A stretch of DNA of 48,830 nucleotides from Candidatus Competibacter sp. (GTDB lineage: Bacteria > Pseudomonadota > Gammaproteobacteria > Competibacterales > Competibacteraceae). Of the stretch, positions 1 through 48,830 are shown one piece after another. The number at the start of each line of letters is the position of its first letter. Positions within the stretch are counted from its first letter, which is position 1. The stretch spans positions 1 to 48,830 of the forward strand of contig JARSSH010000063.1 of assembly GCA_029624815.1 (NCBI GenBank). Reading direction: 5' to 3'. The notes under the pieces are model-generated. The model was given only the letters and a program-made list of their open reading frames with translations. It was not told the DNA's origin and searched no databases. A program made the position numbers and the translations under genes.

Positions 1-61
1 CCTATGATCGTGTGAGCATCACTCACGCTAAAGTCGGTCATCGCCAGGCAACCTATTCGCT

Positions 62-91
62 GTATCCCCCTAGAGATAGGGGGATACTTTT
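62..91 (+). terminator. Rho-independent terminator upstream of rpmB
   Basis: An 11-bp perfect stem (62-72 with 77-87) closes a GAGA tetraloop and is followed by TTTT. It probably ends transcription of a gene lying left of the window. The 228 bases before rpmB hold no recognisable gene; a frame open from position 3 to a stop at 105-107 runs through this hairpin and matches nothing I know. Confidence 0.75.
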
Positions 92-150
92 ATGTTTGGG
101 TTATTAGTGATTACTGTGCTGCTAATGCTAATCATGGTAGCCTTGTATCC

Positions 151-179
151 TTGATACCTAGGGCTTATTAAGATTTAAA
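151..179 (+). promoter_or_regulatory. Candidate sigma-70 promoter of rpmB-rpmG
   Basis: TTGATA (151-156, five of six matches to the -35 consensus) is separated by 17 bp from TTTAAA (174-179, four of six matches to the -10). It lies about 50 bp before the rpmB start in an AT-rich stretch, between the upstream terminator and the gene. Prediction from consensus only. Confidence 0.45.
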
Positions 180-228
180 AGCCCGTAAGCTTTCGATATT
201 CCGGTTTTGCCGGTTGGAGATAGGCTCG

Positions 229-465
229 ATGTCAAGAGTTTGCCAAGTGACGGGGAAGCGCCCCGCTACCGGAAATAACGTATCGCACGCCAATAACAAG
301 ACCCGTCGGCGCTTTCTTCCAAACCTGCATGTTCATCGTTTTTGGGTTGAGAGTGAGCGGCGTTTTGTGAGCTTGCGAGTGTCTTCGCATGGTATGCGCA
401 TCATCGATAAAAAAGGTATTGATGCCGTTCTCTCCGATTTGCGCGCCCAAGGCGACAAGGTTTAA
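229..465 (+). CDS. rpmB: 50S ribosomal protein L28
   Basis: Encodes a 78-residue L28, a component of the large ribosomal subunit. The N-terminus [12 protein letters not shown] and the following [15 protein letters not shown] segment are the family hallmark, and the length is normal. I chose the ATG at 229 because it gives this canonical N-terminus and has GGAGA a suitable distance upstream; an in-frame ATG at 214 would add five residues the family lacks. rpmG follows after 19 bp, as in most gammaproteobacteria, so the two form one transcription unit that ends at the 659-698 hairpin. Confidence 0.97.
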
Positions 466-484
466 CTGGAAGGAGTAAGCGTTC

Positions 485-640
485 ATGCGCGATAAAATCA
501 AGTTGGTATCCACGGCCGGTACTGGCCACTTCTACACAACAACTAAAAACAAGCGCACGACGCCTGAAAAATTGGAAATGAAAAAATACGATCCGGTGGT
601 TCGCAAGCATGTTCCCTACAAGGAAGCCAAGATCAAGTAA
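485..640 (+). CDS. rpmG: 50S ribosomal protein L33
   Basis: A 51-residue L33 of the large ribosomal subunit, beginning [19 protein letters not shown] and ending in a Lys-rich tail, as expected for the family. This form lacks the CxxC zinc-binding pairs, so it is the zinc-independent (C-minus) type. AAGGAG lies about 8 bp before the start codon. It is the second gene of the rpmB-rpmG operon. In E. coli mutM follows directly; here a desaturase, a psiE-like gene and an ABC cluster lie between rpmG and mutM. Confidence 0.97.
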
Positions 641-658
641 GTGTTCATCGCTCGAATC

Positions 659-698
659 GCCATAAAAAACCCGCCTTGAGGGCGGGTTTTTTATGGCT
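659..698. terminator. Bidirectional terminator between rpmG and the desaturase gene
   Basis: A long inverted repeat, with an A-tract before and a T-tract after a CCCGCC/GGCGGG stem (670-675 with 681-686). Because both arms carry A/T runs it can stop rpmBG transcription on the plus strand and desaturase transcription on the minus strand. Confidence 0.9.
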
Positions 699-702
699 TC
701 AA

Positions 703-1887
703 TCAAATGGCGCGTACCGAATAGCCGCGTAGGGACTGCGAAAACTCCTGGAGAACCTGAATACCGCTGGCTTCGGCCCGCGCGCACCAATCCTGCAACG
801 ATGCCAACAGCTTTTCATGACTGGCCGTCGTGCGGTTCCACAAACCTTGCAGGCTCATCCGAAACTCATAAACGGTCTGCAATGTTTGACTCATGTCGAG
901 CGCGCTGTGCAGCCGGGCGCGATCACGATCATTCAGCCGGGCCTCCTCACGCAGCAGCAACACCTTGATTCGTTTGAGCATCTGGCGCCGTGGATCATCG
1001 GCTTTCCGTAACTCCTCCCGCAGTACCGGCGCCATTACACTACGTCCGAAGTCGGCCATCACATACAATCGACCCAAGACCACGGCGCGTAATGTATCCA
1101 GATCAATAATTTGTTTATCCGGTAGTTGTTGTGGCACTGGCGCTGTTTTCTTGACGTGCGCCAACCGCAACGTTTCCAAAATCCGGATGTACAGCCAGCC
1201 GACATCGAATTCCCACCAGCGGTTCGATAACCTGGCCGAACTGGGGAAGGCATGATGGTTGTTGTGCAATTCTTCACCACCGATTAGCAACCCGATCGGC
1301 AAGAGATTGGTGGAGGCATCGCGGGGTTCATAATTACGATACCCCCAATAATGCCCTAAGCCATTGACGACTCCAGCGGCCCAGAATGGAATCCACAGCA
1401 GTTGTATCGCCCAAACGGTGAGTCCCGCGATGCCAAACAAGATCAGGTCGACAAACAGCATCAGCGTAACGCCCAGCCGGTCATATCGAGCATAGAGATG
1501 ACTTTCCAGCCAGTCATCGGGTGTGCCATGGCCGTAGCGCTTCAAGGTTTCCGAATTAAGCGCTTCGGAGCGATACAATTCCGCGCCTTCCCAAAGCACT
1601 TTGCGGATACCCAAAACCTGTGGGCTATGTGGATCGTCCGGCATCTCGCACTTGGCGTGATGCTTGCGGTGTATGGCAACCCACTGCTGAGTGACCATGC
1701 CGGTCGTCAGCCATAGCCAGAACCGGAAGAAATGACTGACGGCCGGGTGCAGATCGAGCGCACGATGCGCTTGGGCGCGGTGCAGGAAAATTGTGACGGT
1801 GGCGATCGTGACATGCGTCAACAATAACGTTGCCAACACCAGTTCCCAAAAAGACGGATCCAAAAAACCATGAACGATGAAATTCAA
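703..1887 (-). CDS. Membrane fatty-acid desaturase (acyl-lipid delta-9 type)
   Basis: Encodes a 394-residue integral membrane di-iron desaturase that would introduce a cis double bond into membrane acyl chains. All three histidine boxes are visible: HRAQAH (36-41), HRKHH (73-77) and HNNHH (208-212), with the NGLGHYWG segment (about 175-182) that supplies a further metal ligand in the family. Hydrophobic spans lie near 13-35, 50-68 and 140-175. The C-terminal 150 residues are Arg-rich and helical, longer than the catalytic core needs. It resembles DesA-type acyl-lipid desaturases of pseudomonads. It is convergent with rpmG and shares the bidirectional terminator. Confidence 0.9.
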   Translation of the reverse strand: MNFIVHGFLDPSFWELVLATLLLTHVTIATVTIFLHRAQAHRALDLHPAVSHFFRFWLWLTTGMVTQQWVAIHRKHHAKCEMPDDPHSPQVLGIRKVLWEGAELYRSEALNSETLKRYGHGTPDDWLESHLYARYDRLGVTLMLFVDLILFGIAGLTVWAIQLLWIPFWAAGVVNGLGHYWGYRNYEPRDASTNLLPIGLLIGGEELHNNHHAFPSSARLSNRWWEFDVGWLYIRILETLRLAHVKKTAPVPQQLPDKQIIDLDTLRAVVLGRLYVMADFGRSVMAPVLREELRKADDPRRQMLKRIKVLLLREEARLNDRDRARLHSALDMSQTLQTVYEFRMSLQGLWNRTTASHEKLLASLQDWCARAEASGIQVLQEFSQSLRGYSVRAI

Positions 1888-1918
1888 GTCAACACCTTTT
1901 ATGAACGCGGTTGCTAAA

Positions 1919-1955
1919 CCCCTCCCCCGACTCTTCTCCCGCCGGGAGAGGGGGT
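1919..1955. repeat. Small GC-run inverted repeat
   Basis: C-rich and G-rich arms around CTCCC-GCC-GGGAG form an imperfect hairpin in the 78-bp gap between two minus-strand genes. It has no T-tract on the minus strand and looks more like a dispersed palindromic element than a terminator. A different C-run/G-run palindrome occurs at the start of nudB (27570-27628). Confidence 0.4.
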
Positions 1956-1965
1956 GAACGGTTGC

Positions 1966-2457
1966 TTATTGGAGTTTCCTGGTCACCAGCCAGTAACCGA
2001 TACTTAGAGAAAAAATGACCGCCGCCGTTGCCCAGATGTATTCGGGTTCCACGGTTTTATAGTCCATCACGATCACCTTCCGGGCGATCGCCATCAGCGC
2101 CGTGGCGAGCACCAGTTTGACATGCAATACGTCGTCGCGCAGATACAGAACGATGTTCACAAAAATTTCGATGGCAATCAGAGCCGCCATGAATGCGCCG
2201 AATGAGGCTAAAATATCATTGACGCTTAGTAGCCCCACAGTCGATGCTGTCGCACGCTGATAAAGTACCCAAGCCACATCGGCAACACTCCAGATGATCA
2301 CCAGGGTCATCAGTATCGCCAGCATCCGCACGCAGAGCCGGATGATCATGTGCAGCCAGTAGATCAGGGGCTCCTCGCTTTTGTCGATATGCAGGCCGTG
2401 CAGGCCATCGGTGGAATCATGGTCGGGCGGCGTGGAGTGATTGGGTAGTTTTTCCAT
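1966..2457 (-). CDS. PsiE-like membrane protein
   Basis: A 163-residue protein with four predicted membrane helices (approximately residues 34-56, 77-100, 104-125 and 135-158). The spacing and the charged loop RKVIVMDYKTVEPEY resemble the phosphate-starvation-inducible PsiE family, whose molecular function is unknown. The start was placed at the MEKLPNHS methionine; an upstream in-frame ATG at 2550 would add 31 unlikely residues and overlap the divergent ABC gene. The hydrophilic N-terminus (about 30 residues) is longer than in E. coli PsiE. No phosphate box was recognised upstream. Confidence 0.75.
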   Translation of the reverse strand: MEKLPNHSTPPDHDSTDGLHGLHIDKSEEPLIYWLHMIIRLCVRMLAILMTLVIIWSVADVAWVLYQRATASTVGLLSVNDILASFGAFMAALIAIEIFVNIVLYLRDDVLHVKLVLATALMAIARKVIVMDYKTVEPEYIWATAAVIFSLSIGYWLVTRKLQ

Positions 2458-2548
2458 GGCATTTATGAGCGACGGATTAGGACGGTTGTTCCAATCGAAG
2501 ATTACCAATAATACCGCCGCGCACCGGCCAAAGCTTGTCGAAAATGTC

Positions 2549-3484
2549 ATGAAAGGCGAGAGACTGGTGCAGGTGGAGCGACTGACCCGCAGCTATGGCG
2601 GCATCCGAGCCGTCGATGAAATCAGTTTTACTCTCCGCAAGGGTCAGGTTCTTGGATTTCTTGGTCTCAACGGCGCCGGTAAATCGACTACGATGCGGAT
2701 GTTGGCGGGCGTGCTGGCGCCGGATGCCGGGCGGATCGCCATTAATGGCGCCGATTTGCTGGATCAACCGCGTCAGGCCAAGCAATCGATCGGCTATCTG
2801 CCCGAGCAGCCTCCGCTTTATCGCGAGCTGACGGTGGACGAACAATTGCGCTACAGTGCCCGCCTGCATGGGCTCGATCACGCGACCTGCCGTCAAGCCC
2901 TGCTTCAGACCAAGGAGCGTTGCGGGCTGGCGGATGTCGGCCGGCGCCTGATTGGTAATCTATCCAAGGGGTATCGGCAGCGGGTTGGTCTGGCCCAAGC
3001 TCTGCTGCACGATCCGCCCGTGCTGGTGCTGGACGAGCCCACCGTCGGCCTGGATCCTTTCCAACTGCGCGAGATGCGCGGGTTGATCCGCACGCTGGGG
3101 CGGGATCGCGGGGTCATTCTGTCCACGCATCTGTTGCCCGAGGTGCAGGCGACCTGTACCCATGTGCAGATCATCCGGGCCGGGCGGCTGGTGTACGCCG
3201 GCGCGCTAGCCGATTTGGAACGGCAGCGATGCTCCACCCATCTGCGGGTCGGGCTGAACGCCCCACCGCCAGCCGTGAATCTGGCGCAACTGCCGGGAGT
3301 CGTCCAGGTCGAGGAACTCGGCGTTGGTCGGTTTAGACTGCATCATGCGCCCGACGCCGCACTCCACCAGGCCGTGCTCGAACGGGCTTGCGCCGATGGT
3401 TGGGATTTGTGGGAAATAACCCCGGAACATGCTGGTCTGGAGCAAATCTTTGTCGATCTGACGTTGGGGGACGCTCCCATATGA
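2549..3484 (+). CDS. ABC transporter ATP-binding protein, GldA-like
   Basis: A 311-residue ABC ATPase. Walker A is GLNGAGKST (39-47), the signature is LSKGY (138-142, a K in place of the usual G) and Walker B is VLVLDEP (158-164), followed by STHLLPEV. The roughly 90-residue C-terminal extension is typical of ABC-2 ATPases. Together with the next three genes it forms a GldA-GldF-GldG-type export complex. In Bacteroidetes these proteins serve gliding motility; in proteobacteria the substrate is unknown. The start at 2549 gives MKGERLVQVERL and leaves 91 bp to the divergent psiE-like gene. It overlaps the permease by 4 bp (ATGA). Confidence 0.88.
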   Translation: MKGERLVQVERLTRSYGGIRAVDEISFTLRKGQVLGFLGLNGAGKSTTMRMLAGVLAPDAGRIAINGADLLDQPRQAKQSIGYLPEQPPLYRELTVDEQLRYSARLHGLDHATCRQALLQTKERCGLADVGRRLIGNLSKGYRQRVGLAQALLHDPPVLVLDEPTVGLDPFQLREMRGLIRTLGRDRGVILSTHLLPEVQATCTHVQIIRAGRLVYAGALADLERQRCSTHLRVGLNAPPPAVNLAQLPGVVQVEELGVGRFRLHHAPDAALHQAVLERACADGWDLWEITPEHAGLEQIFVDLTLGDAPI

Positions 3485-4233
3485 TTCTCACCATCGCGGC
3501 TCGCGAGCTGCGCGGCCTATTCCTGTCGCCGCTGGCCTGGACGCTGCTGGCGGTAGTGCAAGGGTTGCTGGCGTGGATCTTCCTGATTTTGGTGGGCGAT
3601 TTCCGAAACTTGCAGGGCCGGTTGGCCCTGTTGGACAACGCGCCCGGCGTGACCGATCTGGTCGCCGCGCCGCTGTTTCGGGTCGCCGCCTGGGTACTGC
3701 TTTTGCTCACTCCACTCCTCACCATGCGACTCTTGAGCGAGGAACGGCGCACCGGCACGCTCGACCTGCTGCTTTCGGCGCCGGTCGGGTCGACGGCCAT
3801 CGTGCTCGGCAAGTATTTAGGCGTAGTGCTCTTCCTGTCGGGTCTGATCGTGCTGGTTGCGCTGATGCCGCTGACGCTGGCGGCCGGTGCGCCGCTGGAT
3901 TCCGGCAAACTGCTGGCCGGTGTTCTGGGTTTGATTCTGCTCGCCGGCAGTTTTACCGCCGCTGGACTGTATCTGTCGGCGCTCACTATCCAACCGGCGC
4001 TGGCGGCGATGGCAACCTTCGGGTTGCTGCTGCTGTTGTGGGTCGTCGACATGGCTGGGGCCGGCCAAAAGGCGCTAGGCAGCCTATTCGCGTACCTGTC
4101 GCTGTCGCGCCACTACGATGCGCTATTGCTGGGATTGTTCGACAGCGCCGATGTCGCCTACTATCTGTTGTTCATCGCGGCTTTCCTGGGTCTAACGATC
4201 CGTCGGCTGGACGATGCACGCCTGCGGGATTGA
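3481..4233 (+). CDS. ABC-2 type permease, GldF-like
   Basis: A 250-residue integral membrane protein with about six hydrophobic spans. It carries the ABC-2 hallmark MRLLSEERRTGTLDLLLSAP between the second and third spans, the segment that couples to the ATPase. It overlaps the ATPase gene by 4 bp and is followed after 2 bp by the GldG-like gene, so the three are translationally coupled. The start ATG at 3481 is the only one giving a permease-like N-terminus (MILTIAARELRGLF). Confidence 0.88.
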   Translation: MILTIAARELRGLFLSPLAWTLLAVVQGLLAWIFLILVGDFRNLQGRLALLDNAPGVTDLVAAPLFRVAAWVLLLLTPLLTMRLLSEERRTGTLDLLLSAPVGSTAIVLGKYLGVVLFLSGLIVLVALMPLTLAAGAPLDSGKLLAGVLGLILLAGSFTAAGLYLSALTIQPALAAMATFGLLLLLWVVDMAGAGQKALGSLFAYLSLSRHYDALLLGLFDSADVAYYLLFIAAFLGLTIRRLDDARLRD

Positions 4234-4235
4234 CC

Positions 4236-5618
4236 ATGCGGCTTGATTTCTCCACCCGGCGGCGGCTGCGAATCCAGAACGGTCTGTTTCTCCTGTTGTT
4301 CGGTCTGGTGATCGGCCTGCTGGCTTGGCTAAGCGTTCGCTATCCGGTTCAGGCCGACTGGACCGCAGGCGGTCGCAACACGCTGTCCGAGGCCAGTCGG
4401 GTGTTATTGGGTCGGTTGGACGGACCGATCCGCATCACCGCCTATGCCCGCGACGATTCCTCCCTGCGTGACGGCATCGCCCGGCTGGTGGGCCGTTACC
4501 AGCGCTATAAACCTGATCTAACGCTGGTTTTTGTCAACCCCGATCTGTTGCCGGATCGAGTACGGGAACTCGGAATTACCGCCGACGGCGAGCTGTATCT
4601 GGAATATCGCGGCCACGGGGAAAGGCTCGGACAACTCAGCGAACAGGCGCTGACCCAGTCCCTGCAACGTCTCGGCCGCCAGCAAGAGCGGAGCGTGCTG
4701 TTTCTATCCGGCCACGGCGAGCGCAATCCACGGGGCGTAGCCAATCACGACTTGGGCGCATTTGGCCGGGAGCTGGAAAAAATCGGCATTCGGTCGGAGA
4801 CGCTCGACTTGACGACGGGAACCCAGATCCCCGAGACGGCCGCCGCCCTGGTTATCGCCGGACCGCAAACGTCGTTGCCGATGGAAGAGGTGCAAGCCAT
4901 CGTGGAATACGTCAACCGGGGCGGCAATCTGTTGTGGTTGCTGGAGCCAAAGGATCCGTCCGGCCTGCAAACGCTGGCGACCCTGCTGGGTATCGTCGCA
5001 TTGCCCGGCGTCGTGGTGGATGCGGATACGTCGCTGCTGGGCATCAAGAATCCCGCCTTCATTCCCATCGCCGATTATGGCCCGCATCCCATCACCGAAC
5101 CTTTGCGTTCGCCCGCCCTGCTGCCGCAAGCCGTGGCTCTAGACCTGCAACCCGCCGCTGGTTGGAAAGCCGATTTGCTGCTGGAAAGCCAGTTGCGAAC
5201 CTGGACGGAAGCAGGTCCGCCGGATGAACGAATGCAGTTCGATCCCGACACCGCCGAGCGCCGCGGTCCCCTAACCGTTGGCGTGGCGCTGGCTCGACCC
5301 CGACCCGACCCGCCCGCTGCCGGGGTTGCCGACGCGCAAACCACATCCCCACAGCGAATTGTCGTCGTCGGCGATGGTGATTTTCTTTCAAACACCTATC
5401 TGGGCAACGGCGGCAATCTGCAACTGGGGCTGAATATCGTGAACTGGCTCACTCTGGACGACACGCTGATCGTTTTACGCCCCAAAGCCGCCCCCGATAT
5501 CCATCTGAATTTGTCGGACGGCGCGCTGGCGCTGATCGCGGCTGTTTTTTTACTGGTGGTGCCAGCGACGCTGTTGACCAGCGGCTGGCTGATCCAGTTC
5601 CGGCGTCGTCGATCATGA
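4236..5618 (+). CDS. GldG-like ABC auxiliary protein
   Basis: A 460-residue protein with one N-terminal membrane helix (about 17-35), a large extracytoplasmic region and a C-terminal helix (about 428-450). The middle region resembles the GldG/IFT52-type auxiliary subunit: it includes SVLFLSGHGERNP, a Rossmann-like ALVIAGPQ segment and a NRGGNLLWLLEP loop. These proteins accompany GldA/GldF-type ABC-2 transporters and are thought to bind or guide the substrate. The ATG at 4236 lies 2 bp after the permease stop. It overlaps the next gene by 4 bp. Confidence 0.85.
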   Translation: MRLDFSTRRRLRIQNGLFLLLFGLVIGLLAWLSVRYPVQADWTAGGRNTLSEASRVLLGRLDGPIRITAYARDDSSLRDGIARLVGRYQRYKPDLTLVFVNPDLLPDRVRELGITADGELYLEYRGHGERLGQLSEQALTQSLQRLGRQQERSVLFLSGHGERNPRGVANHDLGAFGRELEKIGIRSETLDLTTGTQIPETAAALVIAGPQTSLPMEEVQAIVEYVNRGGNLLWLLEPKDPSGLQTLATLLGIVALPGVVVDADTSLLGIKNPAFIPIADYGPHPITEPLRSPALLPQAVALDLQPAAGWKADLLLESQLRTWTEAGPPDERMQFDPDTAERRGPLTVGVALARPRPDPPAAGVADAQTTSPQRIVVVGDGDFLSNTYLGNGGNLQLGLNIVNWLTLDDTLIVLRPKAAPDIHLNLSDGALALIAAVFLLVVPATLLTSGWLIQFRRRRS

Positions 5619-6157
5619 ATACGCTCGCCCGGCGGCGCTGGCTGAATCTGGGGTTGCTGGGATTGGTCGGTGGCTTGGCGGCGCTGGCCTGGTTGGGATC
5701 CGGGCGAGAGCGGCTGGCGGGTGTTCCCGCCCTATTGGATCTGACCCCGGCACAAATCGAACGGATCGCGGCCGAGCGTCCGGGTCAAGCCAATCTGGCT
5801 TTTAAACGGAATGACGATCATTGGTGGATGACCGCACCGGAGAGCGGTCTGGCCAATCCGATCTTGCTCAATCCGATTTTGAATGGCGCCGGAGCTCGCT
5901 GTCCGCTACGGTATGCCGTCGCCGAACTGAACCTGAAGCGCTTGCAGCTCGATCCGCCCCGGTTGCGGCTATGGCTGAACGACCGGGAAATTCGCTTTGG
6001 CGCAACTGCTCCGACCGACGGCCGGCGCTACTTGCAAATCGGTGCGACCGTCTATCTTTGTCCCGACGGTTTGTACCCGTTGCTGACCAGTGCGGCGGCG
6101 AGCTTCCGGGCGCCGCCTATCGAATCCTCGGTACTGGGCCGGGCACGAGATGAATAA
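5615..6157 (+). CDS. DUF4340-like membrane-anchored protein
   Basis: A 180-residue protein with an N-terminal membrane anchor (about 9-27) and a small beta-rich extracytoplasmic domain. Its features (LDLTPAQIERI, DDHWWMTAPE, LWLNDREIRFG) resemble the repeating unit of DUF4340 proteins, which are regularly encoded behind GldG-like genes. The function is unknown; I infer a periplasmic accessory of the preceding ABC complex. It is shorter than many DUF4340 proteins and seems to hold only one unit. It overlaps GldG by 4 bp and mutM by 1 bp (TAATG), so mutM is translationally coupled to this cluster. Confidence 0.7.
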   Translation: MNTLARRRWLNLGLLGLVGGLAALAWLGSGRERLAGVPALLDLTPAQIERIAAERPGQANLAFKRNDDHWWMTAPESGLANPILLNPILNGAGARCPLRYAVAELNLKRLQLDPPRLRLWLNDREIRFGATAPTDGRRYLQIGATVYLCPDGLYPLLTSAAASFRAPPIESSVLGRARDE

Positions 6158-6972
6158 TGCCTGAACTGCCTGAAGTCGAAACCGTCCGTCGCGGCATTGC
6201 GCCGCATCTGGTCGGCCGGACCATCGCTCGGGTGGTGGTGCGGCAAGCCCGACTGCGCTGGCCGGTACCGGAGGAACTGGCGACGATGCTGCCGGGGCAG
6301 GTCATCCAACGGGTCGACCGGCGCGCCAAATATTTGCTGTTACGCACCGAGGTCGGGACCGCGCTCTTCCACCTTGGCATGACCGGTCGGTTACGTGTCC
6401 TGCCCACCGCCACGCCGCTGGAAAAACATGATCATGTCGATCTGGTTCTGGCCAGCGGGGAATGCCTGCGCTTCAACGACAGCCGTCGCTTTGGCGCGTT
6501 GCTGTGGACCGTGGAGCCACTGGAGCAACATCCCCTGCTCCAGATGCTTGGTCCCGAACCGTTCGACGCCTTATTTTCCGGTGCCTACCTGCACCAGCGG
6601 GCGCGGGGCCGAACGCTAGCGGTCAAGACCTTCATCATGAACCATCGTGTGGTGGTGGGGATCGGCAACATCTACGCTAACGAATCGCTGCACATGGCCG
6701 GGGTCGATCCGCGGCGCCCGGCCGGGCAAATCGTGCTGGCTGAATACCAGCGGTTGGCGGTCGCCGTTCGGGCGATCATGGGCGAGGCGATCCGGCAGGG
6801 CGGCACCACATTGCGGGATTTCGTCGACGGTGATGGCAAGCCGGGCTACTTTCAACAAAGCCTGCGCGTCTACGACCGCCACCTGGCGCCCTGCACCGCT
6901 TGCGGCGAGTCCATCCAGCGATGTCGGCTTGGGCAGCGGGCGACCTACTATTGCCCGCGCTGCCAGCGTTAG
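6157..6972 (+). CDS. mutM: Formamidopyrimidine-DNA glycosylase
   Basis: A 271-residue bifunctional DNA glycosylase/AP lyase of base-excision repair that removes 8-oxoguanine and formamidopyrimidines. The catalytic N-terminus PELPEVETVRRG (P2 nucleophile, E3), Lys58 of the RRAKYLLL segment, the MNHRVVVGIGNIYANE helix-two-turn-helix and the C-terminal zinc finger (CTAC ... CPRC) are all intact. Length is typical. The 1-bp overlap with the DUF4340-like gene suggests it is translated from the ABC-cluster message. Confidence 0.97.
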   Translation: MPELPEVETVRRGIAPHLVGRTIARVVVRQARLRWPVPEELATMLPGQVIQRVDRRAKYLLLRTEVGTALFHLGMTGRLRVLPTATPLEKHDHVDLVLASGECLRFNDSRRFGALLWTVEPLEQHPLLQMLGPEPFDALFSGAYLHQRARGRTLAVKTFIMNHRVVVGIGNIYANESLHMAGVDPRRPAGQIVLAEYQRLAVAVRAIMGEAIRQGGTTLRDFVDGDGKPGYFQQSLRVYDRHLAPCTACGESIQRCRLGQRATYYCPRCQR

Positions 6973-8201
6973 CGATTGTCCGCCGATGCGGGTTCGCCGC
7001 TGGTCGGCGCGGGCACGGGCGGCTGTGTGACTGGAGCCGATTCGGGTTTTTTGACGTTCGGGGTGTAAATCACCGCGACGGCAACGCTGTCTTCCCCGTC
7101 AAATTGCTTGACTGCCGCTTCCGGCGGCAGGCGACCCTCGCGCAGCGCCTGAAGACCGGCGGTGTCCTTGATCCCGGACATCGCCAACTCACGGATTTGT
7201 GAGAAACGGCGCACGCTGGGTTCGCTGTCATCGTATCCGCTGGCCGCGGCGCGGATTTCAGCCTGGCTGATTTCGTCCAGACCACCGATCCACGCCGTAT
7301 CGTCTCCAGCCGCCAGCCCCACCAGCGCTTCGGTCGCGTGGGCCATGGCGATTTTTGCCGCATCGGCGCGCAGTTTTTCCTGAGCGGCGGGTTCCGGGTG
7401 CGCGCCGATCAGGTTGACGGCGTAGCCAACCAACGCCAGTTCGCCCGTTGCGTTAACGACGATCAGCCGGTTACCGGTTGGTGGAATTAGGCGGCCCTCG
7501 ATTTCGGCGAGCAGTTGCTGCACGCCTTCCTTGAGCGCGACGGTTTCGATGGCAACGGCGTCGGGGCGGGTCAATCGGACAGCGGTCTTGGGCGTAGTGA
7601 CCAGATTGACGTAAATCGTACGGTTGGCCGCGTCATTCTCGCTCGAATAGGCCACGAAGCCGCGTGCCAGAATCTTAAGCGCCTGTTGTCGCCGCTCCTG
7701 TTCGTTGGTTGCGAGGTTGATCAGCGCCAGCCGGATGCCATCATCGGTTTCCAACTGTTCCGCGACCCGCTGCCGAGCTTCCGGCGTCAAATCCCGCCAG
7801 CAGCCGGCAAGCCGCGTTCGGGCATCCAGGAACGCCTTGAACCGTGCTTCCTGCCGGACCCGGCGGGTTGCGACCGGATTCTCGGTCGCCGGATAGCGGG
7901 CCATCCCCGTCGCCACCCAACCAAAACCCGTTTTGAAACGGATCATCCGACAACCGACGGAATTTTGTTCGATCGCGGCGGTGATGGCGCCTTGCGCCGT
8001 TCTGGCCTGTAGCGCCGGTTTTTCCGTCATATCGTCCTTGATGGTCCGCACTCGTTCAGATCCATGGGATTTGACGCGAGCGGGCGTGGGCATGGCTTGT
8101 AGTGGCACGATGAATTCTTCTGGAGCCAGCCTGGCCGCGGACGCGGGCAGGAGCCACGGCAGGGCGCCCAGCAAAAAACAAAAACAAGATAAAGCGCGCA
8201 T
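6969..8201 (-). CDS. Exported protein of unknown function
   Basis: A 410-residue protein with a clear signal peptide (MRALSCFCFLLGALPWLLPASA, cleavage near ASA-ARL). I do not recognise a characterised domain. The mature part is alpha/beta, with segments such as RQEARFKAFLDARTRLAGCW, NDAANRTIYVNLVTTPKTAVRL and ATGELALVGYAVNLIGAHPEP that recall LPP20/DUF-type secreted proteins whose N-terminal halves mediate oligomerisation. The C-terminal tail is Pro-rich. The start at 8201 gives the signal peptide and has GAGGGAA upstream; an in-frame ATG at 8315 would place 38 odd residues before it. Its 3' end overlaps the mutM 3' end by 4 bp (convergent). Confidence 0.7.
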   Translation of the reverse strand: MRALSCFCFLLGALPWLLPASAARLAPEEFIVPLQAMPTPARVKSHGSERVRTIKDDMTEKPALQARTAQGAITAAIEQNSVGCRMIRFKTGFGWVATGMARYPATENPVATRRVRQEARFKAFLDARTRLAGCWRDLTPEARQRVAEQLETDDGIRLALINLATNEQERRQQALKILARGFVAYSSENDAANRTIYVNLVTTPKTAVRLTRPDAVAIETVALKEGVQQLLAEIEGRLIPPTGNRLIVVNATGELALVGYAVNLIGAHPEPAAQEKLRADAAKIAMAHATEALVGLAAGDDTAWIGGLDEISQAEIRAAASGYDDSEPSVRRFSQIRELAMSGIKDTAGLQALREGRLPPEAAVKQFDGEDSVAVAVIYTPNVKKPESAPVTQPPVPAPTSGEPASADNR

Positions 8202-8598
8202 GATATTTCCCTCGGCGAACGCCCGGACTTTGGGTTGCCGGCGATTTCCTGGTCGGTCGCACCAACCAAAAAGATTTTCCTTGGCGTGCCGCAACGGTTC
8301 GATCGCCGGTTCCAATTGATTATTTAAGGGTTTTTCCGGTCAGCGGTTTTGCGCGGTTCGGTCGGTTTACGGCAAGCGATCTCCAGATTCTTGATCGAGG
8401 CATACCCAATCGTCCGTGGTTTTCTTCAACCGATCCGCGACGATTTGCGCATGGCCTTGCGGGAGAATCCGCGACAGCAAAATCCGTTTGAACGGGTGAC
8501 TCAATACACTCAAATACACTCAAGACGCGACCGCCTGTATGAACCGGCATCTCGGTTTTTCCGGGGAGATTTCGCAAGATCGTCGATCCTGGCGGTAT
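8202..8598. other. Intergenic region with no recognised gene
   Basis: These 397 bases separate two minus-strand genes. They should contain the promoter of the exported protein and the end of the HD-GYP transcript, but I see no convincing -35/-10 pair and no terminator. Short open frames here have no ribosome-binding site or recognisable product. A small direct repeat (TACACTCAA twice, near 8505-8523) is the only structure noticed. Confidence 0.5.
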
Positions 8599-10233
8599 TT
8601 AGTGGGTGTATCCTGGAATTTGGCTGAGATCCACCGCATCGATTTGCTCCGGTTGCAGATACTGCCGGGCATAGTTCAGCCAGACGCCTTCACGGATGAA
8701 GACCTCGAACAAGTCGGCATCGACCTGATGATCCCGCACCATCCTGCCGAGAATGGCCAGCACCTCGCTGAGCGGTTTCCCGGATTTGTAGGGCCGGTCG
8801 CGCGCGGTCAGCGCCTCGAACACGTCGGCCAAACAGATGATGCGGGCCTGGATGGGTAAGTCCTGTTCACCCAAGCCGCGGTGATAGCCGCCACCATCGA
8901 GTTTTTCATGATGGCTGCCGGCGTACTCGGGTACGTTGCGCAACGATTTGGGCCACGGCAGGGCGTTCAACATGCGCAGGGTCAGCGCCACGTGTTCTTC
9001 AATGATGGCGCGTTCCTCGGGGTTCAGGGTGCCTTTGGCAATGCAGAGATTGTCGCGCTCCTCCCCGGACAGGAAGTCGCGCTCCCGCCCATCCGGCCCG
9101 ACCCAGCGGCGGGCGGCGATTTGTCCGACCCGCGCCTGATCCTCGGGCCGCATGAACTCGCCGCCGGAGTTGCAGCGACGCAAGTGCTCCAGGTCTGCCT
9201 CCAACTCGGCCAGCCGGGTACGGAACTGTTGCTCCAGCGGCGGAATCGCCGCGAGATCGCCGCGCTCCACGGCGGCCAGCTTGGCGTTCAGCAATTCGAT
9301 TTCCATGTCGCGCTTGAGGATCTCGCCGCGAGTATCCACCAACTCGATTCGGTCGAACAGGGTTTGCAGTTTGGTCGCTTTGTCCACCACATGCACCGGC
9401 GTGGTGATCTTGCCACAGTCGTGCAACAGCCCCGCGATCTTCAGTTCGTACAGTTCCTCGGCCGTGGGGCGAAACGCCTTGAGCCGTCCCCGTTCGCAGC
9501 GGCGGGCCGCCTCGGCGATCATCATGGTCAGGACCGGCACCCGCTGGCAGTGAGCGCCGGTATAGGGAGATTTATGGTCGATGGCGGTATTGATCAGTTC
9601 GATCAGCGACTCGAACAGTTGCTGGAGCTGGCGGATCAGTTGATGGTTGGTTAGGGCGATGGCGGCCTGCGAGGCCAGCGATTCGGCCAGTTGGCGGTCG
9701 GCCGGCGAAAATGTCCGTACCTGCCCGGTTTCCGGGTCGAGCGCGTTAATTAGTTGGAAGACCCCGATGATTTCTTCTTCGTGATCCTTCATTGGCACCG
9801 TCAGGAAGGAGCGTGAGCGGTAGCCGGTACGTTGGTCGAAACGGTGAGTCCCGGAAAAATCGAAGTGCTGGTCCGCGTAGGCATCGTCAACCATGACCGT
9901 CGTATCGTGCAGCACGGCATAGGTGACCACCATGCCGGTATTGGGCCGACCCGCCGGATCGTACAGGGGAATGGGATCGAACGGAACGGCCGCGCCGGTA
10001 GTGCCGCCCAGATAGAGCTGGAGCGAATCGTTGCGCAGTACTTCGAAACGGAGTCGCCGCTCGTCTTTTTCCAATAGATACAGCGTGCCGGCGTCGGTGT
10101 TCAGCAAACGCTTGGCCGCGATCAGAATCGTTTCCAGCAGCTTCGGCGTATCCCGTTCCCTGGACAGGGCGATGCCAATCCTGTTGAGCTGTTCGAGGCA
10201 TTGCAACAAATCCCTGGAATGGGACGGGTGCAT
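8599..10233 (-). CDS. GAF / HD-GYP domain protein (putative c-di-GMP phosphodiesterase)
   Basis: A 544-residue protein with an N-terminal GAF sensor domain (about 25-197, ending FSPADRQLAESLASQAAIAL) and a C-terminal HD-GYP domain. The metal-binding HD (LLHDCGKI, HD at 271-272) and the HHEKLDGGGYHRG motif (441-453) are present. GYP has become GYH, and the two motifs are separated by about 170 residues where canonical domains have about 60. The extra stretch (roughly 295-400) is charged and coiled-coil-like. HD-GYP proteins hydrolyse c-di-GMP; activity is plausible because the metal ligands remain. It may counteract WspR, encoded 14 kb away. A perfect TATAAT on the minus strand lies about 50 bp upstream. 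Confidence 0.88.
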   Translation of the reverse strand: MHPSHSRDLLQCLEQLNRIGIALSRERDTPKLLETILIAAKRLLNTDAGTLYLLEKDERRLRFEVLRNDSLQLYLGGTTGAAVPFDPIPLYDPAGRPNTGMVVTYAVLHDTTVMVDDAYADQHFDFSGTHRFDQRTGYRSRSFLTVPMKDHEEEIIGVFQLINALDPETGQVRTFSPADRQLAESLASQAAIALTNHQLIRQLQQLFESLIELINTAIDHKSPYTGAHCQRVPVLTMMIAEAARRCERGRLKAFRPTAEELYELKIAGLLHDCGKITTPVHVVDKATKLQTLFDRIELVDTRGEILKRDMEIELLNAKLAAVERGDLAAIPPLEQQFRTRLAELEADLEHLRRCNSGGEFMRPEDQARVGQIAARRWVGPDGRERDFLSGEERDNLCIAKGTLNPEERAIIEEHVALTLRMLNALPWPKSLRNVPEYAGSHHEKLDGGGYHRGLGEQDLPIQARIICLADVFEALTARDRPYKSGKPLSEVLAILGRMVRDHQVDADLFEVFIREGVWLNYARQYLQPEQIDAVDLSQIPGYTH

Positions 10234-10270
10234 GGGCGATCCTTTCTTCCGGTGTCGGGTAAGGATAAAG

Positions 10271-10289
10271 CGGGATTTCCCGTATTATA
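10271..10289 (-). promoter_or_regulatory. Candidate -10 box and palindrome upstream of the HD-GYP gene
   Basis: Reading the minus strand, TATAAT (10284-10289) is followed at once by the 12-bp perfect palindrome CGGGAAATCCCG (10271-10282), which would overlap the start of transcription and could be an operator. No good -35 is seen at 16-18 bp. The rest of the 10234-10548 gap holds no gene that I can recognise. Confidence 0.3.
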
Positions 10290-10548
10290 GCGGCGCACCG
10301 GGACGAGGCGCGGAGATTCGAGCGCACGACCGGTCGCACCCGGCAAGATCGGCGATTTCAGGGGCGAACCCGTCATTGAATCGCGGGATTTCGCGAAAGC
10401 GAATTGTGCTCGGAATGGTTCCGCGCAGATCCTGCTGGCCCCACTGCTACCGCACGAGCGGACTTGAGTACGCGCCATGCGCGAGGCACGGGGTTGGAGT
10501 AAAATTGTTTTCAGGCAATTTCGCCCCAGCCTTGGCGTTTCCAGGCTC

Positions 10549-11295
10549 ATGAATATCTTGCATCGCCGTTTTCTGACTGCCGCCGGCGCCGCTCTGCTGC
10601 TGGTGGGCTGCGCGTCGACCGGTGGACCGCCGCGCGACGATCACGACGCTCTCGAAAGCTACAACCGTGCCATGTTCGCCTTCAACGACGCAGTGGACAA
10701 AGCGGTGTTCAAACCGGTCGCCAAGGTTTATCGGAGAGTGCTTCCCGAACCGATCACCGTCAGCATCGGTAATTTCTTCAGCAACCTCAACGACGTGGTG
10801 GTGCTGCTCAACGATGTGCTGCAATTCAAGTGGCGCCTGGCGGCGATGGACAGTAGCCGGATCGTGTTCAACACGACCTTCGGCGTGGCCGGCCTGTTCG
10901 ATGTCGCCAGTCGCATGGAACTGCCCAAGCACAACGAGGATTTCGGCCAGACGCTGGGTTATTGGGGTTTCGGCAATGGCTCCTATTTCGTGCTGCCGTT
11001 CTTGGGGCCGAGCACGGTGCGCGACGCCATCGGGCTGGTCGGCAATTTCTTCACCAATCCGATCACCTGGGCGACGGATTCCGACGCGGTGGCCTGGGGT
11101 CTGTGGGGTTTGGATCTGGTTAATCGGCGGTCCGATCTGCTGCGGATCGAGCGAGTCCTGGCCGACGACCAGATCGATCCCTATTCGTTTCAGCGTAGCG
11201 CCTATCTGCAATATCGACGCAACCTGGTGTACGACGGCAATCCGCCCGCGCCGGATTTCGATTTCGATTCCGACCCGGACATCCCCCCGCAATGA
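10549..11295 (+). CDS. mlaA: MlaA (VacJ) family outer-membrane lipoprotein
   Basis: A 248-residue lipoprotein of the MlaA family, which removes mislocalised phospholipids from the outer leaflet of the outer membrane together with porins and MlaC. The signal peptide ends in a lipobox (LLVGC, Cys21). The family features ESYNRAMFAFNDAVDK, NFFSNLNDVVVLLNDVLQ, FNTTFGVAGLFDVAS, DFGQTLGYWG and YFVLPFLGPST are all present. The start at 10549 gives the compact lipoprotein signal; an in-frame ATG at 10477 would lengthen it by 24 residues. The mlaFEDCB genes are not nearby. It overlaps the next gene by 4 bp. Confidence 0.93.
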   Translation: MNILHRRFLTAAGAALLLVGCASTGGPPRDDHDALESYNRAMFAFNDAVDKAVFKPVAKVYRRVLPEPITVSIGNFFSNLNDVVVLLNDVLQFKWRLAAMDSSRIVFNTTFGVAGLFDVASRMELPKHNEDFGQTLGYWGFGNGSYFVLPFLGPSTVRDAIGLVGNFFTNPITWATDSDAVAWGLWGLDLVNRRSDLLRIERVLADDQIDPYSFQRSAYLQYRRNLVYDGNPPAPDFDFDSDPDIPPQ

Positions 11296-11522
11296 ACACG
11301 CCCTGGGCCAACCTGACCGTGTTCGATGCCTTGGCGCCGGCCGAGATCGCCCGCGGCCGGCTGCTGGCCGAGAATATTCCCTGCGTGCTGATGGACCGAT
11401 CGCTGCTGCGGCTCGGTATCGTCGGCGATGGGATCGAACTTCAGGTGCGGGAAGCGGATCTGGAGCGCGCGCGCAGGGTGCTGGCGCGGGATTATTCCGG
11501 AGAACTTGAGCTGGAATCATGA
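11292..11522 (+). CDS. DUF2007 domain small protein
   Basis: A 76-residue protein with the DUF2007 (GlnB-like fold, 'putative signal transducing') pattern: a segment like TVFDALAPAEIARGRLLAENIPCVLMD followed by GIELQVREADLERARRVL. The function is unknown. It overlaps mlaA by 4 bp (ATGA) and the following acyltransferase by 4 bp, so all three are translationally coupled, which suggests a link to envelope lipid homeostasis. Confidence 0.75.
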   Translation: MNTPWANLTVFDALAPAEIARGRLLAENIPCVLMDRSLLRLGIVGDGIELQVREADLERARRVLARDYSGELELES

Positions 11523-12400
11523 TCCGGCGGGTGGCGATCACCGGACTGCTGCGCCTGACTAGCCTGTTGCCGTTGCCCCTGACGCACGCCATCGGCGTGT
11601 GGGTCGGCGATCTGCTGTGGTGGATTCCCAACGATCTGCGACGAGTCGCCGGTCGCAATCTGGCCATGACTTTTCCCGAGATACCGCTGGCCGACCGCCA
11701 GCGCTTGCTGCGTGGCAACCTGCGGGAAACCGGCAAGCTGTTGTTGGAACTCGGGCCGCTGTGGCTGTGGCCGGGCGAGCGGGTGCTGGATCTGGTTCGG
11801 GGCGCGGTGGCCGGGGAGGAGGCCCTGACCGAGACCGTGCGCCGGCGGCGGGGAGCGATTCTGCTCACACCGCATCTGGGCGCTTGGGAAATGGCTGGTT
11901 TGTACTACTCCAGCCGCCATCCGTTGACCATCCTCTACCGTCCCAGCCGGCTGGGGCTGGACGAACTGAGCGTTCGAGGGCGCGGCCGGCTCGGCGGCAA
12001 GGTCGTCGCCACCGATGCCCGCGGCGTGCGCAGCCTGCTGACCGCGCTGCGCGACGGCGAAATTCTCGGCATTCTCCCCGATCAGAACCCCGGCGACGAG
12101 GGGGGCGTGTTCGCGCCGTTCTTCGGCATCGCCGCCAGCACCATGACCCTGGTTTCGCGGCTGGCCCTGAAAACCGGCGCTCCGGTGTTCCTGACCTGGG
12201 CGGAACGGTTGCCGCGCGGCCGGGGGTTCCGGCTGCATCTGCGGGTCTTGCCGGAGGTGACCGCCGCCGCGTCGCTGGCGGAGTCGGCCGCGGCACTGAA
12301 CCGGGGCGTGGAAGCGGCGGTGCGCTCGCTCCCCGCGCAATACCTGTGGACCTACAAACGCTTCAAGACACGACCGCCGGGCGAATCTAAACTGTATTGA
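11519..12400 (+). CDS. Lipid A biosynthesis-type lauroyl/acyltransferase (LpxL/HtrB family)
   Basis: A 293-residue inner-membrane acyltransferase of the LpxL/HtrB/MsbB family that adds secondary acyl chains to lipid A or related glycolipids. The N-terminus is hydrophobic (about 8-36). The catalytic H-x4-E motif is visible as HLGAWE (H119, E124), followed by the family's ILPDQNPGDEGGVFAPFFG and LWTYKRFKTRPPGE segments, the latter normally at the C-terminus. It lies behind mlaA-DUF2007 with 4-bp overlaps. Which acyl transfer it performs cannot be read from the sequence. Confidence 0.9.
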   Translation: MIRRVAITGLLRLTSLLPLPLTHAIGVWVGDLLWWIPNDLRRVAGRNLAMTFPEIPLADRQRLLRGNLRETGKLLLELGPLWLWPGERVLDLVRGAVAGEEALTETVRRRRGAILLTPHLGAWEMAGLYYSSRHPLTILYRPSRLGLDELSVRGRGRLGGKVVATDARGVRSLLTALRDGEILGILPDQNPGDEGGVFAPFFGIAASTMTLVSRLALKTGAPVFLTWAERLPRGRGFRLHLRVLPEVTAAASLAESAAALNRGVEAAVRSLPAQYLWTYKRFKTRPPGESKLY

Positions 12401-12468
12401 GTATTCGGCGACGGTCGTTCGTGACCGTAAATCGGCAACCTCAGGCTCTATCCCAGGGAGAACCCATC

Positions 12469-13353
12469 ATGCACTTGAAATCCGGACTGTCGCACGCCTT
12501 TGTTCTTGCCGCCGGCCTGTGCGCGGGCTTGGTTCAGGCCGCCGACCCACCGATCGTCGTCAGCACCGGCAAGAGCGGTGGCGGCTACAACACCATCGGC
12601 GAGCGTCTGAAAACCGTGCTGGCCGAGCAGGACCAGCCGGTCCAGGTGCTGACCAGCGCCGGCTCGCTGGAAAATCTTAGGCGACTCGACGATTCCAATA
12701 GCCCGGTCAGCGTGGGACTGACTCAGGCCGACGCTTTGAAGTATTACCTCAAGGATCATCCCGAATTCGCCGACAAGTTCATCGGCCTGGGCGAGATCGG
12801 CAAGGAATGCGTGTTCATCGTCACCGGCAAGGACAGCGATATCCGCAACGACGGCGACTTGCAAAAAGCCGGCAAGAAATTGATCGCGGTGCAGTCGCCC
12901 AACAGCGGCGTGGCGGTGACTTGGGAGTACATGACGATCCTGGAACCCCAATTCAAGAACACCGCGCCGGCCTTCGTGGACGGAGCCGAGGCGCTGCTGC
13001 AAATCAAGAGCGGTGGTAAGGCCAACCCGATTCAGGCGGCGATGGTGGTGCAGCGGCCGATGGCCAAATCCACCGAGATGCAGGTGGTGCTGGAAAACCC
13101 CAAGGATTTCCGGCTGGTGCCGGTCAAGGATTGGGATCTGAACGACAAGCTGCCCGACGGCAGCGCCGTGTATACCTTCGAGAACGTGACCGTGGCCGAG
13201 AAAAAGTGGGGGTTCGACACCACGGTGGACACGATTTGCACCCGCGGGCTGCTGCTGGCCAACAAGACCAAGCTGACCGCCGACCAGCGCACCCGGCTGT
13301 CCAAGGTCATGCTGCTGGCCGCCAGCCGGGTGCTGGGCGACGGCGCCAAGTAA
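12469..13353 (+). CDS. TAXI-family TRAP transporter solute-binding protein (orphan)
   Basis: A 294-residue periplasmic binding protein with a signal peptide (cleavage near VQA-ADPP). Segments IVVSTGKSGGGYNTIGERL, VSVGLTQADALKYYL and DGAEALLQIKSGGKANPIQAAM suit the TAXI (TRAP-associated extracytoplasmic immunogenic) family, which binds small organic anions such as amino acids or dicarboxylates. No TRAP membrane subunits (DctQ/DctM or their fusion) are in the window, so the partner is elsewhere or the protein acts as a sensor subunit. AGGGAG precedes the ATG at 12469, which also gives the signal peptide. Confidence 0.8.
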   Translation: MHLKSGLSHAFVLAAGLCAGLVQAADPPIVVSTGKSGGGYNTIGERLKTVLAEQDQPVQVLTSAGSLENLRRLDDSNSPVSVGLTQADALKYYLKDHPEFADKFIGLGEIGKECVFIVTGKDSDIRNDGDLQKAGKKLIAVQSPNSGVAVTWEYMTILEPQFKNTAPAFVDGAEALLQIKSGGKANPIQAAMVVQRPMAKSTEMQVVLENPKDFRLVPVKDWDLNDKLPDGSAVYTFENVTVAEKKWGFDTTVDTICTRGLLLANKTKLTADQRTRLSKVMLLAASRVLGDGAK

Positions 13354-13382
13354 TGCCCTTGGGGGGAGGGTTCGGACCTGCC

Positions 13383-14216
13383 TTAACCCTTCATTCCCCC
13401 CAGCATGATGCCGGCGATGTAGTATTTTTGCAGGGCCACGAACAGCAGCAGCACCGGCAGCACGGTCAGTACCGAACCGGCCATCATCAGCTCGGTGTCC
13501 TGGACATGCTCGCCCAGCAGGTTGGCCAGCGCCACCGGCAGGGTATACATCGAGCCGTCGGTCAGCACGATCAGCGGCCACATGAAATCGTTCCAGGCGC
13601 CCATGAAAGTGAAGATGGCCAGCGTCACCAGGATGGGCCGGCACAACGGCAGCACCAGCGCCCAGTAGATGCGGAACTCGCCGGCGCCGTCCATGCGCGC
13701 GGCGTCCAGCAGGCTGTCGGGGATGGCCAGCAGATACTGGCGGATCAGGAAGATGCCGAAGATGCTGGCCATGCCGGGAATGACGACGCCCCAGTAGGTG
13801 TTGATCAGCCCGAACTGCTTGAGCAGCAGAAACAGCGGCAGCATCGCCACTTGGGCGGGGATCACCATGGCCGCCAGCAGGGTTCGAAACAGCCGGTCGC
13901 GATAGCGGAACCGGAACTTGGCGAAGGCGTAGCCCGCCATCGAGTTGACGAACAGCGAAATCGCGGTCACGGCCCCGGCCAACAAGGTGCTGTTGAGCAG
14001 GTAGCGACCCAGATCGAGGCGGGTGAACAGCGCCGCGTAATGCTCGAAGGTCACCGCGCTAGGCCACACGCGCGGCGGGGTGCCGGTGGCCTCGCCAGGC
14101 GGCATCAGCGAGGCCGCCAACATCCACAGCAACGGCGCCAGCGCCAACACCGTGCCGAGCATCAGCAGGCCGTACACCAGCAGGGCGGGAAGGACGCGCT
14201 GGAGCAGGCGGTTCAT
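13383..14216 (-). CDS. Sugar ABC transporter permease, MalG/UgpE type
   Basis: A 277-residue inner-membrane permease with six predicted helices. The inner-loop EAA motif appears as LLDAARMDGAGEFRIYWALVLP, and the C-terminus ends RYYIAGIMLGGMKG-like (QKYYIAGIMLGGMKG), diagnostic of the carbohydrate-uptake CUT1 class. The ATG at 14216 gives MNRLLQRVLP and overlaps the upstream permease gene by 4 bp. With the next two genes it forms an importer for a sugar or sugar derivative. Confidence 0.9.
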   Translation of the reverse strand: MNRLLQRVLPALLVYGLLMLGTVLALAPLLWMLAASLMPPGEATGTPPRVWPSAVTFEHYAALFTRLDLGRYLLNSTLLAGAVTAISLFVNSMAGYAFAKFRFRYRDRLFRTLLAAMVIPAQVAMLPLFLLLKQFGLINTYWGVVIPGMASIFGIFLIRQYLLAIPDSLLDAARMDGAGEFRIYWALVLPLCRPILVTLAIFTFMGAWNDFMWPLIVLTDGSMYTLPVALANLLGEHVQDTELMMAGSVLTVLPVLLLFVALQKYYIAGIMLGGMKG

Positions 14217-15103
14217 TCCGAATCGCCCCGCCGCAGCCTCAATTGCAGCGCGGTTCCGGCCAGAATCAGCAGGAACAGCACGAACGCCGCCGCCGAAGCG
14301 TAGCCCATGTTCCACCAGCGAAAGCCTTCCTCGTACATCAGCAGCACCACGCTCAGCGTGCGGTTGGCCGGTCCGCCCTGGGTCATCACATACGGCTCCG
14401 CGAACACCTGGAAATAGCCGATCATGGTCATCAGCGCCACGAACAGGAAGGTCGGTCCCAGCAAGGGCAGGGTAATGTGGCGGAACTGCCGCCAGCCGCT
14501 GGCCCCGTCGATCCGCGCCGCCTCGTAGAGTTGCGTCGGAATGTTCTGCAGGCCGGCGATGAAGATGATCATGTTGAAACCGAAGTTCTTCCATACCGCC
14601 ATGAGGATGATCGCCGGCATCGCCCAGGCCGGGTCGCCCAGCCAGTCGATGGGATCGATGCCGAGCAGGCCGAGGCCGTAGTTCAGCAGCCCGAAGCGGG
14701 GATGGTAGAGATAGCGCCACACCACCGCCACCGCCACCAGGGTCGTCACCACCGGCAGGAAAAAGGCGGCGCGGAAGAAGCCGGGACAGCGGGTCAGCGG
14801 CGCGTTCACCAGCAAGGCCGCGCCGAGGGAAACCGCCACCGACAGCGGTCCGCCCACCGCCACGAAGTAAAAGGTGTTGCCCAACGCCGTCCAGAACAGC
14901 GGACTTTGCAATAGATCCAGATAGTTGCGCAAGCCAACGAAGCGCAGTCGGTCCAGATCGCCCAGTGCGTAGATGTCGAAATCGGTGAAGCTCAGCAACA
15001 GCGCCGCCAGCACCGGCAGGAAGAAGAACACCGCGATCAGCAGCAGCGCCGGCGTCAGAAAGACCCAGGCGCTGCGGGCGGCGTGGCGGTCCTGGCCGGT
15101 CAT
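14213..15103 (-). CDS. Sugar ABC transporter permease, MalF/UgpA type
   Basis: A 296-residue permease with six predicted helices, the partner of the MalG-type protein. The motif LYEAARIDGASGWRQFRHITLPLLGP (split across residues near 218-243) is the CUT1 EAA loop that docks on the ATPase. The N-terminus MTGQDRHAARSAWVFLTPALLL fits the family. It overlaps both neighbours by 4 bp. No ATPase gene is present in the cluster, so a shared MsiK/UgpC-like ATPase encoded elsewhere is needed. Confidence 0.9.
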   Translation of the reverse strand: MTGQDRHAARSAWVFLTPALLLIAVFFFLPVLAALLLSFTDFDIYALGDLDRLRFVGLRNYLDLLQSPLFWTALGNTFYFVAVGGPLSVAVSLGAALLVNAPLTRCPGFFRAAFFLPVVTTLVAVAVVWRYLYHPRFGLLNYGLGLLGIDPIDWLGDPAWAMPAIILMAVWKNFGFNMIIFIAGLQNIPTQLYEAARIDGASGWRQFRHITLPLLGPTFLFVALMTMIGYFQVFAEPYVMTQGGPANRTLSVVLLMYEEGFRWWNMGYASAAAFVLFLLILAGTALQLRLRRGDSE

Positions 15104-16422
15104 GGCGTCAGTCCCCGGCTTAGCAGCCAGCGTCGTTTCTCCAGAATCCGGTCCACGTCCCGGTCCAGCGCCGCCAGCGCCTCGTCCACGTTCAATTGCT
15201 GGCGAACCGCCAGCTCGGCGTAGTAGGCGATGCGGCTGGCGATTCGCTCCCACTCCGGAATCGGCGGCGTCGCCCGCAGGTGTTGCAATTGTTCCCGGAA
15301 CGCTTGGGCATGACGATTGCCGGTCAGCGCCGGATCGTTCCAGGCCGACTGCCGCGCCGGCAGATCGCCGGTCAGTTGGTAAAACCGCGCCTGTTGTTCC
15401 GGTTCGGCCAGAAATTCCAGCAGTTTCCAGGCCGCTTCCCGCCGAGGCGAGGTCCGGCTGAGCGCCAGGCTGGCGCCGCCGGCCAGCGACACGCCTACCG
15501 CTCTCGCTCCCAACTCCTTTCCCGGCGCAAGCGGGGAGGGGGAATGCGTAAATTCCGGCAGCGGCGCGGTGTTCCAGTGCGGCTGCGCCGCCGCCGGCAA
15601 GCGCCGGCCGAACTCGCCGATATTCCACGGGCCGCTGATGTAAAGAGCAAAGGCGCCGCTGGCGAAATCCCGGTAGAGGTTGGCCATCTGGGTATTTCCC
15701 ACCGGCGGGGCCAGTCCCTGGGCAAACAGGTTCAAATAGAATGTGAACGCCTCGCGGAAGCGTGGATCGCGAAAATTGCCGTATTGATCCCGATCGCGTA
15801 GCAGGGTGGCGCCGCGTTGCAGGGCGAGAATGACCGGCAATTGCCATTCGTCGATCGGCAACAGGATGGCGTAGCGGGTTCCATCGCCCTTGGCCTTGAG
15901 CGCGGCCATTGCCCGCAGCCAGCCGTCCCAGCTCGTCGGTGGTTCGGGAAAGCCAGCGGCGGCCAGCAGATCGCCGCGGTAGAAAAACAGTCGGGTGTCC
16001 ACGTACCAGGGCAGGGCGTAGGTCCGTCCGGCCAGGCGGTTGGTGGCGAGAATGCCGGGAAAGTAATCGGACAGCGCGGCCGCCGGCCAACCGCGCAACC
16101 GTTCGTCCAGCGGTTCGATGGCGCGCAGGGCCACGAATTCGGGAATCCAGGTGTTGCCGAGCTGGAACACATCCGGCATCGCGTCGCCGGCATGGGCGGT
16201 CAGCAGCTTTTCGTGCGCCGCGCTCCAGGGAATCTGCTGCACCCGAACCCGGAGATCGGGATGGCGGCGCTCGAACTCCGGCAGCAGCGCCCGCACCTGC
16301 TCGCCCTCCTGACCCATGGCCCAAAATTCCACCGTGACCGCGCGGTCGGCGCCGGAATCGCAACCGGCCAGCCACAGCGCGAACAAGGCGATGAAGAGTA
16401 GACGCGGAGGCAACATGGCCAT
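15100..16422 (-). CDS. Sugar ABC transporter substrate-binding lipoprotein
   Basis: A 440-residue binding protein of the CUT1 class with a lipoprotein signal (LWLAGC, Cys21), so it is membrane-tethered. Typical elements are VTVEFWAMGQEGEQVRALLPEFER, PDVFQLGNTWIPEF, YALPWYVDTRLFFYR and LYISGPWNIGEF. The start ATG could be at 16422 or 16416; both give the same lipoprotein signal. It is the first gene of the minus-strand importer operon, divergent from fmdB. The substrate is probably a sugar or oligosaccharide but cannot be specified. Confidence 0.9.
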   Translation of the reverse strand: MAMLPPRLLFIALFALWLAGCDSGADRAVTVEFWAMGQEGEQVRALLPEFERRHPDLRVRVQQIPWSAAHEKLLTAHAGDAMPDVFQLGNTWIPEFVALRAIEPLDERLRGWPAAALSDYFPGILATNRLAGRTYALPWYVDTRLFFYRGDLLAAAGFPEPPTSWDGWLRAMAALKAKGDGTRYAILLPIDEWQLPVILALQRGATLLRDRDQYGNFRDPRFREAFTFYLNLFAQGLAPPVGNTQMANLYRDFASGAFALYISGPWNIGEFGRRLPAAAQPHWNTAPLPEFTHSPSPLAPGKELGARAVGVSLAGGASLALSRTSPRREAAWKLLEFLAEPEQQARFYQLTGDLPARQSAWNDPALTGNRHAQAFREQLQHLRATPPIPEWERIASRIAYYAELAVRQQLNVDEALAALDRDVDRILEKRRWLLSRGLTP

Positions 16423-16531
16423 AGTGTAGCGGGATTGGCCTTGCTCTGGACGAAGACCTTGAAATCGTTCATGGTGATCCCCATAAGCCAATGTCGAGTT
16501 CCCCAACCGTTTTTTACCCATGAGGTGCGCC

Positions 16532-16846
16532 ATGCCGATTTACGAATACCGTTGCCAGTCCTGCGATCATGAATTGGAAGTCATGCAAAAGCTCAGCGAT
16601 CCCGAGTTGAGCGATTGTCCGGCCTGCGGTCAGCCCGATCTGAAGAAATTGATCTCGGTGGTCGGGTTCCGGCTCAAGGGCGGCGGCTGGTACGAGACCG
16701 ATTTCAAAGGCGGCGACAAGAAGAAAAACGTCGCCAAGGACGACGGTCCTCCCGCCGACGCCGGCAAGCCCGCACCCGCTTGCGACGGCGCCGGCGGCTG
16801 CGGAAGTTGCGCCGCGCCGTCTCCTCCGACGCCGACGGCCGCCTAA
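16532..16846 (+). CDS. FmdB-type zinc-ribbon protein
   Basis: A 104-residue protein beginning MPIYEYRCQSCDHELEVMQKLSD, with CxxC pairs at CQSC and CPAC forming a zinc ribbon, then GGGWYETDF and a Cys-rich, low-complexity tail (GAGGCGSCAAP). This is the FmdB/CxxC_CxxC_SSSS family of regulatory proteins, of unknown exact function. It is classically encoded directly before aspS in gammaproteobacteria; here aspS is 9 kb away, with the Wsp operon between. GAGG lies just upstream of the chosen ATG. Confidence 0.88.
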   Translation: MPIYEYRCQSCDHELEVMQKLSDPELSDCPACGQPDLKKLISVVGFRLKGGGWYETDFKGGDKKKNVAKDDGPPADAGKPAPACDGAGGCGSCAAPSPPTPTAA

Positions 16847-17217
16847 TCCCTTCCGACCGGGGTTCGAGTCCGGATCTTCCTGCCCGCCTTGGCCGCGCGC
16901 CGCCGCGCCACCCCGCCGCGCCCGGCCATCCCCGCGACTCTTGCCGCTGCCATCCGCTTGAGTTGCCCCCGCGAAATCCCCACGAAAACCGGCGACTTCC
17001 CGCCGAAAGCGCCGCTGCGGAATATTCCATAATTATTCCATTAGATTATCTATACTACGTTTGTATACTACACACTCGAAACCGCTTTCGAGGCGATCTT
17101 GCTAGAAAATAGAGACACCATGCTCGCATGGCGGTATCCGACCAAAATGTGTTGAGAGATTGAGGAGGAGCGCCGGCCCCGCCGCGGCACGCTCAAGCGC
17201 GGGCAGGCCAAACGACG
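16847..17217. other. Intergenic region before the Wsp operon, with candidate promoter and inverted repeat
   Basis: These 371 bases are GC-rich at first and then AT-rich near 17025-17070, where two TATACT boxes occur (17051-17056 and 17064-17069). The second has only a weak -35 candidate (TTAGAT, 17041-17046, 17-bp spacing). A perfect 7-bp inverted repeat, CTCGAAA/TTTCGAG with a 4-bp loop (17075-17092), follows and could be an operator. No gene is recognised. AGGAGGAG at 17163-17170 is too far from the wspA ATG to serve it. Confidence 0.4.
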
Positions 17218-18705
17218 ATGAAGTGGTTTTCCGGTTTGAAACTGACTCACCAGCTCGTTTTTTCGCTGATCGTCATGGGCGCGCTGACGCTGGCGCTGGG
17301 GCTTTATGCCCTGGATCGGTTGGAACGGATCGATCGGGATGTCCATGTGGTCGAGGCCACATGGATGCCCGCCTCGCGCCACGCCGCCGAAATGAAGGCC
17401 TTGTTTTTCTGTTTTCGACTGGCCGAGCTGCAATATCTGTACGCCACGGAGCCGGCCGAACGGACCGATGCCGAACAGGACATGACGGATCAACTCGCCA
17501 GTTATCGCGGGAGCGAAGCCGAATTCGCGCGCCTGAGGGTTTCGCCCGAGGCAAAAACCCTGTTCGAGCAACTGCAACAGAAAGTTGATATTTATCTGAA
17601 TTTGAGTGGCCGCGTCATCGAGTTGGCGCGGCAGGGCAAAACACCCGAAGCGCAGGCCTTGATGAGGAGCGAATCCCGGCAACTGCGCGACGAGATCGCC
17701 AGTGCCGCCGACAAACTGGGCGCGTTGGCGGCGGCGGGCGCCGCCGCCGCCAGCCGCGGCAGCACGGCCCTGCTGGAGTCCGCCGGCCGGGGCGTGCTGT
17801 TCCTGCTCGGCTTGGCCGCGCTGCTCGGCTTGGTGGGGGGCGCGTATCTGACGAAAGCGATGCGCGATATCGTGCAGCTCTTGCAACTGGCCGGCGTTCA
17901 GACCGGCGCCAGTTCGACCGAGCTGGGCGCCGCCGTCCGCCAGCAGGAAGCGACAGTGGCCGAGCAGGCCGCGTCCACCACCGAAATCACCGCCTCCATC
18001 AAGGAAATCTCCGCCACTTCCCGTGAGCTCAGCCATAACACCCAGGAAATGGCCCGAGCCGCCGAGGAGACCAGTCGCCAAGCCGCGGAAAGCCAGAAGG
18101 CGCTGAATGGTCTGGATCAGACCATGCGGCAAATGGCGGAAGCGTCCGGCGCCATCGTCGCCAAGCTGGCGGTGTTGAACGAAAAAGCCGGCGCCATCAA
18201 CACGGTGGTGACGACCATCACCAAGGTGGCGGATCAGACCAACCTGTTGTCTCTCAACGCGGCCATCGAGGCGGAAAAGGCGGGCGAGTACGGATTGGGT
18301 TTCGCGGTGGTGGCCGCTGAAATCCGCCGGCTCGCCGACCAGACCGCGGTCGCCACCTACGATATCGAGCAGATCCTCAAGGATATGCAGTCGGCGATGT
18401 CCGCCAGTGTTATGGGCATGGATAAGTTTTCCGAGGAAATCCACCGTAACGTGGGCGACGTGCGCCGGATCGGCGAACAATTGACGCGGCTCATCGAACT
18501 GATCCAGGCGATCGGCCCGCGCTTTGAGTCGGTTTACGAGGGTATTCAGGCCCAATCCATGGGCACCGATCAGATCAGTCAAGCCATGACTCAGTTCAGC
18601 GAGGGTATGCAGCAAACCGTGGAAGCCATCCGCAGCTCGCAGCAGTCCGTGGAGCTGTTGACTGGGACGGTCCAGGACATGCAAAGCGTGGTCCGGCGCT
18701 TCTAG
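17218..18705 (+). CDS. wspA: WspA-like methyl-accepting chemoreceptor
   Basis: A 495-residue chemoreceptor, the sensor of a Wsp system. TM1 is about 12-32, a periplasmic four-helix-bundle ligand domain is about 35-188, TM2 is about 191-210, and a long cytoplasmic signalling coiled coil follows. Its hairpin tip reads [37 protein letters not shown], in three adjoining short blocks, as in WspA. There is no HAMP-sized gap beyond a short linker and no C-terminal NWETF-type pentapeptide. In Pseudomonas WspA senses surface contact or envelope stress. In-frame codons back to a stop at 17161 include no other start, so 17218 is firm although its Shine-Dalgarno is weak. Confidence 0.9.
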
Positions 18706-18725
18706 GCCCGAAGCGAGGTCCAGAC

Positions 18726-19205
18726 ATGCTTGCGCTGCTGTTTGCCGTCGGCGCCGATCGCTACGCCCTGTCAGCGGGCGAGATCGTCGAGATCCTGCCG
18801 CTCGTGGCGCTCAAGCGCGTGCCGTCGGCGCCGCCGTACCTCGCCGGTCTGCTCAACTATCATGGCGCCCTCGCGCCGGTGGTCGATCTAAATCGACTGA
18901 TCGGCGAGACGCCCTGCCGCGAGTGGCTCAGCTCTCGCATCTTGCTCACTCGCCACCCTCTGCCCGACGGTCGGATCGAGCTATTGGGGTTGCTGGTCGA
19001 GCAGGCCACCGAAACGGCGCATATTGCGCCGGAATCCCTGCGTTCCTCCACGGCCGCCACGCCCTGGCTCGGTCAGATGGCGATCAGGGGGAAGGAATTG
19101 GTGCAGTTTGTTCGGCCGGCCGGCCTGCTGACCGACGAGGCGCGCGCTCTGTTGTATCCCAGCGAAAGGGAGGCGCCGCCGCATGCGCATCCTGGCGCGG
19201 GTTGA
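18726..19205 (+). CDS. wspB: WspB-like CheW coupling protein
   Basis: A 159-residue single-domain CheW protein that links the receptor to the WspE kinase. The N-terminal LLFAVGADRYALSAGEIVEILPL and the PPYLAGLLNYHGALAPVVDLNRLIG segment are typical of CheW. It starts 20 bp after wspA and overlaps wspC by 23 bp. In Pseudomonas WspB and WspD are the two CheW-like adaptors of this pathway. Confidence 0.88.
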   Translation: MLALLFAVGADRYALSAGEIVEILPLVALKRVPSAPPYLAGLLNYHGALAPVVDLNRLIGETPCREWLSSRILLTRHPLPDGRIELLGLLVEQATETAHIAPESLRSSTAATPWLGQMAIRGKELVQFVRPAGLLTDEARALLYPSEREAPPHAHPGAG

Positions 19206-20475
19206 ATCCCTGCTGACCGCCGCCATCGGCTTCGATAGCGCTTCCACCGGCGCCGCCAGCGTGGAGCGGGCGGTGCGCGAGCGCATGGCGGCGCACGGGC
19301 TGAACGACGAGGATCGCTACCTTGAACTGCTCGGCGTCGCCGATCGGGAGCGGGAGGCGCTGATCGAACGGGTCGTGGTGCCGGAAACCTGGTTCTTCCG
19401 CGACAGCGAGCCCTTTCGAGTGCTGCGCCGCTATGTGGTCGAGGAATGGCTGCCCGGTCGTCCCAGCGGCCCGCTGCGGTTGTTGAGCCTACCCTGTTCG
19501 ACCGGAGAGGAGCCCTATTCCCTGGCGATGACGCTGTTCGATTGCGGCCTGCGCCCGGAGCAATGGCGAATCGACGCTTTCGACGTGAGCGGGGCCGCCC
19601 TGATCAAGGCCAGCCGGGGCGTCTACGGTAAAAACTCGTTTCGCGGCGCCGACCTGGCGTTTCGAGATCGCTATTTTCATCGTGCCCCGGAGGGTTACCT
19701 GCTCGACGAAGCGGTGCGCCATAGCGTCGCTTTCTCCTCCGGTAACCTGTTCGATCCCAACTTCGCCCAGACCGGAAAAACCTATGACATCGTTTTTTTT
19801 CGCAACCTGCTGATCTATTTCAACCGCGAGCACCAGAAGCGGGCGCTGGCGGTCATGGATCGACTGCTGGCTCCGTCCGGCCTGTTGTTCGTTGGCCATT
19901 CGGAACAGGGACCGCTGCTGGATCGCTGGTTCGCCTCGGCGCGCTACCCTTTTGCCTTCGCTTACCGCAAGCACGGTGACGAGCGGCGCCGGCCGCCGGG
20001 CGGAGATACGGCTCCGGCGGTGGAAAAACGGGGTAAGCCGCCGCTGGATTTTTGGAGCGAGCATCTCCCACCGGCGCGGCATATCGCCGACCCAGCGCCG
20101 ATCCCGCCATCCCCTGCCGCACGATTGGAGCAGGAAAGATTATTATCTCCCCCTCTCGACCCGCTGGCGTCAGCCCGCGCGCTGGCCGACCGGGGGCAAT
20201 TGGAGGAAGCGCGCCGGCTCTGCGAAGCCACGTTGCGCATCCCGCCCCTTCAGGCGGAATCCTATTACCTGCTTGGGCTGATCCATGAGGCCAGCCAGCG
20301 CCCCGCCGAAGCTGAATCCTGCTTTCGCAAGGCGACTTACCTGGATCCGGATCACTATCCGGCGCTGACCCACCTGGCGCTGACCGCCGAACGGTACGGA
20401 AACGCGTCGGCCGCCCAGCACTTCCGGCAACGGGCACGCCGCGCCGAGCAACGCCGCCGCGAGGAGGTTCCATGA
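19183..20475 (+). CDS. wspC: WspC-like CheR methyltransferase with C-terminal TPR
   Basis: A 430-residue SAM-dependent receptor methyltransferase. The CheR part (about 1-270) shows VVPETWFFRDSEPF, LSLPCSTGEEPYSLAM (SAM-binding), YDIVFFRNLLIYF and LLFVGHSEQ. A low-complexity linker (about 270-325) leads to TPR-like helices (about 326-425, SYYLLGLIHEASQRPAEAESCF). This CheR-TPR fusion is diagnostic of WspC. It overlaps wspB by 23 bp and wspD by 4 bp. Confidence 0.92.
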   Translation: MRILARVESLLTAAIGFDSASTGAASVERAVRERMAAHGLNDEDRYLELLGVADREREALIERVVVPETWFFRDSEPFRVLRRYVVEEWLPGRPSGPLRLLSLPCSTGEEPYSLAMTLFDCGLRPEQWRIDAFDVSGAALIKASRGVYGKNSFRGADLAFRDRYFHRAPEGYLLDEAVRHSVAFSSGNLFDPNFAQTGKTYDIVFFRNLLIYFNREHQKRALAVMDRLLAPSGLLFVGHSEQGPLLDRWFASARYPFAFAYRKHGDERRRPPGGDTAPAVEKRGKPPLDFWSEHLPPARHIADPAPIPPSPAARLEQERLLSPPLDPLASARALADRGQLEEARRLCEATLRIPPLQAESYYLLGLIHEASQRPAEAESCFRKATYLDPDHYPALTHLALTAERYGNASAAQHFRQRARRAEQRRREEVP

Positions 20476-21167
20476 TCGCCGCCGACGCCGAAATCCCGGT
20501 CATCGACGATTGCTGGAACCGCATCGGGGTTTGGAGCCGCGCCATGCCGCGCTGCCCCCGCCTGGAGCAAGTGATCCACTGCCATCGCTGCGAGATCTAC
20601 GCCGCGGCGGGCCGCGGGTTGCGCGACCGGCCATTACCGTCGGACTACCGGGAAACCTGGCGCCAGCACTACGCCCGGACGATTCCGCGCCGGGGAGCCG
20701 ATCCACTCACCGCCGTGCTAGTGTTCCGCATCGGCGGCGAATGGCTCGCCCTGCCCGCGGACGCGGTAGAGGAAATCCTCGATCCCGTGCCCGTTCACAG
20801 TTTGCCTCATCGCGCGCCAGGGGCGATTCAGGGGCTTGCCAACATCCATGGCCGGCTGCGCCCCTGCGCTTCGTTGGCCGCACTGCTCGGCATCGAGCCG
20901 AGAGCCCCAGCCGGGCTGGCGCCGGATCGGCGTCGGGTCTATTCGCGCATGGTGGCCATCCGTCGCGAAAATAGCCGGTTCGCGTTCGCCGCCGACGACG
21001 TCTGGGGTTGTCACCGCCATGCGGCGGCGGATCTGCGCGAAGTTCCGGCTACCCTGGCGCGGGCGCTGGCGCGCTTTACCCTGGGCATTCTGCCCCTGGA
21101 GGATAAGGCGGTCGGCCGACTCGACGCCGATTTGCTGTTCCATGCACTGGAGAAAAGCCTCGCATGA
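20472..21167 (+). CDS. wspD: WspD-like CheW coupling protein
   Basis: A 231-residue second CheW-like adaptor. It has an N-terminal extension of about 75 residues with Cys and His residues (PRCPRLEQVIHCHRCEIY) before the CheW domain (VLVFRIGGEWLALPADAVEEILDP, IQGLANIHGRLRPCASLAALLG). The extension is a known feature of WspD. It overlaps wspC and wspE by 4 bp each. Confidence 0.9.
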   Translation: MIAADAEIPVIDDCWNRIGVWSRAMPRCPRLEQVIHCHRCEIYAAAGRGLRDRPLPSDYRETWRQHYARTIPRRGADPLTAVLVFRIGGEWLALPADAVEEILDPVPVHSLPHRAPGAIQGLANIHGRLRPCASLAALLGIEPRAPAGLAPDRRRVYSRMVAIRRENSRFAFAADDVWGCHRHAAADLREVPATLARALARFTLGILPLEDKAVGRLDADLLFHALEKSLA

Positions 21168-23512
21168 GCGATTTTTCCATGCTGGAACTGTTCCGTGTGG
21201 AGGCGGAAAACCAGGTGGCCGCCATCAACCAGGGCCTGCTCGATCTGGAGCGCGCTCCGCGCGATCCGGCCCTGCTGGAGGCGTTGATGCGCGCCGCCCA
21301 TTCGATCAAGGGCGCCGCCCGCATCGTCAAGTTGCCGGTGGCCGTGACCTTGGCGCACGCCATGGAGGACTGCTTTACGGCGGCGCAGAAGGGATTGCCC
21401 CTGCATGCCGGTCACTTCGATCTGCTGCTGCGGGGCGCGGATCGCATCGCCCGGCTGGCTCGGGTCAACGAGGACGAACTGACCGGCTGGTCGGAAAGTC
21501 AGGCCGCCGATTTCGACGCGCTCGCCGCCGCCATCCGCGCCGCCATGGCCGCGCCGCCGCCGACCGCCGAGGCAAGCGCCGCGCCGCCGCCGACCGCCGA
21601 GGCAAGCGCCGCGCCGCCGGTCGCCGAATCTCCAGCGGCCGAGGCGGCCCGGTTTCCGCCATCCTCCGCTCACGGCGAGGCCGGGGCGCGGGATGCCGTC
21701 GCGCCGATCGCGCCGCCTTGTTCCGCCGAAGAGAGCGGGACGATGCCCGCCGCGCCACCGGCCAAACCGGCCGTCGATGAGAAAGTGCTGCGCATCGACG
21801 CCGGCCGCCTGGACCGGCTGATGGGTCTGGCCGCCGAGGCGCTGGTGGAGTCGCGAGGACTAGCGCCGTTTGCCCGTGACCTGTTGCGCCTCAAGCGTCG
21901 GAACAACGAACAGGCGCGGCAACTGGAAGTGCTGCGCGAACATCTGCAAGCGCGGGGCGTGGACGAACGCACCCTTGATCTGCTGCGCAAGATCCGACGG
22001 CAGATCGCCGACAACTACGATGGCATCGTTCACCAACTGGAGCGACTCGATGGCTTCGACCGGCGTTCCAGCCATCTCGCTCGTCAGCTTTATCGGGAAG
22101 CCACGGCCAGCCGGATGCGGCCTTTCGCCGACGGCGTGGCGGGATTCCCGCGCCTGGCGCGGGATCTGGCTCGCGATCTTGGCAAACAGGTTCGGCTCGA
22201 CATCGCCGGGGCCGGGGTTCAGGTGGATCGGGACATCCTGGAAAAACTCCAGGCCCCGCTCAACCATCTGCTGCGCAACGCCATCGACCACGGCATCGAA
22301 TCGCCCGTCGAGCGCCAGGCCGCCGGTAAGCCGCCGGTTGCCACGATCCGACTGGAAGCCCGGCATCAGGCCGGTATGCTATCGATCAGCGTCGTCGACG
22401 ATGGCCGCGGCATCGATCCCGAAGCGCTGCGTCGCGTGGTGGCGCAGCGCGGTCTGGTGGCCGCCGATGCCGCCGCCGGCCTGAGCGATGCCGAACTGTT
22501 CGAGTTTCTGTTCCTGCCCGGTTTCACCCTGCGCGATCGGGTCACGGAAATCTCCGGGCGCGGAGTTGGTCTCGATGTGGTCGCCAACATCGTGCAGCAG
22601 GTGCGCGGCACGGTGAAAACCTTTTCCGAGCGGGGACGAGGCGCCCGTTTCCAACTGCAACTGCCGCTGAGTCTATCGGTGGTGCGCGGGCTGATCGTGC
22701 GGATCTCGGGCGAACCCTACGTGTTCCCGTTGGCCCGGATCGACCGGGTGCTGGTGTTGGCGCCTGGCGACATCCACATCGTGGAAGGTCGCGAGTACTG
22801 CATGCTCGACGGCGCGGCGGTGGGACTGATCGCCGCCCATCAGGTGCTGGAACTGCCGGCTCCGACGGCGAGCGCGGATTTTCGGGTCGTGGTGATCGGT
22901 GACCGCGCCGGCCGGTTTGGAGTGGTGGTGGACCAGTTCCTGCTGGAAAGCACCCTGGTGGTGCAGCCGCTCGATCCGCGCCTGGGCAAGCTGCGCGATG
23001 TCGCCGCCGCTACCCTGCTGGAAGACGGCTCGCCGGCGCTGATCCTGGACGTGGACGACCTCATTCGCTCCATCGATCGTCTGACCGCTGTCGGTCGGCC
23101 GGACAAAATGCGCCAGGCCACCGACGGCGCGGCGCGGCGGCCTAAGCGTATCCTGGTGGTGGACGATTCGCTGACCGTGCGTGAAGTCGAACGCAAGCTA
23201 TTGGAAAACCGGGGCTATCAGGTCGATGTCGCGGTCGATGGCATGGACGGCTGGAATACGGTGCGCACCGGCGATTACCAATTGATCATCAGCGACGTGG
23301 ACATGCCGCGCCTGAACGGCATCGAACTGGTGACCTTGATCAAGCGAGATCCGGTTCTGCGATCGCTGCCGGCCATGATCGTGTCCTACAAGGAACGGGA
23401 GGAAGACCGCCAGCGTGGGTTGGAGGCCGGCGCCGATTATTATCTGGCCAAAAGCAGCTTTCAGGATGACACCCTGCTGGAGGCGGTGGAAGCGCTGATC
23501 GGGGAGGCCTGA
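21164..23512 (+). CDS. wspE: WspE-like CheA hybrid histidine kinase with receiver domain
   Basis: A 782-residue hybrid kinase. The order is an Hpt domain with phospho-accepting His46 ([11 protein letters not shown]), an Ala/Pro-rich linker (about 125-200), a dimerisation helix pair, an ATPase domain ([12 protein letters not shown]-box, VVDDGRGID and [10 protein letters not shown]-boxes), a CheW-like regulatory domain and a C-terminal receiver with Asp711 in [10 protein letters not shown]. In Wsp pathways it phosphorylates WspR and WspF. The linker contains a 30-bp tandem duplication (see the repeat at 21551). It overlaps wspD by 4 bp; wspF starts 1 bp after its stop. Confidence 0.93.
21551..21620 (+). 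repeat. 30-bp tandem repeat inside wspE
   Basis: Two identical 30-bp units (21551-21580 and 21581-21610) plus the first bases of a third encode a duplicated 10-residue Ala-Pro-Thr-Glu block in the linker after the Hpt domain. The period is a multiple of three, so copy-number change would keep the frame while altering linker length. Confidence 0.85.
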
Positions 23513-23513
23513 C

Positions 23514-24539
23514 ATGCGGATCGCCATCGTCAACGATCTGGCCATCGCCGTGGAGGTGCTGCGCCGCGCCCTGGCGCAAGCCGCGGACCTGCAACTGGCC
23601 TGGATCGCCCGCAACGGCGAAGAAGCCGTGCATCTGTGCGCGCGGGATCGCCCCGATTTGATCCTGATGGATCTGTTCATGCCGGTGATGGACGGCGTCG
23701 AGGCCACCCGCCGCATCATGCGCGAGTCGCCCTGCGCCATCCTGGTGGTGACGGCCGACGTGACCGATAGCGTGGCCAAGGTGTTCGAGGCGATGGGCGC
23801 CGGCGCGCTGGACGCGGTGAACACCCCGATCCATGGGGAAGGCGGCGCGGCGGCCTCGCCGCTGTTGGCGAAAATCGAAACGATCCACAAGCTGATCGCC
23901 CCGCACTCCGCTCCGATGCCGCCGGGCGAGGGGGTGGAAGCGGGCGACGACATCCCTCTGGTCGCGATCGGCGCCTCGACGGGCGGTCCCGCCGCCCTTG
24001 CGGCCCTGCTCGCTCCGCTGCCGCACGATTTTCCCGCCGCCCTGCTGGTCGTGCAGCATGTGGATGTCCAGTTCGCCGGTGGTTTGGCCAACTGGTTGGG
24101 CCAATCGTGCTCGCTGGAGGTCCGCGCCGCGCGGGAGGGCGACCGACCTCAGGCCGGTTGCGTGCTGTTGGCGGCAACCAACGACCACATGGTGCTCACG
24201 CCAACGCGGCGACTGGCCTATGCGCCGGAGCCGCTGGACTATCCCTATCGGCCGTCGGCCAACGTATTCTTCGAAAGCGCCGCCAAATATTGGCGTTCGC
24301 CCGGCATCGCGGCGCTGCTGACCGGCATGGGCCGGGACGGCGCGACCGGTTTGCTGACGCTGCGGCGGGCGGGATGGCGCACCTTTTCCCAAAATCGGGA
24401 AAGCTGCGCCGTGTACGGCATGCCCAAGGCGGCCGAAGAGCTGGGCGCGGCCGAACGGGTTCTCACCCCACCGCAGATGGCCGAGGAGCTGCGTGTTCGC
24501 ATCGGTACACCGCGAATCCCAGCGCTTCCCAGGAGATGA
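23514..24539 (+). CDS. wspF: WspF-like CheB methylesterase
   Basis: A 341-residue response regulator/methylesterase that demethylates WspA and so resets the pathway. The N-terminal receiver carries the phospho-acceptor Asp53 ([13 protein letters not shown]). The C-terminal esterase has the full catalytic triad: Ser155 in GASTGGP, His182 in VQHVD and Asp275 in GMGRDGATG. Loss of WspF in pseudomonads gives constitutive c-di-GMP production and wrinkly colonies; here the gene is intact. Confidence 0.92.
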
Positions 24540-24541
24540 CC

Positions 24542-25615
24542 ATGCCCGCAACCCCCGACGTCGCCAACAACCTCATGCCGGTTTCCGTGGAGCGGCCGTT
24601 GATGGTGCTGCTGGTGGACGACCAGTCGTTCGTGGCCGAAACCATCCGCCGGCAACTGCTGGGCGAGTCCGATATCGGCTTTCATTATTGCGCCGATCCG
24701 GCCGAGGCCATCGGCATCGCCGAGCAAGTCGGCCCCACCGTGGTCTTGCTCGATTTGGTCATGCCGGACATCGACGGTTTGACGCTATGCCGTTTTTTCC
24801 GTGCCCATCCCGCCACTCGGGATCTGCCGGTGATCATGCTGTCCAGCACCGAGGATGCGCCGGTGAAGGCCCAAGCCTTCGCCGCCGGCGCCAACGACTA
24901 TCTGGTCAAATTGCCCGACCAGGTTGAGCTGGTGGCCCGGCTGCGCTACCACTCCGGCGCCTACGTCAACAAATTGCAGCGCGACGAGGCGTACCGGGCG
25001 CTGCGGGCCAGTCAGCTCAAGCTGGAGGAACTCAATATGGAGTTGCGCCAACTGGCCAATCTGGACGGGCTGACCGGATTGGCGAACCGGCGCTTTTTCA
25101 ACGAGCGCTACGGCGAGGAATGGGCCAGGGCGGCGCGGAAAAGAGCGGCCATCGCCCTGATCATGCTGGACGTCGACCACTTCAAGGCCTTCAACGACAG
25201 CCGTGGCCATCTCGAAGGCGACGGTTGCCTCAAGCAAGTCGCCGGGGCGATCAAGCAAATGGTGCGCCGTCCTGGCGATCTGGTGGCCCGCTACGGTGGC
25301 GAGGAGTTCATCGCCGTCTTGCCCGAAACCGACGGCAACGGCGGCGCGCATGTGGCGGAAAACATGCGCGCCGCCGTCGAGAATCTGGCCATCCCTCATG
25401 AGGCCAGCAGCGTCGGCGCGCGGGTCACGATCAGCCTGGGCGTCGCCAGCGCCGTTCCCAGCCCTGGAACGGACCCGAGCGGCTTGATCAAGCTGGCGGA
25501 TGAATGTTTGTACCAAGCCAAACATCAGGGGCGAAACCGGGTGAAAACCATCACGCTCTCCGCGGAGGATGCCGATCCAAAACCTCCGAACCCAGGAGTC
25601 CTGAAAAACCCCTGA
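24542..25615 (+). CDS. wspR: WspR-like receiver-GGDEF diguanylate cyclase
   Basis: A 357-residue response regulator that makes c-di-GMP, the output of the Wsp pathway. The receiver has Asp71 ([13 protein letters not shown]), a coiled-coil linker spans about 145-172, and the GGDEF domain carries an active GGEEF (252-256). An inhibitory I-site RPGD (243-246) sits exactly five residues before it, so product inhibition is expected. The start at 24542 is preferred because AGGAG (24531-24535) is 6 bp away; the in-frame ATG at 24536, which overlaps the wspF stop, would be too close to that site. The last 20 residues are Pro-rich and variable. Confidence 0.92.
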
Positions 25616-25781
25616 TAGGGACAAGCCCAGAGCGCGAACGCGCCTGACCCGAATCGCGGGCGACCGTTCGCTTCGCCGCGCAAGAACCGAGGTTGCGGCT
25701 ATCGGCCCGAATCCGTACCATTTCCGCTCTTGCCTGCGGCCATCCCGCTTTTCCTGCCTTGCACGACGGAAATCACACACC

Positions 25782-27551
<1,770 letters not shown>

Positions 27552-27558
27552 GGCGAGC

Positions 27559-28059
27559 GTGACCGTGCCAAATCCCCCCCCACCCCCCTTTGCAAAAGGG
27601 GGGAGCCGCGTCGGCGGCGGGGGGATTTCGTGCCCTTTCAAGCGCCCGGAGTCGGTGTTGGTGGTGGTCCACACCGCGGCGGACGAGGTGCTGGTGCTGC
27701 GTCGGCTTCGGCCGGCGGATTTCTGGCAGTCGGTGACCGGCAGCCTGCGCTGGGAGGAAAGCGACCCGTTGGCGGCGGCCCGGCGGGAGCTGCGCGAGGA
27801 AACCGGGTTGGGCGATGGAGTGGAAGTCGTGGCCTGCGACAGGGTGAACCGCTTTCCGATCCTGCCGCCTTGGCGACATCGCTATGCCCCGGATGTCGTC
27901 GAGAATGTCGAGTACGTTTTTCGGGTCTGCCTGCCCGAACGCCGGTCCGTCGCCCTGAACCCCGCCGAACATAGTGAATATGCCTGGTTGCCCCGTGCGG
28001 TGGCGGCGGCCAGAGTGACGTCCTACACCAATCGGGAGGCTATCCTGCGCCTGCCATGA
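27559..28059 (+). CDS. nudB: Dihydroneopterin triphosphate pyrophosphatase (Nudix), NudB-like
   Basis: A 166-residue Nudix hydrolase. The core from KRPESVLVVVHT onward matches NudB, which removes pyrophosphate from dihydroneopterin triphosphate in folate synthesis. The Nudix box spans the GSLRWEESDPLAAARRELREETG segment (REL-REETG visible), and NRFPILPPWRHRYAPDVVENVEYVF is NudB-specific. The start is GTG at 27559. The first ~22 residues (PPPPPFAKGG then GGGGI) are encoded by a palindromic repeat element rather than by normal nudB sequence. It follows aspS as in many gammaproteobacteria and overlaps the next gene by 4 bp. Confidence 0.88.
   Translation: MTVPNPPPPPFAKGGSRVGGGGISCPFKRPESVLVVVHTAADEVLVLRRLRPADFWQSVTGSLRWEESDPLAAARRELREETGLGDGVEVVACDRVNRFPILPPWRHRYAPDVVENVEYVFRVCLPERRSVALNPAEHSEYAWLPRAVAAARVTSYTNREAILRLP
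27570..27628. repeat. G/C-run palindromic repeat element forming the nudB 5' end
   Basis: AAATCCCC at the left edge is mirrored by GGGGATTT at the right edge, and an inner CCCCCCTTT/AAAAGGGGGG pair surrounds a TGC centre. This is the shape of small dispersed palindromic elements common between genes in some proteobacteria. Here it lies inside the reading frame of nudB, between the GTG start and the conserved core. Confidence 0.7.
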
Positions 28060-29513
28060 AAGCGCTGTTCGCCCGCCTCACAGGTCCACTCATCCTACGG
28101 CGAATGTCGTATCTGATCGTCGCCCTGCTGGCGTCCGCCGCGCGGGCGGACGCCATCGAGGAAACGCTGGATAGCGCCATCTTTGGCAAACTCACCGTTT
28201 ATCATGCCGCCGACGAACCCAAGGGCGTGGTGCTGTTCGCCTCCGGCACGAGCGGCTGGAATGCCGAACTGGCCGCGGCGGCGCGGGAAATCGCTAATCT
28301 GGATTACACGGTCGCCGGCATCGATTCGAACGAGTATCTGGCACGGCTCGATCGCTCGACGGCGGCCTGTGCCGATCTTTCGGCGGATCTCGACCAATTG
28401 AACCGCTCGATGGAACAGCGCTATCCACCGGCGACCCACCTGCCGCCGATCCTGCTGGGGCAGGGCGCCGGCGCGGCGCTGGGCTACGCAGCGCTGGTCC
28501 AGGCGTCAGCCGAGCGCTTTCATGCCGGAATCGCGGTGGATTTCTGTCCGGAACTGCCTTTGCGCAAGCCCGTGTGTCGGGGGGTGGGAAATCTGGAGGG
28601 CGCCGCGTCGCCGGATCGAAAGAACATGTCGTTGAAGTCCATCGGCCGGTTGCCGACGACCTGGTTCGTGTTTCAGAACCGGCCAAGTTGCGACGCCGGG
28701 ACCGCCGCGCAATTCGTCAGATCGATCCAACTTGCCCGGCTGACCGAAATGGCCGACGGCGAAGGCGGCAACAGTTGGTTGCCGCAAGTCTCCGCCTTGT
28801 TGCAATGGCTGGACCCGAGCATCGTCCGGCAGGTGCAGCCCGATGCCAGCGTCAGCGGCGTGCCGCTCACCGAAGTGCCGGCAACCGCCGGTCCCGACCG
28901 GCCGCAATTCGCGATCATGTTCTCCGGTGATGGCGGTTGGGCGCTGCTCGACCGCGCCGTGACGGCGGAGTTGGCCAAAAACGGCTTGTCCTCGGTGGGC
29001 TGGGATTCGCTCGGCTATTTCTGGAAACCGCGTCAGCCGGACCAGGTGGCGCTGGATCTGGAACGAGTGTTGCGCAAGTACATGACGGACTGGAAGAAGG
29101 AACGGATCGTGCTGATCGGCTATTCGTTCGGAGCGGACGTGCTGCCGATCACGATTAACCGGTTGCCGCAAGACTTGCGCGACCGGATCGATCTGACGGT
29201 CTTCCTCGGGCTGTCGGACTATGCCACCTTCGAATTCCATCTGAGCGACTGGATCAGCGACGAACCCGCCGAAGGCGACCAGCCGGTGCGTCCGGAACTG
29301 GCGAAGCTGTCCGGACTCAAGCGCTTGTGCATCCATGGCGAGGAAGAAGAGGATGCCTCCTGCCCAAAGCTGACCGATCTGGGGGTAATCGCCGAAAAGA
29401 TGCCTGGGAACCATCATTTCGACGAGGATTACCCCGGAATCGCCCGCCGCGTTCTCGAACAACTGCCGCCGCTGCCCGCGACGACGGCGCCGCCACCACC
29501 GACCAGGAACTGA
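28056..29513 (+). CDS. AcvB/VirJ-like periplasmic hydrolase
   Basis: A 485-residue exported alpha/beta-hydrolase-like protein with two repeated halves, as in AcvB. The C-terminal VirJ domain has FSGDGGWALLD (289-299) and a nucleophile elbow GYSFG (Ser357), with GNHHFDED supplying a likely catalytic His. In the N-terminal half the elbow reads GQGAG, so Ser is replaced by Gly and that half is probably not catalytic. AcvB/AtvA proteins of rhizobia hydrolyse lysyl-phosphatidylglycerol and are usually paired with lpiA, which is absent here. A second in-frame start at 28104 gives a cleaner signal peptide (MSYLIVALLASAARADA). Confidence 0.8.
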   Translation: MKALFARLTGPLILRRMSYLIVALLASAARADAIEETLDSAIFGKLTVYHAADEPKGVVLFASGTSGWNAELAAAAREIANLDYTVAGIDSNEYLARLDRSTAACADLSADLDQLNRSMEQRYPPATHLPPILLGQGAGAALGYAALVQASAERFHAGIAVDFCPELPLRKPVCRGVGNLEGAASPDRKNMSLKSIGRLPTTWFVFQNRPSCDAGTAAQFVRSIQLARLTEMADGEGGNSWLPQVSALLQWLDPSIVRQVQPDASVSGVPLTEVPATAGPDRPQFAIMFSGDGGWALLDRAVTAELAKNGLSSVGWDSLGYFWKPRQPDQVALDLERVLRKYMTDWKKERIVLIGYSFGADVLPITINRLPQDLRDRIDLTVFLGLSDYATFEFHLSDWISDEPAEGDQPVRPELAKLSGLKRLCIHGEEEEDASCPKLTDLGVIAEKMPGNHHFDEDYPGIARRVLEQLPPLPATTAPPPPTRN

Positions 29514-29516
29514 AGC

Positions 29517-30350
29517 ATGGCCATTTACGCCATCGGCGACATTCAGGGTTGTTACGATCCGCTGCGGCGCTTGCTTGACCTGCTGCGTTTCGATCCCGCC
29601 GCCGACGTACTGTGGCTGGTCGGCGATCTGGTCAACCGTGGGCCGCACTCGGTCGAGGTGCTGCGATTGGTGCATGGCTTGGGCGAGCGGGCGGTGGCGG
29701 TGTTGGGCAACCACGATCTGACCCTGTTGGCGGTCGCCGCCGGCCAGGTGAAACCCAAGCGCAAGGACACCTTCCATTCCATACTGGATGCGCCCGACCA
29801 TGCCGAACTGCTGGACTGGCTGCGCCAGCGCCCGTTGCTGCATTGCGATGCCGCGCTGGGTTTTACCCTGGTCCATGCCGGCTTGCCACCGCAGTGGGAT
29901 TTGGATCTGGCGCAACGCTGCGCGGCCGAGGTGGAAGCAACCCTGCGCGGGCCGGATAATCGGGCTTTCCTGGCGCGGATGTTCGGCGGCGAGCCGCGCC
30001 GTTGGCGGGACGATCTGGCGGGTTACGACCGCTTGCGCTTCACCGTCAACGCCCTGACCCGGATGCGGTTCTGCGCGGCGGACGGCACACTGTCCTTCGC
30101 CGAAAAAGGGCCGCCCGGCACCCAGGGGTCGGGCCTGCTGCCCTGGTTCGCGGCGCCGGGCCGGCGCAACGCCGATCTCAAATTGGTGTTCGGCCACTGG
30201 GCTTCGCTGGGCTACTACCGCGCGCCAGGTATTTACGCGCTGGACAGCGGTTGCGTCTGGGGCAATCGATTGACTGCCATCCGGTTGGACGAATCCGGCG
30301 TTCCCGCCTGGAGCGTGCCGGCCCACAACCTGCCGCCGGCACCGACATGA
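29517..30350 (+). CDS. apaH: Symmetrical bis(5'-nucleosyl)-tetraphosphatase
   Basis: A 277-residue metallophosphoesterase that hydrolyses Ap4A to two ADP and also removes Np4 RNA caps. The phosphoesterase motifs IGDIQGCYD (GDxxG), VGDLVNRGP (GDxVxRG) and LGNHDL (GNHD) are intact, as are LVHAG and FGHWASLGYY. Length matches the family. It overlaps folA by 4 bp, a pairing known from E. coli. Confidence 0.96.
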   Translation: MAIYAIGDIQGCYDPLRRLLDLLRFDPAADVLWLVGDLVNRGPHSVEVLRLVHGLGERAVAVLGNHDLTLLAVAAGQVKPKRKDTFHSILDAPDHAELLDWLRQRPLLHCDAALGFTLVHAGLPPQWDLDLAQRCAAEVEATLRGPDNRAFLARMFGGEPRRWRDDLAGYDRLRFTVNALTRMRFCAADGTLSFAEKGPPGTQGSGLLPWFAAPGRRNADLKLVFGHWASLGYYRAPGIYALDSGCVWGNRLTAIRLDESGVPAWSVPAHNLPPAPT

Positions 30351-30853
30351 GCGCGCCATTGACGCTGATCGCCGCGCTGGCCCGCAACCGGGTCATCGGC
30401 CTGGACAACCGCCTGCCTTGGCATCTGCCGGCGGATTTGCGCTTTTTCAAGCAGACCACCATGGGCAAGCCGCTGCTGATGGGCCGGCGCACCTGGGAAT
30501 CCATCGGCCGACCGCTGCCGGGTCGCCGGATGATCGTGCTGAGCCGCGATCCCGCGTATCGGGCGCCCGGCTGCGCGGTGGCGCGGTCGCTGGACGAAGC
30601 GCTGGAGATGGCCGGCGCGGCTTCCGAGCCGATGGCGATCGGCGGGGCGATGGTGTATCGGCAGACCTTGCCACGGGCCGAGCGGCTGTATTTGACTTTG
30701 GTCGAAGCCGACGTGCCCGGCGATGCCTGGTTTCCGGAATGGGACGCGCGGGACTGGCGGCTGGTCTGGGAACAGGCGCATCCGGCCGATGCCAAGCATG
30801 TCTGGCCCTATCGCTTTCAGCGCTGGGAGCGGATGCGTGGTTTGAGAGACTAA
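30347..30853 (+). CDS. folA: Dihydrofolate reductase
   Basis: A 168-residue DHFR that reduces dihydrofolate with NADPH. It shows LIAALARNRVIGLDNRLPWHLPADLRFFK, MGRRTWESIGRPLPGRRMIVLSR, the IGGAMVYRQTLP segment with the conserved GG, and LYLTLVEADVPGDAWFPEW. The catalytic acid is Asp in the PADLRFFK helix. The start overlaps the apaH stop. Together with nudB upstream this gives two folate-pathway genes in one run. The transcript ends at the 30914-30939 hairpin. Confidence 0.97.
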   Translation: MSAPLTLIAALARNRVIGLDNRLPWHLPADLRFFKQTTMGKPLLMGRRTWESIGRPLPGRRMIVLSRDPAYRAPGCAVARSLDEALEMAGAASEPMAIGGAMVYRQTLPRAERLYLTLVEADVPGDAWFPEWDARDWRLVWEQAHPADAKHVWPYRFQRWERMRGLRD

Positions 30854-30913
30854 AGACCGAATCTCGTTTGCGCGGGTTTTCGATCGAATTCATATTCTTC
30901 TTGACTCGACACA

Positions 30914-30939
30914 AAGCGGCGGCCCCAGGGCCGCCGCTT
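30914..30939. terminator. Terminator between folA and peptide gene 1
   Basis: A perfect 11-bp GC-rich stem (30914-30924 with 30929-30939) with a CCAG loop lies between two convergent genes. AA flanks on one side and TTGCTTT on the other are compatible with termination from both directions. Confidence 0.75.
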
Positions 30940-30960
30940 GCTTTGGCGCGGGTGTCGAGA

Positions 30961-31221
30961 TTAGCCGATCACCACCGTCAACTGCTCGTAATGATCGACC
31001 TTGGTCTGGGTGCGCTGATACTTCTTGTGGAGCTTATCGACCTTGTACTTGATGAAGCCGATCTGCTTGAAGCCGCCGTTCTGGGTCCACTGGCTGACGA
31101 AGCTCCAGGAACCGCTGGTGGTGGTCGAACCGGTGTAGGTGTAGCCGCCGCTCAGTTTGGCCATGGCCTGACGGTCGAGGGTCTTGCTCAGGTCCAGGTC
31201 TTGGATGGTGAGGGTGCTCAT
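30961..31221 (-). CDS. Double-glycine leader peptide precursor, copy 1
   Basis: An 86-residue precursor. The 26-residue leader reads MSTLTIQDLDLSKTLDRQAM then AKLSGG; it has the hydrophobic-register pattern (L9, L11, L15, M20, L23) and GG ending recognised by C39 proteases. Predicted cleavage after Gly26 would release a 60-residue core that starts YTYTGSTTTSGSW, has no Cys, and has a Lys/Tyr-rich basic second half ending LTVVIG. The MST start is fixed by AAGAGGA 7 bp upstream on the minus strand. The promoter is of sigma-54 type (31278-31293). No modification or immunity gene is next to it. It may be a bacteriocin or another secreted signal or matrix peptide; the function is not known. Confidence 0.8.
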   Translation of the reverse strand: MSTLTIQDLDLSKTLDRQAMAKLSGGYTYTGSTTTSGSWSFVSQWTQNGGFKQIGFIKYKVDKLHKKYQRTQTKVDHYEQLTVVIG

Positions 31222-31277
31222 GGTCGTGTCCTCTTCAAAGGGTTGGGAAAGTTCGTGTTGCTGTGCGATCTGAATAA

Positions 31278-31293
31278 AGCAGAAGGCGTGCCA
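31278..31293 (-). promoter_or_regulatory. Sigma-54 (-24/-12) promoter of peptide gene 1
   Basis: The minus strand reads TGGCACGCCTTCTGCT. The GG and GC are separated by exactly 10 bases, as sigma-54 holoenzyme demands, and TGGCACG is a perfect -24 consensus. It would give a leader RNA of about 45 bases before the ATG at 31221. The 166 bases behind it (31295-31460) are strongly AT-rich, suitable for DNA bending between activator and polymerase. Confidence 0.82.
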
Positions 31294-31294
31294 A

Positions 31295-31595
31295 TATAAT
31301 AAATACACCAAGAAAATTTTATTATTTATTTGATTTTCATTAATTTTTTAAAATTATATCGAGGTTTTTCACAACTTGACAGGTCCATGAGTTCATTAAA
31401 ATAGATTTAAATAAACCAACTAAAAAGCATACATGTTTTGCATATAAAAACTATTTATCCGACCCAATGTCGAGCCATGGCCGTTTCTTCATGAAGCAAG
31501 CACAGAAATCAGGCTCGCAAACCGCAAGATTTTATGGTCTACCATCAATAATGCATCTCAATCATGAAGCCGGCTTAATGAACTGTGGTATTGCC
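31295..31595. other. AT-rich divergent control region between peptide gene 1 and the outer-membrane factor gene
   Basis: About 300 bases of much lower GC content than the neighbours, with A/T runs near 31310-31360 and 31400-31460. It probably holds the upstream activator site of the sigma-54 promoter and the promoter of the export operon. I could not assign a clear -35/-10 or -24/-12 element to the plus strand. AAACCAACTA (31413-31422) has a near match, TAACCAACCTA, at 42672-42682 upstream of copy 2. Confidence 0.5.
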
Positions 31596-33077
31596 ATGCA
31601 GCAACCGACCAGCGATTCACTTTTTGTCTCCACCGAGGCCGGCGTCCCGGGTAGGGGTGCCGCCGGAGTCCGCCGCAAGCTGACGAGGCTGCTGCGGGTC
31701 GGTGTCTGCCTGGTCGCGGTGGCGGGTTGCGCCAATACGGACGATCCAGGCTATCGGCGCCCGTCGCTACCCGAAAAGGAAGGCTGGACCTTAACGGGTG
31801 ACGGCCCGGTGTCGGCCACCGACGCCATTCGACCGGATTGGTGGACCCAGTTTGGCGATGTTTATCTGGATAATCTCGTGCGCCAGGCCATCGCCGGCAG
31901 TCAGGACGTGAAAATTCTGGCCGCGCGCATCGATGCCGCCGGCATCGGCCTGGAAGAGGAGCGGGCCAGTACCCTGCCCAAGCTGAGCTTGGGTGCCACC
32001 ACCGATTTTACCGCGACGCCGAACAACCAGGCGCGCGCCTTCGGGGTCAATTTGTCCGGTCTCAATTGGGAAATCGATCTGTGGGGCAAGGCCCGCAAGG
32101 GGATTCGTGCCCAACAAGCCGAATACAAGGCGTCCGAGGCCGATTATCGGGCCGGCTATCTGTCGTTGATCTCGGAAGTGGCTAGCGCCTATTTTCAAAT
32201 CCGCCAGTTCGACGAACAGATTGCGCGCCAACAATCCGGCCTGACCAAGAACCAGCGCATCCTCGGTATTCTGGAGCGCCAGCGGCGAGAGGGATTGGTG
32301 GCCAACACCCGGGTGCTGCAACAGCGAGCGGAAAACCGCGGCCTGCAACGGGATTTGCTCGATCTGCAACGGCAACGAACGCTGATGGAAAATCGCCTGG
32401 CAACCCTGCTGGGTATTCCGGCCGGCAATTTGCGCGTGCCCCAGGCGCCTCTCAGCCGTACCGTGCAACCCCTGGCCGTGCCCGCTGGATTGCCCGCCGA
32501 TCTGCTGGCGCGGCGGCCCGACATTCTGGCGGCCGAATACCGGGTGCTGCGGGCTTACGAACTGATCGGCAAGGCGCGACTGGCAAAGTTACCCTCGATC
32601 AGCCTGACCGGCCAGGGTGGGCTGGCCAGCGCCGCTCTGGGGGCTCTGTTGGGTAACTGGACGCTCGGCATCGGTTTGGTGGTCAACTTGCCCATATTCG
32701 ACCCGAGTCTCGATCTGGAGATCAAACGTACCCAGGTGGACCAGCAAATCGCCGAGGAAGAATATCGCAAGACCGTGATCCTAGCCTTCGAGGAGGTGGA
32801 AAATGCCTTGGTGAATCTGGCCAACCGTAAGCAACAACTCGATGAGCTGGAGCGACAACTCGACGATCTGCGCGTCATCGGCAACCAGACCGATGCTCAG
32901 TTACAAGCTGGCCTGGTCTCGCAGCTTGAGGTCTTCGAATCGGAGCGTACCCTGCTTTCGACCGAGCAGACGCTGTTGGAGGTCAAGCATCAGCGCTTAC
33001 AGGATATGGTCACTCTGTACAAGGCCATGGGCGGCGGCTGGCCCCGAGAGACCGTCGAATTGGCCATGGACCCATAA
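31596..33077 (+). CDS. TolC/OprM-like outer-membrane efflux lipoprotein
   Basis: A 493-residue outer-membrane factor that would form the trimeric exit duct of the peptide exporter. A basic, hydrophobic signal ends in a lipobox (VAVAGC, followed by ANTDDPGYRRP), as in OprM/NodT-type proteins. Two OEP repeats follow, with NWEIDLWGKARKGIRAQ, SEVASAYFQIR, DLLARRPDILAAEYRV and QAGLVSQLEVFESERTLLSTEQ. I chose the ATG at 31596; in-frame ATGs as far back as 31467 exist, but that stretch is AT-rich and reads like intergenic DNA. First gene of the export operon. Confidence 0.85.
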   Translation: MQQPTSDSLFVSTEAGVPGRGAAGVRRKLTRLLRVGVCLVAVAGCANTDDPGYRRPSLPEKEGWTLTGDGPVSATDAIRPDWWTQFGDVYLDNLVRQAIAGSQDVKILAARIDAAGIGLEEERASTLPKLSLGATTDFTATPNNQARAFGVNLSGLNWEIDLWGKARKGIRAQQAEYKASEADYRAGYLSLISEVASAYFQIRQFDEQIARQQSGLTKNQRILGILERQRREGLVANTRVLQQRAENRGLQRDLLDLQRQRTLMENRLATLLGIPAGNLRVPQAPLSRTVQPLAVPAGLPADLLARRPDILAAEYRVLRAYELIGKARLAKLPSISLTGQGGLASAALGALLGNWTLGIGLVVNLPIFDPSLDLEIKRTQVDQQIAEEEYRKTVILAFEEVENALVNLANRKQQLDELERQLDDLRVIGNQTDAQLQAGLVSQLEVFESERTLLSTEQTLLEVKHQRLQDMVTLYKAMGGGWPRETVELAMDP

Positions 33078-33086
33078 GTCGCGACC

Positions 33087-35516
33087 ATGCGTATCGTCCT
33101 GCGATCCCTTTCCCACCCCAAACTCGACGTTCTGAGCATCGCCGACGATCTTTGCTCGATCGGCCGCGACACCCCTCCCTTTGCTTCCGTCAGGGTCGCG
33201 GAAAGTACCGGGCTGGCGGTTCAGCACGCCTGCATCTTTCGGAAGGACAAGGAGTTTTATCTGATCGATTTCGGCGCTGGCGGCGCTACTCTGCATAATA
33301 GCCGGGCGCTGCCGCCGAAATACCCCATCAAGCTCGCCGTCAATGACGAACTCGGGTTTGCCGGCTTCAAGTTTCGGGTGGAGCGCGACAGCCGAGGCGA
33401 ACGCGAGGCCGTGTCTCCCCCGATGGCGCCGGTGCAACTGGCCCTGCTGCCGGTGTCCGACGGCGTCGCCGGCGAAGCCATCGCCATCCACGGCGTTCCT
33501 CCGCTCCTGATCGGCCGCGACATGCTGCTGTCGGCGCCGGTCGAAGACGCCAATGCCGTTCCCGCCGCCATCAAGCCTCTCTCTCGCTGTCACGCGTTAT
33601 TGTTTCTCAGGGGCGACAGCCTGCATGTGATGGATCTGGGCAGCACCAATGGTACCTGGCGCGGAACGGAACGGATTCCGCCCTATACCGCATTGTCGGT
33701 AGGCGCGGGCGACACCTTGGCCTTTGGCACGCTTCGGTTGAACTACACGGTACGGATTCGGCGAACCGACGATGCGCATGCGGCGAATCAGGAACCCGAC
33801 ATCGAAGAAACGGCCAATTCATCGGGGATCTATGCCGTTGGCAGGACTGTTTATATCAAGAAGGGAGCCAATTCGTTCCTGAAAATGCTGGCCGATCATC
33901 TTGACGAGACTCCCGCCGGACCGGTCAAGGAAAAAGCCGAGATCGCGACCCCCGATCCCGCCAGCCGAAAGCCCATGGGCAAGGCGCGGGCGTTTATCCG
34001 AGAGCTACGGACAGCCCTTGGCAGCGAACGGCCACGCCATCGGGCCTGGCTGGCGGGAGGAAGCATCGCCGTCGTATTGGCCGCGGTGGCGGTGCTGTAC
34101 CTCCATAACGCGCCGCAGCGGGAAATCAGGGCGCTGATCGAACAAGGGGACTATCGCGCCGGCCTGCTCCAGGCCGGCGAATACCTGAGCCAGCATCCCG
34201 GCGACGCCGAAATGTCGGCCCTGGCCTTGCAAGCGCTGGTCAAGGAAACCGTGCCCGGCTGGCAGGCGGACATCGAAGCCGGCCGTTTCGCCGCCGCCGC
34301 CGATCGACTCCGGAAAACCCAGGCTCAGGCCATACCGGAGAGCGGGGCCTTGCTGGGGCTGTTGGAATGGATCGGTGACCTGGAAAGCTTCCTGAGCGAA
34401 CGCGGTGGTCGCAATGCGCCGCTCACGCTGTTTCAGGACGAGCAAGCCATCTCCACGCTATTGGAGCGTTGGAACGCCGTCGCCCGAGACTATGAATTGC
34501 TATCGCTGAAGATCGCCGACTGGACACCCGATTTCCAGAACCTGCGCCGGCGGGTGCTGAGCCAACAACGCCTGCTGCGCAACGAGCAAGCGATCTACCT
34601 GAAGGCCATCGCCACCCTCGAACAGTCCCTGCGCCAGCTTCTGGCGCGAGGCAACGCCGATGAAGCATTGGCGCATCTGGACCGCTTCGCGCTGCAATAT
34701 CCGAGGATTGTGGGTCTGGCGCCATTGCGCGCGGATATCGCCCAGTTCGAGACACTGCAACGCGCCGCCAAGGATCAGGATCTGGGCAACCTGCTGGACT
34801 GGCGCGAGGTTGCTTTCAGCACGCCCTGGGTCCGCGAGACGGCGACTCGATGGCTGGAGGAACAACTACCTCCCGCCGAGGTGCTGGAACGCTACCAAAC
34901 GGCGCTGGCCGCCTGGAAGGTCGGTAATGTTCGGCAGGCCATTGCCCTGTTGAAACCGCTGCTTCGGGAGCGAGGTGGCTTGATCGTCGCGGCCAAGCTG
35001 GAGCATTTCCAGCAGGTGACGGACGCCTTCGAACGGTTACCGGCCGCTCGGGGGCAGCCGGACTATGGCGAACGCCTGTTGGGGTTGAGCCATATCCTGC
35101 ATCCCGCCGAGGACCGTTTTTTCCTGGACGCCCTCGCCGAGGATTTGCGTCTCCAGCGCCAAACGCTGTCCGCCCGGGCCAAAACCCTGTTTCAACAGGC
35201 CGCGAGCCACTGGGAGGAATATCGGCGGCGCGGCGGCATCAGTGGCCTGATGCGCCTGGAGCAAACCGTTTCCCCATCCTTCAAGCAGCAGACCCGGCGC
35301 TTGGCGCAAGCCTACGAAGCCGCCAGCGCCGGCGCGCGAATTTACGATCTGTTGCGCCAAGACTATCCTGAAACGACGCGCAAGCTGTACGAAGACATCC
35401 TGGCCGAAACCAGACGCCAGCGACAATCCCTCGCCGATCTCCGGCTGGTGATGAAATCCACCCTGCTGGACGCCAAACTGCAACTGTTGCCGGACCCACG
35501 GACCTTGTCGCCATGA
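33087..35516 (+). CDS. Membrane protein with two FHA domains and a large periplasmic helical region
   Basis: An 809-residue protein. The N-terminal cytoplasmic part carries two FHA-like domains (about 3-98 and 115-224). The second has a clear core (LIGRD near 141-145, LSRCHALLFL, DLGSTNGTW at 183-191); the first is more diverged (SIGRD, VQHACIF). A single membrane helix at about 321-340 is followed by about 470 residues of alpha-helical, TPR-like sequence predicted to be periplasmic. FHA domains bind phosphothreonine peptides. No Ser/Thr kinase is in the window. It begins 9 bp after the TolC-like gene and overlaps the HlyD gene by 4 bp, so it is part of the export operon. I know of no named family with this exact layout. 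Confidence 0.8.
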   Translation: MRIVLRSLSHPKLDVLSIADDLCSIGRDTPPFASVRVAESTGLAVQHACIFRKDKEFYLIDFGAGGATLHNSRALPPKYPIKLAVNDELGFAGFKFRVERDSRGEREAVSPPMAPVQLALLPVSDGVAGEAIAIHGVPPLLIGRDMLLSAPVEDANAVPAAIKPLSRCHALLFLRGDSLHVMDLGSTNGTWRGTERIPPYTALSVGAGDTLAFGTLRLNYTVRIRRTDDAHAANQEPDIEETANSSGIYAVGRTVYIKKGANSFLKMLADHLDETPAGPVKEKAEIATPDPASRKPMGKARAFIRELRTALGSERPRHRAWLAGGSIAVVLAAVAVLYLHNAPQREIRALIEQGDYRAGLLQAGEYLSQHPGDAEMSALALQALVKETVPGWQADIEAGRFAAAADRLRKTQAQAIPESGALLGLLEWIGDLESFLSERGGRNAPLTLFQDEQAISTLLERWNAVARDYELLSLKIADWTPDFQNLRRRVLSQQRLLRNEQAIYLKAIATLEQSLRQLLARGNADEALAHLDRFALQYPRIVGLAPLRADIAQFETLQRAAKDQDLGNLLDWREVAFSTPWVRETATRWLEEQLPPAEVLERYQTALAAWKVGNVRQAIALLKPLLRERGGLIVAAKLEHFQQVTDAFERLPAARGQPDYGERLLGLSHILHPAEDRFFLDALAEDLRLQRQTLSARAKTLFQQAASHWEEYRRRGGISGLMRLEQTVSPSFKQQTRRLAQAYEAASAGARIYDLLRQDYPETTRKLYEDILAETRRQRQSLADLRLVMKSTLLDAKLQLLPDPRTLSP

Positions 35517-36904
35517 TCGCTACCCACGACGCGAAATCCCACCCGAATGCCATGCTCGGCGAACAAAGCATCGAAGGGATCGAAATTCTTGCCGCCGAGC
35601 CCTCGCACTTGATTCGCGTCATGATCGCCTTGCTGGCCACCTTGCTGCTGGTGGCGCTGGCCTGGTCGTTTTTCGGCAAAGTGGGCGTGATCGTCAAAGC
35701 CCAGGGCCAACTGGGACCGGAAGCCGACGAGCGACTGCTGTTCGCGCCCATCGAAGGACAACTAAACGACCTCTACATCGTCGAAGGCGTGCCGGTCGCC
35801 GCCGGCGACGTGGTGGCGCGGGTCAACGCGCTGGGGGCCATGCAACTGGCGGCCAGCGCGCTGATGGCGCAGCTCAAGCTGCAATCGACCGAAGCTGCTT
35901 TCCGAACCTTTCCCGTGCAGAAACAGGCGATGGAAAAGGGCATCGAACTGATCCAGTTTCAGATCGAGAGCGCCGAGGAGGTCGACGATCGGCGCATTTC
36001 CCAAGGCATGACCCAACTGGCCGCCGACCAGCGGCTCAAGCTCGAACGGGCCCGGCTGAAGCTGGACGGCGCCCAGGATGCCCTGACTTTCACCCGCAAC
36101 GATTACGAGAAGCATCGCCGCTTGTTCGAATCCCCGGGCGGCGGTGGTATCGCCCGCTCCAAGGTCGAGGAAAAATTCAAGGAATACCAAGGCAAGATCG
36201 CCGAATTCGAGATTGCCAAGAACGAGCTGTCCGAATTCGAAGTCAAGCTGAACGAGGAATACGCCAAGCGCCAGGAAGAGCTGAAGGCGCGTTCGGAGCG
36301 CTTGCTGCAATACTATGCCCAGTTGGAAGAACGCAAGGCCCAGCTCGCCAACGCCGAACGGGAAAACCAGGTCTCGCTCAAGCTGGCTCGGGCGGAAGCC
36401 TCCGCCGCCGCCCAGATCAGCTTCGACGACATCGACGAGAACAACCTGCTGCTCATCAAGGCGCCGGTGGCCGGGGTCGTCACCCGGATCGGCGTCACTC
36501 AGCCCGGCGCCAAGATCGATCCCAAGGCACCCCTCGCCGGCATTGCCCCGGCCGACGCCCGGACGGTGCTGCATGTCGAAATCCTGGAACAGGATCGCGC
36601 CTTTCTCCGGGAGGGCATGCCGGTCAAGATCAAGTTCAACGCCTTCCCCTTTCAGCGCTTCGGCTTCATTGACGGCGTCCTGGAATTTATCGCGCCGACC
36701 GTTTCTCCCTCCGGCGATAACCCGCAGAACCGGGTGCAGGTCTACCGGGGGCGGGTCAGTCTGGCGCGGGACTATTTCACTTCTCCCGAAACCGGCGCCC
36801 GGATACCGCTGCGTTTCGGCATGATCGCCATCGCCGAAATCATGGTGCAGCAACGGCGGCTGCTCGATTTGGCCCTGGACCCCTTGCGTCGGGCCTCCGG
36901 CTGA
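35513..36904 (+). CDS. HlyD-family periplasmic adaptor protein
   Basis: A 463-residue membrane-fusion protein linking the inner-membrane exporter to the outer-membrane duct. It has one membrane helix (about 35-54), a lipoyl-like half motif (LLFAPIEGQLNDLYIVEGVPVAAGDVVARV), a long coiled-coil hairpin (about 110-300), the second lipoyl half (LLIKAPVAGVVTRIGVTQPGAKI) and a beta-barrel with a C-terminal GMIAIAEIMVQQRRLLDLALDPL typical of HlyD. It overlaps the FHA gene by 4 bp. Confidence 0.92.
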   Translation: MIATHDAKSHPNAMLGEQSIEGIEILAAEPSHLIRVMIALLATLLLVALAWSFFGKVGVIVKAQGQLGPEADERLLFAPIEGQLNDLYIVEGVPVAAGDVVARVNALGAMQLAASALMAQLKLQSTEAAFRTFPVQKQAMEKGIELIQFQIESAEEVDDRRISQGMTQLAADQRLKLERARLKLDGAQDALTFTRNDYEKHRRLFESPGGGGIARSKVEEKFKEYQGKIAEFEIAKNELSEFEVKLNEEYAKRQEELKARSERLLQYYAQLEERKAQLANAERENQVSLKLARAEASAAAQISFDDIDENNLLLIKAPVAGVVTRIGVTQPGAKIDPKAPLAGIAPADARTVLHVEILEQDRAFLREGMPVKIKFNAFPFQRFGFIDGVLEFIAPTVSPSGDNPQNRVQVYRGRVSLARDYFTSPETGARIPLRFGMIAIAEIMVQQRRLLDLALDPLRRASG

Positions 36905-36974
36905 ACGCCCGATCCGGCGGGACGAAACGACGACCCCGATTTCAAGACCCTTACGCCAGCAACGGAGCACAACC

Positions 36975-37727
36975 ATGCAAATTGCCCGTATCGACGATGA
37001 GATCCTCACTGCCGACGATTTCGTTAAAATTCTCAAACTCGACAATCGCTTCAATACGCTGATCGAGCAGATTCTGATCGACAAACTGACGGTGCGGGCG
37101 GCGAAACAAAGTGGTATTACCGTGACCCCGGCCGAAATTCAGGAGCGGGTCGACCAATTCCGCCGGGTGGAAGGACTGCACCGGGCGCAGGATACCCATG
37201 CGTTTCTGGAAGCGCTGGGGGTGACTCTGGACGAATTCGAAAACCACATGACCGAGATCCTGTATCGGGAAAAGATGCGGGCGCAAATAACCCGCCAGGA
37301 ACAGATCGACGACTACTTCCGCCTGCATTCCCCGAAGTTCGACAGTGTCGAGATCAACCACATCACCGTGGACTCCGAAGGCAAGGCCCGCGAACTGCTT
37401 GCCCTGTTGGAGGATGAACCGATGCTGTTCGCCGAATTGGCGCGCGAACATTCCATGGATCTGGACAGCAAATTCAAGGGGGGGTACATGGGCAAGGTGC
37501 TGCGGGGGGCGTTGCCCAACGAGGTGGAAGCCAAGATCTTCAACGCCGCGGAGGGGGAACTGCTGGGCCCCTTCGCCTCCGACGACGAATTGATCTTCGA
37601 GATCTTTCAGATCAAGGCCAAACATGTCGCCCGACTCGACGAAGCCACCACCCGCGACGTCGCCAAGATGATCCGTAACGACTGGCTCGCGGCGCGGGCC
37701 CAGGAACATCGTCTGGAAGTCATCTAA
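36975..37727 (+). CDS. PpiC/SurA-like peptidyl-prolyl isomerase without signal peptide
   Basis: A 250-residue protein with an N-terminal helical SurA_N-like region and a parvulin domain (about 119-215: EINHITVDSEGKARELL, FAELAREHSMD, GGYMGKVLRGALP, AEGELLGPFASDDELIFEIFQI). No signal peptide or membrane helix is present, so it should act in the cytoplasm. Genes of this type accompany C39/ABC peptide exporters in cyanobacteria, where they may present or maturate the precursors. It lies 70 bp after hlyD and 32 bp before the exporter gene. GGAG lies 8-10 bp before the ATG. Confidence 0.85.
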   Translation: MQIARIDDEILTADDFVKILKLDNRFNTLIEQILIDKLTVRAAKQSGITVTPAEIQERVDQFRRVEGLHRAQDTHAFLEALGVTLDEFENHMTEILYREKMRAQITRQEQIDDYFRLHSPKFDSVEINHITVDSEGKARELLALLEDEPMLFAELAREHSMDLDSKFKGGYMGKVLRGALPNEVEAKIFNAAEGELLGPFASDDELIFEIFQIKAKHVARLDEATTRDVAKMIRNDWLAARAQEHRLEVI

Positions 37728-37759
37728 TCGTCCATCCTCGCGGCCATGGAGATTGTCCG

Positions 37760-40700
37760 GTGAGTTCCGAAATTCTGCTCGAAACCCTGGCCGGCATCGA
37801 ATTGCTGGCTCCCATCGGCCGCGGCGACCTGGAACACCTGGCCGCGCGGGCTGAAATCCAGACCTACGACCTCGGCGATACGATTTTCACGGCCGGGGAA
37901 CCGGGGTTGGGCCTGTATATCGTCAAATCCGGCATGGTGCGCCTGCTGACCACGGAAGGCGGCAAGGACATCAGCATCGGGATCCGTCGCGCCGGCGAGT
38001 TGCTGGCCGAAACCGCCGCGCTGCGCGACTACCGCTTCGAATTCACCGCTCGCGCTTCCGGCAAGACCGAGTTGGTGTTCGTTCCCCGCGATGTCATCGC
38101 TTCGACGCTGGCCCGTCATCCGGTGGTCGGTGGTCTGCTGGCCCGTCAGGCCAGCATCAATGCCGCCGGCGGTTTCATCAGCCAGTTGTTCCAGTTGCGC
38201 GGCAAGGTCGATAAGGACGAACTCGTCCAACTGGTCGACAGCATCGGCATCAAGAAGGTGGCGGCCGGGGATGTCGTTCTGCAACAAGACAGTCTTGAAG
38301 ACCGTCGGCTTTATGTGGTGCGCCGGGGCGCGGTGCGCGGGACGCGGGTGGAGAACGGCGTCGAGTTATCCTTGGCGGTGTTGGGTCACGGGGAAATGTT
38401 CGGCGAAAACACCTGCCTGCTGGACGTGGCGCAGCCGCTGACCGTGCGGGCCGCCAGCGACGCGGTGCTGCTGGTGATTCCGCAGCAAACCGTGCGCGCC
38501 ATCCTGGAGCGCAATCCCCCACTCAAGGAGACGCTGCGAACCCGCATCCAGTTCACCGAGCACGAACTGGAGCGCCAGAAGCAATTGGCCGAGCGGCGCG
38601 GCCGGCCGCTCAGCCTGGATTTGCGCTCCAAGCCCGGCATCGGCGAGCGGGTGCTCAAACGGTTTCCGCTGGTCGAGCAGGCCGAGGAAATGGACTGCGG
38701 CGCGGCCTGCCTGGCGATGATCTGCAAGCACTACCGGATCGGTGCGACCCTGGGCAAGCTGCGCGAAATGGCTAACGTCACCACCGAAGGCGCCACCCTG
38801 GACAGCTTGGCGCAAGTGGGCGAATCGCTGGGGTTCACCACCCATGGCTTGCAGTGTACCTACCAGACCCTGCTGGGCTTCGAGCTACCGTTCATCGCCC
38901 ACTGGGAAGGGTATCATTACATCGTGGTCTACGGCGTTTCCAAGAACCAGGTCTGGGTGGCGGACCCGGGACTCGGTTTTCGCAAGCTGAGCGTCGCCGA
39001 ATTCGAGAAGGGTTGGACTGGCACTTGTCTGTTGTTCACCCCCCGCGCCGATCTGGCGCAAATCGAGGCCACCCGTTCCCCCTGGATGCGGTTCGTGCGG
39101 CTGCTGCGCCCTCACAAACCGGTGCTCGGCTATTTGATCCTGGCGACGCTGGTGATCCAGGTACTCGGTATCGCCCCCCCGATCATTCTCCAAAATATCC
39201 TGGACCGCGTCGTCGTACACCAAAGTCACGAACTGCTGAATCTGCTGATCGTCGGTTTTATCCTGGTGCAGGTCTTCATGCAGTTGACGGCCTTGATGCG
39301 CACTTATCTGACCCATTTCATGGTGCGCAATCTCGATTTTTCGATGATGTCGCAGTTTTTTCAACATGCGCTGTCCCTGCCGATTTCCTTTTTCGCCAAG
39401 CGCCGCACCGGCGACATCTTCGCGCGGTTTCAGGAAAATCAGACCATCCGCCAGTTTCTGACCCAGTCCACCATCAGCACGATGCTGAATCTGCTGATGG
39501 TGTTCTTCTACTTTCTGGTGCTGTTCCTGTACAGCGTCCAGATGACCCTGGTTCTGCTGGCCCTGATCGTGCCGATGGTGGTGTTGACCGTGGCCATCAC
39601 CCCGCACATCAAGCAATACGCGCGGCGCGACTTCGAAGCGTCGACCGACGCCGAAGCGGTGTTGATGGAAACCCTGAACGGCGCCGAGACCATCAAGGCC
39701 ATGGGTATCGAGCGCGCCATCCGGCTGAAGTGGGAACAAAAATATGCCAAGGCATTGAATGTCAAATATAAGGCGCAGGGTTTCGAGGCCTTGATCGGTT
39801 TCGCCAGTCAGTTGTTGCACGCGCTGACCGTGACCTCGGTGCTATGGGTCGGCGCCAATCTGGTGCTCGGCCAGCAGCTCACCATCGGCCAGTTGATCGC
39901 CTTCAACATGTTGATGGGCAGTGTGATGGCGCCGCTCATGGGCCTGATCGGGATGTGGGACGAGCTGCACGAAGCCGGGGTGGCGATGGAGCGGCTCGGC
40001 GACGTGCTGGACATGGAGCCGGAACAGAAACCCGAGGATCAACCCTCGCGCATCCTGCTGCCCAGCCTGCGCGGCGATATCCGCCTGCAAGACGTGTATT
40101 TTCGCTACGGTGGCAAGGAGACTCCCTATGTTCTGGAAAACATCGGTTTCGAACTGAAGGCCGGGGAAACCGTCGCCCTCGTCGGCCACAGCGGCTCCGG
40201 CAAGACCACGCTGGCCAAGCTGCTGGTGGGCTTCTATCCGCCCAGCGAAGGCAAGATTTCCATCGATGGCTACAATCTGAACCTGATCGACAAGGACTAC
40301 TATCGCGCGCAGATCGGCTATGTGATGCAGAGCAATCTGCTGTTTTCCGGCACCGTCGCCGAGAACATCGCCTTGGGCGAGAGCAATCCCGACCGGCGCC
40401 GCATCGTCGAAGTGGCCCGCTTGGCCGACGCCCACGGTTTCATCAGCAAGCTGCCGCAAGGTTACGAACAGACCGTGGGCGAGCGGGGCGTCGGCTTGTC
40501 GGGTGGCCAAATCCAGCGACTCTGCATCGCTCGCTCCTTGTACCGGAACCCTCGGCTGTTGATCTTCGACGAAGCCACCTCGGCCCTCGACACGCAATCC
40601 GAGACCAACATCCTTCGGAACCTGTCGGGGGTTCTGGAAGGCCGCACCGCCCTGGTCATCGCCCATCGGCTCAGCACCATCATGAACGCCGACAAGATCC

Positions 40701-40810
40701 TGGTTCTGTATCAGGGGCGCATCGTCGAGGAAGGGACTCACCAAACACTGTTCGACCGCCAGGGCATGTACTATCAGTTGATCCACAAGCAGATCGCGGC
40801 GGCGGCATGA
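37760..40810 (+). CDS. Peptidase-containing ABC exporter with two cNMP-binding-like domains (C39-ABC)
   Basis: A 1016-residue exporter of the HetC-like type. In order: two cyclic-nucleotide-binding-like domains (about 12-125 and 145-262; the second has FGEN at 214-217), a C39 peptidase (about 303-428), a six-helix ABC membrane domain (about 450-735) and a nucleotide-binding domain. The peptidase is intact: Gln307, catalytic Cys313 (EEMDCGAACLAM), His386 (GYHYIVVYG) and Asp402 (VADPG). The NBD has Walker A GHSGSGKT (809-816), LSGGQ (913-917), Walker B LLIFDEAT (933-940) and switch His969. Start is GTG at 37760; an ATG at 37746 is closed by a stop after five codons. It should cleave double-glycine leaders and export the cores. 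In cNMP domain 2 the usual PR(S/T)A of the phosphate cassette reads PLTVRA, so ligand binding is uncertain. Confidence 0.95.
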   Translation: MSSEILLETLAGIELLAPIGRGDLEHLAARAEIQTYDLGDTIFTAGEPGLGLYIVKSGMVRLLTTEGGKDISIGIRRAGELLAETAALRDYRFEFTARASGKTELVFVPRDVIASTLARHPVVGGLLARQASINAAGGFISQLFQLRGKVDKDELVQLVDSIGIKKVAAGDVVLQQDSLEDRRLYVVRRGAVRGTRVENGVELSLAVLGHGEMFGENTCLLDVAQPLTVRAASDAVLLVIPQQTVRAILERNPPLKETLRTRIQFTEHELERQKQLAERRGRPLSLDLRSKPGIGERVLKRFPLVEQAEEMDCGAACLAMICKHYRIGATLGKLREMANVTTEGATLDSLAQVGESLGFTTHGLQCTYQTLLGFELPFIAHWEGYHYIVVYGVSKNQVWVADPGLGFRKLSVAEFEKGWTGTCLLFTPRADLAQIEATRSPWMRFVRLLRPHKPVLGYLILATLVIQVLGIAPPIILQNILDRVVVHQSHELLNLLIVGFILVQVFMQLTALMRTYLTHFMVRNLDFSMMSQFFQHALSLPISFFAKRRTGDIFARFQENQTIRQFLTQSTISTMLNLLMVFFYFLVLFLYSVQMTLVLLALIVPMVVLTVAITPHIKQYARRDFEASTDAEAVLMETLNGAETIKAMGIERAIRLKWEQKYAKALNVKYKAQGFEALIGFASQLLHALTVTSVLWVGANLVLGQQLTIGQLIAFNMLMGSVMAPLMGLIGMWDELHEAGVAMERLGDVLDMEPEQKPEDQPSRILLPSLRGDIRLQDVYFRYGGKETPYVLENIGFELKAGETVALVGHSGSGKTTLAKLLVGFYPPSEGKISIDGYNLNLIDKDYYRAQIGYVMQSNLLFSGTVAENIALGESNPDRRRIVEVARLADAHGFISKLPQGYEQTVGERGVGLSGGQIQRLCIARSLYRNPRLLIFDEATSALDTQSETNILRNLSGVLEGRTALVIAHRLSTIMNADKILVLYQGRIVEEGTHQTLFDRQGMYYQLIHKQIAAAA

Positions 40811-40851
40811 GACCGCCACGAGCTTGGCGATCCTGATTCCGGTCATCGACG

Positions 40852-42135
40852 ATGAGACCCTTCACCTTCGGCCAATCGACCACGCCCGGTTACGGCGAGC
40901 TGCTGGAAAAGATCGAAATCCTGCGCTCCACGCTGCGTTGGGCCACGCGGCTGGAACGCGAGGAGATCCGGCGCTTGCTGGGACAATGCAACGCACTCCG
41001 CGAGGACGTGATGAGCCTGTCGCGCCGGGAGCGCTTCGTCCAGTCCTCCGCCGCCCTGGAGGATTTGCGAGCGCCGCCACCCGAACAAGCGCCCACGGCG
41101 GAACAACGGCGCGCGGCGCTGCTGGAACGGGAATTTACCTTCGATGGGGTGTTCGGGGACAATCCCAAGCTGTTGGAAACCCTGGAAATCGCCGAAAAGG
41201 CCGCGCCCACCGATCTGCCGGTGCTGGTTCGCGGCGAGAGCGGTACCGGCAAGGAACTGCTGGCCAAGGTGGTGCATACCAACGGTCGGCGTAGTCAGGG
41301 GCCGTTCGTTTCCGTCAACTGCGGCGCCATACCGGAAAATCTGGTGGAATCGGAGTTGTTCGGTCATAAGAAAGGGGCATTTACCGGAGCGGCCAGCGAT
41401 CGCAAGGGCAAATTCGAAAGCGCCAATCTCGGCACGATTTTTCTGGACGAGATCGGCGAATTACCCTTGTCGGGCCAAGTCAAGCTGTTGCGGGTACTGC
41501 AATCCCAGGAAATCCAGCGGGTCGGTTCCGACAGCCCGATCAAAATCGACGCGCGCATCGTCGCCGCCACCAACCGCGACCTGTTGGCCATGGTGCAAGC
41601 GGGACAGTTCCGGGAGGATTTGTACTATCGGTTGAGCGTGATCGAAGTCACCGTGCCGCCGTTGCGGGAACGCCGGGACGAGATTCCGTTGCTGATCGAT
41701 TTTTTCTGCGACGCGGCGGCGGAAAGACTGGGCAGGAGTCCGCTCAGGCTAAGTCCACGGTTGCGGCAATTTTTGCTCGACTATGGGTTTCCGGGCAATA
41801 TCCGCGAATTACACAACTTGATTTTCCGCATGTCCTGTCTGGCCGGCGATACCGCCGATCTTCCTCACCTGCCGGACGCCCTGCGAAGCAACCCGCCCAG
41901 CATTCGCCCGGCGACGGATGCGCCGCTCGAATCCGAAGCGCCCCTGTCGCTGGGCGAGGTCAAGAAAACGGCCGGTGACGCAGCGGAAAAACGTTTTCTC
42001 GAACAAGGATTGCGGGAAGTAAACGGGCGGGCGGTGGAACTGGCACGCCGCCAGGGGATGAACCGTTCCCATTTGCAGACCTTGCTGAAAAAGCACGGTT
42101 TGAGCGCCAAGGCGTTTCGCCCCAAGAAGGCGTAA
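40852..42135 (+). CDS. Sigma-54-dependent transcriptional activator without receiver domain
   Basis: A 427-residue bacterial enhancer-binding protein. The first ~95 residues are helical and coiled-coil-like with no receiver, GAF or PAS domain recognised. The AAA+ domain has Walker A GESGTGKE (128-135), the sigma-54-contacting GAFTGA loop (175-180), Walker B TIFLDEIGE (195-203) and arginine-finger segments (REDLYYRLSV, PPLRERRDE). A Fis-type helix-turn-helix ends the protein (ELARRQGMNRSHLQTLLKKHGL). It is the last gene of the export operon, 41 bp after the exporter, and is the obvious activator of the two sigma-54 peptide promoters. How it is controlled is not evident. Confidence 0.93.
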   Translation: MRPFTFGQSTTPGYGELLEKIEILRSTLRWATRLEREEIRRLLGQCNALREDVMSLSRRERFVQSSAALEDLRAPPPEQAPTAEQRRAALLEREFTFDGVFGDNPKLLETLEIAEKAAPTDLPVLVRGESGTGKELLAKVVHTNGRRSQGPFVSVNCGAIPENLVESELFGHKKGAFTGAASDRKGKFESANLGTIFLDEIGELPLSGQVKLLRVLQSQEIQRVGSDSPIKIDARIVAATNRDLLAMVQAGQFREDLYYRLSVIEVTVPPLRERRDEIPLLIDFFCDAAAERLGRSPLRLSPRLRQFLLDYGFPGNIRELHNLIFRMSCLAGDTADLPHLPDALRSNPPSIRPATDAPLESEAPLSLGEVKKTAGDAAEKRFLEQGLREVNGRAVELARRQGMNRSHLQTLLKKHGLSAKAFRPKKA

Positions 42136-42173
42136 AAAAACCAGCGGAGATCCGCTGGTCTCCGCTGGTTTTT
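42134..42173. terminator. Bidirectional terminator between activator and peptide gene 2
   Basis: AACCAGCGGAG (42139-42149) pairs with CTCCGCTGGTT (42160-42170), flanked by an A-run and a T-run, so it works both ways between convergent genes. The 10-bp loop holds another CCGCTGGT, so a shorter alternative hairpin (42141-42148 with 42151-42158) can also form. Confidence 0.88.
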
Positions 42174-42188
42174 GCGAGGGTGCTGGCC

Positions 42189-42449
42189 TTAGCCGATCAC
42201 CACCGTCAACTGCTCGTAATGATCGACCTTGGTCTGGGTGCGCTGATACTTCTTGTGGAGCTTATCGACCTTGTACTTGATGAAGCCGATCTGCTTGAAG
42301 CCGCCGTTCTGGGTCCACTGGCTGACGAAGCTCCAGGAACCGCTGGTGGTGGTCGAACCGGTGTAGGTGTAGCCGCCGCTCAGTTTGGCCATGGCCTGAC
42401 GGTCGAGGGTCTTGCTCAGGTCCAGGTCTTGGATGGTGATGGTGCTCAT
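42189..42449 (-). CDS. Double-glycine leader peptide precursor, copy 2
   Basis: An 86-residue precursor identical to copy 1 except Ile for Leu at position 4. It has the same AKLSGG leader end, the same 60-residue core and the same AAGAGGA ribosome-binding site. Its own sigma-54 promoter lies at 42506-42521. It is convergent with the activator gene, from which the 42134-42173 terminator separates it, and divergent from ada. The perfect conservation of the core, with no synonymous change seen, indicates very recent duplication or gene conversion. Confidence 0.8.
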   Translation of the reverse strand: MSTITIQDLDLSKTLDRQAMAKLSGGYTYTGSTTTSGSWSFVSQWTQNGGFKQIGFIKYKVDKLHKKYQRTQTKVDHYEQLTVVIG

Positions 42450-42505
42450 GGTCGTGTCCTCTTCAAAGGGTTGGGAAAGTTTGTGTTGCTGTACGATCTG
42501 AATAA

Positions 42506-42521
42506 AGCAGAAGACATGCCA
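42506..42521 (-). promoter_or_regulatory. Sigma-54 (-24/-12) promoter of peptide gene 2
   Basis: The minus strand reads TGGCATGTCTTCTGCT, with GG and GC 10 bases apart. Compared with copy 1 two bases differ, both between the invariant GG and GC, so promoter function appears to be conserved. An imperfect dyad at 42595-42615 (GGCATCGCA, GCT, TGCAGTGCC; 7 of 9 positions paired) is centred about 84 bp upstream, the usual distance for an activator site. No equivalent dyad was seen at copy 1. Confidence 0.78.
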
Positions 42522-42798
42522 AATTTTATAATAGTGGGGCAATTTATTTTTATGCTTATGATTATCAATAAAATATCAATGCAATGTTCGGTTTGGCATC
42601 GCAGCTTGCAGTGCCTCTCTGGCCGAAAAATAGTTTTAAAAAATCAAACAAAAACAAAAATGGTTTTTATTTAACCAACCTATTGGCTGCGTGTCGAATC
42701 GATCACCCGAATTCGATCGCAACAATCGGATAGCGAGCGATATGGCGGGGTGGCTAGGATCGGTCTCGTTGATCAAGCGACGAGGCCAAGAGAAGACG

Positions 42799-43905
42799 AT
42801 GAAACAGGCAACCGAGCCCGTATTCGAAACCAACGATCAACGTTGGAACGCTTTGCTCCAACGCAATCGACAGGCTGACGGCGCGTTCTTCTACGCCGTG
42901 AAAACCACGGGCGTGTATTGCCGTCCACACTGTTCCGCCCGCCGGCCGAACCGACACAACGTCGAGTTCTTTCGCACTTGGGCCGATGCCGAACACGCCG
43001 GCTATCGAGCGTGCCGGCGCTGCCATCCACAACAGCTATCGCTTCCCTCTCCGGTACTCGAAACGATGGCGCGGGCATGTCGGATCATCGAGGAAGCCGA
43101 GGAATCGCTGCCTTTGGCGGCATTGGCCGCGACCATGGGTTTTAGTCCGTTCCACTTCCAGCGGCTCTTCAAGGAAACAGTCGGCGTTACCCCCAAGGCT
43201 TACGCCATGGCGCACAGGACACGACGATTTCAAGAGAGCCTGCGCGAAAAGCAGAGCGTTACCCAGGCCATGTACGAAGCGGGCTTCGGGTCCAGCAGCC
43301 GCTGCTACGAAAACGCCGCCGGTCATCTCGGCATGACGCCCGCCGAGTACGGCAAGGGTGGTGCGGGGCAGCGCATTCGCCATGCGATGGTGCGATGCGA
43401 TCTTGGCTGGATGTTGGTGGCGGCCACGGAGCGGGGCATCTGCGCCATCGAATTCGACGACGGTCCCGACCGGTTGCGGGAACGACTCGCCGCGCGCTTT
43501 CCCGCCGCCGAACTGCGAGGCAATGATTCCGAACTGACCGAGTGGATAGAAAGGGTGCTGGCCGCTCTCGACGAGCCGGGTTGCGCGCTCGATCTGCCGC
43601 TCGACATTCGAGGCACGGCGTTTCAGCGGCGCGTATGGCAGGCGCTGCAAGCGATTCCGGCCGGATCGACCGCCAGCTATGCCGAAATCGCCCGGACGAT
43701 CGGCAAGCCCGCGGCGGCGCGCGCCGTGGCCCGCGCCTGCGCTTCGAACCCAGTCGCCGTTCTCATCCCCTGCCATCGCATCGTGCGAGGCGATGGCGGC
43801 CTGGGCGGCTACCGCTGGGATCTTCGGCGCAAGCAAGCGCTGCTGGACCGCGAGGCCGCGCGGCGGGACGCTTCGACGGATTCCCGGCCGGAGACGGCTT
43901 CCTGA
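42799..43905 (+). CDS. ada: Ada bifunctional DNA repair protein and transcriptional activator
   Basis: A 368-residue Ada. The N-terminal domain has the four zinc-binding cysteines (C41, C45, C72, C75 in VYCRPHCSAR and ACRRCH); Cys41 accepts methyl groups from phosphotriesters in the family. An AraC-type helix-turn-helix region follows (FSPFHFQRLFKETVGVTPKAY). The C-terminal O6-methylguanine-DNA methyltransferase has active Cys325 (IPCHRIVRGDG). The start at 42799 gives MKQATEPVFE; earlier in-frame ATGs lie in the AT-rich control region. No Ada box was recognised upstream. It is followed after 28 bp by the enoyl-CoA hydratase-like gene. Confidence 0.94.
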   Translation: MKQATEPVFETNDQRWNALLQRNRQADGAFFYAVKTTGVYCRPHCSARRPNRHNVEFFRTWADAEHAGYRACRRCHPQQLSLPSPVLETMARACRIIEEAEESLPLAALAATMGFSPFHFQRLFKETVGVTPKAYAMAHRTRRFQESLREKQSVTQAMYEAGFGSSSRCYENAAGHLGMTPAEYGKGGAGQRIRHAMVRCDLGWMLVAATERGICAIEFDDGPDRLRERLAARFPAAELRGNDSELTEWIERVLAALDEPGCALDLPLDIRGTAFQRRVWQALQAIPAGSTASYAEIARTIGKPAAARAVARACASNPVAVLIPCHRIVRGDGGLGGYRWDLRRKQALLDREAARRDASTDSRPETAS

Positions 43906-43933
43906 TTTCCACCTTCATCCAGGAGAACACGGT

Positions 43934-44716
43934 ATGAACGATGTCGTTCTGACGACGAGGCACGACGCCATCGCCCAACTGACCCTGAACCGGCCGAAGT
44001 CCTATAACGCCTTGAATATCGAGACCGCGCAAGCGCTGACCCGAGCCTTGCTGGATCTCGGAGCCGACCCGACGATTCACGGCGTCGTCATCACCGGCGA
44101 CGGCGCGGCCTTTTCGGCGGGCGGCGACATCAAGTTCGTGCTGGCCCATCCGCACGGGCCGGCGGCGGCGTTCCATGAACTGGCCACCCATGTCCACGTC
44201 TGCGTGACCGAAATCCGCCGGCTGCGCAAGCCGGTGATCGCCGCCCTCAACGGGGTGGCGGCCGGCGGCGGTTTTTCCCTGGCGCTGGCCTGCGATTTCC
44301 GAATCATGGCGGAATCGGCGCGGCTCAAACAGGGCTTCACCAGCAATGCGCTGTGCATCGACGCCGGCGGCACCTTCACCCTGCCGCGACTGGTGGGGCT
44401 GGCCCGCGCCTTGGAAATCGCCGCTTTCGACGAGCCGATCGCCGCCGAACAGGCCCTGGCCTGGGGATTGGTCACCCGAGTGGTTCCAGACTCGCAACTG
44501 CTGGATGTCGCGCTGGACATGGCGCGAACCCTTGCCCAGAAGTCCCTGCACACCTTCGGCCACGTTAAGACCCTGTTGACCGATGCCTTCGATACTTCTT
44601 GGGAGTCGCAACTGGAGCGCGAACGGCGTGGACTGGCCGCCTGCGCCGGCCACGCCGATGGGCTGGAAGGGTTGCACGCCTTCGTGGAGAAACGCCCGCC
44701 GCGCTACAACCGTTGA
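43934..44716 (+). CDS. Enoyl-CoA hydratase/isomerase family protein
   Basis: A 260-residue crotonase-fold protein. The oxyanion-hole segments are visible as GDGAAFSAGGDIKF and ALNGVAAGGGFSLALACDFRIM. In the second active-site region, CIDAGGTFTLPRLVG, the position of the usual hydratase Glu is not Glu but Asp/Gly, so the reaction may be isomerisation or another crotonase chemistry. AGGAGAACACGGT precedes the ATG. It probably shares a transcript with ada, although no functional link is evident. Confidence 0.85.
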   Translation: MNDVVLTTRHDAIAQLTLNRPKSYNALNIETAQALTRALLDLGADPTIHGVVITGDGAAFSAGGDIKFVLAHPHGPAAAFHELATHVHVCVTEIRRLRKPVIAALNGVAAGGGFSLALACDFRIMAESARLKQGFTSNALCIDAGGTFTLPRLVGLARALEIAAFDEPIAAEQALAWGLVTRVVPDSQLLDVALDMARTLAQKSLHTFGHVKTLLTDAFDTSWESQLERERRGLAACAGHADGLEGLHAFVEKRPPRYNR

Positions 44717-44767
44717 CGGCGTGCTCTTGACCTTCAACCTCGCTACCGTCCCACGGATGCACTCGCC

Positions 44768-45484
44768 TCAATAGCGCCACTGTTCATGCCGCAAGGGCAG
44801 TTGGTTCAGCAAATCCCGGCGATGTCGCCAGTCGGGCAGGAAACAATCCATCAGCCCGATAAAACGGGCGTTGTGGGTCGGCTCCAACAGGTGGGCCATT
44901 TCGTGGACGACGAGGTATTCGAGGCATTCTCGCGGCTTCTTGGCGAGTTCGGCGTTGAGGCGGATGCTGCCGGCCGTCGGCGTGCAACCGCCCCATTTGG
45001 TTTTCATCCGCTGGACGAAGAACCGCCGCACGCGCACCCCCAGCAACGGTTCCCACTGGGCGATGAGCGGCGGCGCGGCCCGCTTGACCTGTTCCCGATA
45101 CCATTCGGCGACGATGGCTTCCCGCCGCGCCTCGTCGGTGCCGGGTCGAACCCGCAACACCATCCGGTTGTGTTGCAGTTCCACCGCTGGCGCGGCATCG
45201 CCTTCCACGATGGTGAGCAGATAGCGCTTTCCCCATGCAAAGTGGCTCTCGCGATCCAGATATTCGCGAGGCGTTTCCCGTTCCTGTTCCCGAAGCGTGC
45301 GCTGTTGCCGTTTGATCCATTCCAGCTTCGAAATCGCGAAGACGCGGATGGTGTCGAGGCTCATGCGCCGGGGGGCGGAAATCCGCACTTGGCCCAGCGG
45401 CGGATACACGCTGAGATGGACATTCTTGATGTCTTTCAGCACGACATCCACCGCGATGTCGCCCAGTTGAAGCCGCGTCGCCAT
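44768..45484 (-). CDS. YgjP/M48-like zinc metallopeptidase associated with type I restriction genes
   Basis: A 238-residue protein of the YgjP (DUF45) family with an HExxH zinc site (H194, E195, H198) and a third ligand His204 in LVVHEMAHLLEPTHNARF. The KTKWGGCTPTAGSIRLNAEL segment is typical. Genes of this family often sit directly behind hsdR in type I restriction loci; here its start overlaps the hsdR stop (TGATG). Its role there is unknown. It appears intact although its hsdR neighbour is broken. Confidence 0.88.
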   Translation of the reverse strand: MATRLQLGDIAVDVVLKDIKNVHLSVYPPLGQVRISAPRRMSLDTIRVFAISKLEWIKRQQRTLREQERETPREYLDRESHFAWGKRYLLTIVEGDAAPAVELQHNRMVLRVRPGTDEARREAIVAEWYREQVKRAAPPLIAQWEPLLGVRVRRFFVQRMKTKWGGCTPTAGSIRLNAELAKKPRECLEYLVVHEMAHLLEPTHNARFIGLMDCFLPDWRHRRDLLNQLPLRHEQWRY

Positions 45485-47508
45485 CAGTATTCCGTCTGCG
45501 CCTTGATGATGAGGAAGATTCGCTCCACTTCGGCGAGGTCTTGCAGGACGCCATGCAGCGCCGCTTTGATCACCTGCTTGCGGGCCTGGACGCCGCGCCA
45601 GCCGTCGGGGCGTACTTGGCGAACGGTCGCGTCGATCTGGAGCGCCAACGTGATCTCTTGTAATTGCGCCGATATCTTTTCGTGGAAAGCCGGGCCGGTC
45701 AGGTGTTCCTTGATGATCTTGCGACGGACGTTGTTCTCGATGGTTTCGGCGATGGCGTTTCGGTTGCCCTCCAGTCCGCCGAGTTGCCTGGCGATGGCCT
45801 CGGCGATGCCGGTCTTGACGATCAGTTCCAGCAGGCCCATGTCGTCGAAGGGGGAAATCTTGCGCGGCTCGTCGGCTTCGATGTAGGTGTCGATGAGGTG
45901 GCGCATGTCGGCCTCGTAGGGCTTGAGGTCGAGGGTTTCGCCGCTGGCCCGGCGGACGATTTCACGGACGTTCAGGTAGTGGTCGAGTTGCCGTTTGATG
46001 CGCGCGCTGTCGGTACTGTCGTAGCCGGCGGCTTCCAGTTCGTCGGCGATGTTGGCGTAGGCGCGCACCAGGGCGACGGTCGCCTTATAGAGCGCGGCGC
46101 GCTGCGGTTCGCGCTCCTTCAGGTCGGACGGGATTTCGGTGTTGCCGCAGAAATAGCGGATGTGCTCCAGTTCGCCCTTGGGCGGTTCCATCGACTCGCA
46201 CAGCAAGGCCAACGTTTCGAGGGCGGCGTCGAGCCGTTCCCGGCCTTTCTTGAGGTGATCTTGCAGCAGCACCTCGGGATCGGCGCCGCCCGCGCCGTGA
46301 TCCAGTTCGGAGGTGTAAACCGCGATGGCGTTCTCGACCTTCTTGAACAGATCCTTGTAGTCCACGATGTGGCCGAAGTCCTTGTCCTCGCCGTCCAGCC
46401 GGTTGGTGCGGCAGATCGCTTGAAACAGGCCGTGGTCCTGCATGGACTTGTCGATGTAGAGATAGGTGCAGGGTGGCGCGTCGAAACCGGTGAGCAGTTT
46501 GTCCACCACGACGAGGAGCTTCATGTTCGCCGGTTCCTTGACGAACAACGCCTTCGCCCGCTCTTCGTAGGTTTCGGTCCTGGACATGCCCGGCCGGGCG
46601 TTCACGTCCTTCAGCAGTTCGGTGTAGGTGTTGTAGATGAACTGCTTGTCAGTCTCGGTGTTCGCGCCGGTTTCCTCCAGCGTCACGTCCTTCGCCTGCG
46701 GGTTATGGGAGGTGACGACCGCGCATTGGTCCTTGAACGGCGTCTTCTGGAACAGCGCGAAATACTTGCACGCCTCGTAAATGCTCGACGCCACCAGGAT
46801 GGCGTTGCCTCGTTCGCTGGACAGGCGCGGCTTGACGCTGAAATCGAAGACGATGTCGCTGACCACGCGATCCATGCGCGACTTCGAGCTAAGCACATTT
46901 TGCATCGTGCCCCACTGTCTTTTCAGCTCTTCCTTCCGCCAGTCGTTGAGCGCCTTGGTCTTGGCTTCGAACCAAGCGTCGATCTTGGTTTCGGAGCCGA
47001 GCCGCTGATCGATGTCGCGCGCCTCGTAGACCAGATCGAGCACCACCTCGTCCGCCACGGCCTCGCTGAATTTGTAGGTGTGGATGTAGCCGCCAAAGAC
47101 TTCGAGGCTGGTCTGCTTGTCCTTCTTGAGCAGCGGCGTGCCGGTGAAGCCGACGAAGACCGCGTTCGGCATCATCGCCTTCATCACCTTGTGCAGCTTG
47201 CCGCTTTGGGTGCGGTGGCATTCGTCCACGAACACGAACACCTCGCCGACCGTGGCGCTGGGCTGGCTTTGCAGTTCCGCGATGAAGGCGTCGAAATCGT
47301 CCACGTCCTTGCGACCGAACTTGTGGACCAGCGAGCACAGCAGACGTGGCGCGGTCTGGCCGAGTTGGCTCATCAGCTCGCGGCCGTTGCGGGTGCGCTG
47401 GATCGGTCCGCCGGCCTCGGTGAAAACCCGCTCGATCTGCTTGTCCAGTTCGTCGCGTTCGGTGACGATGGCGACGCGGGCGTGGGGGTCGTTCTCCAGA
47501 ATCCACTT
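45484..47508 (-). pseudogene. hsdR: Type I restriction enzyme R subunit, 5'-truncated
   Basis: The remaining frame encodes the translocase and C-terminal parts of HsdR: KWILENDPHARVAIVTERDELDKQ (start of helicase domain 1), VDECHRTQSG (motif II), FTGTPLL (motif III), KLLTGFDAPPCTYLYIDKSM and AICRTNRLDG (motifs V-VI), then the C-terminal helical domain. The N-terminal nuclease domain and the Walker A motif are missing: homology begins abruptly at 47508 beside the transposase stop codon. An internal ATG at 47373 could still give a 629-residue product, but it could not bind ATP normally or cut DNA. hsdM and hsdS are not in the window. Confidence 0.88.
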
Positions 47509-48772
47509 TCATGTGGACGGAAGGATGGTGTAATTCCATTCGCCGTGAAAGTCTGCCCTCTCAATTTTGATCTTTTCAAGTTCTTCGTCGGTCACATGGA
47601 TTCCTTTCGGGTAGGCGTTGGTATCGAGTTCGGCTGCAATCTTCAGCCCCGTCCGGGTGGTCGTGCCCGCGATCAAATTCACCGCGACTTCGTGGCTGAA
47701 CAGGGGCTTTCCCCGCCAATTCATGCTGATGTGGCTGAACATCCGATGCTCGATCTTGTTCCACTTGCTGGTTCCCGGCGGGAAATGGGACACGGAGATG
47801 CGCAGCCCCGTCTGGTCGGCAAGCCGCCGCAGGGCGACCTTCCAAAGGCGCACCCGCGATCCGTTGCCGCCACCGCCGTCGGCGGTCACCAGCAACTCCG
47901 TGGCCTCCGGGTAACGCGGGCGGCCCATCTTGTCCCACCAGCGCCGCAACGTCTCCACGGCAAACTCGGCCGTGTCATGGTCGGTGCCGACACTCACCCA
48001 GCCCGCGTGGGCGGCCGGGTCGTATACGCCGTAGGGATTGGCCTTGCCCAGCGCCTTGTCCACGAAGTCATAAACCCGCACCGGCTCGGGATCGCCCTGG
48101 GGACGCCATTCCCGCCCGCCGTTCTTGAAATCCCCGACGAGTTCCTTTTTCTTGGTGTCCACGGACACGACCGGTTGCCCGCGCCGCTGGAAATCCTCGG
48201 CCCGCCCGTGGATAAACCGGAACTGGGCGTCCCGGTCCGGATGGACGGAGCCTTCCTTGGTTTTTCGGTTGCCTTGGAGGCTATACCCCAGGCCGCCCAG
48301 CAAGGACGCGACCGTCTGGTGGCTGACCCGGTGGCCCTGGGCCGCCAGCGCGTCCGCCAACTGCCGGGTGCTGCGGCACGTCCAGCGAAGGGGGCTTTCC
48401 GGATCGCCCCGCGTTGTCGGCTCGACCAATGCCTCCAGCGCCGACAACAACCCCGGCCCTTGTCGGGTCAGTTTTTTGCGGCCACCACCCGCTTTCCGGA
48501 TTCGACCCGGAAGGCTGGAGCCTACATCTTGGGCTTTTTCGGTTTCTTCACGATGCAGCGTCACTCGCGACAGGCCGGTGGCTTTGGCAACGATACTTTG
48601 CCCGCCATAGCCAATGGCTTCCGCCTCTGCGGCCGCCCATACCCGGCGACCACGTTCGTCCAGCACGCCCGACAGGCGCTCAAATTTTCCACGAACTTTG
48701 CTGATGATATCCTCTTTATCCATGAGGACATCTTGCGTTCAGTGAGCCAACTTGTACAACTTATTTTTTGAC
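47505..48772. mobile_element. ISAzo13-type insertion sequence, ends unresolved
   Basis: The element comprises the transposase gene and short flanks. The left limit is set by the break in hsdR homology near 47508. The right limit is uncertain: the 107 bases after the transposase start contain no hsdR 5' sequence, so this is not a simple insertion that leaves both hsdR halves side by side. I found no convincing terminal inverted repeats between the two edges. Confidence 0.55.
47509..48723 (-). CDS. ISAzo13-family (Rhodopirellula-type) transposase
   Basis: A 404-residue DDE transposase. An N-terminal helix-turn-helix region (GYGGQSIVAKATGLSRVTLHRE) is followed by the catalytic core, with Asp189 (VVSVDTKKKELVG), Asp282 (LLVTADGGGGNGSR) and Glu325 (WNKIEHRMFS). 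The CRSTRQLADAL and HRVSHQTVASLLGGLGYSLQGNRK segments are typical of this family. It is complete. Its stop codon lies exactly at the junction with the truncated hsdR frame. Confidence 0.92.
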   Translation of the reverse strand: MDKEDIISKVRGKFERLSGVLDERGRRVWAAAEAEAIGYGGQSIVAKATGLSRVTLHREETEKAQDVGSSLPGRIRKAGGGRKKLTRQGPGLLSALEALVEPTTRGDPESPLRWTCRSTRQLADALAAQGHRVSHQTVASLLGGLGYSLQGNRKTKEGSVHPDRDAQFRFIHGRAEDFQRRGQPVVSVDTKKKELVGDFKNGGREWRPQGDPEPVRVYDFVDKALGKANPYGVYDPAAHAGWVSVGTDHDTAEFAVETLRRWWDKMGRPRYPEATELLVTADGGGGNGSRVRLWKVALRRLADQTGLRISVSHFPPGTSKWNKIEHRMFSHISMNWRGKPLFSHEVAVNLIAGTTTRTGLKIAAELDTNAYPKGIHVTDEELEKIKIERADFHGEWNYTILPST

Positions 48773-48830
48773 AGGCCCTTAGAGCCTGTTTACGATCTGT
48801 TAAGCAGTTATTGCTTCAAAGGCTTTCCAT

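Follow-up and report, generated by a model that had tools for sequence, protein, structure and literature searches.

The usual textbook picture of type I secretion is a pipe of three parts, with ATP and substrate as its sole drivers. Colicin V-type systems, other C39 (PCAT) systems, and cyanobacterial PteB/EbfG share a C39-ABC protein, an HlyD-type adaptor, and small proteins with a double-glycine (GG) leader, and are not known to include an FHA protein, a kinase, or a phosphatase. In the type VI secretion system (T6SS), TagR carries an FGE/SUMF1 domain. According to the available text of PMC10482370, TagR aids PpkA, and parts of PMC10482370 and PMC3953482 describe a T6SS threonine phosphorylation pathway (TPP) in which PpkA, PppA, and Fha accompany the secretion machine, with TagQRST in Pseudomonas aeruginosa. 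In mycobacteria, an excerpt of PMC3908365 describes control of an ABC exporter, Rv1747, by two FHA domains that are fused to the transporter and by the Ser/Thr kinase PknF.

The exporter loci considered here, one of them in a 48,830-nt stretch of Candidatus Competibacter sp. DNA (the window, meaning the whole stretch analysed), resemble the Colicin V-type and PteB systems in their C39-ABC protein, HlyD-type adaptor, and GG-leader small proteins, and resemble the T6SS TPP in that an FHA protein and, in many relatives, a kinase that groups with PpkA and a PP2C phosphatase occur alongside a secretion machine. They differ from T6SS in that this machine is a C39-ABC exporter and the FHA protein combines two FHA domains with a membrane helix and a large helical arm, and from Rv1747 in that the FHA reader is a separate membrane protein. 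To our knowledge, Rv1747 is accompanied by no C39, HlyD, or outer-membrane channel. Queries for the T6SS core genes TssB, C, K, L, and M gave one weak TssM-like match in 128 exporter loci (TssM, TssL, and TssK were found in control searches of other genomes; TssB and TssC had no control). Titles and opening lines of abstracts in the literature searched contained no description of an FHA-containing C39-ABC operon. The original prediction had presented FHA proteins as new to such operons, and this stands for their fixed place there, whereas FHA control of an ABC exporter is already known from Rv1747/PknF. We propose, with moderate confidence, that the FHA protein serves a tripartite C39-ABC peptide exporter as a dedicated inner-membrane subunit and phosphothreonine switch.

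Gene content of the window and candidate cargo

The main operon in the window comprises the following genes:
31467..33077, + strand: outer-membrane efflux protein (OEP; NodT/TolC class; Pfam OEP 171 bits, TIGR01845 above cut-off); the real start may be downstream
33087..35516, + strand: two-FHA membrane protein, 809 aa, ATG start (ORF, Pfam, AlphaFold model)
35513..36904, + strand: HlyD-type periplasmic adaptor, 463 aa (domain search); its start overlaps the FHA stop
36975..37727, + strand: PpiC-type rotamase, 250 aa (domain search); resembles TIGR04500, below that cut-off
37760..40810, + strand: ABC exporter with two cNMP-binding domains, C39 peptidase, and ABC membrane and ATPase domains (Pfam)
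40852..42135, + strand: sigma54-dependent activator, AAA+ domain and lid (Pfam)

The neighbours of the FHA gene are thus the OEP, HlyD, PpiC-type rotamase, C39-ABC, and sigma54 activator genes originally predicted, and the overlap of the FHA gene with hlyD is borne out by an ATGA at 35513-35516 common to the stop of one and the start of the other. The ABC exporter scored 135.7 bits for Peptidase_C39, 172 for ABC_membrane, and 114.9 for ABC_tran; its C39 peptidase spans residues 302-430 and has C313, H386, and D402, which we take to be the Cys-His-Asp triad. No FHA domain was matched by Pfam on the ABC protein, the FHA reader being a separate gene; no receiver domain was among the Pfam matches of the sigma54 activator, and no signal peptide was seen by eye in the PpiC-type rotamase. 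With C39-ABC, HlyD-type adaptor, and outer-membrane factor together, the window genes are predicted to form a C39 (PCAT) type I secretion system.

Two small peptide genes flank this operon on the minus strand, each with a sigma54-type site upstream, scored against what we take to be the -24/-12 consensus:
30961..31221, - strand: gene for an 86-aa double-glycine precursor peptide, copy 1; the leader closes with LSGG at residue 26, leaving a mature part of 60 aa
31270..31294, - strand: sigma54-type -24/-12 site of peptide copy 1 (TTGGCACGCCTTCTGCT), score 11 of 12
42189..42449, - strand: gene for an 86-aa double-glycine precursor peptide, copy 2, which differs from copy 1 at a single residue
42498..42522, - strand: sigma54-type -24/-12 site of peptide copy 2 (TTGGCATGTCTTCTGCT), score 10 of 12
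30915..31214, no strand: 300-nt direct repeat, copy 1, covering most of peptide gene 1; 94% identical to 42143-42442
42143..42442, no strand: 300-nt direct repeat, copy 2; 94% identical to copy 1

Copy 1 matched no NCBIfam or Pfam family, and among the papers listed by a text search of the literature with the leader letters, none appeared related by title. Across 83 ABC-centred loci, 142 peptides in 66 loci matched the leader, by a pattern written after the first peptide list was seen. A sigma54 score of >=9 was obtained upstream of 89 of the 142, compared with 5.15 after shuffling and with 62/1027 among other ORFs. Judged from their sequences, the double-glycine peptides are probably the exporter cargo. 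The main operon was also examined for a sigma54 site of its own, and the candidates proved weak: within 600 nt upstream of OEP, scores of >=9 occurred in 17/65 loci and of >=10 in 6/65, and the best in the window was 9, at 540 nt.

Domains and predicted fold of the two-FHA protein

The 809-aa protein was divided as follows:
33087..33386, + strand: FHA1, residues 1-100 (Pfam, alignment, structure match)
33432..33764, + strand: FHA2, residues 116-226 (Pfam, alignment, AlphaFold model)
33837..33890, + strand: conserved motif in the linker, residues 251-268, that includes T254, a candidate phosphothreonine site (alignment)
34032..34106, + strand: transmembrane helix, residues 316-340 (hydropathy, AlphaFold model)
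34110..35486, + strand: helical, TPR-like C-terminal part, residues 342-800, predicted periplasmic (models, structure searches)

Both FHA domains that had been read from the letters were upheld by structure prediction as well as by domain search. Two separate matches, at 40.7 and 28.9 bits, exceed the Pfam FHA cut-off of 20.7 bits, and FHA crystal structures are matched by residues 2-102 of the model (Z 14.7, rmsd 2.0, 96 residues). AlphaFold gives the full-length protein (mean pLDDT 83.8) two strand-rich N-terminal domains, a helix at 316-340, and then nearly all helices; modelled separately, residues 342-809 (mean pLDDT 92.9) are helical except for two 2-residue strand marks. A single segment, residues 321-339, is strongly hydrophobic (Kyte-Doolittle mean of 2.19, against 1.39 for the next best). 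The predicted single membrane helix and helical C-terminal region are therefore retained, and the periplasmic side of that region, also predicted, is held as presumptive, orientation being left unsettled by K/R counts in the 15 residues flanking the helix (means of 2.2 before and 2.6 after in 36 sequences, the alignment used for the models, from which L023 and L024 were omitted).

No solved structure was close to the C-terminal part: Foldseek returned none at E 0.001 or better, and the best VIA-align match, a TPR co-chaperone, reached Z 9.6 with an rmsd of 20.4 over 200 residues, so the fold can be called a TPR-like arrangement at most. Neither search gave a structure match indicating a binding partner of this part. 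Among known FHA membrane proteins, the Myxococcus gliding protein GltG has an FHA domain plus a membrane helix, and it was matched weakly by residues 165-321 (14.8 bits vs an NCBIfam cut-off of 650). SctD/YscD of type III secretion systems (T3SS) likewise combines an FHA-like cytoplasmic domain with one membrane helix, and the Yop-YscD_cpl score of the window protein is below cut-off; SctD/YscD has alpha/beta ring-building periplasmic domains, whereas the C-terminal part here is modelled as helices.

Conservation of the phosphothreonine-binding residues is divided between the two domains. In FHA1 of the window protein these residues are degenerate (A44 for S, G66 for N), and across 62 aligned homologues FHA1 has R in every one, S in 61, and N in 58. 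FHA2 of the window protein has GR, SRCH, and NGT, and GR is absent at the aligned columns from FHA2 in 61/62 homologues; thus there is at most one classical site per protein. The linker T254 is present in 62/62, with V or I at +3 in 62/62. Four proteins with a truncated, fused, or broken FHA frame (L025, L026, L055, and L089) were omitted from this alignment; L025 and L026 are the nearest relatives of the window locus, and FHA1 of L026 looks as degenerate as that of the window protein.

The FHA-like domains of T3SS SctD/YscD are thought to be phosphorylation-independent binding modules, and the FHA protein could similarly be a purely structural inner-membrane scaffold whose FHA folds bind independently of phosphorylation, the kinase and phosphatase acting elsewhere. 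We consider this unlikely. The missing GR of FHA2, the degenerate FHA1 of the window, and the matching of Pfam Yop-YscD_cpl by 36/36 aligned members at E 0.01 all favour it, as does the available text of PMC10482370, where no phosphorylation was observed for Vibrio cholerae TagH; however, the near-universal R, S, and N of FHA1 speak against it, and the co-occurrence data below bear on it further.

Conservation and synteny of the operon

Homologues of the FHA gene occupy a fixed place in C39-ABC export operons. The full order OEP-FHA-HlyD-PpiC-(cNMPx2-C39-ABC)-sigma54 activator was found in 61/82 ABC-centred loci, with four others one gene short, and gene order was kept in all 65 loci holding the FHA gene. 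FHA, HlyD, and OEP were jointly absent from the remaining 17, and each of these 17 genomes carries an FHA homologue at another site, mostly within an OEP-FHA-HlyD trio: OEP adjoins it in 17/17 and HlyD in 16/17 (19 flanks), the 16-kb region around the FHA gene of G750 having no HlyD. A hitch-hiking FHA gene, a general possibility with nothing further in its favour, is rejected as an explanation because order is kept in 65/65 loci and the trio is mostly kept after the operon has split, among proteins 28-34% identical to that of the window; its probability is very low.

Wider sampling showed no tendency for homologues to lie mostly outside such operons, which would have told against the original prediction. 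One family, probably Burkholderiaceae, was sampled with 200 genomes; these yielded 56 FHA homologues, 56/56 between OEP and HlyD genes. Among 369 genomes of the class, three full-length matches were obtained (the window genome, G163, and G196, the latter two both in the operon) along with three partial ones, of which the one examined, G330, is a distant operon with FHA, ABC, HlyD, PpiC, and sigma54 genes. Among 398 genomes of the phylum, a draw that overlaps that of the class, the three full-length matches were the window genome, G605, and G671, again both in the operon, and four partial matches had frames of 251-294 aa; the two examined, G474 and G397, are no such operons.

The split loci also bear on whether the kinase, PP2C, and FHA set instead governs expression, with phosphorylation causing the membrane FHA protein to hold or release the sigma54 activator, or else an FHA-GAF-HD-GYP protein, such that the peptide genes are transcribed only once the exporter is in place. 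The activator without a receiver domain among its Pfam matches, the sigma54-type sites on the peptide genes, the cNMP domains on the ABC protein, and an FHA-GAF-HD-GYP relative in 5/8 split-trio regions examined and 7/83 ABC-centred loci are all in keeping with such control. In the 17 split or cut loci, however, the activator remains with the ABC gene and FHA with OEP and mostly HlyD, and a function with the channel is therefore favoured; we regard control of expression as distinctly improbable.

Candidate kinase and phosphatase partners

The exporter-system kinase was located through a PF00069 search. In the 200 genomes of the single family, the FHA protein, the C39-ABC protein, and the full Ser/Thr kinase occur in the same 56 genomes and no others, and a PP2C phosphatase occurs in 58/200, including all 56 FHA carriers. 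The Fisher test of co-occurrence (5e-51) overstates the independent evidence, since all the genomes counted are related members of one family; this sample also overlaps the named loci, since in 13 of the 56 carriers the FHA protein matches one of theirs at 100% (rounded). The kinase lies within 25 kb in 40/56, where ~0.4 would be expected under simple assumptions, and PP2C was found in 60/83 ABC-centred loci, including two with a distant version (41-45% identity). In the kinase tree the exporter-system kinases group with T6SS-linked PpkA (support 100/99), and 20/23 kinases have a TR(I/L/V/M) motif at the N-terminus. This co-occurrence of 56 with 56 with 56, along with the nearby PP2C genes, is left unexplained by a purely structural scaffold.

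Of 27 FHA carriers searched, 13 have a kinase orthologue, full-length or two-piece, and 10 (the window genome and 9 of 26 others) have kinase-domain matches only; no full-length orthologue was found in the window genome, where the best match has an E of 1.6e-33, and this absence favours the scaffold. A kinase there beside an FGE gene on C26 was rejected as the partner, having a different architecture and branching outside the PpkA-type group, and the closest PP2C belongs to a T6SS cluster of a different contig. Neither enzyme is linked to the window locus. The search originally proposed for a partner Ser/Thr kinase elsewhere in the genome yields unlinked kinase-domain matches and no full-length orthologue. 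The coupling to phosphorylation that had been envisaged is supported by the kinase and PP2C that accompany the system in many relatives, though by no linked pair in the window; channel assembly is a putative choice of the controlled step.

Since kinase and phosphatase are inherited with the pump in many relatives, our results suggest that these pumps are turned on and off by protein phosphorylation. On the favoured reading, with the FHA protein as subunit and switch, the sigma54 activator would switch on the double-glycine precursor genes, the C39 domain would remove the leader, and the ABC protein would send the peptide out by way of HlyD and the outer-membrane channel. In many relatives a PpkA-type kinase and a PppA-type PP2C phosphatase are linked or co-inherited, and these would set threonine phosphorylation, with T254 of the FHA linker, TR(I/L/V/M) of the kinase N-terminus, or another partner as candidate targets. 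FHA binding to the phosphothreonine might then shift the helical arm, and through a putative contact with HlyD or the channel allow or localise their assembly, the direction of this regulation being presumed. In the window genome, the kinase role would fall to one or more unlinked, non-orthologous kinases.

More tentatively, and at somewhat short of even chances, phospho-gated type I exporters may form a general class, in which a T6SS-like threonine-phosphorylation cassette is common to T6SS and to C39-ABC peptide exporters from Beta- and Gammaproteobacteria, the two-FHA membrane protein is an additional structural subunit connecting the reading of phosphothreonine in the cytoplasm with the HlyD/outer-membrane conduit, and channel assembly or firing is switched by phosphorylation. 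If so, a type I pump would be a signalled machine, like some T6SS, with a co-inherited kinase-phosphatase-reader set, and the release of small proteins in many environmental bacteria would be timed by phosphorylation.

The cassette so conceived consists of a PpkA-type kinase, a PppA-type phosphatase, an FHA reader, and often an FGE or caspase-FGE protein. A defence-system assignment was set aside, the PADLOC matches being generic kinase, ATPase, caspase, and phosphatase. Beyond what was originally predicted, the window added two cNMP-binding domains on the ABC protein, the two flanking double-glycine peptide genes, and the degeneration of FHA1. In 6/10 regions examined, an FGE-sulfatase protein lies between the kinase and OEP, a likeness to TagR of T6SS.

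The FHA gene and its operon

The open reading frame at 33087-35516 was confirmed as a genuine gene of 809 codons that begins with ATG and shares an ATGA overlap with hlyD. It lies within a row of six plus-strand genes, separated, in order and as calculated from their coordinates, by 9, -4, 70, 32, and 41 nt.

Genes of the six-gene operon, with the basis of each assignment
31467-33077, + strand: OEP gene (Pfam domain search)
33087-35516, + strand: FHA gene (open reading frame and Pfam domain search)
35513-36904, + strand: HlyD gene (Pfam domain search)
36975-37727, + strand: PpiC rotamase gene (Pfam domain search)
37760-40810, + strand: ABC protein gene with two cNMP-binding domains and a C39 peptidase (Pfam domain search)
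40852-42135, + strand: sigma54 activator gene (Pfam domain search)

Both FHA domains scored above the Pfam cut-off of 20.7 bits (40.7 and 28.9 bits), and the structure model of the whole protein had a mean pLDDT of 83.8, its first domain matching FHA crystal structures with a Z of 14.7 and an rmsd of 2.0 over 96 residues. The segment C-terminal to the membrane helix, modelled separately, was helical (pLDDT 92.9), and Pfam TPR_19 was matched by 7 of 36 homologues (E 0.01); charge around the helix left the membrane orientation unsettled. In the ABC protein, the cNMP-binding domains precede the C39 domain, and the pump may respond to a nucleotide. The PpiC rotamase had no signal peptide apparent by eye and resembles TIGR04500 peptide-maturation proteins (87 bits, below the cut-off of 180); it may act on the precursor peptide in the cytoplasm. 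Close to the contig end, SWI2/SNF2 and type I restriction R-subunit domains (45484-48723, minus strand) lie beside a DDE_Tnp_ISAZ013 transposase.

Conservation was assessed with the cNMP-C39 portion of the ABC protein as query against a GTDB-based genome collection; the best 80 of 270 relatives were kept and, with two loci from another search, gave 82 loci. The nearest named locus among those 80 was L025 from Candidatus Competibacter phosphatis (95% in the N-terminal half of the ABC protein), the group to which the window probably belongs. The ABC gene was present in all 82, PpiC in 80, the activator in 79, FHA and HlyD in 65 each, and OEP in 64; 61 contained all six genes in order on the same strand, and four others with FHA were one gene short (activator in three, OEP in one) and otherwise ordered. 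FHA, HlyD, and OEP were jointly absent from the remaining 17, mostly from Noviherbaspirillum and other Betaproteobacteria, at least one of which (L062) is only a contig end, with FHA, HlyD, and PpiC located at the edge of a second contig (L138). An FHA homologue, in some cases in pieces, occurred elsewhere in all 17 genomes, and across 19 flanks it adjoined OEP in 17/17 and HlyD in 16/17 genomes (exception G750). The operon can thus split in two, the FHA gene staying mostly with adaptor and channel rather than the pump. The original prediction that the FHA protein is a fixed part of a C39-ABC export operon therefore held in most loci, with the OEP-FHA-HlyD trio mostly intact even after a split.

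Searches from the FHA side agreed. Full-length matches were found in 3 of 369 genomes of the class (the window's own, G163, and G196) and 3 of 398 of the phylum (the window's own, G605, and G671), and in all four other genomes the gene was inside the operon. Within the family of G605, 56 of 200 genomes carried the protein; 13 of these proteins had rounded identities of 100% to loci of named Paraburkholderia, Caballeronia, or Burkholderia, and for the remaining 43 the identity to a named locus was 47-93%. On this basis, the family is probably Burkholderiaceae and the sample overlaps the ABC-centred one. The expected co-occurrence with HlyD and C39-ABC genes was borne out: FHA lay between OEP and HlyD in 56/56 carriers (55 opened in one set, plus G605), and the 25 with wide flanks all had PpiC and ABC, 22 also having the activator; in the other three, the region or contig stops within or just past the ABC gene. 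In 16 of the 56, the match reached only profile position 611-639 of 833; these shorter forms (L175-L190) likewise have OEP and HlyD as neighbours on either side and are accompanied by PpiC and ABC.

Several irregular loci were noted. In G749 (L128, L133), the FHA gene is split across a single contig into two pieces separated by ∼600 kb, the second of them accompanied by HlyD; a misassembly, or an inversion with a breakpoint in the gene, could be the cause. The FHA gene of a Cupriavidus draft genome is interrupted, in several frames (L055:3370-6270), and G330 (L144:14445-19965, L113) has a distant operon version with a 37%-identical ABC protein, HlyD, PpiC, the activator, and a 480-aa FHA protein.

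Candidate kinase and phosphatase partners

A protein-kinase search of the same 200 genomes revealed a kinase near the FHA gene, mostly in a frame of 690-830 aa. Its N-terminal part is followed by the kinase domain, a stretch judged hydrophobic by eye, a linker rich in proline and alanine, and a DUF4384-like C-terminus that scores below the Pfam cut-off. Within this one family, whose genomes are not independent, the full-length kinase profile matched 56 genomes, by eye the identical set to the FHA carriers, and the C39-ABC profile matched the same 56; carriage was patchy: six of the seven genera had listed members, 39 in all, that lacked FHA, kinase, and ABC alike. Taking the best such kinase per genome, 40 of the 56 were ≤25 kb from the FHA gene, seven were on the same contig at ≥105 kb, and nine were on another contig; with one kinase placed randomly in 7 Mb, chance would put ∼0.4 of the 56 inside that 25-kb limit. 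Among split-operon genomes searched, the kinase was within 10 kb of FHA in 7/8, the exception again being G750. In the four shorter-form carriers with an opened kinase region (L204, L205, L208, L209), it is downstream of the operon.

A PP2C of one subfamily occurred in 58 of the 200 genomes (the same 56 plus G677 and G938). Of 83 ABC-centred loci, 60 also had one, usually directly downstream of the activator, two of the 60 being distant. Six of the 10 kinase regions opened had an FGE-sulfatase protein between kinase and OEP, three of these proteins being caspase (Peptidase_C14) fusions (L200:5917-8190, L202:4529-6505, L207:5854-7842), and an FGE relative was present in 44 of 83 loci. An FHA-GAF-HD-GYP gene, a possible link to c-di-GMP, is immediately upstream of one split trio (L137:4464-6500), and five of the eight split-trio regions opened contain a relative.

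Among 27 carriers searched outside this family and including the window's genome, 13 had a full-length or two-piece kinase orthologue, four a partial or T6SS-type match (G957, G960, G962, G963), and in ten the match was confined to the kinase domain (the window's genome, G163, G196, G954, G955, G956, G959, G966, G967, G969), with G967 and G969 encoding a more distant kinase inside their own ABC loci (L078, L103). The window's own genome gave 13 kinase matches, of which 12 passed the cut-off, but none was a full-length orthologue of the exporter-system kinase. Its nearest PP2C sits in a T6SS cluster on contig C29 (7000-26900), which matches Pfam IcmF, DotU, VasE, ImpA_N, VipA, T6SS FHA protein, TagF, and PP2C.

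Relationship to the T6SS pathway and proposed switch

In a midpoint-rooted tree of 49 kinase-domain rows with several long branches, one group (support 100/99) stood apart from all remaining kinases: it joined 23 exporter-system rows (labelled by full-length orthology, physical linkage not being established for each) to three T6SS rows of two Nitrococcus genomes and three rows without a label. The T6SS setting was confirmed for G957 and G960, and a search of 128 exporter loci for T6SS core genes gave no more than one weak TssM-like match. Together these results place a module related to the T6SS threonine phosphorylation pathway beside a peptide exporter: the module would work alike and the kinase is related, whereas the adjoining machine differs. 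Judged from sequence, it is reasonably probable that the system is a C39 type I exporter carrying a T6SS-like phosphothreonine switch. No description of the operon was found in a literature search excluding preprints and covering few subscription papers; the nearest published ideas were the T6SS pathway (PMC10482370, PMC3953482) and Rv1747/PknF (PMC3908365), and the combination of exporter and switch is read as a variation on known systems.

Candidate phosphothreonine sites were present on both partners. T254 lies in the linker that joins FHA2 to the membrane; it was invariant in 62 aligned FHA proteins and had V or I at +3, a residue type often favoured by FHA domains. The kinase N-terminus had a TR(I/L/V/M) motif, mostly following E/D, in 20 of 23 kinases, resembling the FHA-docking motifs known from GarA. 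FHA1 retained its site residues in most homologues (R 62/62, S 61/62, N 58/62) and FHA2 was without GR in 61/62, 60 of the proteins having K in the first of these columns; the window protein is the mirror image, with a degenerate FHA1 and GR in FHA2, so one classical site seems to be kept per protein. Phosphorylation of T254 or of a partner would make the FHA protein switch partners, and its helical arm would then permit or position assembly of HlyD with the channel.

Double-glycine peptides and sigma54-type sites

Two near-identical 86-aa genes flank the operon, one on each side, on the minus strand within a 300-nt repeat (copies 94% identical). Their leaders end in LSGG, a double-glycine signal of the type cleaved by C39 peptidases, and a sigma54-type site of the form GG-N10-GC precedes each ATG by 72 nt. 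A leader pattern, drawn up post hoc once the first candidates had been inspected, recovered 142 peptides from 66 of 83 related loci. A sigma54 score ≥9/12 was reached within 250 nt upstream of 89 of the 142, whereas mononucleotide shuffling predicted 5.15 and, among other ATG-initiated frames ≥300 aa, 62 of 1027 reached it; at ≥11, the figures were 38, 0.05, and 2, respectively. By eye, many site-less peptides were later members of tandem arrays. Pfam (10 peptides) and NCBIfam (4 peptides) gave zero matches below E 0.05. N+Q made up 19.5% of the 142 mature parts vs 8.0% of the window's six core proteins; in the peptide of the window itself, the count was 7 of 60 residues. With this N+Q content and recurrent N-G-N-N stretches, the mature peptides of related loci appear somewhat reminiscent of amyloid subunits.
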